Assembly: GCA_015660915.1 (NCBI GenBank) | Contig: JACTTZ010000004.1 | Span: 124,001 to 188,000, forward strand | DNA length: 64,000 nucleotides | From: Methanomicrobia archaeon | GTDB lineage: Archaea > Halobacteriota > Bog-38 > Methanoflorentales > Methanoflorentaceae | Direction: 5' to 3' | Shown here: piece by piece, positions 1-64,000 of the stretch | How the letters are laid out: each line of letters starts with the position of its first letter | Numbering within the stretch: position 1 is the first letter of the stretch | The notes under the pieces: model-generated | Seen by the model: only the letters and a program-made list of their open reading frames with translations | Told to the model about the DNA's origin: nothing | Databases searched by the model: none | Program-made: the position numbers and the translations under genes

Positions 1-339
1 ATCATACATGTCGCCTATGACGGTGAGATTCTCTGCGCACGTCAGCTCCTCCCACAAAACGAGCTCTTGCGGACAGATGCCTATGCTACTTTTCGGCACA
101 CGCGCCCGGTCTTGTCCGTTGATGAGTACCGTACCGCCTGTCGGGGTCAGCAGCCCCACCATCATGTTGATCGCGGTGGTCTTTCCGGCTCCGTTTGGTC
201 CTAAAAATCCGAATATCTCTCCCTTCTTGATTTGCAAGGTGAGATCGTCAACGGCGAGTAGGTCACCGTATCTCCTTGAGAGGCCTTGCACCTGTAATGC
301 GTAGGCATCCGTTGTATGATCCAACGATTCTTCAGTCAT
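1..339 (-). CDS. ABC transporter ATP-binding protein, 5' part, cut by window edge
   Basis: The N-terminal half of an ABC ATPase reads leftward off the window. From the ATG at 339 there is a Walker A motif GPNGAGKT at about residues 47-54 and a Q-loop Gln near residue 91 (ICPQE). The order (YGDLLAVDDL, then Walker A, then LLTPTGGTVLING) is that of export or drug-type ABC ATPases that pair with a separate membrane subunit. The signature motif, Walker B and stop lie outside the window, so the substrate cannot be told. An in-frame ATG at 360 adds seven residues. Neither start has a clear ribosome site, so a leaderless message is possible. Confidence 0.88.
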   Translation of the reverse strand, partial: MTEESLDHTTDAYALQVQGLSRRYGDLLAVDDLTLQIKKGEIFGFLGPNGAGKTTAINMMVGLLTPTGGTVLINGQDRARVPKSSIGICPQELVLWEELTCAENLTVIGDMYD

Positions 340-594
340 GCTGTGCACGTCAATACACATTGCACTCTTGGTTTTTCATCGTTGCGCTTGGGTTTGCGCA
401 ATAATGGCACTGCCTTACGTTGTATCGCTTAGCGAAGAGTCTTGCTTTCATTCGCAAAACGCGCGAAAAATCATTTGAGCGTTCGCCAGCCGTGTTCTGT
501 TCGAACACAGTGTCTCCAAGAAAGCGACAACCGTTTCGAAGCGCAGCCCTTAACTAAGTACGGCTTAAATAGCAACCATGTTGGGGGTATAAAC

Positions 595-924
595 TTGAGC
601 GAGATTGAGATGTACAAAGGGAAAGCACTTGACGTGAAAACACTCATCGAATACTCGGCCAATTCTATCGTCAGCAAGACCTTGATCGATACGAAAGCGG
701 GCACTATCACGCTGTTTTCTTTCGATGAGGGGCAAGGCTTGAGCGAACACACGGCACCGTACGACGCAGTGGTACAGATCGTCGACGGTGAAGCAGAGAT
801 CACGATCGGAGGCAACGCCATCCACGCGAATGAGGGGAACATGGTCGTAATGCCCGCAAACGTCCCTCACGCGCTCCAAGCTACAAAGCGTTTTAAGATG
901 CTTTTGACAATGATTCGCGCCTAG
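595..924 (+). CDS. small single-domain cupin protein
   Basis: A protein of about 109 residues with a cupin beta-barrel pattern: a first motif around GLSEHTAPYDAVVQIVDGEA and a second motif NEGNMVVMPANVPHAL with the conserved Pro and His. Cupins of this size are metal- or small-molecule-binding barrels. No specific reaction can be named. I prefer the TTG at 595, because GGGGGT lies six bases before it. An ATG at 610 is the alternative. A TATA-like cttaaat lies near 563. The next gene follows 31 bases downstream on the same strand and may be co-transcribed. Confidence 0.8.
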   Translation: MSEIEMYKGKALDVKTLIEYSANSIVSKTLIDTKAGTITLFSFDEGQGLSEHTAPYDAVVQIVDGEAEITIGGNAIHANEGNMVVMPANVPHALQATKRFKMLLTMIRA

Positions 925-955
925 CCAGCTCGAATACCGATAAGGAGGTAATACT

Positions 956-1327
956 GTGACAAAATCGAACAAGGAAACCCCTTACACAGGCGAAGAAGCC
1001 CCGGAAAGTCAGGAGTTGATTGATAAAGTACGGCACCTGAGCTTAGGGGCTCAAAGCGTCCTGTACGCGATGCTGACAGAAGAGGGAGAAGAAGAACCAG
1101 AAAAACGTGAAGGGTTCACCTCACCTGAGATATATCAAGCGTGTGCTGCCTGTACCTTAGACGATGAAGCAACGCCGCAAACCCTGATTGAAGCGGGCAT
1201 ATCTGAGCTTAAAGAACAGAAATTCATCGAAGAGCGAAACGGTCGGCTATATCTCATCACGCGCACCGAGCATATGCGTACCTTTGAAAAGTCCGTCGAG
1301 AGTAGTATGTACGTGGTTCGCAGGTAA
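956..1327 (+). CDS. conserved hypothetical protein, possible winged-helix
   Basis: A 123-residue protein started by GTG, set by an excellent ribosome site (aaggaggtaa) seven bases upstream. The N-terminus is acidic and low-complexity. The rest (residues about 50-115) alternates helices with a short strand pair ending in ERNGRLYLITRT, which resembles the wing of a winged-helix fold; this is inference from pattern only. It sits between the cupin and an M24 peptidase, with gaps of 31 and 50 bases, so the three probably form one transcription unit. I do not recognise the family. Confidence 0.7.
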   Translation: MTKSNKETPYTGEEAPESQELIDKVRHLSLGAQSVLYAMLTEEGEEEPEKREGFTSPEIYQACAACTLDDEATPQTLIEAGISELKEQKFIEERNGRLYLITRTEHMRTFEKSVESSMYVVRR

Positions 1328-1377
1328 GGGTTATTTCACCTGCTTGACTGCATTCTTCACCTACATTCGGAGGAAAA

Positions 1378-2508
1378 ATGGCTATCTATGGCAAACGAAA
1401 AAAGCAGATTCAAGAGGTAATGCGAGAAAAGGGCGTCGATGCGATGCTCATTGCAGGGGCTGAGAACTACTACTACATCACGGGAGATTATCGGCGACAG
1501 GCTCGAATGCTGTTCTATAAAGACGCTGACCCTACTATCATCGTGTTCCAGCCCGAGGTGGAGCAGGTTCGCGCGAGCACGTGGGTGAACGACATCCGCG
1601 GCTGGAGCAACGTCAACGAGCTCATGCAAAACTTCTTTAACGCGATGCGGGAAGGTGACCTTCGTAAAGCGACCGTTGGTTTTGATACGCACACCGCTCC
1701 CGGATTCGAAGTTTTTCGGTTCAGAAAGCTCAATCCCGAGATCAATATGGTCGAAAACGACGAGATCATGAGCGAGCTTCGCATGGTGAAGTCGGCTGAC
1801 GAAATAGCGCGCATGAAAAAGACTGCTCAGGCCGCAGAGCTCGGGATGATGGCAGCAGCAGATGCGCTCGTCGCCGGCGCAACAGAGAACGACGTTGCGC
1901 GTGAGGCTGAATACGCCTTGCGAAAGGCGGGTTCGGAGCGTCTGGGGTTTCTCACCTTTGTGAACTCGGGTGAGCGCTCGCTCGGCTTGCACGGATTTGT
2001 CTCTCAGAGGGTGATGAAAGCGGGAGATCCGGTCATCGTTGACCTCCACCCCGTCGCTGATCTCTATGCCTGTGATATGGCCCGCACCTTCGTGTGCACC
2101 GAAGCTGCAGGTGGCATGGTGGCAAAGCCCGTAAGCACGGCGTTCGTCAAGCTTGCTGATGCCTACGATGAGGCCCAGCAGGGGGTCATCAACGCGGTAA
2201 AGCCGGGCTGGAAAGTCAAGGAGGTGACGCAGTTCATGGCTGAGTCCATCAAAAAGACCGAGTTCGCTAAGTACGTCGTTCCCGGTTACATCCACGGCGT
2301 TGGACTTGAGACTGAAGAGTACCCTCACCCGAGTCATTACCCACAACACGGCGAGATCGTGCTCAAGGCCGGCATGACGGTAAGCATTGGGCACGCCGTA
2401 TTGGCAGCGCCAGGCATCGGAGGTTACCGAAGAGAGGATGTCGTGCACATCACTAACAACGGGTGTGAGGTACTGACTCGAGGGGACGCTCTTCCCGGAA
2501 TTCTCTAA
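1378..2508 (+). CDS. M24-family metallopeptidase (Xaa-Pro dipeptidase type), one metal ligand replaced
   Basis: A 376-residue protein with the two-domain layout of creatinase/prolidase enzymes: an N-terminal substrate-side domain (1-135) and a pita-bread domain (140-376). Four of the five dinuclear-metal ligands are visible: Asp222 (IVDLHP), Asp233 (DMARTF), His306 (YIHGVGLE) and Glu353 (RREDVV). The fifth, normally the Glu of a T-[IV]-E-P-G motif, is Gly338 followed by His339 (VSIGHAVL). It may still be a peptidase using the adjacent His, or a non-peptidase M24 relative. The start ATG has a cggagg site five bases upstream. The protein is predicted to be cytoplasmic, with no signal peptide. 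Confidence 0.9.
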   Translation: MAIYGKRKKQIQEVMREKGVDAMLIAGAENYYYITGDYRRQARMLFYKDADPTIIVFQPEVEQVRASTWVNDIRGWSNVNELMQNFFNAMREGDLRKATVGFDTHTAPGFEVFRFRKLNPEINMVENDEIMSELRMVKSADEIARMKKTAQAAELGMMAAADALVAGATENDVAREAEYALRKAGSERLGFLTFVNSGERSLGLHGFVSQRVMKAGDPVIVDLHPVADLYACDMARTFVCTEAAGGMVAKPVSTAFVKLADAYDEAQQGVINAVKPGWKVKEVTQFMAESIKKTEFAKYVVPGYIHGVGLETEEYPHPSHYPQHGEIVLKAGMTVSIGHAVLAAPGIGGYRREDVVHITNNGCEVLTRGDALPGIL

Positions 2509-2767
2509 CTGCAGTTTTTCGCTTCTTGCCAATTCATACGCCTGAACGCATCTGATGCCCTAAGCAGCTCCGGGATCTGACTTACGTTGATAACGCAGCG
2601 GCCTCTTATTTTGTTTTCCAGCCGCATTGCTCAAAGCAGCCACCTAAACTGCGCTCTTCCATACAGCAATGTTACGAAGTACACGCGGCGGCATCGTGCT
2701 TGACGACTGAATACCGAATTTTTTTAGCGACGGCCCCTATTTATGCTTAGATGCAGTATCATCAGGT

Positions 2768-2992
2768 ATGCTCAAGGAATCTTTGCTTGTAGTGGAAAAC
2801 GAGCGCTTGAAAACAGAAAATGAAAAACTGCAGCTTAAGCATTCAGAAGAGCTTAACCGACTGCGCGCTGAAGTTCAACGCCTGAAGAAGGAGAATGACA
2901 GACTTAAGACGGAAAATAAGGAACTAGAGCGCAAATACCAACACATCTTACGACAGCTCGAGAAACACAAGAAGAGAGAGGCTAATAACTGA
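2768..2992 (+). CDS. small coiled-coil (leucine-zipper-like) protein
   Basis: A 74-residue protein that is almost entirely one amphipathic helix with Leu/Ile every seven residues and Lys/Glu elsewhere (NERLKTEN, RLRAEVQRLKKEND). It should form a dimeric coiled coil and has no other domain. No ribosome site precedes the ATG, but a tatttatgc TATA-like element lies about 30 bases upstream, which fits a leaderless archaeal message. The role is unknown; a basic-zipper-like DNA binder or a scaffold are both possible. The composition is biased, so chance conservation of the frame cannot be ruled out. Confidence 0.6.
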   Translation: MLKESLLVVENERLKTENEKLQLKHSEELNRLRAEVQRLKKENDRLKTENKELERKYQHILRQLEKHKKREANN

Positions 2993-3224
2993 GCGATTCT
3001 TAGCGAAACAAATCGTTGTAGGGCCATCGGCTTTTTTGACCTTGAGTAGCAAATCGCGATCAAAGCGCCCGGAGCTTCGGAGTACAAGCGATCCGGGCGG
3101 CTATGATCCTGTCCGCGCTTAAAGCGTGTGCGCAAGAGGCGAGAAGCCGAACAAACGCCAGCGTGTGTAGCGGGAAGAAAATAAAACGCGCGAACTGCCA
3201 CGTGTTGCAATCGTACACAATAAA

Positions 3225-3246
3225 GATAAGCCTTTGCTGGCTTATC
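3225..3246 (-). terminator. hairpin downstream of hsp20
   Basis: A perfect 8-bp inverted repeat (GATAAGCC, six-base loop, GGCTTATC) lies nine bases past the stop of the Hsp20 gene. On the minus strand TTTATT follows it. It is a good candidate for the 3' end of the hsp20 message. Confidence 0.5.
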
Positions 3247-3255
3247 GCTTCAAGA

Positions 3256-3555
3256 TTACTTTATCGGAACCTTGACTCCCTCGAAACTTTCTGCTAACGG
3301 TACCGTAACTCTCAAAAGTCCATTAACGAACGTAGCTTTTGCCTTTTCCGGCTCAATGGCGTGCGCAAGTATCCAGCATCCGAAGTATTCGATATCATCT
3401 CTCGGCGCGCTCAGACAAAAGCTGTTTTCAGCAGCCTCAAATTCTATGTCCTTCTTGTGTACACCGGGCAGTTCCACTTCGATCGTGTACGTATCCTTAT
3501 CGTGACATAGCGATGCGCTCGGCACAACGGGGATTCGTTCTATTTCCTCCTCCAT
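3256..3555 (-). CDS. small heat-shock protein, Hsp20/alpha-crystallin family
   Basis: A 99-residue alpha-crystallin domain protein, a holdase chaperone that binds unfolding proteins without ATP. The domain is visible as YTIEVELPGVHKKDIEF near the N-terminus and the hallmark GLLRVTVP (G-x-L-x-x-x-x-P) near residue 85. The flanking arms are very short, so the oligomer may be smaller than usual; most Hsp20 proteins have 140 or more residues. The start is supported by ggtgat before the ATG and by ttatttaaag, a strong TATA element about 35-40 bases upstream. It is transcribed alone and convergent with the coiled-coil gene. Confidence 0.9.
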   Translation of the reverse strand: MEEEIERIPVVPSASLCHDKDTYTIEVELPGVHKKDIEFEAAENSFCLSAPRDDIEYFGCWILAHAIEPEKAKATFVNGLLRVTVPLAESFEGVKVPIK

Positions 3556-4233
3556 TCATAATCACCACAAAATCGTTCAATTCAAATCTTTAAATAATTT
3601 TTCCGGGCATAGATGCTTTTTGCGGTGGCGTGAGTCAAGAAAAAGGAATTTAGCCAGTCAAAAAAACGTAGCTATGTTCAGTGCAAGAACTGGCGCTTCT
3701 TAATGCTGATCGAAGCGACCACAAAACTCTAGGCACGCAGCGCGCTGAAATATATAAAAGCAATGCCAAAAAAAGTGAAGAAAATTGTTCTTAATAGCAG
3801 TTTTCAATTCACTTTCGTCTCAAAACCGCGGCGATTTTACGAAAGTTATAAGATGATGTAATGCTAAGTGTAATTTTACCCTCTATGGGTGATGTGGAGG
3901 AGAAAACACCAACTGTCAATGGCCGAGCAAATAAAACTGCTCAGGTGTTCTTTAAGACAAAGGTACCTTGACTTTCAAACACGCCATTTGACAAGAGTTT
4001 TTCTTGCCCCACATACCCCATAGAGCCCCATCTTGTTTTTTGCTGCAATAAACTGCAAGCTATCGCTTTCTATCAGTTTTGTTAGGGCACAGCCATCGCT
4101 AAACTCCTCACAAAAAAAGAAAACAACGATTCCATCAAACTTTAGGAGAGATCGAAGAGCTGCGGATACAGCTTTAGAGCAGAATGTAAAGCGTATCATC
4201 GACCGAGGCTAGCCACTTTTGATTGTTAATGCG
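3556..4233. other. long non-coding stretch with promoter-like sequences
   Basis: No gene can be supported here. It holds the hsp20 promoter (about 3584-3600) and a strong TATA-like atatataaaag at 3750-3760 on the plus strand, with no convincing coding sequence 25 bases downstream. A minus-strand open frame at 3975-4199 has no recognisable similarity. This could be the decayed 3' portion of the small HTH gene at 4234-4431. Confidence 0.4.
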
Positions 4234-4431
4234 TCACAAAACGTGAGCAGGCTCGAGATCAAAGACGTCGTTAACCCAGTGGGCGCGCTGTTGCCAGTCC
4301 TGCCACAACACCTGTTTAGATATGCTATACTTGACGGAGAGCTTATCAAGAATCTCCGTCATGTTCAATTTTTGAATATAAAGACGATACATCTCCCGCC
4401 TTCTCGCATAGAGCTGCGCTTTTTTCTTCAT
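4234..4431 (-). CDS. small helix-turn-helix-like hypothetical protein, possibly truncated
   Basis: A 65-residue basic protein rich in Lys/Arg and Tyr at the N-terminus, followed by MTEILDKLSVKYSISKQVLW, which has the helix-turn-helix spacing seen in small phage- and plasmid-type DNA-binding proteins. A ggaagagag site precedes the ATG. The frame closes at HVL, and the region beyond contains an unrelated open frame, so the gene may have lost its C-terminal half. Function is not assigned. Confidence 0.45.
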   Translation of the reverse strand: MKKKAQLYARRREMYRLYIQKLNMTEILDKLSVKYSISKQVLWQDWQQRAHWVNDVFDLEPAHVL

Positions 4432-4789
4432 AGTTACACTCTCTTCCAGCTGGCGGAATAAACGTCCGCCTTGTTATTAATGACGGGCGAGCAGTGCGAA
4501 AGTGATTGATCCTCGCCTGAGATATGCGTCAGGTCCGCTTTTTCATTGACCAATAGCTCGAAGTGCGGAGCGTATCGTGCGCTTTTCTCAGATACAGTCT
4601 TGAGCGACTCGTCTAGGATAAACCAAAGTTCACTGATGACGAGTATGACGGCCCCGAGGCAGACCTAACGCTGACTCCGCTTGTCTGAAAACGCTGCTGA
4701 TTGTGAACCCGCACGCTTCACGACGTGCTCCCGGGGCAGCTCCCCGCCAGCACGCATATATAGCTGAACAAGCGAACAATCGCCAGGAA
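4432..4789. other. intergenic region with promoter of the MFS gene
   Basis: No gene is seen. A TATA element atatatag at 4756-4763 lies 27 bases before the ATG at 4790, the spacing expected for a leaderless archaeal transcript. This decides the start of the following exporter. Confidence 0.55.
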
Positions 4790-6256
4790 ATGGACACTAA
4801 GACGTCGGGAGAAACGCGTATCGGCTACGAGTGGATTGCTCTCTCAGTGACCACGATAGGCGCGCTGATGGCGGCGATTGATGCGTCGGCAGTGATCATC
4901 GCGCTCCCTACTATCATGGCCGATCTACAGGCAGGCTTCATAACGATCATGTGGGTGCTGCTGAGTTACATGCTCATCCTTGCAGCGCTGGTCCCAGTCA
5001 TCGGCCGGCTGGCCGACATGCTGGGGCGCAAGAACCTTTACAACCTGGGCTTTGTCATCTTCACCTTCGGATCGCTGCTGTGCGGATTTTCACAGCCACA
5101 GTATCACGGCTGGGATTTAGTAGGCTACCGCATGGTGCAGGGTGTGGGCGGTGCGCTCCTCATCACCAACAGTGCGGTGATCGTGACCGATGCCTTCCGC
5201 AGGGGAAGGGTCGGCTTCGGCTTGGGGGTGAACGGGATCGCGTTTTCCGCGGGGTTCCTCCTCGGCCCGGTCGTTGGGGGAGTGCTCACGGCGATTTCGT
5301 GGCGATTGGTGTTTCTCATAAACGTCCCAATTGGAATTATCGGCACGATATGGGGGATACTCCAGCTCAGAGAGCCAGTGACGCTTCCGAGAGGACAGCG
5401 CTTTGACTGGAAGGGAAGTCTGACCTTCACCTTGGGACTAGCGGCACTCCTTCTCGGCGTGTCGCTTTATGCCTTTCCCATGACCGCCGTAGGAGTCGTG
5501 TACATCCTCTTTGTCGTGGCCGCCGTAAGCCTCGCTTTGTTCGTCGTAGCGGAACGACGCGCTCCGGAGCCGATGCTCAACCTGCGCCTCTTCGAGAATC
5601 GAAGCTTTGCCTTCGCCTCGGCTGCTAATGGGCTTAATGGGCTTGCCAGAGGGGCAGTGCTCTTCGTGCTTACGTTCTTCCTGCAAGGGCCCTATGGCTA
5701 CGATCCGCTGACGGCAGGCATTATGTTGGCCCCTTTCGGTGCCGCCTTTTTGGTCGTCGGGCCGATTTCAGGACACCTCTCCGATCGGTACGGTGCGCGC
5801 TACCTCGCAACGGCCGGATTGCTCGTCTCCGCCGTGGGGTTGCTCGGGCTATGTACAGTGGTGAGTACAACGCCTTATTGGATCCTCGCCGTGTACATGG
5901 CGCTCATGGGCGGTGGTTCAGGCCTCTTCGCGTCACCGAACATGAACGCGATTATGAGCGCGGTTAAGCCGAGCGAGCGCGGGATCGCATCCGGCATACG
6001 GTCTATGCTCATGAACACCGGTCAGATGCTCGCCATCGCTATTGCTTTCCCGCTTGTCCTCAGCCAGATTCCTGAGGTCGTCTTGTTCCACGTCTTCTTG
6101 TACGGGGGCGGCCTCGGCGGCACGCCTCAGGTCTTAGCAGCCTTCGAGCTCGGGATGCACGAGGCGTTTCTTGTGTCAGCTGTGTTTACCGTGTTTGCAG
6201 CGATCATCTCATTTAGTCGGCCGTCGGGTGCACCGCGCGATTCTGTGGCTGCTTGA
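4790..6256 (+). CDS. MFS drug exporter, DHA2 (14-TM) type
   Basis: A 488-residue integral membrane protein of the major facilitator superfamily. It carries the conserved motif A-like loop GRLADMLGRKNLYNLG after TM2, the antiporter motif C region GFLLGPVVGGVL in TM5, and roughly 14 hydrophobic segments, as in proton-driven multidrug exporters of the EmrB/QacA kind. The start at 4790 is chosen from the TATA position; a longer frame opening at 4703 would add an unrelated polar leader. A weak hairpin (TGGCGC/GCGCCA, 6257-6279) follows the stop. The substrate cannot be read from sequence. Confidence 0.88.
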   Translation: MDTKTSGETRIGYEWIALSVTTIGALMAAIDASAVIIALPTIMADLQAGFITIMWVLLSYMLILAALVPVIGRLADMLGRKNLYNLGFVIFTFGSLLCGFSQPQYHGWDLVGYRMVQGVGGALLITNSAVIVTDAFRRGRVGFGLGVNGIAFSAGFLLGPVVGGVLTAISWRLVFLINVPIGIIGTIWGILQLREPVTLPRGQRFDWKGSLTFTLGLAALLLGVSLYAFPMTAVGVVYILFVVAAVSLALFVVAERRAPEPMLNLRLFENRSFAFASAANGLNGLARGAVLFVLTFFLQGPYGYDPLTAGIMLAPFGAAFLVVGPISGHLSDRYGARYLATAGLLVSAVGLLGLCTVVSTTPYWILAVYMALMGGGSGLFASPNMNAIMSAVKPSERGIASGIRSMLMNTGQMLAIAIAFPLVLSQIPEVVLFHVFLYGGGLGGTPQVLAAFELGMHEAFLVSAVFTVFAAIISFSRPSGAPRDSVAA

Positions 6257-6437
6257 TGGCGCGCATTGATAAAGCGCCAGCCCTAAAAAATAGTGAAAGG
6301 ACTATTGCCCGAAACTTGCATTGCCAGTTGTGCGCTAGGATGAGGCCTGGTCCGAAACAAAACGCGATGTCTCGTTCTTGATCCAGAGCTTGAGCCCTAC
6401 CGCCACCAAACTGCGCAAAGCGCTAGGACGTGAAAGA

Positions 6438-6695
6438 ATGTTGTTCATTTTGTGGTTTAAATTCGACCCCGATCATACCGACCGGGTCCGTGAAATGTGG
6501 AAACAGTTCAAGTATCCCGAAGCCGTCAAGCTGATAGGCCGGTACGTACTCATCGGCAGGCATATTTCGGTTGCAATCTTCGAGGCACCTGATGAGGCAT
6601 CACTGCTAAAGGTTACGGGACCGTTCAGCAGCCTCGGCGTGGCCCACGTCGCACCTGCGGTGCCGTTTGAGGAAGCGCTTCAAGTATCGTGGTAA
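6438..6695 (+). CDS. DUF3303-like small protein
   Basis: An 85-residue protein beginning MLFILWFKFDPDHTD and continuing with a ferredoxin-like beta-alpha-beta pattern (ISVAIFEAPDEASLL), characteristic of the small DUF3303 family in archaea and bacteria. The function of that family is unknown; the fold resembles small dimeric alpha-beta barrel proteins. The start is set by ggacgtga four bases before the ATG. It stands alone between the exporter and the VOC protein. Confidence 0.6.
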   Translation: MLFILWFKFDPDHTDRVREMWKQFKYPEAVKLIGRYVLIGRHISVAIFEAPDEASLLKVTGPFSSLGVAHVAPAVPFEEALQVSW

Positions 6696-6845
6696 GAAAA
6701 GAAAAGTGCCTAAACTGTCGTTTCATCCGTTTCACTGCGTGGCGACAAGTTGAGCGCGAGCTTGGCGCGGTCACTCACGCAGATACCTTGGAAATGTACG
6801 GCGCGAGCCGCTAAGCGGGGGCAGAGTTGGTCGACAATCAGCTCA

Positions 6846-7214
6846 TTATTTCGCGGACGGGTCAAGCTCCATGACGCCAAAAACGTTGCCTTCTGTGTCC
6901 GTGCAGTAGGCGAGATACCCCTGGCTCGGAACCGCCCGCTTTGGCATCATAACGTTACCGCCTGCGTCCACGATCTTTTTCATGAAGTCATCGACAGATG
7001 CGACGCTGATGGTGTTCGTCGTCACCTGCTCAGGCATCATGCGCGGAGTTATCGCCCCGTTGATTCCCGGTTCTTCATCGGGTCCTGTGGCGACCAGCCA
7101 GTAATCCATAGGCCCTTCCCACTTTGTGATCGTCCAGCCAAACACCTTCTCGTAAAACGCTATCGCCCGCTTTGGGTCATCGGCAGGCAGCTCGAAATGC
7201 ACTACTCTTGGCAT
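6846..7214 (-). CDS. VOC-family (glyoxalase/bleomycin-resistance fold) protein
   Basis: A 122-residue protein with the two beta-alpha-beta-beta-beta modules of the vicinal oxygen chelate family: VVHFELPADDPKRAIAFYEKVFGW at the front, split here as VHFELPADD and FYEKVFGWT, and YCTDTEGNVFGVMELD at the end. The typical metal ligands are in part recognisable (His6, Glu116). Such stand-alone proteins are often annotated as glyoxalase-like, but the reaction is unproven. A textbook aaggagg site lies before the ATG. Confidence 0.85.
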   Translation of the reverse strand: MPRVVHFELPADDPKRAIAFYEKVFGWTITKWEGPMDYWLVATGPDEEPGINGAITPRMMPEQVTTNTISVASVDDFMKKIVDAGGNVMMPKRAVPSQGYLAYCTDTEGNVFGVMELDPSAK

Positions 7215-7551
7215 TTTATCCTCCTTGAAGAATTTTTTTGAAAGTCTCTGTAATGCAAATACTTACACCCTTTGACCGAGAACCGTGGACCAAATGCGCG
7301 AGTGCCGCTGTAAGCACGGTGCATCGCTCCCTAGAGAACAAGGAAGTGCCTGACACAAAAACGTGATTTGGAACAATTTTTTATGTGTTTGACGTCTGAA
7401 GCGCCTCAGTTGGCGCTTTCAGCGCTTTAAGCGGCACCGACACGCCGCGTGCGTAATCCTTATAACACTGCTATCGATGATGCATGTTAGGTTCTCGAAC
7501 TATCAGCAATAGATTCCCCTTAGGCGTGGTCGAGAGCTAAAGAGGTATGAG
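7215..7551. other. intergenic region, nothing recognised
   Basis: It carries the promoter and ribosome site of the VOC gene on the left and the agaggt ribosome site of the next gene on the right. No hairpin, repeat or coding sequence could be supported in between. Confidence 0.4.
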
Positions 7552-7905
7552 ATGCACGAAGAAGCTGACGCGGAAGTGCGCACGATATTAGAAAGAGTGA
7601 CAAGTTACTATGGCTTTGTTCCCCGAGTTTATCAAGGGCTCAGGCACAATCCGGCAGCACTCAAAACCTTTTTCTATAAGAATGAACAGCTGGCGACTGA
7701 CCAAGCGCTAAATGGACTCACTAAAGAGCTTATCGCGATCGGAGCCGCGGCCGCTCTCGGATCCGAATATTGCCTCGATACGCACATTAAAGGAGCTAAG
7801 CGTCTCGGCGCCGTCGATGATCAGATCTTTCTCGCGATACTGCTCGGCGCATCGGTTGCCGAAAGTACGGCGCTGTCCAAATCACTTCGCGTGTGGCAGC
7901 GCTGA
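7552..7905 (+). CDS. carboxymuconolactone decarboxylase / AhpD-like protein with a single Cys
   Basis: A 117-residue all-helical protein of the AhpD/CMD superfamily. The family core is GLTKELIAIGAAAALGSEYCLDTH, which I read as KELIAIGAAAA then EYCLDTH. In AhpD peroxidase-reductases the motif is E-x-x-C-x-x-C-x-x-x-H. Here only the first Cys and the His remain (E-Y-C-L-D-T-H), so classical disulfide chemistry is unlikely and a one-Cys or non-redox role is more probable. The start ATG has gaggt seven bases upstream. Confidence 0.8.
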   Translation: MHEEADAEVRTILERVTSYYGFVPRVYQGLRHNPAALKTFFYKNEQLATDQALNGLTKELIAIGAAAALGSEYCLDTHIKGAKRLGAVDDQIFLAILLGASVAESTALSKSLRVWQR

Positions 7906-7931
7906 CGTGTGCCCCTCGTGCCACTGCCGAC

Positions 7932-8450
7932 TCACGTAACGGTCACCGTGTAAGTCGTCTGCTCAGTCACAATCTGCGACGGACTGACGTTGTCGAACGT
8001 GATTGTGGTCGTTCCTTTTGCGAGGCCTTGAAACGTAAAAACTTGCGATCCGGGCACGCCGACAAGATTGTGTGGGTTAGGATCACTGATAAACACGCTG
8101 TCGGTAAGCGACAGTGCGGCGCGGTCATATTGAGGGTCCCAACGGTATCCCGTCGAAGGATTTGACCGCAGCGTTATCGTAAAACTTCGCCCTTGCGCCA
8201 CGGTTACCGGCTCTCCGGGCGTGGCATTTGTAACGTTTCCTGTTTTTGTCATCGACGCGTTCTCGCTTGTTTGCACTGGTGCACTCGAGGTGTTAACGTT
8301 TCCTGTTTTTGTTATCGACGCGTTCTCGCTCGTTTGCACTGCACTCGAGGCGTTGTTGCTGCTTGTGCTCGACGTGCACCCGGCTACAAGGACTGTGAAG
8401 GATAGCAGCGCGATCACGAGGCCGGTAATGAAGACGCGCTTTTTTTCCAT
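7932..8450 (-). CDS. chagasin-family (I42) protease-inhibitor-like lipoprotein
   Basis: A 172-residue secreted protein. Residues 1-25 form a signal peptide ending in a lipobox-like LVAGC, so it is probably anchored outside the membrane. Residues 80-172 are an Ig-like chagasin domain with NPSTGYRW and GVPGSQVFTF, the loops that block papain-type cysteine proteases. Between them lies a Ser/Thr/Asn-rich linker made of a duplicated 21-residue unit (VQTSENAS...TKTGNV). The family is common in methanogens, but its protease target there is unknown. It is transcribed alone, divergent from the Gad gene. Confidence 0.9.
   Translation of the reverse strand: MEKKRVFITGLVIALLSFTVLVAGCTSSTSSNNASSAVQTSENASITKTGNVNTSSAPVQTSENASMTKTGNVTNATPGEPVTVAQGRSFTITLRSNPSTGYRWDPQYDRAALSLTDSVFISDPNPHNLVGVPGSQVFTFQGLAKGTTTITFDNVSPSQIVTEQTTYTVTVT
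8231..8350. repeat. tandem duplication of about 60 bp inside the chagasin-like gene
   Basis: Two near-identical units start at 8231 and 8294 (taacgtttcctgttttt... ending gcactcgagg). The second is 3 bp shorter. They encode the duplicated linker segment of the lipoprotein and keep the reading frame. Confidence 0.85.
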
Positions 8451-8708
8451 AATCTCGCCTTTGCAGTGCTTACTATTTATGCTGATGGGGGTGAGTCAGG
8501 CCATAATCTCTATACGGTCCCTCTCGTCGCCGTGGTCGCAAAATGTCCCCACATTACACGTGGTGGCTGGTTTTGGCGAGTGGCGATGGAGCAAAGAGAA
8601 CGTCCAAAGGCACAACTCTATAGAGGGGCTTTCTGTGGCGGTATAGCGGCAAACCACGTCTCTTATGGAGTCCGGCAACTATTTACCGACCGCTGTTCTC
8701 TTTATGTT

Positions 8709-10112
8709 ATGCTCTCCCATAAAGTAGACCTCGAGAAACTTGAAGAGCCTGAGAAAGTCGTCGGGCCCGCGTACACCTCGCGCTATTGCACGTTACCGGT
8801 GCCAAAGTACGAACTCTCTGAAACTGGCATGCGGCCCGACTGCGCGTATCAACTGGTACACGATGAGATGAACTTGGACGGCAACCCCTCCCTCAATCTT
8901 GCGAGCTTTGTGACGACCTGGATGGAGCCGCAGGCAACGCAACTCATCGTTGAGAACATCCACAAGAACTTCGCCGATCAGTTCGAGTACCCGCAGACGG
9001 AGGTGATACACAAGCGGTGCATCAACATGCTCGCACGCCTCTTCAATGCGCCCGACCCGGTAACGTTTGCCGGAACCGAAACGGCAGGATCGTCCGAGGC
9101 GGTGATGCTTGGCCTGCTCGCTCACAAGTGGACGTGGAAAAAACGCCGTCAAGCGGAAGGAAAGCCCTGTGACAAGCCGAACGTCATCTTCGGCGCTGAT
9201 GCACACATTTGCTGGGACAAGTTTGCCAAGTACTTCGATGTCGAACCCCGGGTGATTCCGCTTGATGAGGACCAATTCACGATCACGAAAGAGGAGGTTG
9301 CTGAGCTTATTGATGAAAACACCACGTGTGTTGGCGTTATCTTGGGAACGACGTTTACCGGCGAGATCGACCCGATCGAGGATATTAACGACCTGCTTGT
9401 CGACATGAAGAACACGCGTGGGTGGGACATTCCCATTCACGTGGACGCCGCAATCGGCGGGTTCATTCTGCCCTTTAGCAAACCGGAGCTCGCGTGGGAT
9501 TTCAGGCTGGCCCAAGTGAAATCGATCAACGTGTCTGCACACAAGTATGGGTTGGTGTATCCTGGGCTCGGATGGCTGATCTTCCGCGACACGAGCGACT
9601 TGCCAGAAGAGCTCATGTTCTACGTCAGCTACCTTGGCGACGAGATGGCCAGCTACACGCTCAACTTCTCTCGCGGGAGCGGGATGCTGTTGGCACAGTA
9701 TTACAACCTGCTTCGACTCGGCTGGCAGGGGTACGCGATGGCCGCCAACGCAGTGTTAGAAAACGCCCGGTACCTCACCAAGCGCCTCTTCGACACGGGA
9801 TATTTTGACATCCTCAACGCCGCTGAGAGCCTCCCCGTTATAACATTACGGCTCGGAGAGCCCGTTGACTTCTCAGTGTACGATCTGTCGGCCAAGCTGC
9901 GCGAACGTGGCTGGATCGTCCCCGCCTACACCCTCCCGCCCAATGCCGATCACATTACCATTATGCGCATCGTTGTCAGGCAGAACTTCAGCCGCGATAT
10001 GGCGGATTTGTTTGTTGAGGACGTCAAAAAGGCGTATGCCGCCCTGCTCGCGCCAAAGACCAAGACAATCGTAAAGCAACGTTCGGCACGAGAAGCGCAT
10101 TCCGTATTGTAA
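8709..10112 (+). CDS. gadB: glutamate decarboxylase, copy 1
   Basis: A 467-residue PLP enzyme of the GadA/GadB type, predicted to convert glutamate to GABA plus CO2 while consuming a proton. The PLP lysine is Lys279 in VSAHKYGL, with Asp246 (HVDAAIGG) holding the pyridine nitrogen and His166 at the ring-stacking position. E. coli GadB has Gln there. [16 protein letters not shown] is the diagnostic N-terminal motif. It is much longer than archaeal MfnA tyrosine decarboxylases. The C-terminal His of enteric GadB that shuts the site at neutral pH is not evident. The start at 8709 parallels copy 2 (MLS-KVDL). A longer open frame upstream is not homologous. No Glu/GABA antiporter gene is adjacent. 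Confidence 0.88.
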   Translation: MLSHKVDLEKLEEPEKVVGPAYTSRYCTLPVPKYELSETGMRPDCAYQLVHDEMNLDGNPSLNLASFVTTWMEPQATQLIVENIHKNFADQFEYPQTEVIHKRCINMLARLFNAPDPVTFAGTETAGSSEAVMLGLLAHKWTWKKRRQAEGKPCDKPNVIFGADAHICWDKFAKYFDVEPRVIPLDEDQFTITKEEVAELIDENTTCVGVILGTTFTGEIDPIEDINDLLVDMKNTRGWDIPIHVDAAIGGFILPFSKPELAWDFRLAQVKSINVSAHKYGLVYPGLGWLIFRDTSDLPEELMFYVSYLGDEMASYTLNFSRGSGMLLAQYYNLLRLGWQGYAMAANAVLENARYLTKRLFDTGYFDILNAAESLPVITLRLGEPVDFSVYDLSAKLRERGWIVPAYTLPPNADHITIMRIVVRQNFSRDMADLFVEDVKKAYAALLAPKTKTIVKQRSAREAHSVL

Positions 10113-10282
10113 GCCGAATGACTGCGCTTTTAATAACGTAATCGTGAATGCGGCATAGAGAAACGCCCGCAAAGAGGCTTGCTTGGCAGATACGATGCCG
10201 CAGCTTTCGGTAGTTTACTCGCTGTTGCACGACAGGCTACTGAATCGCGCTGAGACGCAACGGGACTTAAGAGCCCCGCACG

Positions 10283-10384
10283 CTAACCCAATACACGAAA
10301 CTGGTACGCTAGCAGCCACCAAAGCACAAAAATAAAGATGATTAGTAGGATCAAGAAGATTCCCGCAAGCTGACGCTGTTCCAC
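10283..10384 (-). CDS. 33-residue single-span membrane protein
   Basis: A GTG-started frame of 33 residues (VEQRQLAGIF, then a continuous hydrophobic span to WWLLAY, ending QFRVLG). The ribosome site aggtgat lies five bases before the GTG, which strongly supports translation. It has one transmembrane helix with a short charged N-terminus and an Arg after the helix. It lies 92 bases past the MFS exporter on the same strand and could be a small regulatory or accessory subunit of it; this is inference. It was found by reading the strand directly. Confidence 0.6.
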   Translation of the reverse strand: MEQRQLAGIFLILLIIFIFVLWWLLAYQFRVLG

Positions 10385-10476
10385 GACATATCACCTACTG
10401 ACCTTTTTTTGCGCTTCTAGATAAATGTGACATCGGCCGCGCCTTGCAAAACACGTCCTTAAGTTGCGCTCCTGTT

Positions 10477-11934
10477 TTAGCCTGCAGCTATATGCGGCTC
10501 TTCACTGTCCGGTAGCTCGACATCCGGGGCCCTTTTTAACATGTACGCCGTCACGACGCCGACAAGACTCAAAATCAGCGCTACGACAATGATGTACGCA
10601 AACGCCTGATTCGTTGGGGCGAGGACCACGGTCGGCCCCGCTGGAAGGGCGACCGTAATTGGGGCCTCATAGAGAGTAAGCAGCGCTCCTGCTATGGCAG
10701 TGCCGACGGCGCCTCCGATAAACCGGAATACCGTATTGAGCGCCGTTTCTGCGCCTGTTCTGCCGGGTGGAACATACATGATGAGGACATTGATAGCGGC
10801 CACAAAGACGCCTCCGATACCGGCGAACAATATCACCGTCCCTACCACGATCTCCGCAAGCGTCGAATTGAACAGAATAAACCAAACGAAACTCGCCACT
10901 ACGATCAAGGACGCGAGCAGCAGGGCATTTTTGGCGCCTCGACGCTGCACGATCCTTCCGAACAGCGGACCAGCGATCAGAATAACTAGCCCTGCGGGAA
11001 CAAAGATCAATGCCGATTGGAACGTGTCAAGGCCAAAGCCGACCGGAGGGGGGGTTCGAGCAAGGTAAACCATCGCGAGATATACCATAAACATCGCGAA
11101 GCCTGCGATGAACATCATGAGGTTGGTTTCGAGGACGTGACGCACACCCTTGAGCTTAAGGTCGATGAGAGGATCGCGGACGCGCAGCTCTGCATACACG
11201 AGGGCGATTACGGCGATAATAGCGATCGCAAACAGGCCGAGCGTGTAGGGTGACGTCCACCCCCAGACGCCGCCTTCGGTTAGGGGCACCAGGAACCCGA
11301 CAATCGCGATCCCGAGGAGTATGATGCCCCAAATATCAAGGCGCGACGAAGTCCGCACTGGCGACTCGCGAATCTTCCAGAGTACGAGGAGCGTTACGAT
11401 AGCGGCGACGGGAGCCAGGAGGTGGTAGTTTGTCTGCCAGCTGTAGGTCTGGGTGATATATCCGCCACCGATGAATCCGATCGTCGCGCCGACGGCAAAC
11501 ATCGCGCTGATGATGCCTGTTGCCGTCGGTACCTTCTCGGGCGGAAACTCATCCCGAATGAGCGCGAATGCGAGGGGAAACATTGCCAACCCTACACCCT
11601 GAATGGCACGAAACGCGAGCAAAATACCTATGCTCCCCGCGAACCCGTTCCCGATAACCGCAATCGTGTAAAGAGTCAATGCGACAAGCAAAAGCTTCTT
11701 TTTCCCGTAAGTGTCCCCAAGCTTGCCAAATGAGGGCGTCGTTAGACTTCCTAGGAGCAGATAGATAGCGGGAACCCATGAGACCACCGCTTCGGTGGTG
11801 TGAAACTCGGCCTGTAGTGTGGGCAGCGCTGGAATGAGCATGGACTCGCTGAATGACACCATGAGGCCGGTGAGGCTTAGGATTACTAAGACGAGCCCGG
11901 TGCTCCCTGCCAAGTCATTTGAACGTACTGCCAT
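10477..11934 (-). CDS. MFS transporter, multidrug-resistance type
   Basis: A 485-residue major facilitator with about 14 hydrophobic segments. Motif A-like GKLGDTYGKKKLLLV follows TM2, and the RAIQGVGLAMFPLAF motif B region is in TM4. It is likely a proton-driven exporter of the QacA/EmrB class, substrate unknown. The ATG is set by gaggagcg. It differs in sequence from the exporter at 4790, so it is not a recent duplicate. A 50-base remnant resembling its VFRFIGGAV segment lies at 30216-30265. Confidence 0.87.
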   Translation of the reverse strand: MAVRSNDLAGSTGLVLVILSLTGLMVSFSESMLIPALPTLQAEFHTTEAVVSWVPAIYLLLGSLTTPSFGKLGDTYGKKKLLLVALTLYTIAVIGNGFAGSIGILLAFRAIQGVGLAMFPLAFALIRDEFPPEKVPTATGIISAMFAVGATIGFIGGGYITQTYSWQTNYHLLAPVAAIVTLLVLWKIRESPVRTSSRLDIWGIILLGIAIVGFLVPLTEGGVWGWTSPYTLGLFAIAIIAVIALVYAELRVRDPLIDLKLKGVRHVLETNLMMFIAGFAMFMVYLAMVYLARTPPPVGFGLDTFQSALIFVPAGLVILIAGPLFGRIVQRRGAKNALLLASLIVVASFVWFILFNSTLAEIVVGTVILFAGIGGVFVAAINVLIMYVPPGRTGAETALNTVFRFIGGAVGTAIAGALLTLYEAPITVALPAGPTVVLAPTNQAFAYIIVVALILSLVGVVTAYMLKRAPDVELPDSEEPHIAAG

Positions 11935-12401
11935 TCAGCGCTCCTCGTTGGGTGGAATAATTTGCGAGCCGCGGCTGCTGGAACGAGTGCCTGCTCCTAG
12001 AGCCCGCGCATCGCCGCTATTTCGTTATCTGGCAAACGTAGCATTTTACAAGTTAAATAAGGTTTTTCATTTGATATTCCCTGTAAACGGCTTCAGCTGG
12101 CAATGAAGGTTGCTCTTAAAATCAGCTGTGCATCACTCGCGGTCCGATTCGTTAGATACCGGCCGCGCCATCGCAAGCGGCGTCTGTTGGTCGCACCCCA
12201 GCAAGCATCAGAGCGAGGCTCTAGCGAACGATGACCCCCGCTCTAAACGCGTGTTCGCAGATAAGTACGAATCCCATTTCACGGTTCGTCAACCGATCAC
12301 GCAGGGTCATTTCGCAACGTTTATTGCATCCCGCCGTAGTTGGCTAGACACGTCGTGCGGTTGGGGCGACCACATCGATTATCTCAAGCTTGTGAGGAAC
12401 G
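11935..12401. other. intergenic region between divergent genes
   Basis: It contains the ribosome site of the MFS gene at the left edge, a TATA-like agttaaataagg near 12050 on the plus strand, and gtgagga just before the channel gene. A 43-residue frame from 12103 has no recognisable features and is not called. Confidence 0.4.
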
Positions 12402-13355
12402 ATGAAGCCGACAGAAAAGCTTCCGGACGTGCTTGAGTTTTTCAACATTATAGCGAGAATCCGGCGTCTCAACGAGGTTTTCAGCCTCAGCTCGAGAATC
12501 CGCTACTTGTACGAAGTCCTGTGCTTTATCCTCATTATCTTTGACGTCTTTTTCCTGTTCCTTACCGTCATCTTTAACCTCAGACAAGGGAGCTTGCAGG
12601 CAATAGCGACGTTTGACGCGGTTGTCGTGCTCTTCTTGTGGGTCGAATACCTGTTTCGGGTGAACGAGCAGGACGACAAGTGGCGATACGTCGCGTACCA
12701 GTGGACCGACGTGCTCGCCGTCATTCCTTTCGACTATCTTGCCCTCGTCTCGTTCGGCGTCGCCCTGCCGTTGACCCTCGTCTTCAGGCTTGTACGGCTC
12801 GTGCGAGTCGTCGCCCTGTTGAGGTTCTCGCGACGACTCGAAAAAGAAGTCCTCGCTTTTGCCGAAAAGACGCGACTCATCTACGGCTTAGCCATCTACC
12901 TGCTCGTCATCATCGTTGGCGCGTTTCTCTTCTTTTCCATCGAATCGGGCGTGAATCCCAACGTGACCAGTCCTAACGACGCGCTGTGGTACATGGTCGT
13001 CACCATTACAAGCGTCGGCTATGGGGACGTGGTGCCCTACACGGGGCTCGGCAGGATTATCGGGGTCATCGCAATGATCTCTGCCATCCTCTTTGCGAGC
13101 CTCGTGACGGCCACCACCACGTCGGCTCTCCTTGAGAAGTTCAGGGCAGAACGGGAGGAAATCACGAAAGGGAGCAAAGAGACGATCGGAAACGTTCTTA
13201 CGCAACTGAGCGCAATCGAGAAGCGCTTAGAGGAGCTCTCTACATTGGAGGACCGCACGGACGAGATCAAGGCTGACCTCGCCGAGCTCAAAGGGATGCG
13301 AGCAGAGGTGCAGAGCCTGAAAGAATCTCTTCAGGGAAAGAAGCAAGAAGAGTGA
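12402..13355 (+). CDS. voltage-gated-type potassium channel
   Basis: A 317-residue six-helix cation channel. Helices S1-S4 occupy residues 35-145, with a sensor-like S4 carrying regularly spaced Arg (FRLVRLVRVVALLRFSRR). The pore has the K+ selectivity filter TSVGYGD at 203-209. A C-terminal helix of about 80 residues (ERLEELSTLEDRTDEIKADL) should form a coiled coil that holds the tetramer. It is probably involved in membrane-potential or K+ homeostasis. The start is supported by gtgagga four bases before the ATG. The decayed antiporter begins 48 bases downstream, so the two may once have formed an ion-transport operon. Confidence 0.92.
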   Translation: MKPTEKLPDVLEFFNIIARIRRLNEVFSLSSRIRYLYEVLCFILIIFDVFFLFLTVIFNLRQGSLQAIATFDAVVVLFLWVEYLFRVNEQDDKWRYVAYQWTDVLAVIPFDYLALVSFGVALPLTLVFRLVRLVRVVALLRFSRRLEKEVLAFAEKTRLIYGLAIYLLVIIVGAFLFFSIESGVNPNVTSPNDALWYMVVTITSVGYGDVVPYTGLGRIIGVIAMISAILFASLVTATTTSALLEKFRAEREEITKGSKETIGNVLTQLSAIEKRLEELSTLEDRTDEIKADLAELKGMRAEVQSLKESLQGKKQEE

Positions 13356-13403
13356 ATTGCTTGGGGCTTCCGGGTGCGTGTCGCTTCAGATTCCGAATAA
13401 TCA

Positions 13404-13934
13404 ACGACTACGTTTGAAATAGAGTTCGCCATTTTCACCGCCATTGTTTTTGTTTTCGCGCTTGTCTCTCGTCGCGTTGAGAGACTCAACGTGACGGCGC
13501 CTATAGCATTCATCGCTGCGGGCATGTTGTTCGGCGCCTCACACCTCATCAGCGCGTCGATCAACAATGAGGTCCTGCTGCTTGTCGGAAGCATCGCCCT
13601 TGCGCTGGTCCTGTTCACCGATGCGTCGCGTATCAACATTTCGTTGTTGCGGGTAAACGCCAACTTGCCTGCCCGGCTGCTAATTATCGGTCTACCGCTG
13701 ACGATCGCGGTTGGCGCGGTCATTGCAGCCCTCCTGTTCACGAACCTCACGATTTGGCAAGCAGCAATTATAGGAGCAGTGCTCGCCCCGACGACGCGGG
13801 TCTGGGGCAAGCGATCGTAACCAGCGAACGAGTGCCTGTCCGCATTCGAGAGGCGCTCAACGTCGAAAGCGGCCTGAAAGAGGGAGGGGCGGTGCCCTTT
13901 CTTTTGGTGTTCCTCGCTCTCGCGGCGATTCAGG
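13404..13934 (+). pseudogene. truncated, frameshifted Na+/H+ antiporter (CPA1-type) remnant
   Basis: Reading from 13404, the frame gives TFEIEFAIFTAIVFVFAL, then FIAAGMLFGA, then a series of membrane segments to GAVLAP. It then shifts by one base near 13795 into DAGLGQAIVTSERVPV and ALNVESGLKEGGAVPFLLV. These are TM motifs of the cation:proton antiporter family. The expected start codon is ACG, a likely decayed ATG. The remaining helices of the roughly 400-residue family are missing, and the frame runs on into unrelated sequence. The gene is dead on three counts. Confidence 0.82.
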
Positions 13935-14266
13935 CGATTCGGCCGCTCTTAGACGACAGAAGTGACGAAGATCCCCTGTTCGAATACAACTCACTTGTAA
14001 TGTGGGTGAAGCGGGAGAAGATCCCACTGACGCGTATAGCCTCTCATTTTGCTCTAGGAGATTTGAGGAAGTTTGCCGAGCAATATGGCGATATTATTCA
14101 GTGGGATCAGTCAAATCGAGCGTATATCATGACTCATAGTGCAAGCGGTATCAGTTGGAAGCACTACAAGCATCCGCTGCCTGAGAACGTGTTTGATGCG
14201 TATATGGAGTATTGGGCGGAAGTCAGATTCGAAATAACGCGGAGTTTTCGTTCTAACAAAAGCTAA
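13935..14266 (+). pseudogene. C-terminal fragment of an unrecognised protein fused to the antiporter remnant
   Basis: About 110 codons in frame with the end of the antiporter remnant (FEYNSLVMWVKREKIPL ... MEYWAEVRFEITRSF). They do not belong to that family. The composition is that of a soluble protein with conserved aromatic residues. A second, more damaged copy of its last 150 bases lies at about 17526-17690, so this is a fragment of a repeated or duplicated gene. The parent family is not recognised. Confidence 0.5.
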
Positions 14267-14381
14267 TTATATCCCCATCGTGCAATGGTATGGCATCGCA
14301 TGCTTTCGTTGTTAGGACTTCTGCGAACTAGAAAGAAGCTTCGACAACGCCTAATTGCCCTAATTTGATAACGAGGCATAA

Positions 14382-15488
14382 ATGGCTAAAGACTCCGAAC
14401 CTGAGAAATGGGGGTATGAAAGACACAAGGAAGTTAAGCACGAGCTTCTTGAGAAATACTTGTCAGTTTGGATTACTATTCTTGGGACAAGATTTAGAAA
14501 GATTTGCTATTTTGACTGCTTTGCCGGAAGGGGAGAATATGAAGACGGCACTCTGGGGTCTCCGATTAAGGCGATTGAAATAGCTGATAGAAAAACCAAA
14601 GATTACGAAAAAATATTGCTAGTATTCATTGAAAAGAATCTTGATAATTTTAACAATCTCGTTAACGTCTTGGAGAAAAAAAAGCAAGAAATTGCGAATC
14701 TCGACAAAATCGTCATACTTCCAATGAATACCGATTTCAATAGCGCTGTAGGGCAAGCATTTGGAAGTTTGGGTAAAGGACAAGATATAGCGCCGTCCTT
14801 TTTCTTTGTTGACCCTTTTGGGTATACTGGCATTCCGTTCGACGCGATAAGGAGAATATTGTCTTATCCAAGGACTGAAGTCTTTTTCACTTACATGGTT
14901 GATTCAATAAGGCGTTTCATAACTTACCCGGCCATTTCTGAAACTTTAACAGATCTCTTTGGCACTGACAAATGGGAAGAAATAATTCAAAAACCGGACA
15001 GAGAGGCTGCTTTGGTCGAGCTATATAGAAAGCAACTACACGAAGATGCGGGCGCGAAGTATAGTTTACATTTTAAAATGAGTGAAAGCCGGAGATTAAG
15101 GACATTATACTATCTAATACACGCGACTAATAATCTAAAAGGCCACTATGTCATGAAAGATATCATGAATAAGGCAAGTCCGCACGGCTCTTTTGCATTT
15201 CTCGGGCCAAAAGACTCTGCAGTATGGGGTCAAACTAGATTGGTTGATGATGACATAAACGATTTAAAGCGACAATTATTAGAGAGGTTCGAAGGCAAGA
15301 CCTTGACTTTTGACCAAATCTTGGAAAAAATATGCATTCCGTGGTACCTAGAGCCTCCCCGCACTGAAGGACAGTACAGAAAAGCGCTGCAAGAACTTGA
15401 AAGCGAAAAAAAATGTAATGTACTACGTATTAGCTCAAAAAGGTCGGGGCTGAAACAAAAAGATATGATTACTTTCCCTGCCGCGTAA
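14382..15488 (+). CDS. tcmP: three-Cys-motif partner protein TcmP
   Basis: A 368-residue protein that I recognise as TcmP. It begins PEKWGYERHKEVKHELLEKY and has a nucleotide-binding-like loop DCFAGRGEYEDG (residues 45-56) and VDPFGYTG (143-150), which resemble motifs I and IV of Rossmann methyltransferases. The biochemical activity of the family is unproven. TcmP genes are named for their habit of sitting beside a radical-SAM-like protein with a three-Cys motif; such a gene lies 88 bases away, convergent. The start has gagg before the ATG. The base composition is clearly more A/T-rich than the flanks, which suggests transfer. Confidence 0.85.
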   Translation: MAKDSEPEKWGYERHKEVKHELLEKYLSVWITILGTRFRKICYFDCFAGRGEYEDGTLGSPIKAIEIADRKTKDYEKILLVFIEKNLDNFNNLVNVLEKKKQEIANLDKIVILPMNTDFNSAVGQAFGSLGKGQDIAPSFFFVDPFGYTGIPFDAIRRILSYPRTEVFFTYMVDSIRRFITYPAISETLTDLFGTDKWEEIIQKPDREAALVELYRKQLHEDAGAKYSLHFKMSESRRLRTLYYLIHATNNLKGHYVMKDIMNKASPHGSFAFLGPKDSAVWGQTRLVDDDINDLKRQLLERFEGKTLTFDQILEKICIPWYLEPPRTEGQYRKALQELESEKKCNVLRISSKRSGLKQKDMITFPAA

Positions 15489-15576
15489 CTTGTCAACCCG
15501 CCATTGACCGTGCAGAAGCAGGAACCGTCAGCAGGTCAGAAAACAAATAATCAAGCGATCCCTATTGACAGCAGCG

Positions 15577-16407
15577 CTAGTAACTGGGCAAGGGGAAGCG
15601 AGAATCCGGTGTAGATACGTTATTGGTGGTCTTATTCTCTATTCGAGTGCCCTTTTTTATGTGAGGCTCAATCTTCTTTTTCCGGCAGAAGTCTATTACG
15701 GTATTAGCGCAGTCTTCGTAAAAATTGGCAATGCCGGCAAAACTGTTAACTTTGAAATTATAATTCATTTTTCCGAAGATTATTCTATCGACGAACGACA
15801 ATGCGTCGAGTATCTCAGATACGTCTTGCTTAACTAGATTCGGTGGCGGATATGGTTCAATGCTAGCCCACGTTTTTAGCCCCGCGTCATGGAGATATTT
15901 CAAAGAAGCTATCCTTTCCTTCAGCGGGGCGCTGAAGCACTCAAATCTTTGCTTGAAATCTTCGCTAAGCGAAACTAGGGTTATACCATAGGTATTTTGA
16001 TTTCCGTATTCTTTGGTCTCTGCGAGAACCTTTGGGTATATCCCCTTGGTGAGGACGGTCGTTTTGATCGCATTGTCATTTAGTTTTTTGATTATTCTTA
16101 AGGTCAAATCTTCGACCTCAGGGTGGCAGTACATGAAAGGGTCAGTCGTGAAACATAAGTGCACAAAATCAATTTGATTTCTGTATTTTGGTATTTCTTG
16201 ATCGAGTATTTCTATGGCATTTGAAACAAGTTTAGGCTCCAACCAGTCATTATAATCTTTGATTCTGCCAAATCTCTTCGCCATCAACATCGCATAACAA
16301 GGGTACCTACAACCGTGCGCACATCCTAGGACGTGATTAATACAAAAGTTCGCGTATTCTACCTTGCTTCTATAAAGCAAGCTTTTCTTCTTGACCGTTT
16401 TCGTCAT
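15577..16407 (-). CDS. radical SAM-like protein with three-Cys motif (TcmP partner)
   Basis: A 276-residue TIM-barrel radical SAM-like protein. The cluster motif is GCAHGCRYPCYA at residues 28-39, with Cys29, Cys33 and Cys37. The spacing is C-x3-C-x3-C, one residue longer than the classical C-x3-C-x2-C. Another Cys at 22 lies close by. The rest (TTVLTKGIYP, WASIEPYPPP, IIFGKMNYN) follows the spore-photoproduct-lyase-like or DUF5131-like subgroup. It probably acts with TcmP on a shared substrate, which is not known. A TATA element tttatatattt about 25-35 bases before the ATG implies a leaderless message. Confidence 0.82.
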   Translation of the reverse strand: MTKTVKKKSLLYRSKVEYANFCINHVLGCAHGCRYPCYAMLMAKRFGRIKDYNDWLEPKLVSNAIEILDQEIPKYRNQIDFVHLCFTTDPFMYCHPEVEDLTLRIIKKLNDNAIKTTVLTKGIYPKVLAETKEYGNQNTYGITLVSLSEDFKQRFECFSAPLKERIASLKYLHDAGLKTWASIEPYPPPNLVKQDVSEILDALSFVDRIIFGKMNYNFKVNSFAGIANFYEDCANTVIDFCRKKKIEPHIKKGTRIENKTTNNVSTPDSRFPLPSY

Positions 16408-16542
16408 TGCCTGATTCTTTTCTACGACAAATATATAAATATCATAATGTTAAAAAGCGCCGCGTAAGTGTTTATTCTTTACTATTTGTTGATGACTCAT
16501 TGCAGCTAAAGTTTCCCAAAGCGCAAAAAGAGCGAAAAAAGA

Positions 16543-16569
16543 ACGCTATTTTTAGCGTCGTGCTTTTTC
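16543..16569 (+). terminator. small hairpin followed by T-run
   Basis: A perfect 6-bp stem ACGCTA-TTTT-TAGCGT is followed by cgtgcttttt. It lies in the 294-base gap between divergent genes, where no transcript is expected to end, so its role is unclear. Confidence 0.3.
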
Positions 16570-16701
16570 ATAGACCATTATTTGCTCTAAGCTAGCATCC
16601 GATCATCATAAATCGTGATCTACACGATCTGTGCGGCCCCTCAGACCGCTTTCAAAGCTATCAGTCAAATGAAACTCTTAAGTAAGCGAGCCTGCTAGAT
16701 T

Positions 16702-17231
16702 ATGAAGGTTGACATGGAAGACATATCGGATGCAGAGCCAACCGAAACACAAAAAAAGAACTAAACCTCCTGATTAAAAAGGCGCCGCTTGAACACAAGG
16801 TGAATCAATACAGGTTGTGTGTAGAGACCGTGGACAAGATTTATGATAGGAGAATTGAAACGAATAAATTCTATATCAGCTTACTCACTGCTCTGTTCGC
16901 GTTGCTTTCCTTAGTAACGGGGGGAGGATTTGTTTTTGGAAACGTCAAGAACTTCGTAATTCCCGCAGTGGCGTTTGTTGGGATTTTGTTGTGCATTATT
17001 TGGGTCTTGATGATTCGTTCTTACAAACTAATGAATGTAGCTAAGTATGAAGTTATACATCAAATGGAAAACGATATGGGCCTATTTCATTGCTATGAAG
17101 AAGAGTGGGCAAATATCCAAAGGCGGAAACGATGGCAACGTTACATCCCGCAAGCGTGGATAGAATATTGCATCCCTGCTATCTTTGCTCTTGCCTATCT
17201 GAGTTTATTGTATATCATGCTTAGCCCCTAA
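16702..17231 (+). pseudogene. small membrane protein (RipA-like), frame broken at an A-run
   Basis: An ATG at 16702 opens MKVDMEDISDAEPTETQKKN and stops at 16762. In the -1 frame the sequence continues KELNLLIKKAPLEHKVNQYR and then ETVDKIYDRRIETNKFYISL, followed by two transmembrane helices (residues 30-75), a soluble YEEEWANIQRRKRW segment and a last helix. The aligned E/DKIYDRR..N pattern is that of the about 150-residue membrane proteins annotated as RipA-like; this is recognition by memory. The break lies in seven As reading CAA AAA AAG, an in-phase A-AAA-AAG slippery heptamer. So either one A is missing (decay or sequencing error) or the ribosome shifts -1. Codons from 16800 on are intact. 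Confidence 0.6.
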
Positions 17232-17439
17232 TAGATGCACAGAACATATAGCGTGAATTGTTCTTTGTGGTCCACATCAGCACTCAAATACTAGGTGTCT
17301 TCACAAAAGAGTATTTTTTCATCCCGGCCCATAATCCACAGCTAGGAAAATCAGCGAGGGGGCAATTAACAACCTCAACAATTCGTCTCATTTTAACATA
17401 AGTCTTTTGACACGACCAGCGTCTTGCGATCTGACATTT

Positions 17440-17690
17440 CAATCAATATGTGAGACTAAAGCACTCGGTGTTCTCTAAGGTTGGGTAGCAAGGTAATTGA
17501 ACCGCTCACAGACCTTCGCCTGAATAGGCAATATTCTACGCCAGTCAAACTGAGCATATAAGTGACGCACAGTTTGAGCGGTATCGATCATAAGCACTAC
17601 GAGCATCCCTGCCTGAGTATGTTTACGAGGTATACGTAAAGTAGTGGCAGGATGTAAGCTTCATTATCTGAGTTGACTATGCTACTTGAA
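17440..17690 (+). pseudogene. degenerate second copy of the 13935-14266 gene fragment
   Basis: Blocks such as agcggtatcg, aagcactacgagcatcc and ctgcctgag match, in order and at similar spacing, the sequence at 14138-14190 (agcggtatca, aagcactacaagcatcc, ctgcctgag), with several insertions and deletions. No reading frame survives. The remainder of the gap 17232-17815 shows no gene. Confidence 0.6.
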
Positions 17691-17815
17691 CAAAAGTCCC
17701 ATATGCAGAGCGGTTCATGTAGTCTATATTTGAATCTGCAATAGAAGCTAAATCAAAACCTTAATGATACGCCTTTTTGCGTTTAGAGGCAAGACGGAAC
17801 GATTAAGAGGAAATT

Positions 17816-19162
17816 ATGGCATTGCACTCCAAGCAAACAAGCGAGATAAGGGATCCGATTTATGGTTTCATAAAAATAGATGAGTGGGAAAGAACGATAA
17901 TCGACGCGCCAGAGTTCCAACGGCTTAGAAGGATTCAACAGTTGGCCCTTACGAGCATGGCTTTTCCCGGCGCTTTGCATACTCGTTTTGAGCATTCGCT
18001 TGGAGCCATGCATATGGCCACTGTCATGTATGATGCGATAATTGAAAATCCAAAAAACAAGAAGCTGTTAAAAGACCGATTTGGATATAAAAAGCCCCAA
18101 CTCGCGCACAATCGACGACTAGTTAGATTAGCCGCATTACTCCACGACGTAGGTCACGGTCCATTTTCCCACGTTGCAGAACGAGTTATGCCTTTCAATG
18201 ATAAGGAACGAAAGCCCTTCAAACACGAGGACTATACTTTCGCGATACTAAGACAATCTCCTTTAAGAGATGTGATAGAGAAAAATGACGTTGGAATAGA
18301 CGTGGAGCAAATCGTAGAATTATTTGAAGCAACGGAAGAAAATATGCTCTGGAAGGAGATAATCTCAAGCCAACTTGACGCAGACAGGGGAGACTATCTT
18401 TTGAGAGATTCTCATCATATTGGAGTGCAATACGGTGTCTACGACTACCCCAGATTACTAAATACGCTAGCGCTGGGCTACGATCCTGAGACTGGTGATA
18501 TCGAAACTGGCGAACTCAAACTAGGGATATTTGAAGATGGGCTGAGGGTAGCAGAATCGTTCATCATTGCACGCTACTTAATACTCACCCAAGTCGCTTT
18601 GCATAAAACTAGAAGAGCATTTGATTATCATTTGGAACAAGCGATGAAAGAAATTCTACCCAGCAGCAAGTTGCCAAAGCCTAGTAGAATTGAACGTTAT
18701 TTGGGCTACGATGATTATGTTGTATTGAATAAGATAAGACGTAAAAAAGACAAGTCTGAAGATTGCAAAGCTATCTTAGATAGACGGCAAATTAGGCCCG
18801 TATATGAAAAGGAGATAATTTCGAAGAAAACTGAACCTCAAGAGGGTCAACGTGTCGAGGAAAGCTTTAGTGAGGAGGAGGAAAGAATTCGTGAAGAGAA
18901 GAAAGAGGTAGAAGAGGTAAGCGAACTATTGAAACGAAAACGCATCTGGGTTCATTTAGATGACGTTGAAAAGTCATGGTATGACATAGATGCTACTGAG
19001 ATACTTGTAACAAGCAATCACGGAGAAGTAGGACTACTGTCAGATCGTTCCAACATTATGAAAAACATGGGACCATTTAAAGCATGGCGTTTATATGTAA
19101 AACCAGAGGCTAAAAAGAAGGCTGATTATGCAATTCGGCGATGGAGAGAAACCCATGTTTAA
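17816..19162 (+). CDS. HD-domain phosphohydrolase (dNTPase/SAMHD1-like, YwfO type)
   Basis: A 448-residue protein with a complete HD metal site: His60 (TRFEHSLG), His110-Asp111 (LLHDVGHGPFSH) and Asp188/Asp190 in SQLDADRGDYLLRD. These are the hallmarks of deoxynucleotide triphosphohydrolases and SAMHD1 relatives. Residues about 310-380 form a highly charged helical insert (EEEERIREEKKEVEEVSE). The start ATG has agagga upstream. It overlaps the next gene by eight bases, so the two are translated together. HD plus YwgA-like pairs also occur in Bacillus (ywfO-ywgA). A nucleotide-depleting defence or housekeeping role is possible. Confidence 0.87.
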   Translation: MALHSKQTSEIRDPIYGFIKIDEWERTIIDAPEFQRLRRIQQLALTSMAFPGALHTRFEHSLGAMHMATVMYDAIIENPKNKKLLKDRFGYKKPQLAHNRRLVRLAALLHDVGHGPFSHVAERVMPFNDKERKPFKHEDYTFAILRQSPLRDVIEKNDVGIDVEQIVELFEATEENMLWKEIISSQLDADRGDYLLRDSHHIGVQYGVYDYPRLLNTLALGYDPETGDIETGELKLGIFEDGLRVAESFIIARYLILTQVALHKTRRAFDYHLEQAMKEILPSSKLPKPSRIERYLGYDDYVVLNKIRRKKDKSEDCKAILDRRQIRPVYEKEIISKKTEPQEGQRVEESFSEEEERIREEKKEVEEVSELLKRKRIWVHLDDVEKSWYDIDATEILVTSNHGEVGLLSDRSNIMKNMGPFKAWRLYVKPEAKKKADYAIRRWRETHV

Positions 19163-19682
19163 GTATCCCGCTATGATAGGATATTTAGTCAAAGCACTGA
19201 GGGACAAACATCCTGAAGAAGAACAAATTGGGAAAACCAAAATACAAAAAATACTTTTTTTGCTAACCCGAAAGCATATCGTGGATTTTGATTACTCTAT
19301 GCACTACTACGGCCCTTACTCACCTGAAGTTTCGAACGAGCTACTTGTTGCCGAAACTGCAGGGATCATACAAAGTAAGTGGAAAGATGATAAGGGCTTT
19401 TTCATCGAAAAAGGGCCTAACGAAAAGAAATTCGAAGAAGAAATAGAAAAAGATGAGATCAGTGCCATTGATGAAATCGTCGAAGTTTTTGGTAAATATA
19501 ACGCAAAGAAATTTACAATCCTAGCTACTTTGCTTTTCTTGAACGACAAAAAAGGTTTTTTTAGTAAAGAAGATTTAGTGGAAGAAGTACACAGAATTAA
19601 GAAATATCCTGTGCAAGATATACGTGAAGTTCTAGAGGATTCAGAAAAGGCTGGATACTTAGTTTATCAAAAACTCAAATAA
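19155..19682 (+). CDS. YwgA / Panacea-like helical protein
   Basis: A 175-residue protein with an N-terminal helical domain GKTKIQKILFLLTRK followed by HYYGPYSPEVSNEL. The K-x-x-K-x-L-[FY] plus GP-[YF]-s-p-E pattern is that of YwgA and Panacea-type (DUF4065-like) proteins, which include antitoxins that block a neighbouring toxin. The C-terminal third looks like a winged helix (FSKEDLVEEVHRIKKY). The ATG at 19155 lies inside the end of the HD gene with ggagag at the right distance. A partner or antidote role for the HD protein is inferred from coupling and family. Confidence 0.72.
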   Translation: MFKYPAMIGYLVKALRDKHPEEEQIGKTKIQKILFLLTRKHIVDFDYSMHYYGPYSPEVSNELLVAETAGIIQSKWKDDKGFFIEKGPNEKKFEEEIEKDEISAIDEIVEVFGKYNAKKFTILATLLFLNDKKGFFSKEDLVEEVHRIKKYPVQDIREVLEDSEKAGYLVYQKLK

Positions 19683-19865
19683 TGTGAACTTAGTTTCTTC
19701 CACAAAAGTCAGCTTGTTACAGCGCCTTTTTCTGTCAAAAACCTCGCACGCTGTGATCCAAGCCGGTTGTAAGATTCCTCGGAAGACTTACTGAGAGACT
19801 TTTTTCAATTTTATCCCGAGCAAAAATCGCCGGTTAACTACTTTTCTAGATTAACTATTTGACCC

Positions 19866-19882
19866 TCGCCTCAGCGAGGCGA
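19866..19882. repeat. short perfect hairpin TCGCCTC-AGC-GAGGCGA
   Basis: A seven-base stem with an AGC loop. The same 15-base core, CGCCTCAGCGAGGCG, occurs again at 49664-49678, and a related hairpin with the complementary loop GCT is at 47451-47471. No T-run follows, so it does not look like a terminator. Confidence 0.5.
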
Positions 19883-19889
19883 ATTTCAT

Positions 19890-20130
19890 CAGGCTTGCAT
19901 TCTGCTTTCTGCTACCGGCGGACGCTCTTTGAAGGTCGCACCATTCGTGGGCATTCTTGAACTGCATCGGACAGTTATCAAAGATTCGAAGGCACTACTG
20001 CCGACTGAGATGACTTCATCATCGAAGATATTCATAAGCGTGGCTAAGCTTTCCGAGGGCTTTGGCCGCCTCTCTCTTGACCGAGAAGCTGCTATCTTTG
20101 AGCACTCTTAGCAACAGCCCAGCGGTTCTG
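19890..20130 (-). pseudogene. decayed extra HEAT repeats beyond the stop of the HEAT gene
   Basis: Just past the stop of the HEAT-repeat gene the shifted frame reads DDNRTAGLLLRVLKDSSFSV and KREAAKALGKL before a stop at about 20019-20021. A further frame then gives MNIFDDEVISVGSSAFESL. These are recognisable HEAT units separated from the main gene by frameshifts. The intact ancestor therefore had at least one to two more repeats. Nothing else is seen in 19683-19890 except the hairpin at 19866. Confidence 0.6.
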
Positions 20131-22089
20131 TTATCGTCCGAACTTACGAAGGGCTGTCGCAGCGCTCTTGCGAACATCACTGTCCGCATCGTTGAGCGCC
20201 CTTTCTAAGGGCTCAACGGCTCTGTTATCACCGATCGTGGCGAGGGCATCCGCAGCGTTCACGCGAACACGCTGAATGTCCGAGTCGTTCAGCGCCTTTA
20301 TTAACGGCTCCACAGCCGGCTCGCCGATCCTGCCGAGGGCATCCGCAGCGCGCCTGCACACATTCAAATCCGCGTCGTTGAGCGCCCGTATCAACGTCCG
20401 CACCGCCCTGAAACCGCCAATCTTACCAAGGACATCCGCCGCGTTACTGCGAACATCACTGTCCGCGTCGTTGAGCGCTCTTATTAACGGCGCAACGGCC
20501 GGTTCGCCGATTGGATCACACTTATCCCATTGTCCTTTCGCTATCCAGTAGGCGGCCGCTGCTTCATCCCTGCCCGGGGTCCACCCCAACGTATCGAGGG
20601 ATTTCGCAGCGCTCTTGCGCACACGCGAATCCGCGTCGTTGAGCGCCTTTTCTAAGGGCTCAGCGGCTCTGCTATCACCGATCGTGCCGAGGGCATCCGC
20701 CGCGTTACTGCGAACATCACTGTCCGCGTCGTTGAGCGCCTTTATTAACGGCGCAACGGCCGGTTCGCCGATCCTGCTGAGGGCATCCGCAGCGCGCGCG
20801 CGCACATTCAAATCCGCGTCGTTGAGCGCCTTTATTAACGGCTTAACGGCCGGTTCGCCGATCCTGCCGAGGGCGTCCGCAGCCGCCCTGCGAACATGCT
20901 CGCGCGTGTCTCCAAGCGCCTTTATTAACGGCTTAACGGCCGGTTCGCCGATCCTGCTGAGGGCATCCGCCGCGTTACTGCGAACGTCACTGTCCGCGTC
21001 GTTGAGCACCTTTATTAACGGCGCTACTGCTCTGCTATCGCCGATCCTGCCGAGGGCTTCCGCCGCGTTACTGCGAACGTCACTGTCCGCGTCGTTGAGC
21101 GCCTTTATTAACGGCTTAACGGCCGGTTCGCCGATTGGATCGCAATTACCCCATTGTCCTTTCGCTATCCAGTAGGCGGCCGCTGCCTCATCCTTGCCCG
21201 GGCTCCACCCCAACGTATCGAGGGCTTCCGCCGCGTTACGGCGAACGTCACTGTCTGCATCGTTGAGGGCTCTTATTAACGGCGCCACTGCTCTGCTATC
21301 GCCGATCCTGCCGAGGGCTTCCGCGGCGGCAGCGCTCTCGTGCACATGCGAATCTGCGTCGTTGAGCACCCTTATTAACGGCTCCACTGCTCTGCTATCG
21401 CCGATCCTGCCGAGGGCTTCCGCGGCGGCAGCGCTCTCGCGCGGACCCCAATCCGAGTCGTTGAGCACCCTTATTAACGGCTTAACGGCCGGTTCGCCGA
21501 TCCTGCCGAGGGCTTCCGCAGCCGCCCTGCGAACATGCTCGCGCGTGTCTCCGAGCACCTTTATTAACGGCTCCACGGCCGGCTCGCCGATCCTGCTGAG
21601 GGCATCCGCCGCGTTATTGCGAACATTCAAATCCGAGTCGTTGAGCACCCTTATTAACGGCGCCACTGCTCTGCTATCGCCGATCCTGCCGAGGGCGTCC
21701 GCGGCGCCACGGCGCACATTCAAATCCGAGTCGTTGCGCGCCTTTATTAATGGCTCGACGGGAGGTTCACCTATATTGACAAAGGCTTCAGCAGCAGCCC
21801 TGCGACCATGCTCGTCCGTGTCTCCGAGCGCCTTTATTAACGGCTTGACGGCCGGCTCACCGATCGTGCCGAGGGCTTCCGCCGCGTTACGGCGAACGTC
21901 ACTGTCTGCGTCGTTGAGCGCCTTTATTAACGGCTTGACGGCCCGGGGATCGCAGATCTCGCCAAGGACGCTCGCAGCGTTTATGCGAACATCACTTTCC
22001 CTTTTATACCCCAATGCCTTGATGAGTCCTTTGACGTCCCTCTTCTCTCTCATCTTTTTAACATTTGGCGTGCCGAACTCGAAGACCAT
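20131..22089 (-). CDS. HEAT-repeat (PBS-lyase-type) protein with 19 repeats
   Basis: A 652-residue solenoid built almost entirely of about 31-residue HEAT units of the form AVKPLIKALNDADSDVRRNA followed by AEALGRIGEP. I count 19. Units 9 and 15 carry the same 25-residue insertion containing AAYWIAKGQW, six repeats apart, which suggests block duplication. Such proteins are scaffolds or belong to bilin-lyase relatives; no enzyme site is visible, and it should be cytoplasmic. The start at 22089 has ggggtg eight bases upstream. The frame could be extended 16 residues. DNA units are so alike that recombination or assembly collapse is possible. Confidence 0.88.
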   Translation of the reverse strand: MVFEFGTPNVKKMREKRDVKGLIKALGYKRESDVRINAASVLGEICDPRAVKPLIKALNDADSDVRRNAAEALGTIGEPAVKPLIKALGDTDEHGRRAAAEAFVNIGEPPVEPLIKARNDSDLNVRRGAADALGRIGDSRAVAPLIRVLNDSDLNVRNNAADALSRIGEPAVEPLIKVLGDTREHVRRAAAEALGRIGEPAVKPLIRVLNDSDWGPRESAAAAEALGRIGDSRAVEPLIRVLNDADSHVHESAAAAEALGRIGDSRAVAPLIRALNDADSDVRRNAAEALDTLGWSPGKDEAAAAYWIAKGQWGNCDPIGEPAVKPLIKALNDADSDVRSNAAEALGRIGDSRAVAPLIKVLNDADSDVRSNAADALSRIGEPAVKPLIKALGDTREHVRRAAADALGRIGEPAVKPLIKALNDADLNVRARAADALSRIGEPAVAPLIKALNDADSDVRSNAADALGTIGDSRAAEPLEKALNDADSRVRKSAAKSLDTLGWTPGRDEAAAAYWIAKGQWDKCDPIGEPAVAPLIRALNDADSDVRSNAADVLGKIGGFRAVRTLIRALNDADLNVCRRAADALGRIGEPAVEPLIKALNDSDIQRVRVNAADALATIGDNRAVEPLERALNDADSDVRKSAATALRKFGR

Positions 22090-23097
22090 CAATATCACAC
22101 CCCAAATATCCTCTCTTGATACGCGGCGATATATCAATATCGGTGATAGCTGCTATCGTCGCTGCGGTCGACTGCGTCATTAAGGTTAGCGATACGATCC
22201 CCGATTCTCAAATGTTGGCGACAGGATGCTCTTTTTTACAAGGCAGGCAGCAGGGAGACGCGAATATACCATCTGTCGCGCTTCGCAAACTGGCCAAAAA
22301 TCATAGGGTTCGGGACGAGCGCAGAACAACTATAGAGACTGTGTAACCCCTATGCAGTGACTATTTCTGGCACGACGCGCACAGCGATATGATCGTGTGT
22401 GTGCACCCGCATAGCAAAAAGGTCGGGAGGACGGAAGCATAACCGGCGTGTGCTCTGCCGTTCTCCCTTGGAATCAGGATCGAGCGTGCATTTCTGAAGC
22501 GACATCGATTCGTTTCTATATGGTGAGCGTACACTACGTCAGAACCTTTGTGCGAAAAAGGCGCTGCACTTACTATTAACGTCGTTGACAAGTTCGACTG
22601 CTTTTGGATTGCCCCAGGCCCTCATCAAAGAGGGGGATTCCGATCCGCACGAAGCGGTCTCTAAGGAACTTCTGCCGCCCCTTGCGGTCAAACGAGGCGA
22701 CGAGGAGCTACGCTGAGATGAAAAAGAAGAGTACGATGATGCCGCTAATTATGGCCGAGAAGACATAGTTCACGTACGTGGCGTGATAGATCGCGTCAAG
22801 ATGCCCTAAAAAGGCATTCACGGTATTTCATGGGTGCGCGGAGCCAGAGACCTGAACTCCGCTACAATGTGATCGCCGTTGACGAGTAGGTACCAAACCA
22901 AAGGCCATCGAAGTTAACGTTTCGACCATATTTATCCGGTCAATTGATTCCCCAAGGCTGAATCGTAAAAGCAGCGCCACGACCGAGAAAAAACATCTGC
23001 TACGGTAGCGTAAGTCGTATCTGGTGATGCGAGTCTTACTACGTTCATGAATTTATTGACTTAGGCAAATCTAACAGGCGACAACATCGCATACGCG
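22090..23097. other. 1-kb region of degraded coding fragments, no intact gene
   Basis: A minus-strand segment at about 22716-22830 reads HLDAIYHATYVNYVFSAII and then a hydrophobic helix to a stop, as the C-terminus of a membrane protein. The start and upstream part are lost. A plus-strand run near 22600-22716 (ALIKEGDSDPHEAVSKELL) looks coding but has no start. An open frame at 22361-22591 (minus) is unrecognised. The right end lies just downstream of the P-type ATPase stop. I interpret this as gene debris. Confidence 0.45.
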
Positions 23098-25032
23098 TTA
23101 TCGCTTGCTGCCGATACGTAACGCGTTAAGGATGACTGCAAGGCTTAGTCCCATGTCGCCGATCCCGACGGCAAGCCAGAGGGTAATAATTCCAGGAAGG
23201 GCGAGCACCGCAAAAGACCCTTTGACGAGGATCGAAACGATAACGTTCTCTTTGACCACAGACATCGTTTTCTTACTAAGATCGATGAGATAGGTCACTT
23301 TCGAGAGATCATCGTACATCAGCGCGATATCAGCAGTTTCAATCGCAACATCGGAGCCGGCAGCTCCCATTGCGATGCCGACGTTCGCCCGGGCCATCGC
23401 AGGAGCGTCGTTGACACCGTCTCCGACCATTGCGACGTGTTTGTATGCCGTCGCCAGCTCCGCAACGTGTCGCACCTTATCTTCAGGCAGCAGCCCAGCA
23501 TAATACTCGCTCAGCTGAAGCTCATTAGCAATCGCAGCCGCTGCGCGGTCATTGTCACCTGTGAGCATGACGGTTTTGATGCCACGCGCGGTCAGCGCTT
23601 GCAGCGTCCCTGCCGATGCGTCCCGAATCCGGTCCTTGAGGCCAATGACGCCTATGATGTGGGTATCGGTGCCGACCAGCATGAGCGTCTTTCCTTCAGA
23701 CTCGAGTCGGTCGACAACGTCCAGAGGCAGGCGCGAGTTGACGCCACTGAGGAAGCTACGGCTGCCAACGTAGAAGTCGGCGCCGTTTAATCTCCCTGTG
23801 ATACCTTTTCCGGCAATCGATTTGAAATCGGTGATTGGCGCCAATACGACCTTTTCGTCGTCTGCCTTCTTCGCGATCGCTTGCGACGCAGGATGGGTCG
23901 ATTTCACCCCCAAAGACGCTGCTATCTTCACTACTTCGCCTTCTGTGGCGCCATTGAGACCGATCACGTCTGTCACGGCCAGTCGTCCTTCGGTGAGCGT
24001 CCCCGTTTTGTCAAAGATGATCAGTTTGACGTCCTTCAGCTCCTCGATTACGTCACCACCTTTTATCAGGATGCCGCGCCGAGCGGCTGCGGTGAGCCCC
24101 GAGACCATAGATACCGGCGTAGAGATCGCCATGGCGCACGGACACGAGATAACGAGCAGCACCAGGCCTCTGTAAAACCACTCGCTAAAAGGCAGACCAA
24201 GGAGGAGGACGGGAAGGAGGACTGTTAGAGCTGCTAGTGTTATAACGATGGGGGTATAGTAGCGCGAGAACCGGTCGATAAACGCCTCCGTCGGGGTCTT
24301 CTTCCGCTGGGCCTCATCGACCAACTGCACGATGCGCGACAGTATTGTTTCGTCAGACCTTTTCGTAACGCGTACTTCGAGATAGCCGTCCTCGCAAATT
24401 GTACCGGCAAATGCCGTGTCGCCGACCGTCTTGACCACCGGAGCGCTCTCTCCTGTGAGGGCGGCTTGATTTAGAGATGAGATGCCGCTAGTGATGACGC
24501 CGTCTAAAGGTACTTTTTCTCCGGGCTTTACGACGACCACCTCTCCGACCTCGACTTCGTGGGCGTGAACGGCGATCTCACGCCCTTCGCGCACGACGAC
24601 TGCCGTCTCTGGCGCAAGTCTGAGCAGTGACCCGACTTCTTGTCGTGCCCTGTCGCCGGCGTAGTCTTCGAGGAACTCTGCGATAAAGAATAGGAACATC
24701 ACTGCAGCACCCTCCTCGCCGTGGCCGATCGCGAATGCCCCTGCGGCAGCGATCGTCATCAGCAGATTCATGTCAAGCCGGTGCTTTCGAATAACCCCCA
24801 ACAGACCCTTTTTGATAATGGAGTATCCTGCTATGACTGTCGCAGCGAGGAACGCGATTTGGGCGAGGACGTGCTGAGCGAGCCCAGCCTCGAGACATAC
24901 GCCGATGAGAAAGATGGCAGCCGCGACACTAATGATGATGACTTCTTTTTGTTTCCAAAACGGCTCTTTTTCCTCAAAAATGTCCGTGGCGCAGGCAGAG
25001 CAGCTCTCTTCACTGACGTGGTTCTCGGGCAT
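23098..25032 (-). CDS. zntA: P1B-type heavy-metal exporting ATPase (Zn/Cd/Pb class)
   Basis: A 644-residue metal pump. Phosphatase loop TGES is at 193-196, the metal-binding CPC at 297-299 in LVISCPCAMAIS, the phosphorylated Asp in DKTGT at 341-345, and TGDN and GDGVNDAPA follow. The last helix carries GDMGLSLAVILNALRIG (D-x-G), which with CPC points to the Zn2+/Cd2+/Pb2+ subclass. The N-terminus lacks a full heavy-metal-associated domain but has a CSACATD motif that may bind metal. The ATG at 25032 has tggag upstream and overlaps the end of the ArsR gene by 23 bases, so metal probably induces both together. Confidence 0.93.
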   Translation of the reverse strand: MPENHVSEESCSACATDIFEEKEPFWKQKEVIIISVAAAIFLIGVCLEAGLAQHVLAQIAFLAATVIAGYSIIKKGLLGVIRKHRLDMNLLMTIAAAGAFAIGHGEEGAAVMFLFFIAEFLEDYAGDRARQEVGSLLRLAPETAVVVREGREIAVHAHEVEVGEVVVVKPGEKVPLDGVITSGISSLNQAALTGESAPVVKTVGDTAFAGTICEDGYLEVRVTKRSDETILSRIVQLVDEAQRKKTPTEAFIDRFSRYYTPIVITLAALTVLLPVLLLGLPFSEWFYRGLVLLVISCPCAMAISTPVSMVSGLTAAARRGILIKGGDVIEELKDVKLIIFDKTGTLTEGRLAVTDVIGLNGATEGEVVKIAASLGVKSTHPASQAIAKKADDEKVVLAPITDFKSIAGKGITGRLNGADFYVGSRSFLSGVNSRLPLDVVDRLESEGKTLMLVGTDTHIIGVIGLKDRIRDASAGTLQALTARGIKTVMLTGDNDRAAAAIANELQLSEYYAGLLPEDKVRHVAELATAYKHVAMVGDGVNDAPAMARANVGIAMGAAGSDVAIETADIALMYDDLSKVTYLIDLSKKTMSVVKENVIVSILVKGSFAVLALPGIITLWLAVGIGDMGLSLAVILNALRIGSKR

Positions 25033-25366
25033 GGTCAACTCCAACATCGATGAACTGCGTGACGTGAGCGTCAGCAAGTGTGTAGTACACGATCTTGCCT
25101 GCTTTGCGGTATCTGACCAGCCGTGCGCTTCTCAGTACGCGCAGCTGGTGAGAGATCGCGGACTGCGTCATGCCGAGCACCGCTGAGAGGTCGCACACGC
25201 ACAGCTCGCGCTGTGCAAGGGCGTAAAGAAGTCTCATTCTCGTCGGATCGCCGAGCACCTTGAAGATTTCAGCGATATCTGCAACGAGAGTAGGGTGAAG
25301 CATCTGGGCCCGCACATTGTCAACAGCTTCTTTGTTTATGCAGAAGACTTCACAGATATCACTCAT
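25010..25366 (-). CDS. ArsR/SmtB-family metal-responsive repressor
   Basis: A 118-residue winged-helix repressor with the Cys-bearing ELCVCDL motif at the recognition-helix lead and MTQSAISHQLRVLRSARLV as DNA-binding helix. ELCVC is the alpha-3 site of CadC/ArsR types that release DNA when Cd, Pb, Zn or As(III) binds. Further Cys lie near the N-terminus (DICEVFC). It heads an operon with the P1B ATPase. I chose the ATG at 25366 because the TATA-like ttaaat lies about 28 bases upstream and a perfect operator sits between. The ATG at 25384 would place the operator inside the gene. Confidence 0.9.
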   Translation of the reverse strand: MSDICEVFCINKEAVDNVRAQMLHPTLVADIAEIFKVLGDPTRMRLLYALAQRELCVCDLSAVLGMTQSAISHQLRVLRSARLVRYRKAGKIVYYTLADAHVTQFIDVGVDHAREPRQ

Positions 25367-25386
25367 ATATGAACTACTATTCATAT
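25367..25386. promoter_or_regulatory. ArsR/SmtB-type operator
   Basis: A perfect 7-6-7 inverted repeat, ATATGAA-n6-TTCATAT, matches the classical ArsR/SmtB site. It lies between the TATA-like element (25393-25399) and the ATG at 25366, where a bound repressor would cover the transcription start. Confidence 0.8.
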
Positions 25387-25723
25387 AATCAGATTTAAGT
25401 GTATGCGCTACGCAGTCTCTTGTGCTTCAGTAATGTACCCGCCTTCATCTTGGGAGCATTGCGCTCAGTTTATGCTTTGTCGCGAAAGGAGAATAGGTAA
25501 ACAAAAATAACGCTAACGCGAGCAAGCGTGCGCGTGACGAATCTTTGTCACGCTTTGCTTCAAGCAAGTTCTGTAAGCCTTTATGGGGCCGGGGAAGTCT
25601 TACCTTTTTTAGCGTGGTGTAGTGAGATGATGGCATGACGTCTGCGCGAAGATGAACGTGCCTTTACCCTATAACCCGAAGACTTGGATGCGAGACGGGG
25701 CGCAGCGGAATCTAACTGCTGCA
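25387..25723. other. intergenic region, nothing beyond the arsR promoter recognised
   Basis: It contains the TATA-like element of the ArsR gene and otherwise no supported gene, repeat or hairpin. An open frame on the minus strand (25445-25636) has no features of a real protein. Confidence 0.4.
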
Positions 25724-26239
25724 CTAATATCGACCACTCGGAAGGTCTCGCTTATGGGTGTTGACCAGTCGCTCGGCCCACGTGCGCAACTTAGATTTGG
25801 CCGAATCACCTTCAGCTCTCGCGACCGACCCTTGCGCGACTGCTTGGTCAATCCGGGCCGAGGCGTCGCTGACAATTGCATCGATTATGGGACCCAATGC
25901 CACGCCCGCGCTTGTCGCCATCTCTGCGATGGACATACCGCGGTTGAAGTCCTGTCGTAGCTGCGCACCGCTGATCCCGATGACGCCCGCAGCAACGAGA
26001 AACTCGTCTCGGGCCATTGATCTGAGGAGGGCACGTTCGGAATGATTCAGTGGTGGCAACCACAACGGTCCGCGCCTATCGGGGAGGGAAAGCGTATAAA
26101 TGAGACGTAAGACGGCAAATCCACCGATGATCGCGCCGAACAGGTAATAGCGCTCTAGGATGAGGAAAGCCGTTACCACAAGACCGAATGCAATAATGAC
26201 CCACCAGATGACCCTAGAGAAGGCGCCTCGCGAGCTCAA
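25724..26239 (-). CDS. membrane-anchored protein with AEIA-type C-terminal helical domain
   Basis: A 171-residue protein with two transmembrane helices (residues 8-50) and a soluble C-terminal part reading GAQLRQDFNRGMSIAEMATS then LDQAVAQG-like ARIDQAVAQGSVARAEGD. This pattern (L-R-x-x-x-x-x-G-x-S-I-A-E-x-A) is common in secreted bacterial proteins as a repeated helical unit of unknown role. The start is TTG at 26239, set by gaggtg five to six bases before it. It is transcribed alone. Confidence 0.65.
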   Translation of the reverse strand: MSSRGAFSRVIWWVIIAFGLVVTAFLILERYYLFGAIIGGFAVLRLIYTLSLPDRRGPLWLPPLNHSERALLRSMARDEFLVAAGVIGISGAQLRQDFNRGMSIAEMATSAGVALGPIIDAIVSDASARIDQAVAQGSVARAEGDSAKSKLRTWAERLVNTHKRDLPSGRY

Positions 26240-26905
26240 ACTGACACCTCACTGGTTTGGGATGACTGTCGCACGCCTTCAACTCGCTCGTCGGTCATAG
26301 TATGACAATAAGTCCTGATACGATAAATCATCTCTCTAAATCCACCTGTCAACGTCTTCGCATTAGTAAAAGAAGGACACACAAGGGGATAATCAAATAC
26401 CTCCTTTGTGATTCAAGCACACAGAAACAACATCACAAAGGCGCTAGCGTCGCGAGCATCGGTGTCGGAAGCAAGCGGAGGAAGAGATGAATGCTGTGAG
26501 AACGGTTGCCAGAACAAATGCTAAGACGATTAGAAGTTTTCTGATGCTTAGTAGTGTTTTTTGTAGCGACGCTCTATGCGAGAACAACAAGGAAGGCATG
26601 TGCTCCATTGTGGATTGTCTGGTAGATACGGATGGCAGCCCTGCAAGGTGACATTGTGTGAGGCAACCGAATCGTTGGATAACTGTAATTTGCTTTTGCG
26701 TGGTGGCGTGAGATTTTGCTGCGGTATGTGGTCTGCAAAAGGGATCCTGCCGAGTCGATGAGCGGATCTTAAAATTGATCAACAGCTCAAATAATACGGA
26801 TGTGATCTTCCCTAGATTTTAATCGTTGTTTATTTCCAGCCTGAATGCGCGGAAGCGAATACTTATTTACGATTCAAGTGCGTTGTTTAGCAGTACGGGC
26901 CAGCA
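26240..26905. other. long region without a supported gene
   Basis: It holds the promoter of the preceding minus-strand gene and, at 26862-26870, a TATA-like ttatttacg for the next gene. On the minus strand around 26460-26560 a hydrophobic run (KLLIVLAFVLATVLTAFI) could be a signal or membrane segment of a tiny peptide, but no start can be assigned. Confidence 0.4.
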
Positions 26906-27586
26906 GTGTTCAGCGTGAAGGCAAGCATTAACCAGATTTTGCGTCATAAGAAAGCGATTGCTGCAGTATGGATCTTGCTGATTCTTTTTCCTAACCCCTT
27001 AGTGCTGCTGATAGACGTGAACCGCTTCTTTGAGACGCCAACCAAACCTACAGACGACGTGCAACTAGTTGCAGCGTCGCTGCCAGCAAATGGGAGCGCG
27101 ATCGAACAATATGTCGACGCTCACGTTCACTACGCTTATGATTTTCAAGCGTACGGAGTCGTTTGGTACCTTCCCACACCGAGCGACGTGCTCAAATCGC
27201 AGCAGGGAGACTGCAAGTCAAGAGCGGTCCTCACCGCAAGTTTGCTGGAAGCGAAGGGCATCCCGTACACGTTGCAGGTTTCTCCTGTCCATTTCTGGGT
27301 CGACTATAGCGGCAGGCCGCAAACCAACTTCAGTGAAAACTATGAAACCGCTCAGGTTGCCTTTGTTGACAACGGCCAATTTAAGCTGCCAGCCAAAACA
27401 AACGCGCTCCTCTATCTAAATACCTATAAAGACATCACGTGGACTTCAATGCCGTTGTTGAGAAAAATCGCACTGGTAGGTGGGTTGGCCATCATCTTGC
27501 AATTTGGCCATTTTGAGGGGCCAAAGAAACGCTTGCAGGAGTATCTCAAAGAGCTGTCGTCTAAGCTTCCAATGAGGTTTGCTTGA
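26906..27586 (+). CDS. membrane-anchored transglutaminase-like protein
   Basis: A 226-residue protein. An N-terminal anchor helix (residues 17-38) is followed by a papain-fold transglutaminase-like domain with Cys103 (SQQGDCKSRA), His129 (SPVHFWVDY) and Asp133, the canonical Cys-His-Asp triad. A second hydrophobic segment lies near residues 190-205. The active part should sit outside the membrane if the anchor is a signal-anchor. The family includes proteases and cross-linking enzymes. The start is GTG at 26906, chosen by coding extent. Confidence 0.8.
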   Translation: MFSVKASINQILRHKKAIAAVWILLILFPNPLVLLIDVNRFFETPTKPTDDVQLVAASLPANGSAIEQYVDAHVHYAYDFQAYGVVWYLPTPSDVLKSQQGDCKSRAVLTASLLEAKGIPYTLQVSPVHFWVDYSGRPQTNFSENYETAQVAFVDNGQFKLPAKTNALLYLNTYKDITWTSMPLLRKIALVGGLAIILQFGHFEGPKKRLQEYLKELSSKLPMRFA

Positions 27587-28035
27587 AATAAGGGTTTAAG
27601 CAACGGACAAGACACGAAAGCACGGTCTCCACGATTAAGGCGAGCGATGTTGCTTGGAGCTCTTTCATCTAGGTCTATAATATATAATTGATTAAATGCA
27701 AGGACACGTTTTTGAGAACTTTTTCATCATTTTGTGCAATGATCTTGGCCGCTCCGGCGTTCCTTGTTTTTGGGCCTTCTGAACTCGGTCGGATGAGCTC
27801 AAAGTGTGACGATTGTGTTCAACATCAGGGCGTTATGCTCCGGCTTATGCCAAAAAAGCGACCTGAGAGGGCAACTCAGAACGATGTGATGACTCCCATG
27901 ACTCGAAAAAAAGAATAGTCAATTTATGGGGGGGGGGCGCGCAAAAAGTGTTTCCTTTGTTTCAGAACGATTAGATTAAATACTCTCTAAAAAATGGTTA
28001 GACTAACGTTTCAACAAATAGGAGGTGAGAAACAA
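27587..28035. other. intergenic region with promoters and a nine-G run
   Basis: A TATA-like ataatatata at about 27675-27685 precedes a doubtful 76-codon frame (27688-27918) that has no recognisable domain. A run of nine Gs at 27928-27936 is a likely sequencing trouble spot. ttaaata at about 27974-27980 and ggaggtga before 28036 belong to the next gene. Confidence 0.45.
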
Positions 28036-28548
28036 ATGGCTGAACAAAAGACTTCAATGGGGTGGCGCATCGTTGAAATCATCGCAGGCATTATCGTCCT
28101 TGCGCTCGGTGGCTATGCTATCGCGTATCCAGGCATAGCGGCAGCGACTCTCATAGCATTCCTTGCGGTAGGGCTTATTATTCTCAGCGGCCTAGAATTC
28201 GTCCGGGTTTTTTCAGAAGGAATCTCAGGATGGCGGCGGATTTGGAACTTGATTCTATCAGTTATCGCACTTTTACTCGCAATAGCAGTACTCGTCGCCC
28301 CGCTCATCTATGGAACATTGACCCTCGGCTGGCTCGTAGCCTTGGCGTTGATCTTCGCTGGTTTAGCGGTCGCCGGACGCGGCACTGCGGGAATGACAAT
28401 CGTCGGCATAATCGCGATCATACTCGGCTTTGTCGCGCTGATAAATCCCATTTCCGGCGTGATCACGGCAGTGGCGTTAATGGCGATAGCCCTGATCATA
28501 TTCGGGTTAGAGCTGATAGTATCAGGCCTCTTGGGAAGATGGGTGTAA
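28036..28548 (+). CDS. HdeD-like (DUF308) six-helix membrane protein
   Basis: A 170-residue membrane protein with six short hydrophobic segments arranged as three repeats of a two-helix unit with Gly-rich turns (GIIVLALGGYAIAYPGIA, GIIAIILGFVALINPISG). This is the signature of the HdeD/DUF308 family. E. coli HdeD belongs to the acid-fitness island and protects at high cell density; the mechanism is unknown. The ATG is fixed by a perfect ggaggtga seven bases upstream. A T-rich tail ends the message at 28556-28568. Confidence 0.88.
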   Translation: MAEQKTSMGWRIVEIIAGIIVLALGGYAIAYPGIAAATLIAFLAVGLIILSGLEFVRVFSEGISGWRRIWNLILSVIALLLAIAVLVAPLIYGTLTLGWLVALALIFAGLAVAGRGTAGMTIVGIIAIILGFVALINPISGVITAVALMAIALIIFGLELIVSGLLGRWV

Positions 28549-28550
28549 CC

Positions 28551-28569
28551 CATCCCCCCTCTTTTTTTG
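28551..28569 (+). terminator. C-run/T-run transcription end
   Basis: A C-rich run followed by seven Ts lies directly after the stop of the HdeD-like gene. In archaea an oligo-T run suffices for termination. Confidence 0.5.
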
Positions 28570-28753
28570 TGTGCTACCTCGCTTAGAATAGATAAGTGCG
28601 AGATTTCTCCGAGCGCAGACACGATATTACCGCGTCATGCAATATTCGGCACGCCCGCGACTCTGAGACTTCTCGCGCGGCTAATCATACAAGACTCTAA
28701 CTGTCGTTTCTAAAACGTGCTCAGCCCAGCCCTCGTCGTTCGATCGTGAGAGG

Positions 28754-30211
28754 TCAGTTCGAGCCATTTTCCGCGGACCCGTTTTGCCGTGCAGCACGCT
28801 GCGCAGTCCGCTGCCTGACAGCCGCTCCAATCACGAGCGCCGTCGCGGTGGCGAGGCTGATATACCCAAGCTCATAGGTGTTAGCCGTAGCGATGACAAC
28901 GGTCAGCAAGATGGCTGCAAGGGGTGCGCCCAATACGAGCGCGATCGTTGCCGCGACCGTGCACGTGAAGAGTAAAGCGATAGGCACGCTCGGAAAAAGC
29001 AGGCTGATAGCGAGTGCCACCATGGTGGAGGCAAACAGGGTTGGAAAGATCGGCCCGCCGAGGTATCCGCTCTTGAACGAGAGCGCAAGGAGGAGCACCT
29101 TGAGGATTGCGAACGCAAGGAGCATCAACACGCCGTATGCTGCAGGGTTCGCGATGATCGCGTGGATCTGGGATTCGCCGGAGAACATCAGGTCAGGAAG
29201 GAAATAAACGACGATAGCGATGATGATTCCCGCCGACATCACGCGCTCGACAAACCGGTCTTTGAACACGCGGTCCACGGCCTCGCCGACACTTTGAAAC
29301 GAAATGGCGATGAAGAGTGCAACAATGGCCCCAATGATGCCTAGCGCGACCGCATCAAGCGTGTACTCGATCGTCAGTGCATTCACGGGCGTGAATGCGA
29401 TGCTTGCGGCGAACGCCGGAAACCCGATGAGCGCGAAAAAGATGTACCCTATCGCCCCAGCCACGAGGTTCCACGTGAGGAATTGCAGCGCTCCCTTTTT
29501 TTCGCCTTCGTTTAGTTCAGTTACGAGCAACGCAGCGAAGAGGGGATTCCCAATGAGGCCGTTGAAAGCCGAGGCAAGGCCGGCCAATATGAATCCGAGC
29601 TTTTTCTGCTCGGCGAGTTTAAGCTTCGTGCCGATCCACCCGGCGACATACGTCACAAGGGTTGTGAGCGGGCCCTCAGGGCCGACACTCGCTCCGGAAA
29701 GGAGCGAGAAAAACGACGTGAGCAGCGCGCCGGGAAACGTCGAGTAATCGAGGTGGAAGCCCTCACCTTTCATAGCCTCGGCCATTCCGCCGTGGATCAT
29801 GTTCGGAGCACGGAGATATTTGCCGCAAAGTCCGACGAGCAATGAAAACAGGAGGACGAGGACCGGAATCGTCCAGCGGTTGGCCGTGATAAAGTCGTTC
29901 TTCCAGACAGCGGTATTAAAAATACTTAAGGCCGCAAACCAAACCAGAGCAAACGCGGCGGTGACGAGAGCGATGAGTACAATCTGGTGGATCTTTGGCT
30001 CGCGCTCCCCGATCGCAACGCCGAGCGAAGATGCGGCTGAGCGCGTGACGCCTTCAGTTACTTCCTTACCCGTCATATTCTGCACTCCCGAGCCAGTTAT
30101 TTGATCGTTCGGCAAATAGTCCTGGACATCAACCTTCGGTCTGCTTTCTGAGCGTTCTTTTTGTACTTTAGCTCTTTCGGTCTCAGTCTGTCTAAAGAAG
30201 CTCACGTTCAC
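28754..30211 (-). CDS. clcA: ClC-family chloride channel / H+/Cl- antiporter
   Basis: A 485-residue ClC protein with about 16 hydrophobic segments. Family motifs are GASVGPEGPL (the G-x-E-G-P gate-glutamate region) and SGYLGGPIFPTLF (the G-x-F-x-P region). The first selectivity motif (GSGIP in model proteins) is NMIHGGMAE here, so anion preference may differ. The presence of the gate Glu is needed for exchange. The N-terminus is uncertain: GTG at 30211 gives a 45-residue polar extension, while ATG at 30076 has gggagt at a good distance. In enteric bacteria ClC proteins support glutamate-decarboxylase acid resistance. Confidence 0.9.
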   Translation of the reverse strand: MNVSFFRQTETERAKVQKERSESRPKVDVQDYLPNDQITGSGVQNMTGKEVTEGVTRSAASSLGVAIGEREPKIHQIVLIALVTAAFALVWFAALSIFNTAVWKNDFITANRWTIPVLVLLFSLLVGLCGKYLRAPNMIHGGMAEAMKGEGFHLDYSTFPGALLTSFFSLLSGASVGPEGPLTTLVTYVAGWIGTKLKLAEQKKLGFILAGLASAFNGLIGNPLFAALLVTELNEGEKKGALQFLTWNLVAGAIGYIFFALIGFPAFAASIAFTPVNALTIEYTLDAVALGIIGAIVALFIAISFQSVGEAVDRVFKDRFVERVMSAGIIIAIVVYFLPDLMFSGESQIHAIIANPAAYGVLMLLAFAILKVLLLALSFKSGYLGGPIFPTLFASTMVALAISLLFPSVPIALLFTCTVAATIALVLGAPLAAILLTVVIATANTYELGYISLATATALVIGAAVRQRTAQRAARQNGSAENGSN

Positions 30212-30215
30212 TTGG

Positions 30216-30265
30216 ACTGCCCGAGACGGCGCCTCCGATAAACCGAAATACCGCAGAATGCGCCG
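30216..30265 (-). pseudogene. 50-base remnant of an MFS transporter gene
   Basis: The minus strand reads TAHSAVFRFIGGAVSGS, which matches TALNTVFRFIGGAVGTA of the exporter at 10477-11934. The DNA is nearly identical over cggcgcctccgataaacc and beyond. It lies just before the ClC start and is far too short to be functional. Confidence 0.6.
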
Positions 30266-30322
30266 TTCAAAAAACTAGACCGTAACTGCGGTTAGCATAT
30301 TTCGACAGTTTTAAAGACTTGG

Positions 30323-30739
30323 ATGTCTCTCTATTTCTGGAACACAATGCGGGAAGAATATGAAAGTGTCGGTGATTTGACCTTCTATCTTGACGATCAG
30401 GTGCAAACTGGGCAGGGCTTTGCTAGATGCTCAATCAAGCAAGATGAGATACACGCGGGGACTTTTGAAAACCCAAGGGCTATGGTTGACGGACTTGCGG
30501 ACATATACGGCGTAATTTTCCTTGATCCTAAGGAAGACCAGAGATTGTTGCCACAGCTCTACCAGCATCTTAAAACTGACAAGCGGATTCAACTCGATGG
30601 TGACTTCATAAACAGAAACACAGATGCGTTTATACCGTTGAGGCTCGTGGTTCACCTCTCTCGAATCGATATGTCAAGCCCTGAAACCATCGTTTGCGAA
30701 TTTGACTCAGCCCATATATCAATAATCAGCAGAGGCTAA
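30323..30739 (+). CDS. hypothetical soluble protein, 138 residues
   Basis: I do not recognise the family. The protein is mixed alpha/beta with a centre GVIFLDPKEDQRLLPQLYQ and ends PETIVCEFDSAHISIIS. No signal, membrane segment or metal motif is visible. Support for a real gene is the TATA-like gcatatttcg about 25 bases before the ATG (leaderless spacing) and the full-length protein-like composition. It is divergent from the ClC gene. Confidence 0.55.
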   Translation: MSLYFWNTMREEYESVGDLTFYLDDQVQTGQGFARCSIKQDEIHAGTFENPRAMVDGLADIYGVIFLDPKEDQRLLPQLYQHLKTDKRIQLDGDFINRNTDAFIPLRLVVHLSRIDMSSPETIVCEFDSAHISIISRG

Positions 30740-31262
30740 CTGATTTTTGAGTGACTCACAGCATCTTTTTTTGAGCATCTAAATAAGGCAGACCTAGTTC
30801 TTTAGTACTCGAAGTCGACCCCACGCCAACACTCCATATGCGCATTGTAAACGTTCTCAGGCAGCGAGTGTTTGAAGTGCTTCCAATAAATACAGCTGAC
30901 TCCAGGCTCGTTATGCCGTCGATTTGGCTGACCTCCTGCATTAGCCACCGGTCGCCGTTATACTACCTAAAAAGCGTTTTTATGGTGCTGCAAGCAAGGC
31001 TTAACTGCCCAGACTGCCGATAAAGTTATTCGCTTCGTTTTCTTTTCTATGCGCCAAGATAAAGCTTCAGAAAGTCGGCTTAAATGGAGGAAAATCGTTT
31101 AAGGCAATGACTAAAGCGCTAAGGTTAAGCCGAATACTAAAATGAAGTTCTAAGTCTTTCTACTCTTTGTTATGACAGTTTTCATGCTGTCACTCAGGCA
31201 GTAGGTAATATATCAAAACAAGGTTGGTAACAATTAACGCAATCTGCGCTTATTTTGCTTGT
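30740..31262. other. region without an intact gene
   Basis: Only decayed coding is suspected. On the minus strand near 30850-30941 MQEVSQIDGITSLESAVFIG resembles the last strand-helix of an Lrp-type ligand domain, but no complete domain can be built. No hairpin or repeat is seen. Confidence 0.35.
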
Positions 31263-31551
31263 TGAACACCTGTGAGCCAAGAAATTCAAAGAGATAGCAT
31301 AAGCACACGATGGAGTTGTTCTGGCGAATGGTTTCATAACACCTGAAGGACCCGCAGTCATCGGTGTACTACTGGAAGGAGGGGCTGAAGCGGCCGCACA
31401 GCAGGCACAGCAGGCGCCGCATGCTGCGGCTGCGACACCAGCCAGCACCGATGTTACTGCCGAGATTCAGAAACTGGCCGATCTCCATGCATCGGGCGCA
31501 CTAACGGACGAAGAGTTCGCCGCGATGAAAAAGAAGCTCCTAGGATTATAA
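31263..31551 (+). pseudogene. SHOCT-domain protein remnant 1
   Basis: The frame reads KFKEIA, a TAA, then AHDGVVLANGFITPEGPAVI and an Ala/Gln-rich linker, and ends with a full SHOCT motif (EIQKLADLHASGALTDEEF, then AAMKKKLLGL). The SHOCT tail is a short C-terminal oligomerisation unit of secreted or membrane proteins. No start codon exists between the internal TAA and the conserved part, so the gene has lost its 5' end. Oligo-T at 31563-31570 follows the stop. Confidence 0.6.
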
Positions 31552-31599
31552 GGGCATCTTCCCCTTTTTTATTTCTTCCAATAACATTTCCCGACTAAA

Positions 31600-31685
31600 T
31601 CGAGCGCTTAGCAGATCTGCGTTGCCGATGTATTATTACAGACGAAGAGTTTGAAGCGAAGAAGAAACAGATTCTCGGCCTCTAA
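31600..31685 (+). pseudogene. SHOCT-domain remnant 2
   Basis: A second SHOCT tail, IERLADLRCRCIITDEEFEA then KKKQILGL and a stop, directly follows remnant 1. An in-frame TAA lies just upstream, so only about 28 codons survive. Confidence 0.6.
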
Positions 31686-31812
31686 GCGAGTACGATGGGT
31701 GTTAGGCTAGCACTTAAACTGGCAGCAGTCACCGTCATCACGATGCGGACGCTCGACATGATATTCTAGTCACAATTTACCAGTAACTTACAAGAGGGTG
31801 AAATTACAAGTG

Positions 31813-31843
31813 CGCATCTTCACAAAGATGCGTTTTCTTCTTT
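31813..31843 (+). terminator. strong hairpin with T-rich tail
   Basis: CGCATCTT-CACA-AAGATGCG is a perfect 8-bp stem with a four-base loop, followed by TTTTCTTCTTT on the plus strand. No intact plus-strand gene lies directly upstream, so it may end an unannotated RNA or a former gene. It also lies 20 bases past the stop of the minus-strand hydrolase gene. Confidence 0.55.
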
Positions 31844-31863
31844 ATGGATGTGACGGGTAAATT

Positions 31864-32607
31864 TTATTCCAGAGATGACAAAAAATCCTGAGACACACGT
31901 CGCTCTTTGTCTTCCCATTTATCAGACAAAATCTTTAGCTTTTTTAACTCTGCGTCTTTTTTCGGTTTGACCTTGTCATTGCTTATAGTCCAGATATAGA
32001 TTGGTTCTTCAACTAGCTGGCTTCCTTTTATGGCCTCTTTGATTATTCTATATGCTACTAAACTGCCCTGAGTTAGCGTATATCCCCCACAAACATCTTT
32101 TACTCTCTCAAAAAGTGCTCGTGCAATTAGTTGTCCAGACCCAATTCCGATGTGATAAATTCTACAATCAGTCATTTTATGTTGGTTTTTACCAAAAAAC
32201 CCAGATTCACAGTTATTGGCCATCTGCCAAATCATCGGATATTCTTGGTGTCCAACAACTAAATATTCGGGACATCTTTTTCTAGAAGATGGGAAAAGAA
32301 CTTCGGTTTCGGCGTCTTTCTCTATTTTACCAGCGAATTTTTTTAGGTGCTCATTTAGTTGAGATTCAGTAAGTGGATGGTTTTTTGTTGTCTCATCGAG
32401 GATTTCGGAGAAGAAATCTCCGAACCGAATAATGTCGTCAGCGCGTCCAGAACATCCCCACAACCTATTTTCGCCAAATCTGAATATTTTTCGGGTTTTT
32501 GACCTTATGTATTCATTATTAATTAGGTGCAACTCTAGCCCGTCAGAAGCAAAAACAACGCCGTCTGTACAAGTTATCGCTATTATTAACGTCGCCTCTA
32601 GTTGCAT
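31864..32607 (-). CDS. proteasome-fold (Ntn-hydrolase-like) protein
   Basis: A 247-residue protein that opens MQLEATLIIAITCTDGVVFA followed by SDG, the first strands of proteasome beta, HslV and related N-terminal-nucleophile hydrolases. It continues with TRKIFRFGENRLWGCSGRAD, matching the K-[IV]-f-x-i-x-d-x-x-x-x-x-x-G pattern. If processed, Thr6 or another early Thr would be the nucleophile. This is not a standard proteasome subunit. The ATG follows the upstream stop by one base (TAAT-ATG), with gaggaagg upstream, so it is translationally coupled to a 67-residue coiled-coil partner. Confidence 0.65.
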   Translation of the reverse strand: MQLEATLIIAITCTDGVVFASDGLELHLINNEYIRSKTRKIFRFGENRLWGCSGRADDIIRFGDFFSEILDETTKNHPLTESQLNEHLKKFAGKIEKDAETEVLFPSSRKRCPEYLVVGHQEYPMIWQMANNCESGFFGKNQHKMTDCRIYHIGIGSGQLIARALFERVKDVCGGYTLTQGSLVAYRIIKEAIKGSQLVEEPIYIWTISNDKVKPKKDAELKKLKILSDKWEDKERRVSQDFLSSLE

Positions 32608-32608
32608 A

Positions 32609-32812
32609 TTAAGCGCTGCCTTCCTCAATGTTCTTAAGCTGTTCTGAAAGATATTGCTTGATTCTCTCGTCGCCAACATCCTTGATTTGATTTATGAAGT
32701 GTTGCTTAATCTCGTTTAATCTAGCAATATCATGGTTAAGACTCTCTATTACGCTCAAAAGTGTAAGTGCCCGCTCTATCTCTCTATGTTTGTCGTCGTC
32801 TTTGACTATCAA
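32609..32812 (-). CDS. small coiled-coil partner of the proteasome-fold protein
   Basis: A 67-residue, almost wholly helical protein (HREIERALTLLSVIESLNHD, LNEIKQHFINQIKDV) without Cys or a membrane segment. TTG at 32812 is the likely start. Its stop is one base before the ATG of the Ntn-type hydrolase. The tight coupling suggests that the two products act together, perhaps as adaptor or inhibitor and enzyme. The family is not recognised. Confidence 0.6.
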   Translation of the reverse strand: MIVKDDDKHREIERALTLLSVIESLNHDIARLNEIKQHFINQIKDVGDERIKQYLSEQLKNIEEGSA

Positions 32813-32875
32813 GTTACCAACCCTTTCTTAACAACCCATTTTCAACAACTCTCATTTTAACAGCACCCAAAATCG

Positions 32876-32957
32876 GCTTTGTAAAATAGTAAAAAATCAC
32901 CCGACTTTTTTAACACAGCTCTGACTTTTTTAACGTGGGGCACTTATTTTACAAAGC
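32876..32957. promoter_or_regulatory. 13-bp inverted repeat in the divergent promoter region
   Basis: GCTTTGTAAAATA (32876-32888) and its exact reverse complement TATTTTACAAAGC (32945-32957) flank 56 bases that contain two copies of gacttttttaac. The arms lie between divergently transcribed genes. cccaaaatc occurs outside both arms as a direct repeat. It is a candidate operator for both genes, or the relic of a tiny inserted element. Confidence 0.5.
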
Positions 32958-33055
32958 TCCCAAAATCAAAAAATTGATATAAAAGTGCGTTGTCTAAAAA
33001 GGCGACTTCGCCGCGGATACGATTTGAGCCGCGCAACTGGTTAAATCATCGAGCC

Positions 33056-34159
33056 ATGGTCGACCTCACTTTTCTCGAAAAAAGGCGCGATAACCTCCCC
33101 TTCTATCTCATTGCAATAGCGATCGCGCTCTTGCTTTTGTACATGGTCTGGCCGTGGAAGTACGCCTTGATACTGACCCTCTGGGGCGCGTACGTCCTGT
33201 GGTGGCCAACGGTGTGGCTCGAAAAGTACATTCATCGGCGGGGTTTAGCGGCCCTCATCGTTCTCATCGTCACTGGTGTTGTCCTTGCGTTAGCTCTCGT
33301 CAACCTCACTGTCATCGTCGCACAGCAAATCGCACAAATAGCGGCAGGAGCATCGAGCTCCAACGCAACGATTAGCGGAGGGCTCACCGATACCGTTAAG
33401 CTCGCCTTCCCCGGGGTGGTGACAACATCACCCCTCCTCGCGCTCATCGGAGCCCTAGGGACCGGGGGTAGCATCATTACGACGGTATTCACTCAAACTG
33501 CAAACGGCGCCGTAAGAAATATTCTCGTCAACATACCCCTGCTGTTGCTCCAGCTCATCATCGTCTTTTTCCTCCTGCTTGGCGTCCTTGCACGAGGCGA
33601 CGTCATCGTCAACGACTTCAAGGGCGTCGCTCCACCGAAGTACCGGCCCGTCATCAATCGATTCTTAAACCACCTCAACCCGATCTACTACACCTTCTTC
33701 GTCATATACTTCGCAGTGGCCATCATTTGCGGCATACTCGCAGCTATCGTGTACGGATTACTTGGCGTGCCTTTTTTCGTCACATTCGCAATCTTCATCG
33801 TTTTCGTGGGCCTCATTCCTTCCATCGGACGCGCCCTCATTTACATCCCGCTCGCGCTTTGGCTCCTGATTCAGGGGCAAACGATTACGGCCCTTCTCGT
33901 GCTTGTATTTAGCGTCGTCGTTTTTGAGCTGATCATTCGGTATACCATCCAGCCAAGGTGGATGGAACGAACCGGCAGGGTTCCGCGCCCGCTTACGCTT
34001 ATCGCGTTCACATTCGCTCTGGCGGCGTTCGGCGTCATCGGCTTTGCTGTCGGGCCTGCGATCGTCGGCTTCGCCCTTGCCATGTGGCGGACCTACAAGG
34101 ATATCCAACGAGAACAGGAAGAGCAGGCCCCAGCCGTCGCACAGGCGATTGGGTCGTAA
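33056..34159 (+). CDS. AI-2E-family (PF01594) membrane transporter
   Basis: A 367-residue integral membrane protein with about eight helices. The paired N-terminal helices (LIAIAIALLLLYMVWPWKY), a long periplasmic-type segment after TM3 and the conserved C-terminal FVGLIPSIGRALIYIPLALW are typical of the family first linked to autoinducer-2 export, later to Na+/H+ antiport and other roles. The substrate here is unknown. A TATA-like gatataaaag at 32976-32985 predicts transcription from about 33005, so I prefer ATG 33056 over the TTG at 32990. Confidence 0.85.
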   Translation: MVDLTFLEKRRDNLPFYLIAIAIALLLLYMVWPWKYALILTLWGAYVLWWPTVWLEKYIHRRGLAALIVLIVTGVVLALALVNLTVIVAQQIAQIAAGASSSNATISGGLTDTVKLAFPGVVTTSPLLALIGALGTGGSIITTVFTQTANGAVRNILVNIPLLLLQLIIVFFLLLGVLARGDVIVNDFKGVAPPKYRPVINRFLNHLNPIYYTFFVIYFAVAIICGILAAIVYGLLGVPFFVTFAIFIVFVGLIPSIGRALIYIPLALWLLIQGQTITALLVLVFSVVVFELIIRYTIQPRWMERTGRVPRPLTLIAFTFALAAFGVIGFAVGPAIVGFALAMWRTYKDIQREQEEQAPAVAQAIGS

Positions 34160-34286
34160 AAACGCTCTTATTTTTAAAATCCCGGTGCCAGTTACGAGAA
34201 ATAAGGCTACTTCCCTTAGTCTGCCGCTAGAAATGTCGCAAGTGTCGGTCGCGAGTGAAGGGATTACACGTGGGTGGTTCCTTATT

Positions 34287-35060
34287 TTATTTAGAATCGG
34301 GTTGTGTGCGTTCAGGCAGCAGCAGGACTGCACCGATAAAGAAGCACAGCGCACCGACGAACGTACCCAAGTTTACGAGAGCCACATTTATTGGCAGACC
34401 TGTTGTCGGCACCACATACGACGCGATTGCTGAGACGCCAAAGGCGACAGAGCCTAACAAGTTGAGGGCCGTGATCCACCACGGCAGGCTGCCCAACCGC
34501 CAACAGCTAACGGCGTGACATACTTCAAACCATGCCAGCCCACTTGCGATGAGAAAGCACGTCGACCCAAGGGCGTCAGGTGTCCAAACGAGACGGTTAA
34601 GCTGGCTCACGGAGAGGGTTACACTCAACGCGCGGAGCGTAGTGGCGTTAAAAAACACCGTGCCAGCAAACTGCACGAGCGTCGACCACCAATCAATTCG
34701 CCGCGGCTCCCACGCAACGAGGCGAAGTTTCTGTGAAACGTCGGGTTCTGGCTGAGCATAGTCGACGTTTGCCACCTCCACGACTTGCAGAAAAGCAGCG
34801 CTCGTAAACCACAGAGAGCCAACAAAAAAAGTGAGTGCGTCGGCCTCACCGCCAACGGCCGAGAGGTATCCTGGCACCGCGCCCACTGCGAAGCAGGTGG
34901 CGCCCACCGCAAACAGAATGCCAATCCACCAACCAATCGCGCGTGGCGCCCACCACGTAGAGCCACGATCGGCGTTTAGACGTGATCGACGCTTGCGGTG
35001 CGCGCGCGACGTCAGCGCGACGCGGAAACGGTCCGATTCCTCGAAGATCTCGCTTGTCAT
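34287..35060 (-). CDS. YrhK-like membrane protein
   Basis: A 257-residue protein with about eight hydrophobic segments. The second half carries GSTCFLIASGLAWFEV and LVNLGTFVGALCFFIGAVLL, which match the YrhK-type module (two helices joined by a short polar turn). No catalytic residue is visible and the function is unknown. The frame extends 25 residues upstream with an Arg-rich, low-quality sequence. ATG 35060 is preferred, with a weak aggttgga before it. Confidence 0.65.
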   Translation of the reverse strand: MTSEIFEESDRFRVALTSRAHRKRRSRLNADRGSTWWAPRAIGWWIGILFAVGATCFAVGAVPGYLSAVGGEADALTFFVGSLWFTSAAFLQVVEVANVDYAQPEPDVSQKLRLVAWEPRRIDWWSTLVQFAGTVFFNATTLRALSVTLSVSQLNRLVWTPDALGSTCFLIASGLAWFEVCHAVSCWRLGSLPWWITALNLLGSVAFGVSAIASYVVPTTGLPINVALVNLGTFVGALCFFIGAVLLLPERTQPDSK

Positions 35061-35383
35061 GCGTCGTTCCAACCTGTCGACACGAACGACCGTTCTGCAG
35101 CGCGCCCGAGGGCGAGAGCTTCTCGCACCTCGCAAATAGCATCACCACACTTTTTTTCTGCCCATGTCGTCGGTCGGTCCCCCGCAAAATCCCAGAACAT
35201 TAGTGCCGAACACCAAAATACTTTAACAAGCAAAACGGTTTTCGTTTTTTGTCGCAAAAACGGTCGTGGCACTCGAACTGAGCCCGACAAGTGATGAGGC
35301 TGGCTCAAGAGCTCTCGACCGAAACTGAAGGGACTTTATCTTGTAGACCAGATATAACTGGGGTTACAAAAAAGGCGATTCGT
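35061..35383. other. intergenic region with the gad copy 2 promoter
   Basis: A TATA-like gatataact at 35351-35359 lies 25-33 bases before the ATG at 35384, as expected for a leaderless transcript. Nothing else is recognised. Confidence 0.5.
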
Positions 35384-36784
35384 ATGTTATCAAAAAAGGT
35401 AGATTTGAGCACGAAGAAGGAATCAGAGACAGATCACACCACGACGTATGGCCATCGCTATTTCGGCGAGCCGGTACCGAAATACGTGATGCCTGACGAT
35501 GGCATGCCGGCGCGCGCTGCCTACCAGCTCATTCACGATGAGCTAAACCTCGATGGGAATCCCTCCTTAAACCTTGCGAGCTTTGTCACGACGTGGATGG
35601 AGCCAGAAGCGCATCTATTGATCACTGAAAGCCTTGACAAGAACTACGTTGACAACGACGAGTATCCGAAAACCACGATAATACAAGAGAGAGTGGTGAA
35701 CATGCTCGCCCGCTTGTTCAACGCGCCCGAAGACTGCGAATCCATTGGAACAGCCACCATCGGGTCGTCAGAGGCCATTATGCTCGGCGTCTTGGCGCAC
35801 AAATGGAGTTGGAGAAAGCGCCGACAGGCAGAAGGAGAGCCGTGGGATCACCCCAACATCGTCATGGGGGCTGACGTGCACACGGTATGGGAGAAATTCG
35901 CCCGCTATTTCGACGTGGAACTGAAACTGATCCCGCTCCAAGAAGAAACGTACATCATTAGCGCGAATGAAGTCGCAAAGGAAATTGACGAGAACACAAT
36001 TTGCGTCGCTGCGGTTCTCGGGACCACGTTTACCGGACAGATGGATCCTATCAAGGAGATCAACGACCTTCTCGTTGATATTAAAAAAACCAAGGGCTGG
36101 GACATACCCCTGCACGTTGACGGTGCCAGTGGCGGGTTTGTCGCACCGTTCGTCAATCCTGATCTTGAATGGGACTTCCGACTTGAACAGGTAAAATCAA
36201 TCAACGTGTCCGGCCACAAGTACGGCTTAGTATACCCAGGAATAGGCTGGCTCGTCATGAGAGACAAAACGGATCTTCCCGAAGAGTTGGTCTTTAAGGT
36301 GAACTACCTAGGAGGGGAGATGACTAACTACTCCCTCAACTTTTCGAAGGGCAGCAGCACCATTCTCGCCCAATACTACAACTTTATACGGCTCGGAAAA
36401 AGCGGCTACACAGATATCTTGACCAACATGATGAACAACAGCCGTTATCTCGCCGAAAAGCTGCAGGAAACGGGCAAGTTTGAGATCATTAACAAACAAA
36501 AAACGCTTCCTCTCGTTGCATTTCGCTTAAAGAACGCAGGTTTCACAGTCTTCCAACTCTCTGATCAGCTCCGGCAAAAGGGGTGGATCGTGCCCGCGTA
36601 CTATCTTCCTGAGAACGCACAGGACGTCGCTGTCATGCGGATGGTCATCAAGGAGAACTTTAGCAGAGACATGGTGGAGCTTCTCTTTAGCGATATCATG
36701 GAGGCATATCACAGGCTAGAACTATCAGAGACTGAGAGAAAAGAACGCGCGAAAGGCAAGGAAAATCTGACTCTTCTATACTAG
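35384..36784 (+). CDS. gadB: glutamate decarboxylase, copy 2
   Basis: A 466-residue homologue of the enzyme at 8709-10112, collinear without gaps over the first 280 residues. The PLP lysine is Lys279 in VSGHKYGL, and Asp246 lies in HVDGASGG. His166 again replaces the enteric Gln at the cofactor-stacking site. The active-site loop here (GASGG) is closer to E. coli GadB (AASGG) than copy 1 (AAIGG), so the two may differ in rate or substrate. The C-terminal tail is Lys/Glu-rich. It has its own promoter and a strong terminator, hence is monocistronic. Confidence 0.9.
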
Positions 36785-36885
36785 GGTCAGCATTTCGTTA
36801 CCCACGAAACGCGACGTATTTAGCGTGGGTTCACCGCTCAAATCCAAGGGCTCGTCTTTCTCGCGAACGAATTCTTGAGAATAGT

Positions 36886-36916
36886 GGGTGTCGATAACTT
36901 CTGCGACACCCTTTTT
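36886..36916 (+). terminator. intrinsic-type terminator of gad copy 2
   Basis: GGGTGTCG, a ten-base loop and CGACACCC form a perfect 8-bp stem followed by five Ts, about 100 bases after the gene. This is unusually bacterial in style for an archaeon. Confidence 0.7.
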
Positions 36917-37019
36917 CCTTCAGGCCCCCTCGATAGAGTGGGTAACGTCAGATCTCATGTGACGAAGAGGGACGACGATGCGTCGCGGAAATTATGCCTG
37001 TGGGAAGTCACGCCGACGG

Positions 37020-37626
37020 TCAAATATCCACAATGATCTCATTTCTTCTGAAGATGCCGGGTATGAACGGGGGGTTGTATAAAGCGACGACAAAGCTTGA
37101 TTTTGGAACAATGCCATTCCTTGAGAGCCAATCCCTGAGTTCCTCGGTCTTCTGAGTCGCGAGCTTCTCGTGCACACGCCCTGAAAATCGGATCGCGGCT
37201 GTTCTGCGGCTCTCAACGACCTTAAACGTGATCCGTTTGTCTTGTGGCTCAGGGAGCGTTTCGAGCGTGAACTTCGATGGCATAGCGAAGGATACTCGGT
37301 ACGAGCGTTCTCCCGCCTGTTCTTCGGTTACGGGCGCAGTCATCGATATCTTCTCTGCTGTCACCGGAGCAGTCATCGATATCTTTTCTGCTGTCACCGG
37401 AGCCATCACGGGGGATTTCCTCGGAGACGGGCGCCGTCATAGGGATCGATTCCTTCTTCTTGTTTCCTCCAAAAATGTAATGAGCGAGAATCTCAAATCC
37501 GTTCCTGAGGGCACCATCAAAATCTGATTCCACATCAACTTGGGCTACGATATATGACGCGTACGTTCTAATCTCAAAACTACCTTCCTCTTTTTCAACC
37601 TCGTATTTGGGGCTCTCTATAGCCAT
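37020..37626 (-). pseudogene. SOUL-family heme-binding protein, frame broken in a C-run
   Basis: The 5' frame reads MAIESPKYEVEKEEGSFEIR ... KKKESIPMTAPVSEEIP. The other frame continues MAPVTAEKISMTAPV ... RRNEIIVDI. Together they make one complete SOUL/HBP-type protein of about 200 residues, a family that binds heme or related tetrapyrroles. The break lies in five Cs around 37410. Removing one C restores ATC CCC GTG ATG. A 33-base unit is tandemly repeated just downstream. ATG 37626 has ggagg seven bases before it. It could be a live gene with a sequencing error. Confidence 0.8.
37338..37403. repeat. two tandem 33-bp units inside the SOUL gene
   Basis: cagtcatcgatatctt(c/t)tctgct... repeats exactly once more with one change. 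The units encode the repeated peptide MTAPVTAEKIS. Expansion keeps the frame. Confidence 0.85.
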
Positions 37627-37868
37627 AGTCGTATCCTCCATTCTGTCGCGTTTTTCTTTTTGTTAAAGAGTGAGATAGAGTTCGCTTAGCTGTGATATGC
37701 TTTGCCCCGCTCAAACGACGTCCAACCCGTTCCACAAGCGCTGTATTGCCTAGCCGACGTGGCCCTGCGTGTGCTTTCATGCTTGAGTCGTCGGTTCTCC
37801 CATATGAAGAAAAACGAGTGGCAGACAACCACAGAGCGACGTGCGCAGCGTATAACCCACGTCAAGGG

Positions 37869-38285
37869 TCAGGAGGCAAACGTGGCATCAATCCAGTCCC
37901 TGATCTTGTCGCGCGCACGTCTAAATTGGTCACACTGCTCGCTGTCTGATCCCGTAACTAAGACGGGATCGTCGACGGGATGATGGAGATACGTGGCAGC
38001 GCCCGGAAAGATGGGGCAGTTCTCTTGTGCTTCAGCACACATTGTCACGACGTAGTCAATAGATACGTTATCGAAAACAACAACAGACTTTGCGCGTTGT
38101 TTGGAAATATCGATGCCGACTTCTGCCATCACTGCAATTGCGCACGGGTGCACTTTTGTCGGCTCGGGTCCAGCACTGCACGCTTCATAGCGATCACCGT
38201 ACAGAGCGTTGACGAGCCCCTCAGCCATCTGCGATCGTGCGGCGTTATGGGTGCAGAGGAATAGGATCTTTTTCTTGCTTTCCAT
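37869..38285 (-). CDS. arsC: arsenate reductase, thioredoxin-coupled (LMW-phosphatase fold)
   Basis: A 138-residue protein of the low-molecular-weight tyrosine phosphatase fold. The phosphate/arsenate loop CTHNAARSQ has nucleophile Cys11. Resolving cysteines Cys83 and Cys90 (TMCAEAQENC) match the Cys triad of thioredoxin-dependent ArsC. HPVDDPV carries the general-acid Asp. It should reduce As(V) to As(III), feeding the methyltransferase encoded nearby. gataaatgc about 30 bases upstream suggests a near-leaderless start. Confidence 0.92.
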   Translation of the reverse strand: MESKKKILFLCTHNAARSQMAEGLVNALYGDRYEACSAGPEPTKVHPCAIAVMAEVGIDISKQRAKSVVVFDNVSIDYVVTMCAEAQENCPIFPGAATYLHHPVDDPVLVTGSDSEQCDQFRRARDKIRDWIDATFAS

Positions 38286-38621
38286 GTGCTTCTACGGTAT
38301 CAATTCTTAGTAACGCATTTATCTCTTTCATGAGCGAAATTGCTTGGTTGGGCAACTATGCAGCTACAACTTCAACCGCATACAAACTTTCACGTCAGCA
38401 TATCCAATACGACGTTACAATCGATTAAACGGAGCACAGTGCCTAGCATCCCTCGCAATACACGCGCCAAGATAGCCGCCCGCAGAGCTGCTGATCTAAT
38501 CTGATTGCACTTAGATCGATCTTCTGCTCCTAAAAACTCTATTTGGCAGCACAAGCCGTCAAATTCTTTTGGGCGACAAACGGTTCGACCGTCCAACGGC
38601 ACGAGCTTCAAGAGATGCCCG
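38286..38621. other. intergenic region, only the arsC promoter recognised
   Basis: The TATA-like gataaatgc on the minus strand (about 38314-38323) serves the arsenate reductase gene. No gene or repeat could be supported in the rest. Confidence 0.4.
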
Positions 38622-38861
38622 TCACGAATCGGCAAGTTCAGCACCTACGACCGTGTGGGTGGTCGTAACGCCTTCCACATCCCGAATCTTATCAACGGTT
38701 TTGCTGAGCAACAGGAGCCCTTCAACCTCCACGATTACCAAAAAATCATACTCCCCGAAGACGTGATAGAGTTCTCTAATCCCGGAGATATCCTGCAGCG
38801 CGTCAAAAACGCTTCGCTCGTGGCCTGGAACGACGTTCACCAACGTGACTCCGACAACCAT
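38622..38861 (-). CDS. stand-alone Lrp/AsnC ligand-binding (RAM) domain protein, copy A
   Basis: A 79-residue protein that is only the C-terminal effector domain of Lrp/AsnC regulators: VGVTLVNVVPGHERSVFDAL, YHVFGEYDFLVIVEVEG, then VDKIRDVEGVTTTHTVV. The DNA-binding helix-turn-helix is absent. Such domains oligomerise and bind amino acids or other small ligands, and may modulate full-length regulators. The gene is a tandem duplicate of the one at 39127-39366, including about 70 bases of upstream sequence with the promoter. Confidence 0.88.
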   Translation of the reverse strand: MVVGVTLVNVVPGHERSVFDALQDISGIRELYHVFGEYDFLVIVEVEGLLLLSKTVDKIRDVEGVTTTHTVVGAELADS

Positions 38862-39126
38862 GTGTTGCCTCGCCTAATGAGAGAGGCTGAAGCCTACTTA
38901 GAGCTACCCCTCACCGCACCCCTCTTTACGGCCGAAAAGCCGCGAAAAACGCACTGGCGCTGTAACGCTAAACCACCTCCAGGTCAGTACCTCTCGCGCC
39001 TAAATATGATAGCACGATGTAAAGCCCGTTCCTTTGATTGGATAACGCGACCGGGTCTGAGATGTCGTTTTAGAGTTTCAAAATCGTGAGCGTCTCGGTA
39101 GACTCAGAAGCGTTAAGAGACATTCT

Positions 39127-39366
39127 TCAGGAATCTTCTAGTTCCGCACCGACAATGGTGTGGGTAGTGGCAACGCCTTCCACGTCCCGTATCTTATCAA
39201 CCGTTTTGCTGAGCAGCGGGAGGCTTTCTACCTCTGCGATTACTAAAAAATCATACTCTCCAAAAACGTGATGGAGTTCTCTAAAACCGGGGATACCCTT
39301 TAATGCCTTAAAAACGCTTCGCTCGTGGCCTGGAACGACTTTCACCAACGTGACTCCGAGAACCAT
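39127..39366 (-). CDS. stand-alone Lrp/AsnC ligand-binding (RAM) domain protein, copy B
   Basis: A 79-residue paralogue of copy A, about 80 percent identical by eye: VLGVTLVKVVPGHERSVFKA, HHVFGEYDFLVIAEVES, DKIRDVEGVATTHTIVGAEL. The offset is 505 bases. Upstream tctaaatagg is the likely TATA element (copy A has tctaagtagg, a weaker match). I chose ATG 39366 to match copy A; an ATG at 39396 adds ten residues. No helix-turn-helix precedes it. Confidence 0.88.
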   Translation of the reverse strand: MVLGVTLVKVVPGHERSVFKALKGIPGFRELHHVFGEYDFLVIAEVESLPLLSKTVDKIRDVEGVATTHTIVGAELEDS

Positions 39367-39629
39367 ACACGTGCCTCGCCCATAAAAAGGATTCAAGCCT
39401 ATTTAGAGCTACCCCTCACCGTGCCCCACTACCGGCCTTCATATTACTTCCTTCAGTCTCGACAAGAAGAACGAACTCTATATGTGTGCCTCTAACGGCA
39501 ACATCTGCAGACTTCCGCGTTCGGCCGCCTAGCGTGCGTCTTAAGCAACTGGCCGAAGCTAGGCCAATAAAGGCAGCTGAACCTCGGGATGCTTTTGTGA
39601 GTACGCTCGGCACGATTGTGCGGGGCCGT

Positions 39630-40469
39630 CTAAGGCTTTTCCCCCACCACTTTTATGCTTCTTACAGCGTCGGCAAGATTGTCCAACTCTTCAGAAGTCA
39701 GATTGAGGCTGCTACCGATCGCTTGTGCGGTCGGGTCGTTCGCCATGCAGTCGAGCGGGAAAGCGGTCTCCTCCACGACTCGCACACCTTTAAACCCGGC
39801 AGCGCGGATGGTTTCTATATAGGCATCTTTCATGATCGCCCCCGACAAGCACCCTACGTAAGCCGCGGCCGACTGCTTCACCGCGTCGGGCAGCTCCTTG
39901 AGCAGGACTATATCAGACACCGCAAAATGCCCGCCCGGCTTCAGCACGCGGAACGCCTCGTTAAAGACCGCAGCCTTGTCAGGCGTCAGGTTGATCACGC
40001 AATTGGAGATAAGGACGTCAACTGAACGGTCCGCAACGGGCAGGTGCTCCAGCTCCCCGAGCCTAAAATCGACGTTTTCATAGCCACCCTTACGCGCATT
40101 AGACCGGGCCTTGTCGACCATCTCAGGAGTCATGTCAACGCCTATTACCCTCCCGTCCACGCCGACGATATTGGCAGCGAGAAAACAATCGAACCCCGCG
40201 CCCGATCCAAGGTCGAGCACCGTCTCGCCCTCGTGCAAGCCGGCTAACGCCGTGGGGTTGCCACAGCCGAGACCGAGGTTTGCCCCTTCTGGCACTGACG
40301 CAAGCTCGTCTTCGTTATAACCCACTGCCCGGCTAATGCCGTGCGCGAGATCGCCGTTGCTGCTCCCGCAACACCTGCTCACCGGGATGACCTTGAGGCT
40401 CTCGGTCTCACGCTTTGCGACCTTTGCGTACGCGTCACGCACGACGCTCTTAATCTTGTCCTCTTCCAT
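39630..40469 (-). CDS. arsM: arsenite S-adenosylmethionine methyltransferase
   Basis: A 279-residue Rossmann methyltransferase. The SAM loop is VLDLGSGAGFDCFLAA (residues 84-99). The As(III)-binding cysteines of the family are represented by the RCCGSS pair, SNCVINL and YVGCLSGA. It converts As(III) to methylated arsenicals. The ATG has gagggg eight bases upstream and starts ten bases after the stop of the Cys-rich AbrB gene, so the two form one operon. It fits with ArsC 1.3 kb away. Confidence 0.92.
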   Translation of the reverse strand: MEEDKIKSVVRDAYAKVAKRETESLKVIPVSRCCGSSNGDLAHGISRAVGYNEDELASVPEGANLGLGCGNPTALAGLHEGETVLDLGSGAGFDCFLAANIVGVDGRVIGVDMTPEMVDKARSNARKGGYENVDFRLGELEHLPVADRSVDVLISNCVINLTPDKAAVFNEAFRVLKPGGHFAVSDIVLLKELPDAVKQSAAAYVGCLSGAIMKDAYIETIRAAGFKGVRVVEETAFPLDCMANDPTAQAIGSSLNLTSEELDNLADAVRSIKVVGEKP

Positions 40470-40479
40470 CACTATCCCC

Positions 40480-40746
40480 TCACAGCACATCCTTAAAAAT
40501 AGGGCCCAAAAAGCCCCTGACTGTTGCAGAAAGTTCCTCGACTTTGATCAGAGAAAGACAGCATATCTCGCCATCTCGTTCACAGCCGACGACGGCCAGT
40601 TTGTCCCCTGCCCGTATCTTGGCACGGTCGCGCAGTTCCTTGGGCAACACCATCTGGCCGCGTTCATCAACGCTCACTACCGCTTCAACCTTGCAGTTAT
40701 TCGTGCCAGCATCGTCAGGCACACAACACGAGGCCTCTTTTCGCAT
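40480..40746 (-). CDS. Cys-rich AbrB/SpoVT-type protein upstream of arsM
   Basis: An 88-residue protein with a swapped-hairpin AbrB DNA-binding fold: VVSVDERGQMVLPKELRDRA followed by IRAGDKLAVVG. It has an unusual set of cysteines: a CC pair near the N-terminus, one just before the AbrB domain, and VGCERDGEICCLSL. In the AbrB-like proteins I know beside hgcAB or arsM the same arrangement occurs, so a metal(loid)-sensing regulator is plausible. ATG 40746 lies about 30 bases after aaatataag (leaderless spacing); ATG 40761 is the alternative. Confidence 0.8.
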   Translation of the reverse strand: MRKEASCCVPDDAGTNNCKVEAVVSVDERGQMVLPKELRDRAKIRAGDKLAVVGCERDGEICCLSLIKVEELSATVRGFLGPIFKDVL

Positions 40747-40974
40747 AGCTACGTAATACATGGTTGTTGATTCTACTTATATTTTTCAGAAAAATCAGAA
40801 TAATCAGAAAGATAGAAGTGTTTAAGCACAATTCACGCAAAAAACGAAGATAATCGGTGGTCACGAGCGACGCTGTGCCACAAACGGCGCCCTAGCCGGT
40901 AAATCAAAACAACTCGCCTTGTGCTATTTCGGTATCCTCCTCGACGTCGCCGGGGGCGCGACCAAGCGTCCAGG

Positions 40975-43401
40975 CTAGAGGGTCACCTTCATCGATTGGC
41001 CGGGACCCAGCACGGTCTCTCGACCTCTCAGTTTGGCCTTCACGTCTGCCTTGTTGCCCGGCCGGTTCGACAGCGCCAGCTGTCCGTCCGCCAAGCCGAC
41101 GTCGAGCCAACACTCCCCGACGAGCAGTGCGTACCGCACCGTGGCCAGCTGGGGTGGGAGCCGCGGGTCGACCGATACCGACCCCTCACCCGGTTCGACG
41201 CCGGCGTACCCACGACGCACCAAGTCGACCGTGCCGGCCATGACGCCTATATGCACTCCCTCGCGCGTCGTGCCGCCCTGAACGTCGTACAGGTCGCTCT
41301 CGAGCGCCTCGAGGAACAGTGACCACGACGCGTCCGGGTCGGTCCGCGCGAGCAGCCAAGCGTGCACCACGCGGCTCAGTGTGGAACCGTGAGAGGTGCG
41401 CGCGGCGTAGAAGTTGACGGTGCGCAGCAGGGCCGCCTCGTCCACCTCGTACCCAAGCCACGCGAGCAACCGCTGGACCTCGTCGCCCGGGAACAGGTAG
41501 AAGAGCATGAGGGCGTCCGCCTGCTTGGACAGCCGGTACCGGTTCGGCGTGTCGCCCTCGGCCTCAAGGATCCGGTCAAGACGGGCGATATCGCCGTACT
41601 TGGCCCTGTAGGCGCCCCACTCGAACTCCTCGAGCCGCTCATACCCCTCGAACTGACTGATGACGCCGTCGGGGAGAAACGGTACGAAGAGGCGACGGCT
41701 GATGTCGCGCCACAGGTCGAGCTCGGTGTCGTCAATGCGGAGTATGCGGACAAGCTCGTCGCGCCTGAGAACGGGGAGCAGGTCGAGCGCGTCGAGAGCA
41801 CGCCGGAGGACCCAGGAGGTCATGACGTTCGTGTAGGCGTTATTGTCTATGCCGAGCTTGTCGGACCACGGGTACGCGTCATGGTATTCGTCAGGCCCCA
41901 TGACGCCGCATATCACGAAGCGCCCGCGTGCCTCGTCGAAGCTCGTCAGGCTCGCCAGAAAACGGGCGATCTGCAGCAGCATCTCCGCCCCGTGAGAGCG
42001 CAAGAACGCGGCATCGCCGGTACTCTCGTAGTAGCGCCAGACGTTGTAAGCGATTGCCACGTTCACGTGCCGCTGGAGGCGACTGTTGTCCAGCAGCCAG
42101 CGCCCGGACTTCGGGTTGAGGTGCACCACCTGCGTCTCTTCGCGGCCGTCGCTGCCGCTCTGCCACGGGAACATGGCTCCCCGGAACCCCTCGGCGCGGG
42201 CCGCCCGCACGGCTGCCGGCAGCCTCCGGTAGCGGTACAGCAGAAGCGCCCGCGTGATCTCGGGAAATACGCCGGTCAGAAACGGAAACACGTAGAGCTC
42301 GTCCCAGAAGATGTGGCCGCGATAAGCCTCGCCGTGCAGGCCGCGCGCGGGCAGACCGGCATCGAGGTCGACGGTGTGCGGCGAGACGGTCTGCAGCACG
42401 TGGAACACGTGGAGGTGCAACAGCATGCTAACGTGATCATCGTCACCCACTTCGACGGTGCAGCGGCGCCAGATCGCGTCCCAGGCCTCTATGTGGCTTT
42501 CTAAGAGGGCGTCGAAGTCGCCGGCGTCCTTCAGCCGCGTTAGAGCGGCGTACGCGGGTTCGGAGATGCCATTCTCACGAGACGTACACAAGACGACGGT
42601 CTTTTCGACCGTCAACGGAACGCCGCGCTGAGCCGCTGCCTGCAGCACTAGCCCGACGTAGCCAGTCCGCTCGCTCAGCTCGGCGGCGACGAGTGCGGGG
42701 TCGCCACCGACCTTCAGCCGCGTACGCGCGGCCTCAGCGATGCGGATGCGCGACTGCGAGGTCTCAGCCACGAGACAGATCGTGTCAGGGTCCGGTCGCG
42801 AGGCGGCGACTGGCTCGAGGTGGTCCGATGCAAGGTCACGGTATCGCGGCACGCCGGCGTTGACCACCGACCCGTCGAGGGCCGACTCGAAGGTGATGCG
42901 GCCGGACCAGTTACGCGCAGTGAGCGTCAACTCAAGGGCCGCAACGTTCTTGTCCGCCATGCTCACGAAGCGGCGCTCGGTCAGCTCGGTCTCACGGCCC
43001 GCGTCGTCCCTGAAGACCAGCGAGCGCCTCAGGACGCCCTGGCGGAGGTCGAGCTCCTGCCTATACTGCAGCAGATCGGCGCTGTCAACGTCGAACTCCG
43101 GACCGTCGTCGACGCGGAACGTGAGAGGGAGCCAGTTAGGCAGGTTGACGAGGTCCTCGTTCTCGATGGCTCGTCCGGCCACGTTGCTGACCAGACGATT
43201 GAAGCCGCCGGCGAGATACGTCCCTGGGTAGTGCACGCGGTCCGCTGAGCTCTGCGCACTGGCGCCGCGGGTCACGAAGTATCCGTTGCCCACGGCACAG
43301 AGGGCCTCGCGCAGCCCCTCATCCTCCGGGCGATACCCCTCGTAGGCCAGCGTCCATCGGTCTCCGCTCCGCCCAGAGGCAGCCGGACCGATGCCGCTCA
43401 C
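40975..43401 (-). CDS. GH65 family glycoside phosphorylase (trehalose/kojibiose/maltose type)
   Basis: An 808-residue (alpha/alpha)6-barrel enzyme of family GH65. The general-acid Glu lies in VMGPDEYHD (about residue 504), and the phosphate-binding TSHGSTLSRV near residue 670 indicates phosphorolysis rather than hydrolysis. HIFWDELYVFPFL and GYRGAMFPW-like sequence are also typical. The product would be beta-glucose-1-phosphate, the substrate of the upstream mutase-like domain. The GTG start overlaps the upstream stop by four bases (GTGA), with ggaggag upstream. G+C is far above the neighbouring genes. Confidence 0.92.
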   Translation of the reverse strand: MSGIGPAASGRSGDRWTLAYEGYRPEDEGLREALCAVGNGYFVTRGASAQSSADRVHYPGTYLAGGFNRLVSNVAGRAIENEDLVNLPNWLPLTFRVDDGPEFDVDSADLLQYRQELDLRQGVLRRSLVFRDDAGRETELTERRFVSMADKNVAALELTLTARNWSGRITFESALDGSVVNAGVPRYRDLASDHLEPVAASRPDPDTICLVAETSQSRIRIAEAARTRLKVGGDPALVAAELSERTGYVGLVLQAAAQRGVPLTVEKTVVLCTSRENGISEPAYAALTRLKDAGDFDALLESHIEAWDAIWRRCTVEVGDDDHVSMLLHLHVFHVLQTVSPHTVDLDAGLPARGLHGEAYRGHIFWDELYVFPFLTGVFPEITRALLLYRYRRLPAAVRAARAEGFRGAMFPWQSGSDGREETQVVHLNPKSGRWLLDNSRLQRHVNVAIAYNVWRYYESTGDAAFLRSHGAEMLLQIARFLASLTSFDEARGRFVICGVMGPDEYHDAYPWSDKLGIDNNAYTNVMTSWVLRRALDALDLLPVLRRDELVRILRIDDTELDLWRDISRRLFVPFLPDGVISQFEGYERLEEFEWGAYRAKYGDIARLDRILEAEGDTPNRYRLSKQADALMLFYLFPGDEVQRLLAWLGYEVDEAALLRTVNFYAARTSHGSTLSRVVHAWLLARTDPDASWSLFLEALESDLYDVQGGTTREGVHIGVMAGTVDLVRRGYAGVEPGEGSVSVDPRLPPQLATVRYALLVGECWLDVGLADGQLALSNRPGNKADVKAKLRGRETVLGPGQSMKVTL

Positions 43402-44951
43402 GACAGCTCCTCCAAGGTGAGGAGCGCGCGGAAGAACTCCAAGACCTCCCCCACATCGGTGAGGGTGTAATCGGCAGCGGTCACGTCGTGCGGGTCGCCG
43501 ATGCGCACGCCGACACCGCGCCCGGCGATCGCCTGGAACGCATCTTCGTCGGTGTCGTCGTCGCCGATGTAGAGCGGCACGTGCGTCCCTATAGCCATGT
43601 CCAGCCGCTCCAGCAGCCACAGCAGCGCCTTGCCCTTATCGTAACAGGCGATGCCCGGCCGTAGCTCGAGGACCATCTTGCCGGTGGCCTTGCGCAGTCC
43701 GAAGAAGACGTCAGCGACCTCATCGAAAGCGGCCATGACGCGCGGCACTTGGTCGGGAGGCGTCTGGCGGTAGTGCACGGTCACCGCGAAGGTCTTGTGC
43801 TCCACCCAGGCTCCAGGAATGTCCTCCACCTTCCTTTCGAGGGCGGCGCGCGCCGCCGCCACATCGTCGACGGCCGCAAGGCCGTGCTGGACGTGCCCTC
43901 CGAGCGCCTCGGGGGCGTCGACGTCGCACCCGTGCGAGCCCGCGTACACGATGCCGTCGATGCCGACCATCCTGCGAACGTCGGCCAAGTCGCGACCGCT
44001 GATGATGGCCACCGGGAAGTGCGCCGCCAAGCGCTCGAGCGTCGCTCTCATGTCGTCGGAGAGGACGGCTAGGCTCGGGTGTGCCACGATCGGAGTCAGC
44101 GTACCGTCATAGTCGATAAAAAACGCCGGCGTGGCCTGGGAGAGCCGCCGCTCGATATCGCCCGCGCAGACCAAGGCGGACGGACTGAAAGGGGGGTCCA
44201 CGACCACGTCCGCAAGGTCGGAGACCACCACATCGGCGCCAGCGGCGAGAAGGCCGTTGGCATCACCGGTGCGGTCGACCCCGATCACGAGACCGAAGCC
44301 GCCCTGGCGGCCGGCCTCCACACCGGCGCGGGCGTCTTCGACGACGACGGTGCGCTTTATGGTGGCGCCGAGCCTGCGCGTGGCTTCTACGAAGACTGCC
44401 GGATCGGGCTTGCCGAGCAGTCCCATCTCTGCCGCGGTGATGCCGTCCACGCAGACCTGGAACAGGTCGCCGACGGCACCGGCGCGGAGGACCAGCTTCA
44501 GGTTCTTGCTAGCTGAGATGATCGCGGTCCCGATGCCGACACCCTGGAGGATGCGGACGAGCCTGACGGTGCTTTCGAACACGCCCACACTGTGCTGCTC
44601 GAGCTCCTCCAGGAAGTAGCCGTTCTTTCGGTTCCCGAGCCCGCACACCGTGTCCGCGTCGGCGGTATCATCGGGTGTGCCCTCAGGGAGGACGATGCCT
44701 CGCGAGGCGAGGAAGCTGCGCACCCCGTCGTAACGCGGTTTGCCGTCGACGTACTGGCGGTAGTCGACCTCCGCGTCGAACGGACGCCAGTCCTCGCCGG
44801 TACTCCGCGAGCGCTCTCCCATGTAGTCGTCGAAGAGCCGTTTCCACGCGGCGGCATGGACGACAGCGGTCTTGGTGACGACCCCGTCCATATCGAACAC
44901 GACTGCGTCGAACTCCTCTCGTGGCAGGACGACGGTTCGCGCTTCGCTCAT
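43398..44951 (-). CDS. fusion of beta-phosphoglucomutase-like HAD and trehalose-6-phosphate phosphatase
   Basis: A 517-residue two-domain protein. Residues 10-245 are a beta-phosphoglucomutase-type HAD (nucleophile Asp20 and Asp22 in VVFDMDGVVT, later VVEDARAGVEAG). Residues 265-517 are an OtsB-type phosphatase (FIDYDGTLTP near 278, IISGRDLADV, IGDDDTDEDAF). The order mutase-OtsB-GH65 equals that of the single long protein OtsB1 (Rv2006) of mycobacteria, here split in two overlapping genes. gggaggg precedes the ATG. It probably works in trehalose phosphate turnover. No trehalose-phosphate synthase is in the window. Confidence 0.9.
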   Translation of the reverse strand: MSEARTVVLPREEFDAVVFDMDGVVTKTAVVHAAAWKRLFDDYMGERSRSTGEDWRPFDAEVDYRQYVDGKPRYDGVRSFLASRGIVLPEGTPDDTADADTVCGLGNRKNGYFLEELEQHSVGVFESTVRLVRILQGVGIGTAIISASKNLKLVLRAGAVGDLFQVCVDGITAAEMGLLGKPDPAVFVEATRRLGATIKRTVVVEDARAGVEAGRQGGFGLVIGVDRTGDANGLLAAGADVVVSDLADVVVDPPFSPSALVCAGDIERRLSQATPAFFIDYDGTLTPIVAHPSLAVLSDDMRATLERLAAHFPVAIISGRDLADVRRMVGIDGIVYAGSHGCDVDAPEALGGHVQHGLAAVDDVAAARAALERKVEDIPGAWVEHKTFAVTVHYRQTPPDQVPRVMAAFDEVADVFFGLRKATGKMVLELRPGIACYDKGKALLWLLERLDMAIGTHVPLYIGDDDTDEDAFQAIAGRGVGVRIGDPHDVTAADYTLTDVGEVLEFFRALLTLEELS

Positions 44952-45021
44952 GGCAGAACCCTCCCTACGCGCGACGCAGTGACGGCTTGGCCGCGCCGCC
45001 CGTTGCGCACGTCGCCGGCGG

Positions 45022-45160
45022 ACTTGTCGATCGCCTGGTCGCCCGTTTCTAAGGTGTCGATGGTCCGACACTCGATGTGGGTCAAACGCTCGGCTATTCG
45101 GGGCGGTTTTACCGCGATTATAGGTATGTGCGTCAACCCAGCGACTTGAAACTTGTTCAT
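45022..45160 (-). pseudogene. flavin-reductase (flavoredoxin-like) gene fragment
   Basis: From the ATG at 45160 the frame reads MNKFQVAGLTHIPIIAVKPP then RIAERLTHIECRTIDTLETG. The AGLT...KPPRIAE and H-[IL]-E-C-R...ET-G-D pattern is the middle of FMN-binding flavin-reductase-like proteins. After GDQAI the family similarity ends abruptly where the GC-rich segment begins. The N-terminal part is likewise lost upstream. This marks the probable insertion point. The rest of 44952-45462 has no gene. Confidence 0.6.
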
Positions 45161-45462
45161 GTCTCTCTCCGACAGGTTCCAACGATCCATACTTGTTCTA
45201 CCAATTCTTTGTTGGCAAATTGATGACAAATTCATTAGTCAAACACTCGCTTTCGTTCAGCTTAAAGCGTTCCAATTGATACACAGAGCTTTCACGGCTG
45301 AACTTGTGTGAGAACCGCAAACGAACGGCAGCAAGATTATTAGCTATTGTCTAAAAAATAAAAAAGATTGTGGTTTACGTTTTTTACCTGACTCGCGAGG
45401 CCCCACATTGAGTACAAAACAGAGCCATTAGGCGCGCGTTTTCACGGGGCCGATGTTGACGA

Positions 45463-46037
45463 TCATCCGTGTTTGAAAATCAAGTTGGGCTCCAATTCAT
45501 TCCAACCATCATCCATCGAAAGGGGCAGGTTTAAACCACTTAGATGTCTGCCATTGTGTTTAAGAAACAGGCTTTTCGTCTCAGCTCTCGTCAAGTCGAG
45601 TCGCTCGATGTAGACGTTCGTGATGTCCACAATGCGAGGTGCCAGAACGCCTTGGCTCGGATCAAAAGGAGTCTCTTTACTGAGTTCTCGTTCGCGCGCT
45701 GTGCTGTATTGTGGACCGTTTAAATCTAAATAGCATAATTCAAGATGGGTGGCGAGCGTCTTCCTCAGTAGTTCTTCGTCTTTATCGACCTCTTCTTCTA
45801 GCAGCATGCCATACTTAGACGAGCGCTGCGGAGTAGTGCGAAGTTTCCTTCGTTGATACTTTCCGATTCCTGTCTTTGATACAATGCCCGCCGAATAGAA
45901 TGCAATGCGCTATGCAATTGCTCTGGCCTCTCGCTACCATGTTTTTCTATTTGAGCGGCTCTTATCCGCTCGAAGCGTTCTTTATCACTATCAGGTAGCG
46001 CCTCTAGTTCGTATTTGATAGCTGATTCGTCTTCCAT
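45463..46037 (-). pseudogene. hypothetical helical protein, frame broken once
   Basis: Two overlapping frames appear to be one gene. The first runs MEDESAIKYELEALPDSDKE to FALLRSARLS and then stops at 45798. The second, opening YGMLLEEEVDKDEELLRKTL, continues to DDGWNELEPNL. They meet near 45815. A single-base change joins them into about 190 residues. The charged helical style is uniform over both parts. Family not recognised. A weak ggttgat lies before ATG 46037. Confidence 0.5.
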
Positions 46038-46319
46038 ATCATCAACCCGTTCTAGCGCAACGAGTATGCCTATTCGAAGTGATTTCAGGGTCGATCGCCG
46101 TTGACTTCGCACAAATCATAATACTTTGACCTCATTCTACCGACTCTGCAGAAGTCAAAAAAGGGAAACGCCGGAGCGGTAAGGATGATTGCACAAAAAG
46201 AAGAAAAAGTTCACAAAAACGTCCTCTCGTATCTAGTCGATCATATATTGTTGGCTGCTGCTTCGGAGGCTCAATGAGTGGTCGCAGGGCTTCGACATCG
46301 TGCTGAGCTTCTACTCGTC

Positions 46320-46343
46320 CTTCGTTCAAATCCCAGTCCCTGC
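46320..46343 (+). other. tRNA 3'-end-like segment
   Basis: gttcaaatcccagtccctgc resembles a T-arm plus acceptor strand of a tRNA. GCAGGG 36 bases before it could pair with the CCCTGC end, but the spacing (60 bases in all) is too short for a tRNA and the 5' T-stem is mismatched. It may be an attachment-site relic or chance. The rest of 46113-46389 shows only an unrecognised minus-strand frame. Confidence 0.2.
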
Positions 46344-46389
46344 GTACAACCTTTAGAAAAAAGTTTCATCCACTCTTTTATTTGGAGCG

Positions 46390-47202
46390 CTATATTATTT
46401 CCCCATTTATAGAAATCGTGTAATCTTTAATTATTATGTTTTTTTGGGCTTTTTCGAGTGCCCTTTGGACTATAACCTCAATACCTGAGCAGCAGGGAAC
46501 TTCCATGTGCACGATGGAAATCGATTTTATGTCCTTTTTCTGGAAGATTTCTGATAATTTATCCACGTATTCTTCCATAGTTTTATCCAGTTTTGGACAA
46601 AAAATTATCAAAACCTTATCCTTTAGAAACCTTTGATGGAAATTAGCATAGGCAAATGGGGCACAATCGGCCGCCAATAAAAGGTCAGCATTGTTCAGGT
46701 AAGGTGCGTTGGGATTTAAAAGCTGTAACTGGATAGGCCAATTCCCGAGTTCTGAGGTCAACGTCACCGGCTCATGCGTCTGATTGCCCGATGCACGCAA
46801 ATCGCGCGTTATAGAACCGGGACAGCCGCCGGCCAATGGTTCTTCCTCATACTCCGGAACTTCAATGTTATTTTCCTTCAAAAAGTCAATTGCTTCATTT
46901 AGAAAATGCTCTTGACCATGTTCCTGAAGATGCCGCAGGTGGGCTTTTATCACGTTAGGTCCTGCTTTTGTGATATTTCCCATAACCTTGTACTCATCAT
47001 AAGGTTCGGCTTCTCGTGTTTCAATTTCTATAGCGCCCTCCGGGCAATCCCCAATGCAGGCCCCTAAACCATCGCAGAATAAATCACTTATAGCTCAGGC
47101 CTTGCTATCAATTACCTGTAAGGCACCTTCAGGGCATCCAGTAACACAACTGCCGCAACCGGTACATTTTTCTTCATTAATTCGGATAATATCTCTTTTC
47201 AT
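46390..47202 (-). pseudogene. 4Fe-4S dicluster ferredoxin-like protein interrupted by TGA
   Basis: From ATG 47202 (gggtga upstream) the frame reads EEKCTGCGSCVTGCPEGALQ, then VIDSKA, a TGA at 47095-47097, and AISDLFCDGLGACIGDCPEG. It then continues without a break through the C-terminal 197 residues to 46390. Both [4Fe-4S] motifs are otherwise intact. The C-terminal part (APFAYANFHQRFL, CPKLDKTMEEYV) is the family's own domain of unknown function. The stop replaces a position usually Arg or Lys, so simple nonsense (CGA to TGA) is likelier than selenocysteine. The region is clearly A/T-richer than the flanks. Confidence 0.75.
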
Positions 47203-47624
47203 AGCTATTCACCCAGAGCAGCTGATTTGTTGAATCTTAGGGACTGTCTGCCCCAGTATCATTGTCAAGGGACATAATAATTTTATATATTTGAAAATAA
47301 GCTGATAAAATGCCCGCATATGTAGAAAACAGGGTTAATTCACTTTTATATTTATTTCAACTTTTTTTCATATCCTGCCAAATATTTACCATATTCATCC
47401 CCAATATGGCCAGATTAAAGAAGAAAAGCTGCTATTTTTCTAACAAACTGCTCCGTCTCGCTGAGACGGAGTCCATCGCAGCAAATGATGCCGACAGGGC
47501 TATCAGGCATTGTGTGTGTCTAAGAAAGTGGCACGTAAGTTCATTCGCGCAAACCTATCAGTGCTCAAGCAACAAAAGCACGATTTAGTAAGCTTTATCG
47601 GCGCCCACACTCATTGCATAAGCT
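47203..47624. other. A/T-rich intergenic region
   Basis: It contains a strong TATA-like ttttatatatttg (47281-47293), usable on both strands; the minus-strand ferredoxin-like gene is the natural client. A 92-codon plus frame from 47310 has leaderless spacing but poor protein character. A perfect hairpin lies at 47451-47471. Confidence 0.45.
47451..47471. repeat. perfect 9-bp hairpin with GCT loop
   Basis: CTCCGTCTC-GCT-GAGACGGAG. The loop is the complement of that in the hairpins at 19866 and 49664, and the stems share the ctc/gag closing bases. No T-run follows it. Confidence 0.5.
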
Positions 47625-49112
47625 GTGAAATCGTCCACGCTAGTCACAGCTGAGGTTCTCATACTCATAGCACTCTTAGTCGTCGCTGCGTGTGGATGCG
47701 CGACGACCACCCAGAACGCGACAACCTCCGCCAACCAGACGATCGGAGGGATCACGCTTCCCACGACCACGGGCCCCCCTACACCGGCGGAGGCACGACA
47801 GATCGCCGCAGCGGCGTACGTCTATGGCTACCCTCTCGTACTAATGGATCTTACGAAAGATCGGCAGACAGCCGCCCCGGCCCCCACTTCCGACGGGACG
47901 GCGGCACCGGTCAACCAGTTTGCTAGAGCTTGCACCATGTGTAACGCGTCATTTACAACCGTGCCGAGCCCGAACGCTGATGCGCTCTTTTCTTTTGCCT
48001 GGCTCAACCTGACGAAAGAGCCGATGGTGTTGAGCGTGCCTAATACAACCGGGCGATTCTGCGTGATGGAGCTGCTGGATGGCTGGACGAACGTCTTTGC
48101 GTCACCAGGGACGCGTACCATCGGAACCGACCCGGGGAACTTCGCCATCGTCGGCCCAGGGTGGAATGGCACGCTCCCCGCCGGGCTGACAAAGATCGAG
48201 GCGCCGACTGAAACGGTTTGGATCGCCGGGCGCACCCAGCTGAATGGTCCTGGTGACCTCCCTGCAGCGAGCGCCCTCCTGGCTCAGTACAAATTGACGC
48301 CGCTGACCGCCTGGGGCACGACCTACACGCCACCGACCAACGAGCCGGTCAACCCCAACGTTGACACTAAGACACCCCCCGTTGACCTGGTAGCAAACAT
48401 GACCCCTGCCACGTTCTACGGAAAGATGGCAACGCTTATGGTGGCCAACCCCCCGAACACTGCGGACAAACCAGTCGTTGATCAGATGGCCAGGATCGGC
48501 CTTGCCCCCGGCACACCGTTCGATTGGAACGGCTTTAACTCCACGATACAGGACGCGATCGCGCAGGGCGCTAAGGACGGACTTGCCTACGTCCCTCCTG
48601 CGGGTCGTGGCCTTCCAGATGCCGTCAGGGTAGACGGCTGGGTCTTTAGCTATAACCTCGGCAAGTATGGAACGAACTACACCACGCGTGCTCGTGCTGC
48701 TTGGGAGGGGATTGGAGCGAATCTGCCGGAGGATGCGCTGTACCAGGCCTCGCGGACTGATGCCAACGGTACCCTATACAATGGCGCACATGAGTACGTC
48801 ATGCACTTCGCGAAGAACAGCACCCCGCCTGTCAACGCGTTTTGGTCTCTTACGATGTACAACGACCAGCAGTTATTCGTCGACAATCCGATCAATCGGT
48901 ACGCGATTTCGCCCCACCTTGGTCCCTTGAAGTACAATGCGGACGGGTCGCTCGACATCTACATTCAACGCGCGTCGCCTGGCTCCGATAAGGAGTCGAA
49001 CTGGCTGCCCGCTCCGTCGGGCGGGTTCAACCTCATGTTGCGTATGTACTGGCCGCAGGAGTCTGTTCTTAACGGCTCGTGGGTGCCACCTGCGGTCCTA
49101 CAGGTGGGATAA
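47625..49112 (+). CDS. DUF1254/DUF1214-type lipoprotein
   Basis: A 495-residue exported protein. Residues 1-25 are a signal peptide with a Cys-containing lipobox-like end (VVAACGC). A short Thr-rich linker follows. The N-terminal domain (EARQIAAAAYVYGYPLVLMD, then PNADALFSFAWLNL) is DUF1254, and the C-terminal domain (AFWSLTMYNDQQLFVDNPIN and YIQRASPG) is DUF1214. Proteins with this pair are common in bacteria and some methanogens; their function is not established. GTG at 47625 starts the gene with only a weak ribosome site. The gene is moderately GC-rich. Confidence 0.9.
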   Translation: MKSSTLVTAEVLILIALLVVAACGCATTTQNATTSANQTIGGITLPTTTGPPTPAEARQIAAAAYVYGYPLVLMDLTKDRQTAAPAPTSDGTAAPVNQFARACTMCNASFTTVPSPNADALFSFAWLNLTKEPMVLSVPNTTGRFCVMELLDGWTNVFASPGTRTIGTDPGNFAIVGPGWNGTLPAGLTKIEAPTETVWIAGRTQLNGPGDLPAASALLAQYKLTPLTAWGTTYTPPTNEPVNPNVDTKTPPVDLVANMTPATFYGKMATLMVANPPNTADKPVVDQMARIGLAPGTPFDWNGFNSTIQDAIAQGAKDGLAYVPPAGRGLPDAVRVDGWVFSYNLGKYGTNYTTRARAAWEGIGANLPEDALYQASRTDANGTLYNGAHEYVMHFAKNSTPPVNAFWSLTMYNDQQLFVDNPINRYAISPHLGPLKYNADGSLDIYIQRASPGSDKESNWLPAPSGGFNLMLRMYWPQESVLNGSWVPPAVLQVG

Positions 49113-49290
49113 AAAGTCTACAATGAGTGGGCAAGGATAGAGCCTAGCTGACCGGCTAAAAGCGTATCTGAGCTATCAGTGCAGACCGATTAGTTCTCGC
49201 GGAGCCAAGGTACTTTGTATTGAGAGAAAAGATAGGCATTTCGCATGTTGCTTTTTTGCTTAGTCGTGTGCGGCTAATCACAACGATTAA

Positions 49291-49590
49291 GTGCCCGCCA
49301 CCAACGTCCTCCACGATTATGCTATCTGCGAACGTTGCCCAGAGCTCTTTGCTGATCTTGCACTACCAAAAAGCGAGCTGTTGGAGATCCATCGCAGCAA
49401 AATCTCGCTCCACCACGCAAAATCGGGTTACGACTACCCGACGATTAGGTTGCCTCATACTTTTCGAAACTTGCCGGGGTTATCTACCCGAACCTATCAG
49501 ACTGTTTGTGAAGCAGCACTCGCCTTTCTCGTGGTGATATCACCTAACGAAAAGACCGCAAAAAGCTCAGAATTCCCCATTTTGACATAG
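49291..49590 (+). CDS. conserved hypothetical protein, 99 residues
   Basis: A GTG-started frame containing GYDYPTIRLPHTFRNLPGLS followed by TRTYQTVCEAALAFLVVI. I recall this block from small archaeal hypothetical proteins, and the frame has good protein character to the end. A CxxC-like ICERC lies near residue 13. An overlapping frame at 49220-49537 is a shadow. No function is known. Confidence 0.5.
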   Translation: MPATNVLHDYAICERCPELFADLALPKSELLEIHRSKISLHHAKSGYDYPTIRLPHTFRNLPGLSTRTYQTVCEAALAFLVVISPNEKTAKSSEFPILT

Positions 49591-49663
49591 CGGGCACATA
49601 TTGTTGCACCACCTACACCATATCAATACCTACAATTCCCCTCAATGACACGTTCCACAACAT

Positions 49664-49678
49664 CGCCTCAGCGAGGCG
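49664..49678. repeat. second copy of hairpin CGCCTC-AGC-GAGGCG
   Basis: Identical over 15 bases to the core of the hairpin at 19866-19882, and both are preceded by T. It lies in a 229-base gap in which nothing else is recognised. Confidence 0.5.
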
Positions 49679-49819
49679 GAGGTCATCTCGTTATGCCGAC
49701 TGAGTGCCCATCCACCGTTACCGCGTATATGTGCGTTGAAATACGGCAACAAAGTTGCGCGTTACAGGGTTAGACTTACCGTTATATGAACAAACAGACG
49801 GTATTCACTTAGACGCAGT

Positions 49820-50290
49820 ATGCTCGATGTCCTTTCTAACGATATAGAACTCGTCGCTCCGTGCGGTATGAACTGTTCGGTATGTAGCAGGTACCTTGCG
49901 CGCAAACACGACGTAAGACGCAAAGGGGTGAGAATGGCGTATTGCGCGGGATGTCGCCCTCGTGACAGGAAGTGCGCCTCTCTAAAGAAACGCTGTGACC
50001 TCCTTCTGAATCATGGCGTTCAGTTTTGTTATGAATGTAGCAGTTTCCCGTGCGATAACTTGGAGCGAATCGACGCACGGTACCAAAAGCATTACCGCAC
50101 GAGTTTCATCGAAAATCTCACCTTTATCAAGGACAATTCGCTTGCCGCTTTCGTGGAGCGTGAGAATGCGAAGTGGCGTTGCTCGCAGTGCGGAGGGTTA
50201 TTGTGCTGCCATAATGGAATTTGTTTCAAATGCGGTCTTGACCGTTTACAAACAAAGAAGCAGCTGTACAGGTGGGAAGACGAACTATAG
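49820..50290 (+). CDS. DUF3795-like Cys-rich zinc-binding protein
   Basis: A 156-residue protein with 15 or more cysteines. The N-terminal APCGMNCSVCSRYLA followed by YCAGCRPRDRKC is the DUF3795 signature, typical of methanogens. A second cluster CSQCGG...CCHNGICFKC near the C-terminus should bind one or two zinc ions or an Fe-S cluster. No enzymatic role is known. The TATA-like gttatatg about 30 bases upstream suggests a leaderless message. Confidence 0.85.
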   Translation: MLDVLSNDIELVAPCGMNCSVCSRYLARKHDVRRKGVRMAYCAGCRPRDRKCASLKKRCDLLLNHGVQFCYECSSFPCDNLERIDARYQKHYRTSFIENLTFIKDNSLAAFVERENAKWRCSQCGGLLCCHNGICFKCGLDRLQTKKQLYRWEDEL

Positions 50291-50391
50291 GTTGACTCCT
50301 GTATAAACGGCAAAAATCGCCTCACAAAGAGATTGGCCACCGGCAATTCTTAAAACGGAAGGACGAAAGAAAAACTTGCGTGGAATTGACC

Positions 50392-50901
50392 ATGACATAC
50401 AAAGAGAGAACGTGGCAGGAGAAACTGGGAGATAAGAAAGGGTTACCAAAAGTGATGGAATTAGAAGAGCGGTTTCCCTGCTACAACGCGGTGCACAAGA
50501 TGGGCGCCGAGGCGGGCGATCCAGTCGTGCTCGTCAATCCGAGCGAGGTCGTTGAGGTAATGAAAGACGTCCCGGAGGGCAAGCTCATCACCATTGTCGA
50601 AATATGTAAGATAATCGCCAAAAAACATGGAGTCAAGGCCTGCTGCTCGCTTACCACCGGCATTTTCATCATGACCGCAGCCAATGCCGTGGAAGAAGCG
50701 GTACGCGAAGGCACGAACATGAACGTCCCGTACTGGCGGACGTTGAAGGCAGACGGGTTCTTGAACGAGAAATATCCCGGCGGAGTTGAGGCCCATAAGA
50801 AGCTTCTCGAAAAGGAAGGGTTTGTCATCCGCCAAAAGGGAAAACGCTATTTCGTTTCCAACTACCGTGATTATTTGGTGAATTCACGCGAGGGCGAGTA
50901 A
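50392..50901 (+). CDS. MGMT-fold (alkyltransferase-like) protein
   Basis: A 169-residue protein whose core (VPEGKLITIVEICKIIAKKH, then VPYWRTLKADGFLNEKYPGG, then AHKKLLEKEGF) follows the DNA-binding domain of O6-alkylguanine transferases. The catalytic PCHR motif is not present; CCSLTTG stands in the region before it. So it is more like the alkyltransferase-like proteins that bind damaged DNA without repairing it, or a distinct subfamily. ATG 50392 is preferred over GTG 50380. Confidence 0.78.
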   Translation: MTYKERTWQEKLGDKKGLPKVMELEERFPCYNAVHKMGAEAGDPVVLVNPSEVVEVMKDVPEGKLITIVEICKIIAKKHGVKACCSLTTGIFIMTAANAVEEAVREGTNMNVPYWRTLKADGFLNEKYPGGVEAHKKLLEKEGFVIRQKGKRYFVSNYRDYLVNSREGE

Positions 50902-51158
50902 CACAAAACTGCACACTCATTTTTGAGAGAAACGCGTCGTTTACTCAGTCATAACTTGAGCTGCGAGAACTCGATAGGAGCTCTTGTGCCACGATACTGC
51001 ATAAATAACCCTGATAGGGGCACGTCAGTTGAAAACCGCTGCGACGATTTGCTACGACCATCGAGCATAGCTTTTTATCGCGTGCAACAAAATTGACTCC
51101 AATAATCGCAGCGCCGCGTGATCGTGACGCTCCGCGGGTCGTGCAAGGAGGATAGCAG

Positions 51159-52283
51159 ATGATTAGCAAGGAAGTGATGCTCAAGGACCACCGGATGATC
51201 GTCGATCTGAACTGTCCAGTGGCGCGGTTCCTGCATAACCCCGTGCTTACGGCCAAGGAAGTGAACCAGGTGTGGCAGAACCCGGGCCTCCAGGTCACGA
51301 CCGTCCAAAACGCCGGCATCGCGCTGCACGGAGGCGACACGGTCATGCTGTTCCGGTCTCATCTTCGTTGCGGCATGAGCGTGCTCGGGGTCGCCCGCAG
51401 CAGCAACGGCGTCGACGGCTGGCGTGTCGAGCCGCGACCGGCCATGGTGCCGGCCGCCGAGGGGGACGCCTTCGCCCCGGGCACCGATGCCGGGGCCCTC
51501 ATCGAGAACGAGTCGGGCGGTGTCGAGGATCCGCGGATCACCCAGATCGGCGACACCTACTACATCACCTACAGTGCCTATCACGCGACGATAAAGAACC
51601 GCGTGCGCGTCTCGCTGGCCACGACCCACGATTTCTCCCGCTTCATGCGCCACGGCCCGGTGCTCGAGCGAGACATGCGGAACGTGGTGGTTTTCCCCGA
51701 GCCCATCGGCGGCCGCTACGCGGGTCTGTTCCGACCCAATGACATCACGAGCGGCGAGGTCGGAGGCATCTACACGCAGATCAAGCTCGGCTGGACGAGC
51801 TCGGTCGAGTCAAATCGGTGGGAGATCCGGCCGGAGCCCATCATGAGGACCGGCGCGGGCCCGAGCGCCTTCTCGGACAAGATCGGTCCTGGCGCGCCGC
51901 CCTTCAGGACTGCCAAGGGCTGGCTCAGCGTGTTCCACGGGGTGCGCACCACCATGGACGGCAACCCCTACGTGCTCGGCGTGGCGCTGCACGACCTGGC
52001 GGACCCGGCGCGAGTTAAGATGTCGAGTATCCCCATCCTGTTCCCTTCCAGGGCTGACTGCCACGTCGAGGATGTCGCCTACACCCATGTGCCGCAGGTC
52101 GTGTTCACCTGCGGGGTCGTGCGCCGCGACGATGGCAGCATCCTCATCTACTACGGCGGCAATGACACGGTCATGAACGTGGGCGTGACCCACGAGGACG
52201 TGCTCATCGCGCTCTGCGAGAGCTACGGCCAGGACCCACTGACCGGGCATCTCAAGTACGACATTCGCGGCCACCGAAGCTGA
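51159..52283 (+). CDS. GH130-family glycosidase/phosphorylase
   Basis: A 374-residue five-bladed beta-propeller of family GH130 (beta-mannoside phosphorylases and hydrolases). The recurring blades show as GGVEDPRITQIGDTYYITYS, VVFPEPIGGRYAGLFRP and ILIYYGGNDTVMNVG. The ED-PR motif with its Asp is the site that supplies the acid. Whether it is a phosphorylase cannot be decided by eye. ggagg precedes the ATG. The gene and about 280 bases beyond are strongly GC-rich, like the segment at 41-45 kb, and are probably of bacterial origin. Confidence 0.9.
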   Translation: MISKEVMLKDHRMIVDLNCPVARFLHNPVLTAKEVNQVWQNPGLQVTTVQNAGIALHGGDTVMLFRSHLRCGMSVLGVARSSNGVDGWRVEPRPAMVPAAEGDAFAPGTDAGALIENESGGVEDPRITQIGDTYYITYSAYHATIKNRVRVSLATTHDFSRFMRHGPVLERDMRNVVVFPEPIGGRYAGLFRPNDITSGEVGGIYTQIKLGWTSSVESNRWEIRPEPIMRTGAGPSAFSDKIGPGAPPFRTAKGWLSVFHGVRTTMDGNPYVLGVALHDLADPARVKMSSIPILFPSRADCHVEDVAYTHVPQVVFTCGVVRRDDGSILIYYGGNDTVMNVGVTHEDVLIALCESYGQDPLTGHLKYDIRGHRS

Positions 52284-52593
52284 GCAGCTCGGAATAAGCG
52301 GCCCCAGGGCACCAGGAGGTAGACCACGCTGGAGCAAGGTCGGTATCAAGACGATAGTCCGGGTGTCGCTGGCTCTTCGCGACCTTCGCGGCAGGGCTTC
52401 GAGCCCACCGGATTCGAGACCATGCCACATCCCGCAGCTGTTCCAGCAGGCGTCCAGCCGCGACCGCAGCCTCGACATCGCGCCTACATTCTTACGCACG
52501 GCCTTCGAGGAATCGAGTCGAGCAACGATCGACATCCGCTGCCCGAGGACGTTCACGATGTCGACAGCAGTATTGAAAGGACGTTGAACTGAG
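52284..52593. other. GC-rich tail of the GH130 segment, no supported gene
   Basis: The high G+C continues to about 52560 and then drops. Open frames on both strands are long because stops are rare, but none shows a recognisable protein. It could be the ruined start of a following gene. Confidence 0.4.
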
Positions 52594-52749
52594 TTAATGC
52601 GGCTGAGCGGGGGGGCGAAGCACGCTGTTCACGGCAGTGGCGAGGCGCTCTGCACACTTGGTGCAGTTCGGATCGTTTGTGTTCAAGCAGCCGAAGTGGA
52701 TGCCATACCAGCAGGCGCCGTTTTTTATGCTCGTTACGTTGGTTGCCAT
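52594..52749 (-). CDS. small Cys-containing protein, 51 residues
   Basis: A frame from ATG 52749 encodes MATNVTSIKNGACWYGIHFG then CLNTNDPNCTKCAERLATAV and a short tail. Four cysteines (two in a C-x-x-C) could bind a metal. The start is supported by ggagatga five bases upstream. Family not recognised. Confidence 0.45.
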   Translation of the reverse strand: MATNVTSIKNGACWYGIHFGCLNTNDPNCTKCAERLATAVNSVLRPPAQPH

Positions 52750-53074
52750 AACGTTCATCTCCGATCCACACTGCGCCAAGTTGTTTCATAAGGCCGCGTG
52801 AGGCAGCGATTGTGTGGGAAAGCGTGACAAGGCGCTTGTGTCACACCTGACGGCAGTTTTCGCAGGAGGCAGCCAATGTTACCTTACGCCGTTGACAGCA
52901 GGTGTGACGTGGTGAGCCAAAAAAAATCTAATTCAACTTAATAGCCGCACCGTTTGCGTTGAAGAGGACGAGGAAAAGAAGCTTAAAAACCACAAAAAGC
53001 ATCACTAAAGGCGCCGGCTTTTGATGCCGGATAGCGCGGCGATGCATTCTCCGTTGTGAGAACCTTGGTCCGTG
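52750..53074. other. intergenic region with a short hairpin
   Basis: A CCGGC-ttttgat-GCCGG hairpin near 53012-53028 lies beyond the 3' end of the next minus-strand gene. Nothing else is seen. Confidence 0.4.
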
Positions 53075-53707
53075 TTAATTCGTGATGATCGGCGCTTGGC
53101 GAATATACTTTGTGTCCTTCACCTGTTTAAGCATGAACTCGGCTAAGTCAGCGCGGGATATGGGTGTTCCCAGCTCATTAAGACCTGGATAGCCGGTCTT
53201 GACATTTCCTGTCTTCGGTTTATTATTGAGCAGAAGGACGCGCACAAGTGTCCAATCAAGATTCGATGCCCGAATCACGTCAGACCAGCCGACTATGTCT
53301 GCATAAGCGTCTGGTGAGGTGGTCTTGACCAATGAGATCATCGCCTTAATCTTGATGCCCGGCTTATCGTTCGGGTCTTTCGAGCTGGCGGTTGACAGTG
53401 CGATCAGTCGGCGTACGCCGTGATTATTCATCGCCGCTATTATGTGTTTCATTCCGTCCGTTATTGGGGTGCCTTTTGATTTGCCCGATGGCCCCATGAC
53501 GCTGATCACGGCGTCGGCGCCGGTGATAGCACGGTCGATCATCGCTTCATCGGATAATTCTCCGTGCACGATCGTCAGTTGATCGTGCTTTATTGTAAGC
53601 TTTGACGGGTTGCGGGCATATACAATAACGTCGTATCCTTCCGCAAGCGCCTGTTCTACGAGTAGTTTTCCTACGTTCCCCGAGGAACCAAAAACCGTTA
53701 TTTTCAT
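53075..53707 (-). CDS. NAD(P)-binding atypical short-chain dehydrogenase (NmrA/SDR_a5-like)
   Basis: A 210-residue Rossmann protein. The dinucleotide loop is VFGSSGNVGKLL (G-x-x-G-x-x-G, residues 6-17), and YARNPSKLT follows the second strand. ALSTASS and YADIVGWSDVIRASNLDWTL complete the atypical SDR fold. It lacks the classical YxxxK pair, as usual for this subgroup, which reduces flavins/quinones or senses redox state. It is transcribed alone. Confidence 0.88.
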   Translation of the reverse strand: MKITVFGSSGNVGKLLVEQALAEGYDVIVYARNPSKLTIKHDQLTIVHGELSDEAMIDRAITGADAVISVMGPSGKSKGTPITDGMKHIIAAMNNHGVRRLIALSTASSKDPNDKPGIKIKAMISLVKTTSPDAYADIVGWSDVIRASNLDWTLVRVLLLNNKPKTGNVKTGYPGLNELGTPISRADLAEFMLKQVKDTKYIRQAPIITN

Positions 53708-53719
53708 AATCCGCTCACT

Positions 53720-53905
53720 TCACAGTCTTCTGCTATTACACCAAAAGCGTAACACAGCGATAGTAGGCTTAAGTGTTAGTGCTTTAGTTGCGAGATAACG
53801 GTCGTTATTCAGAGGGGCCTCGCGCAACGGTTTTAAGGCAGCCATGGAGGTTTGTGTCAGAGCGTTGAAGGTCTCATTGAAGGCGTCCTCTTCCCGTTTC
53901 GGCAT
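53720..53905 (-). CDS. small hypothetical protein, 61 residues
   Basis: The start is fixed by an ideal ribosome site, gtgaggtgatt, four bases before the ATG; the site overlaps the stop of the preceding small membrane gene, so the two are coupled. The sequence (REEDAFNETFNALTQTSMAA) is amphipathic helical, then basic. Family not recognised. Confidence 0.5.
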   Translation of the reverse strand: MPKREEDAFNETFNALTQTSMAALKPLREAPLNNDRYLATKALTLKPTIAVLRFWCNSRRL

Positions 53906-53911
53906 TTTTAA

Positions 53912-54089
53912 TCACCTCACGACAATCCCTAAAACGATGATCACGATTCCCGCCAGCGCTCTGACGTATCTCTCGCCGTCGAACCAGACGTTGTGGTACT
54001 GTCCGTGTTTGACCTACACTTGCGACTCCGTCGACGGCGATATAGATTCCGATCGCGATGAGCACGATGTTAAACCATTGAATAACCAA
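53912..54089 (-). pseudogene. two-helix small membrane protein, one-base frameshift
   Basis: TTG 54089 (agggggaa upstream) opens VIQWFNIVLIAIGIYIAVDG and VASV. One base later the other frame continues KHGQYHNVWFDGERYVRALA then GIVIIVLGIVVR and a stop at 53912. Removing one G near 54013 restores a 58-residue protein with two hydrophobic helices around a polar loop. It is followed immediately by the 61-residue gene. Confidence 0.55.
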
Positions 54090-54243
54090 CTTCTTTTCCC
54101 CCTTTCGTCCCTCAGTAAGACCTTTTCATGCCATAACTCTATCTAGACACTTGTAGCTAGTTGTGGCGTGAAGGTAGGATAAAAAAGCTCGCAATCGTCG
54201 CTAGTAGCAGCGTTCCTCGCGGCCGAAGCCGTGCGAAACTTCC

Positions 54244-54579
54244 TCATTTGCCGAGATCCCTCAACTCCCTATTAAGGGAGATGCCTACGACCGTTCTTAT
54301 GCCGACGACGAAGGCGAGAATAACAGCTTCATCTAAGCTGGGAGTAATTATGGTCTTCACAAGGTCATTCGCTATGAAAATTTCTAAAGCGAGAAGGATT
54401 TTGGGAGTATAGTCCAGTCGAATGGCCGTATAATCGGGGGCTTTTCTACGAAGCGCGCTCATCAAGAGCTCCACGGCCACGCGGGCGCTTCCATAGAAGA
54501 TAATAATGGCGCCTATGATCTCAAAGAAGGTGACAATCCAGCTGACTAACGTGGCCCAAGTGGTGATATCCTCAAACAT
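54244..54579 (-). CDS. DUF1622 membrane protein
   Basis: A 111-residue protein with three hydrophobic segments and the DUF1622 core IRLDYTPKILLALEIFIAND followed by LVKTIITPSLDEAVILAFVV. The family is widespread and of unknown function. It is transcribed divergently from the carrier at 54864. Confidence 0.85.
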   Translation of the reverse strand: MFEDITTWATLVSWIVTFFEIIGAIIIFYGSARVAVELLMSALRRKAPDYTAIRLDYTPKILLALEIFIANDLVKTIITPSLDEAVILAFVVGIRTVVGISLNRELRDLGK

Positions 54580-54863
54580 GGCGCAAACAACGCTGGCTTG
54601 TCATCAGTGACGCTAGGTAATAACGTTTCCTTTGTAGGTGGTAGCGTTTCACTGAGCATCGCACGGGCGGTGGCCCGCCCCTAGCGTTGGTTGGTAGCCG
54701 CGCTTTTTTCGGTTGAAGTAGCAGAAAAAGACGTGGTACTAGTTGTTGTTCAGAACGCTGCGCTTGAGAAAACAGATCAATGTGAAACGTCTATATCGCA
54801 AAGGCTCTTTTACGATTATCAAAGCTGTAGGAGCCGCTTCTTCGACGGACACGTGAGCACCGC

Positions 54864-56171
54864 ATGGAATCGTCCGCTATCATCGCCCTTTTGACCTTCG
54901 TTGTAGCTTACGGCATCTTGGCTACCGAGAAGATCAACAGAACTATCATCGTCGGCGCTGGAAGCATTGTCCTGCTCGTCTTTGGCGTGTTAGGCCTTAC
55001 TGAAGCCATCAATTACGTCAACTGGGAGACGATCGGGTTGCTCTTCGGGATGTTCATCATCGTTATCGTGCTGTCAGATTCTGGGTTCTTCTTATACCTC
55101 GCATTTGTCGTCGCAAAGAAGCTCAATTACGAACCACGAACCATGTTGGTCGTGTTTCCCCTCTTAGCGGGCTTTTTAGCCGCCTTTATCGACAGCATCA
55201 CCGTCATGCTTTTTCTTGCAGCGCTCACTATCGAGATTGCTAAGATTCTGCGGATTGACCCTGTCCCACTCGTCGTCGGTGAGGTAGTGCTCGCCAACAT
55301 CGGTGGCGCGGCGACGCTCATCGGCGATCCGCCCAACGTCATACTAGGGACGCAGCTCGGATTCGGATTTAACGATTTCGTCGCCAATAACGGTCCTATT
55401 GCTGTTGCTGCTGCGCTGCTCTCGGTAGGGGTGCTCTTTCTTATGCAACGGAGCAAAGTAACCCCTGCCACTGCAATCGACACCGCTGCGCTCTCAGCGA
55501 TCCGCCCCGAGCGCACAATCACCAACAAGCGGATGCTTCGCCTCGGCCTTGGCGCCCTTTTCGTCGCCGTAGCCCTCCTAATCACTCACGGATACATTCA
55601 GCGAATCTATAACATTCCGATAACGGTTGCCCTCGCCGCGTTGATTCCGGCCTTTGCGCTCCTCCTCGTCGGAGGACGGGATACTGAGAACGTTATCAAA
55701 AAGGTCGACTACGACGTGCTATTGTTCTTCATCGGTCTCTTTATTATCATCGGCGGCCTGGAAAAGACGGGCGTCATCGCGATATTCTCGAGCGGATTAG
55801 TGAGCATTGCGGCCGGAAACAATGCGGCGCTCATGTCCCTCCTCCTTTGGGGGTCGGGCTTTGCAAGCGGGGTGATCGATAACGTCCCCTTCGCTCTGAC
55901 CATGAGCTACGTCATCCGGGGTATGTCGCTTGTTCCCTCAATCCTTGCGACCTCCTTAATGGTCTGGGCGGTGTCGTTAGGCACGGACATCGGGGGCAAT
56001 CTAACCCCCATTGGCGCTTCGGCGAACGTTGTAGCTTACAGCTCACTGGAGAAGCACGGGACACGCATGGGGTGGATTCGATGGATAAAAATTGCAGCTC
56101 CGCCCACGTTGCTGGCTCTTCTGCTCTGCAATCTCCTCCTCTACATGAAATACCTCGTGGGGTTTTACTAA
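54864..56171 (+). CDS. ArsB/NhaD-superfamily ion carrier
   Basis: A 435-residue membrane protein with about 11-12 helices. It has the paired re-entrant motifs of the ion transporter superfamily: LANIGGAATLIGDPPNVILG in the first half and LGTDIGGNLTPIGASANVVA in the second. This class includes arsenite permease ArsB, NhaD antiporters and citrate carriers. With ArsC and ArsM 15 kb away arsenite is conceivable, but there is no direct linkage. The ATG has cgtgag at a suitable distance. The UspA gene starts 25 bases downstream, so they are probably an operon. Confidence 0.88.
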   Translation: MESSAIIALLTFVVAYGILATEKINRTIIVGAGSIVLLVFGVLGLTEAINYVNWETIGLLFGMFIIVIVLSDSGFFLYLAFVVAKKLNYEPRTMLVVFPLLAGFLAAFIDSITVMLFLAALTIEIAKILRIDPVPLVVGEVVLANIGGAATLIGDPPNVILGTQLGFGFNDFVANNGPIAVAAALLSVGVLFLMQRSKVTPATAIDTAALSAIRPERTITNKRMLRLGLGALFVAVALLITHGYIQRIYNIPITVALAALIPAFALLLVGGRDTENVIKKVDYDVLLFFIGLFIIIGGLEKTGVIAIFSSGLVSIAAGNNAALMSLLLWGSGFASGVIDNVPFALTMSYVIRGMSLVPSILATSLMVWAVSLGTDIGGNLTPIGASANVVAYSSLEKHGTRMGWIRWIKIAAPPTLLALLLCNLLLYMKYLVGFY

Positions 56172-56196
56172 TGGGTAGCTCAGACATGGTGGTTGT

Positions 56197-56655
56197 ATGA
56201 AGGCTCTTGTCTGCGTTGACGGATCGCCTGTTACGAATGAGGGCCTAAAGTGCGCGGTAGATGCGCTTCGGATCGATATCGAGTACACGCTCTTGTACGT
56301 GCTTGAAGAGCACGGCATCTACGATAGTTATAGGCGGATCTTCAAGGAAGACTTAAAACGGATAGAAGAGCTCTTTGAAGACGTTGATTCAGAGAAAGAA
56401 GCGGCAAAAAAGATCTTTGTGCTCCCCTTGTGCGAATATATGCGCAAGCACGGCCTATCCGTTCGCGCGATTGTGAGGGAAGGTCCAGCTGGCGAGGAGA
56501 TATTGGACGAGTTGCGCGAAGGCAAATACGATCTCGTGATGCTTGGACAACGAAAAAGCCTCTCGCCTGCGAGGCGACTCTTGGGCGGGACGCTCACCGA
56601 AGTAATGCGCAACGCTGATACGTGCGTCATGATCGTTCGGCCGCCTCGGCCCTAA
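56197..56655 (+). CDS. universal stress protein, UspA family
   Basis: A 152-residue Usp fold protein: ALVCVDGSPVTNEGL at the start, DLVMLGQRKSLSPARRLLGG followed by CVMIVRPP at the end. The ATP-binding G-x-x-G-x(9)-G-[ST] motif is only partly kept (GQRKS...GGT), so it may or may not bind ATP. ggtggttg precedes the ATG. As the second gene after the ion carrier it may regulate it, a frequent arrangement. Confidence 0.85.
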   Translation: MKALVCVDGSPVTNEGLKCAVDALRIDIEYTLLYVLEEHGIYDSYRRIFKEDLKRIEELFEDVDSEKEAAKKIFVLPLCEYMRKHGLSVRAIVREGPAGEEILDELREGKYDLVMLGQRKSLSPARRLLGGTLTEVMRNADTCVMIVRPPRP

Positions 56656-56845
56656 CTGAGATGCGTAGCTGGCGCCTAGCGATCGATCAACGCCGAGTCG
56701 TCATTTCCAACAGGATCAAAGGGCGAAAAGGCGCTATGGTCTAGCGAGATTCCAGTGCATGTAGATTGTCAACGTCTGTGGGCGATGCCGAGATAGCTGC
56801 ACGCGTAAAGCAGCGACGTTCGCTGACAACATAGAAAGCACGGGA

Positions 56846-59530
56846 TTACGCGGCTTTAGGAGACATCACCCGCTTACGCACCTCTTCAAATACGAAGATC
56901 GAAAGGCAGACGGCGAAGACGTATGCGAGCTCAGAGGGGCCGATGGGAACCGTCCGAAAAGCAAACTGGAGCGCCGGGAGGTAAACGACAGCGAGCTGTA
57001 GGGCGAGGGCCACCGTCACTGCTATGATGAGATAACGGTTCGCGAGAGCGCCCCTGTGTAAAATAGAGCGCTCTGATTTGCAGTTGAACGCGTTCACGAG
57101 TTGAAAGATCGAGATCGTGAGGAAGGCGATCGTTACCGCCTCTTCGCGGTTGGTGGAGAGAACATCAATGTAAAGGAGCAAGGTTCCAACACCAATGATG
57201 GCCGCCATAAAAGCGATCCGCTGACTCATGAGCTTCGATATGATGCCCTCTTTCATCTCCCGCGGGCGCCGTTCCATGACGTCGCGCTCCGCCAGCTCCA
57301 ACCCTAACGGAATAACGCACACGCCATCGGTGACGAGGTTTATCCATAGGATCTGAACCGGGTACAGCGGGAGCGGCAGGCCGATTATTATGGCTGTGAA
57401 TATGAAGAGCAGTTCAGCGATGTTAGTCGAAAGGAGGTACAGAATCACCTTCCTAATGTTTGCGTAGATCCGTCGACCTTCGCTCACCGCTTTAATTATC
57501 GTTGCATAGTTGTCATCAGTGAGGATCATGTCAGCCGACTCCTTAGCAACGTCGGTTCCACCCCTCCCCATAGCCACTCCGATGTCAGCGCTGATGAGCG
57601 CGGGAGCATCGTTTACCCCGTCGCCGGTGACCGCCACGATGTGTCCCTGATCTTTGAACGCTTCGACGAGCCGGCGCTTCTCGAGGGGTCGTATGCGGGC
57701 AAACACCGATACCTCATTCAGCGATTTGGCAAGCTCAGCGTCACTCATGGAGCTTAGTTCATCGCTTGTCAGTACGACGCCCGTCTTATCCGTGATGCCG
57801 AGCTGGACAGCGATGGCCTTCGCTGTGTGGGGATTGTCCCCTGTAACCATGACCGTGCGAATGCCCGCCCTCCTGCTCACGCCCAGCGCGTCTTTTACCT
57901 CCGGACGTGGCGGGTCTCTCATGCCAACGAGGCCGAGAAACGTGAGCCCCGTGAGGGATTCGTCGTCCATCATCGCAGTGCTAATTGACCCAGCATTCGC
58001 GCGCTGGTTCGAAGAGGCAACGTCACGCGTGCCCGCTGCAAGCACCCGCAAGCCATTTGCAGCCATTGTTCGGTTCGCCATTAAGATCTCCTGCACGACC
58101 GTTTCGTCGATAGTTTTTGTCGATCCTTTTATGAGGATTGTCTCACAGCGGGTAATTACTGCCTCTGGAGCTCCCTTGACGTAGATCCGGTCGCTGCTCG
58201 CGGCAGCCATGTACTGCCTCTCGGGATCAAACGGAATCTCATCAACGCGCGGATATGCGCTATCTAACGCTCGTTTGTCAATGCCTGCCTCCGCGGCTGC
58301 TGCGAGGAGTGCCAGTTCTGTGGGATCACCAATGGCGCGACCGTCGGCAAGCTGGGCATCATTCGCGTACGCCATCGCTGTCAGTAGATCGTGCACGCTC
58401 TCGTCTGTTCGCGCTTCCGTCCCAGCCGCACCGTAGACTACAGCTCTAGCTTTTTCGTCCGCGACTGCGACGAGGCCCCGGCCTGATACGTACAGCTCTT
58501 CAACGCGCATCTCGTTGAGCGTAAGCGTTCCGGTCTTATCTGTCAGTATGACGTCGGTCGATCCGAGCGTTTCAACGGCTGAAAGACGTCGAATGATGGC
58601 GTTTTCCCCCGCCATCTTCCGAACCCCCACCGTCATGACCACCGTGATAGCGGCAGGCAGCCCTTCGGGTATCGCCGAAACCGCTTGGCTAACCGCAATA
58701 AGAAACATCTCAAAGATCGAAAAACTCCGCAGTATCCCCACGAGAAAGAGAACGCCGACGATCGCGAGAACGAGGATGCCTATCCATCTTCCCAGCCTTC
58801 CTAGATCCTTCTGCAGCGGCGTTTCTTCACGCTCAGCGCTCTGCACGAACTCCGCGATAGTGCCGAACTCAGTGGCACGCCCGGTGGCGACGACGACCGC
58901 CTCCCCACGCCCCTCAGTCACAACCGTTCCTGAATACACCGTGTTAGACGTGTGAGGGCGCGTCTGTTTGTCCACCGTTACCGATTCTCCGGTAAGCATT
59001 GATTCGTCGACCTTCAGGGTCTTAACGGTGAACAACCGCGCATCTGCCGGAACCCGATCGCCGGCTTGAAGCATTATCACGTCGCCAGGAACGATTTGCC
59101 GCGCGTCGATAACTTCAGACACGCCCGCTCTGACCACCGTGCTCTTGGGGGCAGCAAGTTCCTTCAAGGTCTCGAGGACGTTTTCTGCCCGGTTCTCCTG
59201 AACAAAGCCGATAATCGCGTTAGCCACCAGGATGAGCGCTATGACCACGGCGTCCACAATGGAGCCAAAGAAGAGCGTTATCACGGCGGCGATAATCAAA
59301 ATATAAATGAGCGGGCTTTGAAACTGCCTGAGGAACGCAAGGAACTTGCTCGGCTTTTTCCCTTGCGGGAGTTCGTTCGTTCCGACCGTCGAGAGGCGTT
59401 TGGCAGCGTCAGCCTGACTAAGCCCTTGCGGGCTTGAGCCAATCACGTCAAAAGTGTCTTCTACAGTCTTCGCGCGCCAGTCCACAGGCTTCACGGCGTT
59501 AATGTAATTCCCCTCCGTCTCGTGCTGCAC
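56846..59530 (-). CDS. P2-type cation-transporting ATPase (Ca2+/cation class)
   Basis: An 894-residue pump with an N-terminal cation-ATPase domain, TGES at 180-183, the ion-site helix motif IPEGLPA at 287-293, phosphorylated Asp331 in DKTGTLT, TGDN, and GDGVNDAPAL. Four more helices follow at the C-terminus. PEGLP in TM4 is that of Ca2+-type (P2A) and bacterial PMA1-like pumps. The exported ion could be Ca2+ or Mn2+. The start is GTG at 59530 with gaggcga upstream. It is monocistronic. Confidence 0.92.
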   Translation of the reverse strand: MQHETEGNYINAVKPVDWRAKTVEDTFDVIGSSPQGLSQADAAKRLSTVGTNELPQGKKPSKFLAFLRQFQSPLIYILIIAAVITLFFGSIVDAVVIALILVANAIIGFVQENRAENVLETLKELAAPKSTVVRAGVSEVIDARQIVPGDVIMLQAGDRVPADARLFTVKTLKVDESMLTGESVTVDKQTRPHTSNTVYSGTVVTEGRGEAVVVATGRATEFGTIAEFVQSAEREETPLQKDLGRLGRWIGILVLAIVGVLFLVGILRSFSIFEMFLIAVSQAVSAIPEGLPAAITVVMTVGVRKMAGENAIIRRLSAVETLGSTDVILTDKTGTLTLNEMRVEELYVSGRGLVAVADEKARAVVYGAAGTEARTDESVHDLLTAMAYANDAQLADGRAIGDPTELALLAAAAEAGIDKRALDSAYPRVDEIPFDPERQYMAAASSDRIYVKGAPEAVITRCETILIKGSTKTIDETVVQEILMANRTMAANGLRVLAAGTRDVASSNQRANAGSISTAMMDDESLTGLTFLGLVGMRDPPRPEVKDALGVSRRAGIRTVMVTGDNPHTAKAIAVQLGITDKTGVVLTSDELSSMSDAELAKSLNEVSVFARIRPLEKRRLVEAFKDQGHIVAVTGDGVNDAPALISADIGVAMGRGGTDVAKESADMILTDDNYATIIKAVSEGRRIYANIRKVILYLLSTNIAELLFIFTAIIIGLPLPLYPVQILWINLVTDGVCVIPLGLELAERDVMERRPREMKEGIISKLMSQRIAFMAAIIGVGTLLLYIDVLSTNREEAVTIAFLTISIFQLVNAFNCKSERSILHRGALANRYLIIAVTVALALQLAVVYLPALQFAFRTVPIGPSELAYVFAVCLSIFVFEEVRKRVMSPKAA

Positions 59531-59859
59531 TCTGTCGCCTCTAACCCTTGTTAATCATTTTTCGCCGGAGATGAGAGACGCCCAAATGTTTAATTATGTT
59601 TTTGCCACAATGCCGTTCCGTCGTAGCTCGTCCGGGAAGGCCCGATGCGTGCCACAGCACATACGTTAGTGCGAATACGGAACCTTAAGAATGCGACCCT
59701 GAGCGGCACTTGTTTTCTGAACTAGCACGCAATGCAAGTTCTCTGTTTACGCAACGATATTGGTAGCTTTAAAAGAGGCCGTGCGCTCGCGTGCTACCGG
59801 ACATTCTCGAGCACAAGGCTTAGCTTGTAACGTTAGTGCTCGAGCATCGGAAGGAAGAG
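59531..59859. other. intergenic region, nothing recognised beyond the ATPase promoter
   Basis: The sequence taattatgttttt near 59591-59603 could be the TATA region of the ATPase gene on the minus strand. No coding sequence, repeat or hairpin is supported. Confidence 0.35.
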
Positions 59860-60804
59860 CTAGGACAAGCCTACAACGTCTCTTATGCGTCTCTGACTCT
59901 GCTCAGGCTCCTCGGTCGTATTCACCTCGTACGCTGTGACCCTTTCAAGAAGTTCCATAAAAAACGCTTTGCGAAGCCTCCGTTTGAACGGTGTATTGAC
60001 GAGCAAGTGTGGATTGAAATAGTCATAGCGTTCAAGGATGGCCAATGCCTGGGCCGCTGTAAGCTTTCGAACGAACTCCTGATCGCTTGCGTCGCGTTTA
60101 AGAATAATCAGTTTGGTGAGCGTCGTCAAGGGCAGGATGCGTCCTTTTCCGATTGCCAGCCGAAGATCGACGATAGCGCGGCCTTCGCCATCCAACTCCG
60201 CGCGTTCGACCAGCCAGTCAAATTCGCTCCAGATCTTGGCGAGATCTGCGCGTATGTAAAAATTCTTTTCTGAACTGTAGGCTAGTATGTCTCGCCCGTA
60301 AACCCGCGCGAAAAACCAGTCATCTGAAACAACGCGCACCTCAGGACGTCTCAACAACCCGTAGGTGTGGGTCGTCTTTCCAGCTCCAGATTGACCGAGA
60401 ATGCACACCCCTTGTCCGTTCAAGTCGAGGCAGGCGCCGTGTATAGAGTAGATATCGTGTTCGTCTTCAAGGACATCTCCTGTAACGCTCAATGCAAGCG
60501 ACTTGATCCAGCCGTAGTAATCGAAGTTTATGAGGAACGCTGTCTTTGATTGAGGATCGTAGTACACGCTGTTCTGCTCTTCAGCCGGACCGTTGACGAC
60601 ATAAAGGCGTCCGTGCGACCGTATGTTTTGTGACATGAAATAGAAGCTCTGGCCCCAGCGCGTTGCGACCGATTGCTTCTCGGTGAGGAGCTTAATACAG
60701 CACCCATAGACGTCCGATTTGACCTCGTACGGAGTCTGGGCACGGAACTGTTCTGCCAATTTCTCCTTGCGTTGGATCGGTATGAGCTTGATTGCGTAAG
60801 ACAT
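59860..60804 (-). CDS. HPr-kinase-like P-loop protein
   Basis: A 314-residue protein with a P-loop GQSGAGKT at 137-144 inside CILGQSGAGKTTHTYGLL, preceded by the SIHGA strand and followed by VVSDDWFF, the layout of the HprK C-terminal kinase domain. Archaea lack the HPr/PTS system in general, so the substrate must be different. ATG 60804 has gaggg at the proper distance; GTG 60810 is too close. It is divergent from the small winged-helix gene, each with its own TATA-like element. Confidence 0.82.
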   Translation of the reverse strand: MSYAIKLIPIQRKEKLAEQFRAQTPYEVKSDVYGCCIKLLTEKQSVATRWGQSFYFMSQNIRSHGRLYVVNGPAEEQNSVYYDPQSKTAFLINFDYYGWIKSLALSVTGDVLEDEHDIYSIHGACLDLNGQGVCILGQSGAGKTTHTYGLLRRPEVRVVSDDWFFARVYGRDILAYSSEKNFYIRADLAKIWSEFDWLVERAELDGEGRAIVDLRLAIGKGRILPLTTLTKLIILKRDASDQEFVRKLTAAQALAILERYDYFNPHLLVNTPFKRRLRKAFFMELLERVTAYEVNTTEEPEQSQRRIRDVVGLS

Positions 60805-60911
60805 GTTCACGGCCCTCTTGTAACTGAAACGAGACAGTCGTCGCCAAAAAACTGACGATATTATAATCAGCTGTCGTGAAGATATAACCCTCCATTCACA
60901 AAAATCTGACC

Positions 60912-61148
60912 ATGGAAATCGACGTCAACATCGCGGCACACGACCTGCTGTGGCGAATCATGTCCTTAGGAGCAAAAAAGGCGTATCGCGAGGCTTATGG
61001 CGCCGCTCGGGATGTGCTCGTTAATAAAGAGTTACAGCACCTCGTTGAAGCGGGCTATGTTGTAAGAAGCGGCAATGATGTCGAACTCACGCCGGCAGGC
61101 AAAGATCTGCATAAAAAAATGACGACGATATGCAAAAAGTCAGAGTGA
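60912..61148 (+). CDS. small winged-helix-like protein
   Basis: A 78-residue protein with three helices and a wing (LQHLVEAGYVVRSGNDVELT then PAGKDLHKKM), a typical minimal winged-helix layout. A TATA-like agatataacc lies 23-30 bases before the ATG, so the message is leaderless. It may regulate the divergent HPr-kinase-like gene. The last nine bases overlap the convergent gene at 61140. Confidence 0.6.
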   Translation: MEIDVNIAAHDLLWRIMSLGAKKAYREAYGAARDVLVNKELQHLVEAGYVVRSGNDVELTPAGKDLHKKMTTICKKSE

Positions 61149-61445
61149 AGACGTGGGTGAGTCAATAAATGCCTCTTCGATCATCGGCTTAACGTCGTCG
61201 ATCAATCGGATTGCTTCATTTTCAGATTCGACCCGATGCACATCTACCCTTCCACTTCTGTATAACGTAAGCGTGCGTCCCTCGTGAAAAAATCGTGCGA
61301 CCCCAAGCTTCTCCGAACATTGCGCAATGCCTTCCAAAAGCCTGCAGAGCTCTTTCATGGAAAATCCCTTGTCAAAATGCGCCTCAACGACCAGTCCGCC
61401 CCCGACGCACGGCCTTACCGCTTTCGCGTCATATTTCCGATTCAT
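61140..61445 (-). CDS. conserved hypothetical protein downstream of DNA ligase
   Basis: A 101-residue alpha/beta protein. The second half (HEGRTLTLYRSGRVDVHRVE followed by SENEAIRLIDD) resembles one half of a TBP-like saddle or a related strand-helix module of archaeal hypothetical proteins. A CC-less but Cys-containing N-terminus (KAVRPCVGGG) precedes it. It lies 78 bases after DNA ligase on the same strand, so it is probably co-transcribed. Function unknown. Confidence 0.6.
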   Translation of the reverse strand: MNRKYDAKAVRPCVGGGLVVEAHFDKGFSMKELCRLLEGIAQCSEKLGVARFFHEGRTLTLYRSGRVDVHRVESENEAIRLIDDVKPMIEEAFIDSPTSSL

Positions 61446-61523
61446 TATATAACACTAGCATTTGGGTCTGCTTATCGCTATTTTTCTTTAAAGGTTTTGT
61501 AAGCCATTTAGGTGACAAAAGCG

Positions 61524-63221
61524 CTAAGTTGACGTTGCCCCTTTGAGTTTGAACTGCAGACGGTACAACGCCTCAACACGCTCGAGCGTTTCAGCGTCGT
61601 CAGGACCTTTGTCTTCTCTTATTCGCACGATACGTGGAAAACGCAGGGCGTACCCAGAGGCATAATTCGGGCTCTTCTGGATCTCGTTGAATTTCACTTC
61701 GAGCACGATCTGCGGTTCAAGGTCCACGGTCCGCCCGTGCTCGCTGATGATGAGGGGCTTAATCTCTTCAGTCAGCTCTTTGAGTTGTTCATCGGAGGCG
61801 CCGCTCGAGACGCGCCCGACAGGGGCCCACTGCTCGTTATCCTCGTCTCGTGCCGCGAGCTCGTACGACGTGATCCAACCCGCTTTCCTTCCGTGGCCGT
61901 ACTCAGCCGCGATTACGACGAGATCAAGGCTCTCAAGGGTTTCCTTCAGCTTCACCATTTTCCGCCCGCGAATACCCGGACTGTAGTCAGCGTTGAGATC
62001 CTTCGCCATCAGTCCTTCGTGCCCTGCATCGATCGATTGCGTGAAGAATGCAGCAACGGCTTCGGGATCGTCAAGAATTTTGAATTCAGAGGGCTTACAT
62101 CGCCCATCGAGGGGCACTACAGTTTTTTCGAGAAGCGCACGTCTCTCCACAAAGGGAAGGTCAACGAGGCTGTCTCCGTTCAAGTAGAGGATATCAAAGG
62201 GGCGAAGTTGCATCGGGATCTGATGGCTCAGCTCTCTGACCTTATACTTGCGCCGGATCCGGTTCAGGACGTTTTGAAACGGTATCACTTTGCCGGTGCG
62301 ATTGTCCACGGCGATGGCCTCGCAGTCGAGAATGACCGAATCCGCGTGAATGCTTTCTTTGACCGCTACGCGGATATCAGGAAGTGCCTCGGTGAGGTCC
62401 TCCATCTTGCGCGAGAAGAGCTTAATGTCTGGCCCGACCTTATGAACCTGAATCCGCGCCCCGTCATACTTCGTCTCAAACGCTGCCCGCCCCCCCATCA
62501 CGTCTAACGCTTCGCTCGCGCCGGCGACGTTCTGGGCGAGCATAGGCCTGACAGGCCGCATCGGCTCGATGCCGAGCGCCCGCAAACCAGAAAACCCTTC
62601 CGTTTTGGCAATTCTCGCGACAAGGCCGATGTCGTTGGTGAGCATCCACGCGCGACGCACCGCGTCGGGCGGCACACCGAAGCTCTGGGCGACGGCATCT
62701 TCAGTCACGCCTTCTTTCGAGCCGATAAGGAGGTTACGCATCGCGAGGCTGACCAAGTAGTTCGCCTCCCGCGGCTCGGTCCTGCTTAAGAGGTTCGCGA
62801 GCATTCGTTGTTTCTTCTGCGCTGACCCTTTTCCCGTCGTTGCGGCCATTTCCTCGAACTGACGATATAACTCGACGACGGTGAGGTCCTCCTCGAACGC
62901 CGCAAGGCTCATTGCGACCTTCTTCTCCAGAAGTCGTTCCGCGGTAATGCCGAGGTGTCCCGTGTCGCGATAACTCTCTATGACATCCTCACTGCTCTTG
63001 CCGCTGATGTTCGCAATAACCTTGACCAACGTCTTCCCGGCCACGCCAATATCGCGCGTGTCCCATGCAGGGAATATCCGACCAGTCAGAAAGGTGCATA
63101 CAATTTCGATATCGTCCTCAGAAGCGCGCGTCAAAAAATCAGCTATGATGTCAGTTTTTTTAAGTCTCGAGGAATAAGCAGTTAGCTCATCGAACAGGGA
63201 GGCAAGCTCCGCAAAATACAT
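61524..63221 (-). CDS. lig: ATP-dependent DNA ligase
   Basis: A 565-residue replicative/repair ligase of archaeal type, close to the usual 560-600 length. The N-terminal DNA-binding domain (1-220) is followed by the adenylation domain with nucleophile Lys251 in ETKYDGARIQ (motif I). Motif III-like ILDCEAIAVD and motif V MVKLK precede the OB domain, and RFPRIVRIREDK (motif VI) ends it. The ligase seals nicks with ATP. The start ATG at 63221 is the first of the domain. This gene is the best single evidence that the window is archaeal. Confidence 0.96.
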   Translation of the reverse strand: MYFAELASLFDELTAYSSRLKKTDIIADFLTRASEDDIEIVCTFLTGRIFPAWDTRDIGVAGKTLVKVIANISGKSSEDVIESYRDTGHLGITAERLLEKKVAMSLAAFEEDLTVVELYRQFEEMAATTGKGSAQKKQRMLANLLSRTEPREANYLVSLAMRNLLIGSKEGVTEDAVAQSFGVPPDAVRRAWMLTNDIGLVARIAKTEGFSGLRALGIEPMRPVRPMLAQNVAGASEALDVMGGRAAFETKYDGARIQVHKVGPDIKLFSRKMEDLTEALPDIRVAVKESIHADSVILDCEAIAVDNRTGKVIPFQNVLNRIRRKYKVRELSHQIPMQLRPFDILYLNGDSLVDLPFVERRALLEKTVVPLDGRCKPSEFKILDDPEAVAAFFTQSIDAGHEGLMAKDLNADYSPGIRGRKMVKLKETLESLDLVVIAAEYGHGRKAGWITSYELAARDEDNEQWAPVGRVSSGASDEQLKELTEEIKPLIISEHGRTVDLEPQIVLEVKFNEIQKSPNYASGYALRFPRIVRIREDKGPDDAETLERVEALYRLQFKLKGATST

Positions 63222-63510
63222 ACATGATCAATGCTGCCTACGGGGGCTTAACAATAACGTTAGGAACCTGAAGAGGCTTGGCTGTGACACAGAAGAGGAG
63301 TAGTGACTCTGTTACCTCCCTAGCACGTAATCGATCCGGAAAAAAGCTGTGTGCGATAAAAAGTAACCGACGAGCCAACGAACGAAAAACGAGCGTAGTT
63401 CTTGCCGGTTCGTGAGACAATAAGAGAGCCCTGTCTCCAGACGTAAATGGAGTAACGGCTGCAGTAATGCGCACCACGCTTAAGTCCGAACCCGACACGC
63501 CCGCGACGCT

Positions 63511-63954
63511 CTACCGGCTCCTGACTATCAACACCGGAACTCTAGACCCGCGTACCACCTTATCAGCGACGCTGCCGATAAGCAGGCGATCCAAACCTTT
63601 TCGCCCGTGCGACCCAATTACGACGAGATCGATATCTTGACTTCCAGCGTACTTGTCTATCTCCTCGGCCGGGTGACCGTCGAGTACCGTTGTGACAATC
63701 CGATCTTCATTCACGCCGCGCGACGCTAGGTCTCTTTTGGCATTCGCGACGATTTGCTTTCCCTCGTCGAGAAGCACGTCGTACATGTTTTCCCAAGATG
63801 AATCGATAGGGTATGCCGTAAACCCGGCGATGTCGAGTACGTAAGCGATGTGCACGGTCGCGTCAGTGAGTCGCGCGAAATAGGCCGCGTGGTCATAAAC
63901 GGGGGCCATTAGATCCCCGCCATCCGTTCCGATCAGTATTTTTTCATATTCCAT
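63511..63954 (-). CDS. universal stress protein, UspA family
   Basis: A 147-residue Usp protein with a complete ATP-binding loop: ILIGTDGGDLMAPVYDHAAY at the start, then VVIGSHGRKGLDRLLIGSVA followed by PVLIVRSR, which fits G-x-x-G-x(9)-G-S. It should bind ATP, unlike the relative at 56197. The start is fixed by gggtgatc three bases before the ATG. The 289 bases between it and DNA ligase contain an open frame with no protein-like features. Confidence 0.92.
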   Translation of the reverse strand: MEYEKILIGTDGGDLMAPVYDHAAYFARLTDATVHIAYVLDIAGFTAYPIDSSWENMYDVLLDEGKQIVANAKRDLASRGVNEDRIVTTVLDGHPAEEIDKYAGSQDIDLVVIGSHGRKGLDRLLIGSVADKVVRGSRVPVLIVRSR

Positions 63955-64000
63955 ACGGGATCACCCACTACAACTGGCTGCAGCTCCCTCTTCAACGGGC

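Follow-up and report, generated by a model that had tools for sequence, protein, structure and literature searches.

The window, by which we mean the whole 64,000-nucleotide stretch of DNA analysed, carries two overlapping genes inside a region of low GC content. The features concerned are:

17816..19162, + strand: gene for an HD-domain protein of the SAMHD1/EF1143/2hek type (448 aa; ATG start, TAA stop at 19160-19162)
19155..19682, + strand: partner gene, encoding a protein resembling Panacea and the DarG C-terminal domain (175 aa; ATG at 19155)
19155..19162, + strand: 8-base overlap of the HD gene and the partner gene, read from the sequence
14300..19850, no strand: low-GC island containing the pair, a TcmP-like gene, a radical-SAM gene and an 8xMP membrane protein gene

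Both reading frames lie where the original prediction had placed them, with the partner ATG eight bases before the end of the HD gene. The internal ribosome site claimed for the second gene is also present: when the sequence is read directly, a ribosome-binding-like GGAGAG is found just 5′ of the ATG at 19155. An alternative in-frame ATG at 19128 would give a partner of 184 aa and an overlap of 35 bases.

The island spans about 5.5 kb (14.3-19.85 kb) with a GC content of 0.406, between flanks of 0.544 and 0.557, and has the lowest GC content among 232 sampled 5.55-kb stretches of the window. In two genomes of the same genus, about 1 kb between syntenic blocks stands in for the window's stretch from about 13.9 to 27.9 kb, and both of these genomes carry another insert of 2-3 kb just before the replaced stretch. 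The HD protein was absent from all six same-genus genomes searched, which are 61-88% complete. The pair had been described as bordering an accessory island. The island itself is borne out by its GC content and by its absence from the two syntenic relatives, but the pair lies inside it and not at its border. No clear direct repeat flanks the two ends of the island; the strongest one (46 nt, 76%) is internal. No tRNA gene was found within the window. At the left edge of the island, positions 13401-14266 hold a fragment 90-92% identical to same-genus genomes, and positions 17563-17608, just before the HD gene, are the 46-nt, 76% repeat of this fragment's continuation. The fragment and the repeat are perhaps the remains of repeated insertion at the site.

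Several other genes lie in or next to the island. At 14382-16407 the TcmP gene, which matches TIGR04474 (1e-57) and the PADLOC candidate PDC-M30A (3.5e-37), is convergent to the radical-SAM gene, which matches PDC-M41B and PDC-M30B weakly; these two genes are possibly a second candidate defence pair. Just upstream of the HD gene and its partner, 16800-17231 encodes a small 8xMP-family membrane protein (PF24838, 1.4e-32), for which PADLOC gave no match. The island is directly followed by a minus-strand gene (20131-22137, GC about 0.60) for a 668-aa protein made up almost entirely of HEAT repeats.

The HD protein matches the Pfam models HD (3.4e-9; 37.4 bits against a cut-off of 22) and HD_assoc_2 (5.5e-9). 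Its best solved relatives by sequence are 2hek (2.9e-49), EF1143 (4.3e-31), BT4208 and SAMHD1, an antiviral enzyme of humans. An AlphaFold model built from 29 sequences (pLDDT 93.1) resembles 2hek with Z 40.3, EF1143 in complex with dGTP/dATP with Z 36.1 and SAMHD1 with Z about 33, and these matches at Z about 33-40 span 359-405 residues. The original prediction had credited the protein with a full dNTPase-type metal site, and this is correct: H60, H110-D111 and D190 are all in place, together with the catalytic residues R57, H114, H119, E122 and H137. Each metal and catalytic residue is kept in 40 to 42 of 42 paired homologues. From motif order and SAMHD1 numbering, we take H60/H110/D111/D190 to correspond to SAMHD1 H167/H206/D207/D311, R57/H114/H119/H137 to R164/H210/H215/H233, and D30/Q35/R38 to D137/Q142/R145, a correspondence that was checked against motif positions in the alignments. 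In SAMHD1 the first set are metal ligands, the second are catalytic and the third make up allosteric site 1, according to PMC8177086. The window protein thus has the residues of this guanine nucleotide site, which across the 42 paired rows are D in 19 or N in 11, Q in 35 and R in 36; the D is less constant in these rows, since it is kept in 89 of 109 unpaired ones.

The protein scores 38.4 bits with the Dgt-type dGTPase model TIGR01353, below its cut-off of 152.35, and the PADLOC dGTPase model gives a weak match in 28 of 29 aligned HD proteins. We conclude that the HD protein is very probably a dNTPase, predicted to be allosterically regulated and of the SAMHD1/EF1143 type, with dNTPs as its likely substrates.

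The partner had been called Panacea-like, and two kinds of evidence agree with this. It matches the Pfam model SocA_Panacea (PF13274; 3.4e-8, 34.8 bits against a cut-off of 25.7), and its AlphaFold model (pLDDT 94.3, from 25 sequences) folds like the C-terminal domain of DarG. In a Foldseek search of the PDB only two matches reached E<=0.001, both of them chains of the M. tuberculosis DarTG complex 7yk3; with VIA-align the DarG C-terminal domain aligned over 165 residues with Z 16.9, the next entry scoring 8.8. All 25 aligned partner proteins match the PADLOC DarG model at E<=1e-3, and the window partner scores 32.7 bits with the NCBIfam DarG model (cut-off 250). The Pfam Panacea model recognises just three of the 25 at E<=1e-3, so surveys of Panacea domains could miss proteins of this type. 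Among viral models, Foldseek found nothing similar at E<=0.001.

Residues 53-56 of the partner, GPYS, are a variant of the Panacea GPV motif. In the model GPY(S) falls in a predicted strand (53-55) that follows a helix (27-39), and PMC8832971 places GPV in strand beta-2, beside the central helix. Across 42 partners the motif has G in 41 and P in all 42, and its third residue is Y in 36, F in 5 and H in 1; according to the same source, a single change of the valine does not abolish Panacea function. Panacea antitoxins are described there as binding and neutralising many toxins, and the DarG C-terminal domain is described in PMC11481870 as occluding the DarT active site.

Residues 1-104 of the partner also align with many winged-helix regulators (PadR, MarR) with Z 7-8, and it might be proposed that the partner is a transcription regulator of the HD gene that makes no contact with the enzyme. 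Scores of 7-8 lie in the range that the tool calls common, however, the match to DarG scores twice that and extends over 165 residues, and the partner, with its overlapping start, follows the enzyme in translation; we consider this explanation very unlikely. Residues 1-128 of the model resemble LmuC of the Lamassu complex LmuABC (9ny5_C) with Z 7.7, again a score that may reflect no more than a common arrangement, and LmuC models were matched by two of the 25 partners. DNA mimicry of the kind attributed to DarG is unsupported, because the median charge of the partners is only -3, which is not strongly negative.

Relatives were collected with an HD alignment as query, which yielded 80 loci on genome contigs and 30 on viral contigs. 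The HD tree has 156 rows, each a distinct HD protein 330 aa or longer; it includes same-phylum and plasmid loci and excludes shorter HD ORFs, duplicates and copies of the window locus. A partner gene lies downstream in 36 of the 156 rows and upstream in 6; 5 are cut by a contig end and 109 have none, so that HD relatives of the superfamily are common and mostly unpaired. (A tally of 33 of 157 comes from a profile-based look for partner-like neighbours and includes three copies of the window locus.) The picture is different close to the window protein. The nearest 24 of the 155 other rows on the tree comprise 23 paired rows and one, L058, whose contig stops 25 bases past the HD gene. Fourteen of the 42 paired rows came from searches with the partner and are therefore not independent evidence of pairing; among rows found through the HD protein alone, 12 paired rows and one cut row precede the first unpaired one, and the partner is thus present in all 12 of the closest HD-search relatives that keep their downstream flank.

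Pairing is clustered on the tree, requiring 13 changes where shuffled labels require 43. A slower tree of 64 rows places the window protein inside a set of 14 rows with 99% support, all 14 of them paired; this tree omits by name 11 long or odd unpaired loci and 3 paired loci, and 24 of the remaining unpaired rows were drawn at random. As the pairing label needs several gains or losses on the tree, a single origin of pairing is not shown.

The association also holds when the partner is the starting point. A partner profile found some Panacea-like match in 170 of 392 same-phylum genomes, and at 82 bits or more it listed 26 places. In 24 of these, the window included, the surroundings were read: an HD gene is adjacent in 21, counting as adjacent anything within about 250 bases and including some broken or partial HD genes, and the contig ends in the other three (L192, L207, L208). 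At the next-lower-scoring Panacea loci (64-72 bits), no HD gene was adjacent in the six that were read. The two genes overlap in 31 of 42 pairs, by exactly four bases in 18, and the enzyme comes first in 36. Divergence of the HD proteins follows that of the partners (Mantel r 0.80), a value reached in none of 2000 permutations (maximum 0.19), and restricting the comparison to HD pairs below 45% identity gives r 0.53.

The adjacency of HD gene and partner is not due to chance, and the two form a discrete, near-obligate two-gene module. That this module is real and conserved we regard as almost certain. Conserved pairing, tight overlap and co-divergence support a functional linkage between the two proteins.

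The paired proteins also differ from their unpaired relatives in sequence. Between a 24-row paired clade and the unpaired HD proteins, R266 occurs in 96% against 0%, D270 in 92% against 6%, Q259 in 100% against 22% and Y254 in 100% against 31%. These four residues lie in helices 240-261 and 264-280 of the HD model, and T46 and F18 likewise separate the two groups. The distribution suggests that the region of the two helices is the likeliest surface for binding of the partner.

The pairing is also open to a second interpretation, in which the partner is a required activator, an assembly subunit or a sensor of the dNTPase and does not inhibit it. The clade's HD protein was never seen without the partner where flanks were present, nor the partner without an HD gene, and obligate pairing would suit a two-subunit enzyme no less than a toxin with its antitoxin; the clustering of R266, D270, Q259 and Y254 in one helical region could mark a subunit interface. 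Against this, the nearest characterised proteins that share the partner's fold, DarG-C, PanA and SocA, all neutralise a partner, and EF1143 and SAMHD1 are working homotetramers that have no such subunit (PMC8177086). We consider an activating or structural role unlikely, and that the partner binds and restrains the HD protein probable. The HD frame is in pieces beside an intact partner at five loci (L091, L122, L195, L202, L205), and the reverse case, a broken partner beside an intact HD gene, was not seen in the window's clade, where numbers are small. This hints at the polarity of a toxin, with the qualification that the cases are few and mostly in draft assemblies.

Paired loci occur in Methanothrix, Nitrososphaeria, Desulfurococcales, several Bacillota, Coatesbacteria, Planctomycetota, Spirochaetota, Armatimonadota and Chloroflexota, and in at least ten families of the window's own archaeal phylum. 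Nine distinct rows from viral contigs have the pair. One of these pairs is next to a large terminase gene (L132), two are next to genes for tail-sheath TIM-barrel proteins (L134, L135), and an integrase gene is near two more (L136, L150). At L133, L156 and L157 the scanned neighbours had no match, and these contigs are only putatively viral; PHROGs matched 2 of 10 chosen neighbours. Scans for close relatives of either single protein found nothing in viral contigs, and the HD scan also found nothing in genome contigs; the alignment query did find relatives in both sets. By tblastn the partner had no match in plasmids or phages, and the L133 partner none in phages. The HD protein had matches in 13 phage records, covering at most 71% of the query, and in 42 plasmid records. 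Among nine plasmid regions that were opened, only that of Priestia megaterium has an adjoining partner-like gene, identified by profile; no partner was found beside the HD gene in two Klebsiella records or in those of S. aureus, Vibrio, Bacteroides, Desulfosarcina, Roseibium and Acetoanaerobium. A separate HD family of about 510 aa recurs on viral contigs without a partner (L137, L139-L141, L143-L147, L152), and similar genes are found in Klebsiella prophage and plasmid records.

Since several copies adjoin phage structural or integration genes, the pair might have originated in phage nucleotide metabolism, removing a canonical dNTP on behalf of a phage whose DNA is altered, or else breaking down host pools, and have been captured by cells. 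This is highly improbable in our estimation: many copies lie among ordinary genes in cellular genomes, and the antitoxin fold of the partner would be left unexplained.

Neighbouring genes were compared for paired and unpaired HD loci. By Pfam, the 88 proteins neighbouring 15 paired loci are mostly ordinary. PADLOC matches among them come from 119 families, each matching at most two proteins, and a control of 88 neighbours of unpaired HD genes (taken from 135 available proteins) gave 29 families with up to four members each, counts that are neither convertible to numbers of defence genes nor comparable as such. Among the matches at paired loci are a single type I restriction set and several candidate systems, few in number. 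A defence-island reading of the neighbours is unsupported, because no PADLOC family matches more than two of the 88, and the neighbourhood survey put forward in the original prediction thus gave no clear enrichment in defence genes.

The P. megaterium copy (L037, Bacillales) sits among genes of chromosomal type (hemQ, pta, gerQ), and one lineage may therefore use the pair for housekeeping. In B. subtilis, ywfO and ywgA are neighbouring genes. A general housekeeping function would make the pair a metabolic enzyme with its regulatory subunit, controlling dNTP pools and spread horizontally. The P. megaterium copy, with its HD and partner-like genes between chromosomal-type genes, is compatible with this, as is the superfamily at large, which is widespread and mostly unpaired. 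The window's clade, however, is sporadic, as the 392 same-phylum genomes yielded 26 places scoring at least 82 bits; its HD protein was not found in the six same-genus genomes (61-88% complete); the window pair is in a low-GC island and the clade occurs on phage-like contigs as well. We regard housekeeping control of dNTP pools as decidedly unlikely.

Characterised systems share parts of this arrangement. EF1143, SAMHD1 and Aquifex 2hek have the same HD and HD_assoc_2 fold, H..HD..D metal site and D/Q/R of allosteric site 1, but they have no known need for a protein partner, and the window's clade has its own R266 and D270. The Panacea (DUF4065) systems PanAT are likewise two-gene overlapping loci with a small Panacea-domain protein and a GP motif (PMC8832971). 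They have GPV where 36 of 42 window-type partners have GPY, and the window-type effector is instead a dNTPase of more than 400 aa. According to PMC8832971 the antitoxin usually comes first and Panacea antitoxins swap partners, whereas window-type pairs have the enzyme first in 36 of 42 cases and are faithful; the terms 'HD domain', 'hydrolase' and 'dNTP' are absent from the main text of that paper. In DarTG, DarT is blocked by the C-terminal domain of DarG, whose fold the window partner shares, but the window module lacks both macrodomain and DarT, and its 175-aa partner consists of the C-terminal-type fold only.

A parallel in logic comes from Clover, in which the dGTPase effector CloA is restrained by the second gene, CloB, and inactivation of the second gene leads to toxicity (PMC12265719). 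The window pair would likewise combine a dNTPase effector with a second gene that restrains it, and this precedent of a dGTPase coupled to an inhibitory partner enzyme supports the restraint reading. CloB is a nucleotidyltransferase, whereas the window partner has a Panacea fold and would itself be the inhibitor; no nucleotidyltransferase domain was found in the partner or in the other scanned island genes. The stand-alone anti-phage dGTPases in PADLOC belong to the same HD dNTPase superfamily, but the window protein is of another subfamily and has a partner. Of the PADLOC candidate PDC-M19, PDC-M19A matched 15 of 25 partners weakly and no PDC-M19 model matched any of 29 HD proteins at 1e-5. 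PADLOC 2023 has no model naming the pair of HD protein and partner, and in open-access text, which leaves supplements outside, no paper was found that joins an HD dNTPase to a Panacea-like partner. The pair is apparently unnamed, with component folds that are known and a logic that resembles known systems.

We favour the following model, for which we see roughly an even chance. The first gene would encode a deoxynucleoside triphosphate triphosphohydrolase of the SAMHD1/EF1143 type, and the second a dedicated partner of Panacea/DarG C-terminal fold that would bind the enzyme and keep it inactive. The gene overlap may couple translation, so that both proteins would be made together. If the partner were displaced, titrated away or lost, as could happen when a virus infects the cell or when the element disappears, the enzyme would be released and would hydrolyse dNTPs, stopping DNA replication of the virus, the cell or both. 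The dNTP substrate, direct binding, inhibition as opposed to activation, the trigger and the benefit to host or element are all points that we infer. Several observations speak against the model: the mostly ordinary neighbours, the enzyme-first gene order, the Y in place of V in the motif, the modest charge of the partners and the many unpaired HD relatives.

The original prediction of a toxin-antitoxin or defence pair fares unevenly. It is favoured by the dNTPase-type HD protein, the Panacea-type partner, the functional linkage, the mobile or accessory context and the toxin-neutralising activity of related folds; the ordinary neighbours and the P. megaterium copy count against a simple defence reading. 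The pair is most likely a toxin-antitoxin-like or anti-phage switch in which the partner would restrain a dNTPase. That it defends against viruses is a serious possibility, though one falling somewhat short of an even chance. More tentatively still, a SAMHD1-type dNTPase may be the toxic effector of a toxin-antitoxin-like immune module of archaea, bacteria and phages, locked directly by a faithful Panacea/DarG-C-fold partner, perhaps through an allosteric or tetramer surface, and released on viral infection. If this is true, dNTP depletion, as in SAMHD1, bacterial dGTPases and Clover, would be joined to an antitoxin fold in wide use, as in Panacea and DarG, within a single small module that archaea, bacteria and phage-like contigs all carry, and this module would offer a direct test of how a dedicated protein keeps a SAMHD1-type enzyme safe.

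Follow-up and report, generated by a model that had tools for sequence, protein, structure and literature searches.

The window (the whole stretch of archaeal DNA that was analysed, 64,000 nucleotides long) encodes a 247-residue protein, P0001, that by its sequence is a divergent proteasome-type Ntn hydrolase with a putative threonine nucleophile and a lineage of its own. Directly upstream lies the gene of a small helical protein, P0002. We hypothesize, with a probability of about one half, that the two genes form a mobile, conflict-type accessory module carried on transposon-derived DNA. This reading is based on sequence homology and the catalytic residues, on the order of the genes, on the lack of the pair in sister genomes, and on transposon termini and other transposon-borne proteasome-like genes in the same genome (G000).

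A divergent proteasome-type hydrolase

The P0001 gene (31864..32607, minus strand) runs from an ATG at 32607-32605 to its end at 31864. The Pfam family PF00227 (Proteasome) matches the protein with 30.3 bits against a cut-off of 22.4 (E=4e-7), and a P0001 profile aligns with archaeal 20S beta subunits over 192 columns (E=3.7e-9), placing Thr6 on beta Thr1, while the archaeal alpha alignment is barely matched (E=0.14). In the PDB, a profile built from P0001 and its two nearest relatives, P0003 and P0004, finds the beta chains of 20S proteasomes (E=3e-7). The first-pass annotation had assigned the protein to the proteasome, or Ntn, hydrolases, and the Pfam, beta and PDB matches bear this out.

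In an alignment of 29 sequences, T6, K40, G54 and a GSG motif (156-158) are invariant, and position 17 is occupied by D22 in P0001 and by D or E in the others. Together, T6, D22, K40, G54 and S157 are the equivalents of proteasome Thr1, Asp17, Lys33, Gly47 and Ser129. The putative nucleophile Thr6 is preceded by a leader, MQLEA, whereas the relatives begin with MT or MS. This suggests that in the relatives the nucleophile is bared by removal of the methionine, and that P0001 must process itself or be processed. A longer P0001, starting at the in-frame ATG at 32679 (24 additional codons), was considered and rejected: the start at 32607 is favoured because the added codons have the wrong GC content by codon position (0.25/0.46/0.54, against 0.47/0.35/0.34 for the gene) and because the 67-codon frame that overlaps them has a coding-like pattern.

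Structure prediction had been recommended as the way to locate the nucleophile. An initial AlphaFold2 run on three sequences was too poor for use alone. With beta subunits added as alignment rows, the model (pLDDT 75, pTM 0.76) has a predicted proteasome-type alpha-beta-beta-alpha fold, with 20S beta as its best Foldseek match (E=4e-9), a result that is not independent of sequence homology because the beta rows were part of the input. The model made without beta rows has a pLDDT of 41 and a best proteasome match of E=6e-3, and all matches listed for it are proteasome-family chains. Helices are predicted at 56-76 and 81-98 (H1/H2), and the beta-aided model ends in a confident C-terminal helix of 29 residues (218-246).

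The closest relative found, P0003 of Methanoregula sp. PtaB.Bin085 (NZ_MVQB01000038.1, G290), is only 26% identical to P0001. P0004 (G511) comes from the same Methanoregula-type genus, and more distant relatives are encoded in G224 and G268. In the tree P0001 groups with P0003 and P0004 (97/89), on a long and poorly anchored branch. The genes of these two nearest relatives adjoin genes for an Mrr-type endonuclease and type III restriction-modification (L037:514-10031, L038:10167-13650). No close relatives were detected in plasmids, phages, viral contigs or GTDB contigs; a match to an ABC-three-component sequence of Dinoroseobacter (E=0.4) was discarded, as it lies antisense to the gene.

A small helical protein in front of the hydrolase

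The P0002 gene (32609..32812, minus strand) begins with TTG and encodes 67 amino acids with an amphipathic-helical, coiled-coil-like character. Its stop codon, TAA, occupies 32611-32609 and is separated by a single T, at 32608, from the ATG of P0001, so that the one-base spacing claimed earlier is exact. The GC content of the frame by codon position (0.51/0.21/0.44) is coding-like. An open reading frame of at least 66 amino acids arises in 69 of 2000 dinucleotide shuffles, and the length of P0002 is thus by itself weak evidence. Two segments have helical, heptad-like hydrophobic periodicity above that of shuffled sequences, their hydrophobic moments being reached by 30 and 49 of 5000 shuffles. 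The coding-like small frame and the non-coding-like character of the longer P0001 N-terminus favour two coupled genes, and the spacing, composition and periodicity uphold the earlier description of a small helical frame coupled to the hydrolase.

No convincing family was found for P0002 in Pfam, NCBIfam or PHROGs. The best match is to a stretch of the PADLOC model PbeC (1.8e-6), a CxC-type ABC ATPase (PMC10853773). The match is lost when P0002 is scrambled or reversed, and a lightly altered version keeps 7.6e-5. The matching stretch is probably the coiled-coil arm of PbeC, and we read the match as coiled-coil similarity, not as a sign that P0002 belongs to a Pbe system. Weak matches of the coiled-coil type to SseE, L544 and others were likewise disregarded, as was a 93-aa coiled-coil frame in a transposon on contig C24, which aligns with P0002 at a pairwise E of 0.019 over 19 amino acids.

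The first-pass annotation had also envisaged a dedicated hydrolase-adaptor pair and had suggested a profile search for its conservation. The comparison gives no support for a dedicated pair that is conserved: no homologue of P0002 was found in 394 genomes of the phylum, and none of the four relatives of P0001 that could be detected (G290, G511, G224, G268) has a P0002-like gene next to it. Absence of the small gene beside homologues is the outcome that the annotation had named as a refutation, here for relatives that are all remote (about 26% identity). It is equally absent beside P0005 and P0006, the further proteasome-like proteins described below. These absences are what one would expect if P0001 were an isolated proteasome-like hydrolase and the small frame in front of it unrelated or a remnant, the two genes being neighbours without functional coupling. 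We consider this possible but doubtful: the genes share a strand and are one base apart, P0002 has coding-like codons and helical periodicity, and the relatives lacking it are distant.

An insertion bordered by a transposon terminus

Both genes lie in a segment of 1,236 bp (31727..32962, GC 39%) without counterpart in sister genomes. The pair is missing from all four sister genomes that have the locus (G001, G002, G003, G006), and the flanking genes align with them. Against G001 and G003, homology on the left stops at 31726 and on the right restarts at 32963; between these points the two sister genomes have unrelated sequence of about 132 bp. No P0001 homologue was found in six congeners.

The right edge consists of two modules. 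Module B (32815..32867, minus strand) is a dispersed repeat (GGTGCTGTTAAAATGAG...) with GTTGTTAA iterons, its tip at 32867 and its element side towards the genes, such that the P0002 gene begins 55 bp inside; it is the terminus of an IS6-like transposon. Module A (32875..32958) is an 84-bp MITE-like element with perfect 13-bp inverted repeats (GCTTTGTAAAATA) and internal TGTTAAAAAAGTC iterons, framed by two copies of a 9-bp target duplication, CCCAAAATC (32866..32874 on the left, 32959..32967 on the right). Sister genomes have two elements (L082, L083) that are built alike, 86 bp long and likewise framed by 9-bp duplications. On the left side of the pair no second module B end scored above shuffled sequence. 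A complete transposon would have inverted termini on both sides and a target duplication around the pair; only the right terminus was found, and from this one end we infer a vehicle that is truncated. The earlier description of the gene arrangement is confirmed; it had missed the transposon termini, the empty site of the sister genomes, and two transposon-borne proteasome-like genes.

The loss of one transposon end, together with the lack of a close P0001 homologue anywhere searched, could mean that the locus is the decaying remains of a transposon and that its hydrolase is inactive. We think this unlikely, as the P0001 frame is full-length and keeps its five active-site positions, and the P0002 frame is intact.

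Other islands in the window

An AT-rich block at 14001-20000 (about 41% GC), with GMT-wHTH-containing, radical SAM/DUF5131-like, HD-domain-like and SocA/Panacea proteins, has the look of a further accessory island; neither module A nor module B ends were found in it. A GC-rich gene adjoining the AT-rich island (20131-22137) encodes a 668-aa protein with many near-identical HEAT-like repeats (PLIKALNDADSDVR). Further GC-rich islands (64-67%) at 40975-45182 and 51159-52283 contain genes that are glycoside phosphorylase-like, HAD/trehalose-phosphatase-like and GH130-like, by sequence appearance only; they are likely the result of horizontal transfer from a GC-rich donor.

Proteasome-like genes in related transposons

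In the sister genome G006, a 4.8-kb element (L083:7812-12604) has module B as its inverted end on either side and is flanked by an 8-bp duplication, GGATCGAG. This element encodes an IS240-type SWIM-DDE transposase, together with a SocA-like protein, a DNA methylase and an EcoRII-C-like endonuclease. It and the adjacent SWIM-DDE transposon on the contig (G006:C155; L083:1149-7801, 7812-12604), with 8-bp and 9-bp duplications respectively, carry SocA/ParE-like, methylase and endonuclease cargo. A pattern search of the genus found nine module B tips, and the reversed control pattern found none. Four of the tips are in G000, where they lead into P0001 and P0002, into P0005 (contig C4), into P0006 (contig C24), and into a methylase gene with an adjacent reading frame; proteasome-like genes therefore follow three of the four.

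The P0005 gene resides in a complete IS5-like transposon of 3,540 bp (L096:5596-9135; G000:C4:45595-49134) with a 9-bp duplication, GACGTGAGT, whose content is P0005, with a serine nucleophile, an IS5-related SWIM-DDE transposase, and only one small reading frame. P0006, with a threonine nucleophile, is encoded in a complete IS5-like transposon of 5.1 kb (L095:2054 to L077:4179; G000:C24:59553-64678) with GGCTTTGTTGCA ends and a 9-bp duplication, TAACTCTTA. A second element abuts it (L077:4189-9647), with the same 9-bp sequence and with EVE and methylase/HSDR_N genes. From outer end to hydrolase start, 230 bp of the P0005 and P0006 elements are 84% identical, which indicates that the hydrolase gene belongs to the element. 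Among these sibling elements, the SocA/ParE-like, methylase, EcoRII-C and EVE genes are restriction-modification and toxin-antitoxin-like cargo.

Pfam gives no match for P0005 or P0006, and their profile matches beta at E=4.6e-4. They share an N-terminal Ser/Thr, a Glu at +16, a conserved Lys and a GGPID motif, and on these sequence features are probable proteasome-like proteins. Neither is close to P0001, which means that module B termini would have been reached by at least two lineages of proteasome-like proteins. Since P0005 and P0006 are only probable members and not close to P0001, the context common to all three may partly be coincidence. The literature searched reports nothing relevant on proteasome-like transposon cargo or on archaeal SWIM transposases.

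Relation to the 20S proteasome and to connectase

P0001 is not a 20S subunit, in line with the earlier statement that it is no standard proteasome subunit. Separate 20S alpha and beta genes are encoded in the same genome; the NCBIfam equivalog for archaeal beta, TIGR03634, scores 13.9 against a cut-off of 224; and the RDSxSGG motif of 20S beta is absent, the corresponding loop reading KGSQLVEEPI. Neither is it HslV by the equivalog NF003964 (13.6 against a cut-off of 137). One might still regard P0001 as an additional, divergent beta subunit that assembles with the resident proteasome's alpha rings, given that 20S beta is what it matches best by profile and by fold and that a threonine nucleophile behind a short leader is also found in archaeal beta. 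We give this little credence: in addition to the missing loop and the low equivalog score, the long C-terminal helix is unseen in the aligned beta proteins, and P0001 is absent from all congeners, which all keep alpha and/or beta genes.

The H3/H4 insertion of PMI-2 to PMI-6 is likewise missing from the predicted structure, in which helices 159-175 and 178-195 adjoin. Connectase lacks H1/H2 and has a two-helix S3/S4 insertion (PMC8665760). That P0001 could be a transpeptidase (ligase) of the connectase type, served by an adaptor of its own, a branch raised earlier and suited to an archaeal proteasome-like protein with a conserved Thr nucleophile position, is scarcely credible, as the model has the opposite arrangement, with H1/H2 present and no S3/S4 insertion predicted.

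A hypothesis for the two-gene module

We propose that P0001 and P0002 are an accessory module that was brought in by transposon-derived DNA. Its accessory nature is supported by the separate alpha and beta genes, the absence of a homologue in six congeners, and the insertion relative to four of them; its mobility is supported by the module termini and target duplications. The two proteins would be co-expressed from one message, with P0002 made first. P0001 would shed its leader, exposing Thr6, and presumably act as a protease. P0002 most likely binds P0001, probably by way of the long C-terminal helix, and would hold, assemble or mature it, as an adaptor or inhibitor. The module probably serves genetic conflict, either in defence or in element maintenance, like other transposon cargo, and general protein turnover would be left to the separate 20S proteasome. 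The gene order alone would fit a toxin-antitoxin-like module.

A broader version of this hypothesis is speculative, and we think it unlikely to hold as a whole: that proteasome-like hydrolases are recurrent cargo of archaeal IS5/IS6-like transposons, acting as conflict proteases, and that P0001 has a 67-aa coiled-coil protein of its own that checks or matures it, in the manner of an antitoxin or an assembly factor. In one small archaeal genome, three separate proteasome-like genes sit immediately within transposon termini, and two of these belong to complete elements with target duplications. Along with the restriction genes around relatives, this leads to the testable proposal that some orphan proteasome homologues are mobile proteases of conflict or element maintenance. 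With its leader ahead of Thr6 and its helical partner, P0001 points to a simple way of controlling such an enzyme.

Comparison with known systems

Fuchs, Alva and Lupas (2021) described 22 uncharacterised proteasome-like subfamilies beside HslV, Anbu, BPH and connectase, and stated that genomic context gave no pointer to a specific function of proteasome homologues (PMC8665760). The protein family is known, the functions of its members mostly not, and what appears new against the literature searched is the transposon context of proteasome-like genes. An uncharacterised branch of the proteasome-type Ntn hydrolases, as foreseen in the first-pass annotation, remains an apt description of P0001. 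It resembles the family in its predicted fold, its Thr/Asp/Lys/Gly set, and its compact accessory gene apart from the 20S genes. It differs in the five-residue leader before Thr6, propeptides being reported in beta and HslV only (PMC8665760), in a transposon context that was not described there, and in that no close member was found.

A C-terminal helix is reported for Anbu, WPH and ACC (PMC8665760), and the one predicted for P0001 would be compatible with the WPH and ACC subfamilies; for Anbu, the other side branch named earlier, Foldseek gave only a weak match, with the low-confidence model. With archaeal 20S beta, P0001 has in common a full-length profile alignment and the Thr1, K33, G47 and GSG positions, but it lacks RDSxSGG, is only about 14-20% identical, and has an extra C-terminal helix and an accessory distribution. 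P0003, although the closest protein found and in a common tree group with P0004 and P0001, has its nucleophile, Thr2, directly after Met, has no small helical partner, and is flanked by a restriction-type endonuclease gene.

The transposons are of two kinds. Those with the terminal inverted repeat GGCTTTGTTGCA, a 9-bp duplication and a DDE_Tnp_1 transposase related to IS5 resemble IS5/IS903-like elements, and those with the terminal inverted repeat GGTGCTGTTAAA, an 8-bp duplication and DDE_Tnp_IS240 resemble IS6/IS240-like elements. Unlike these known groups, they have an N-terminal SWIM domain and carry proteasome-like, methylase, endonuclease and toxin-antitoxin-like cargo.
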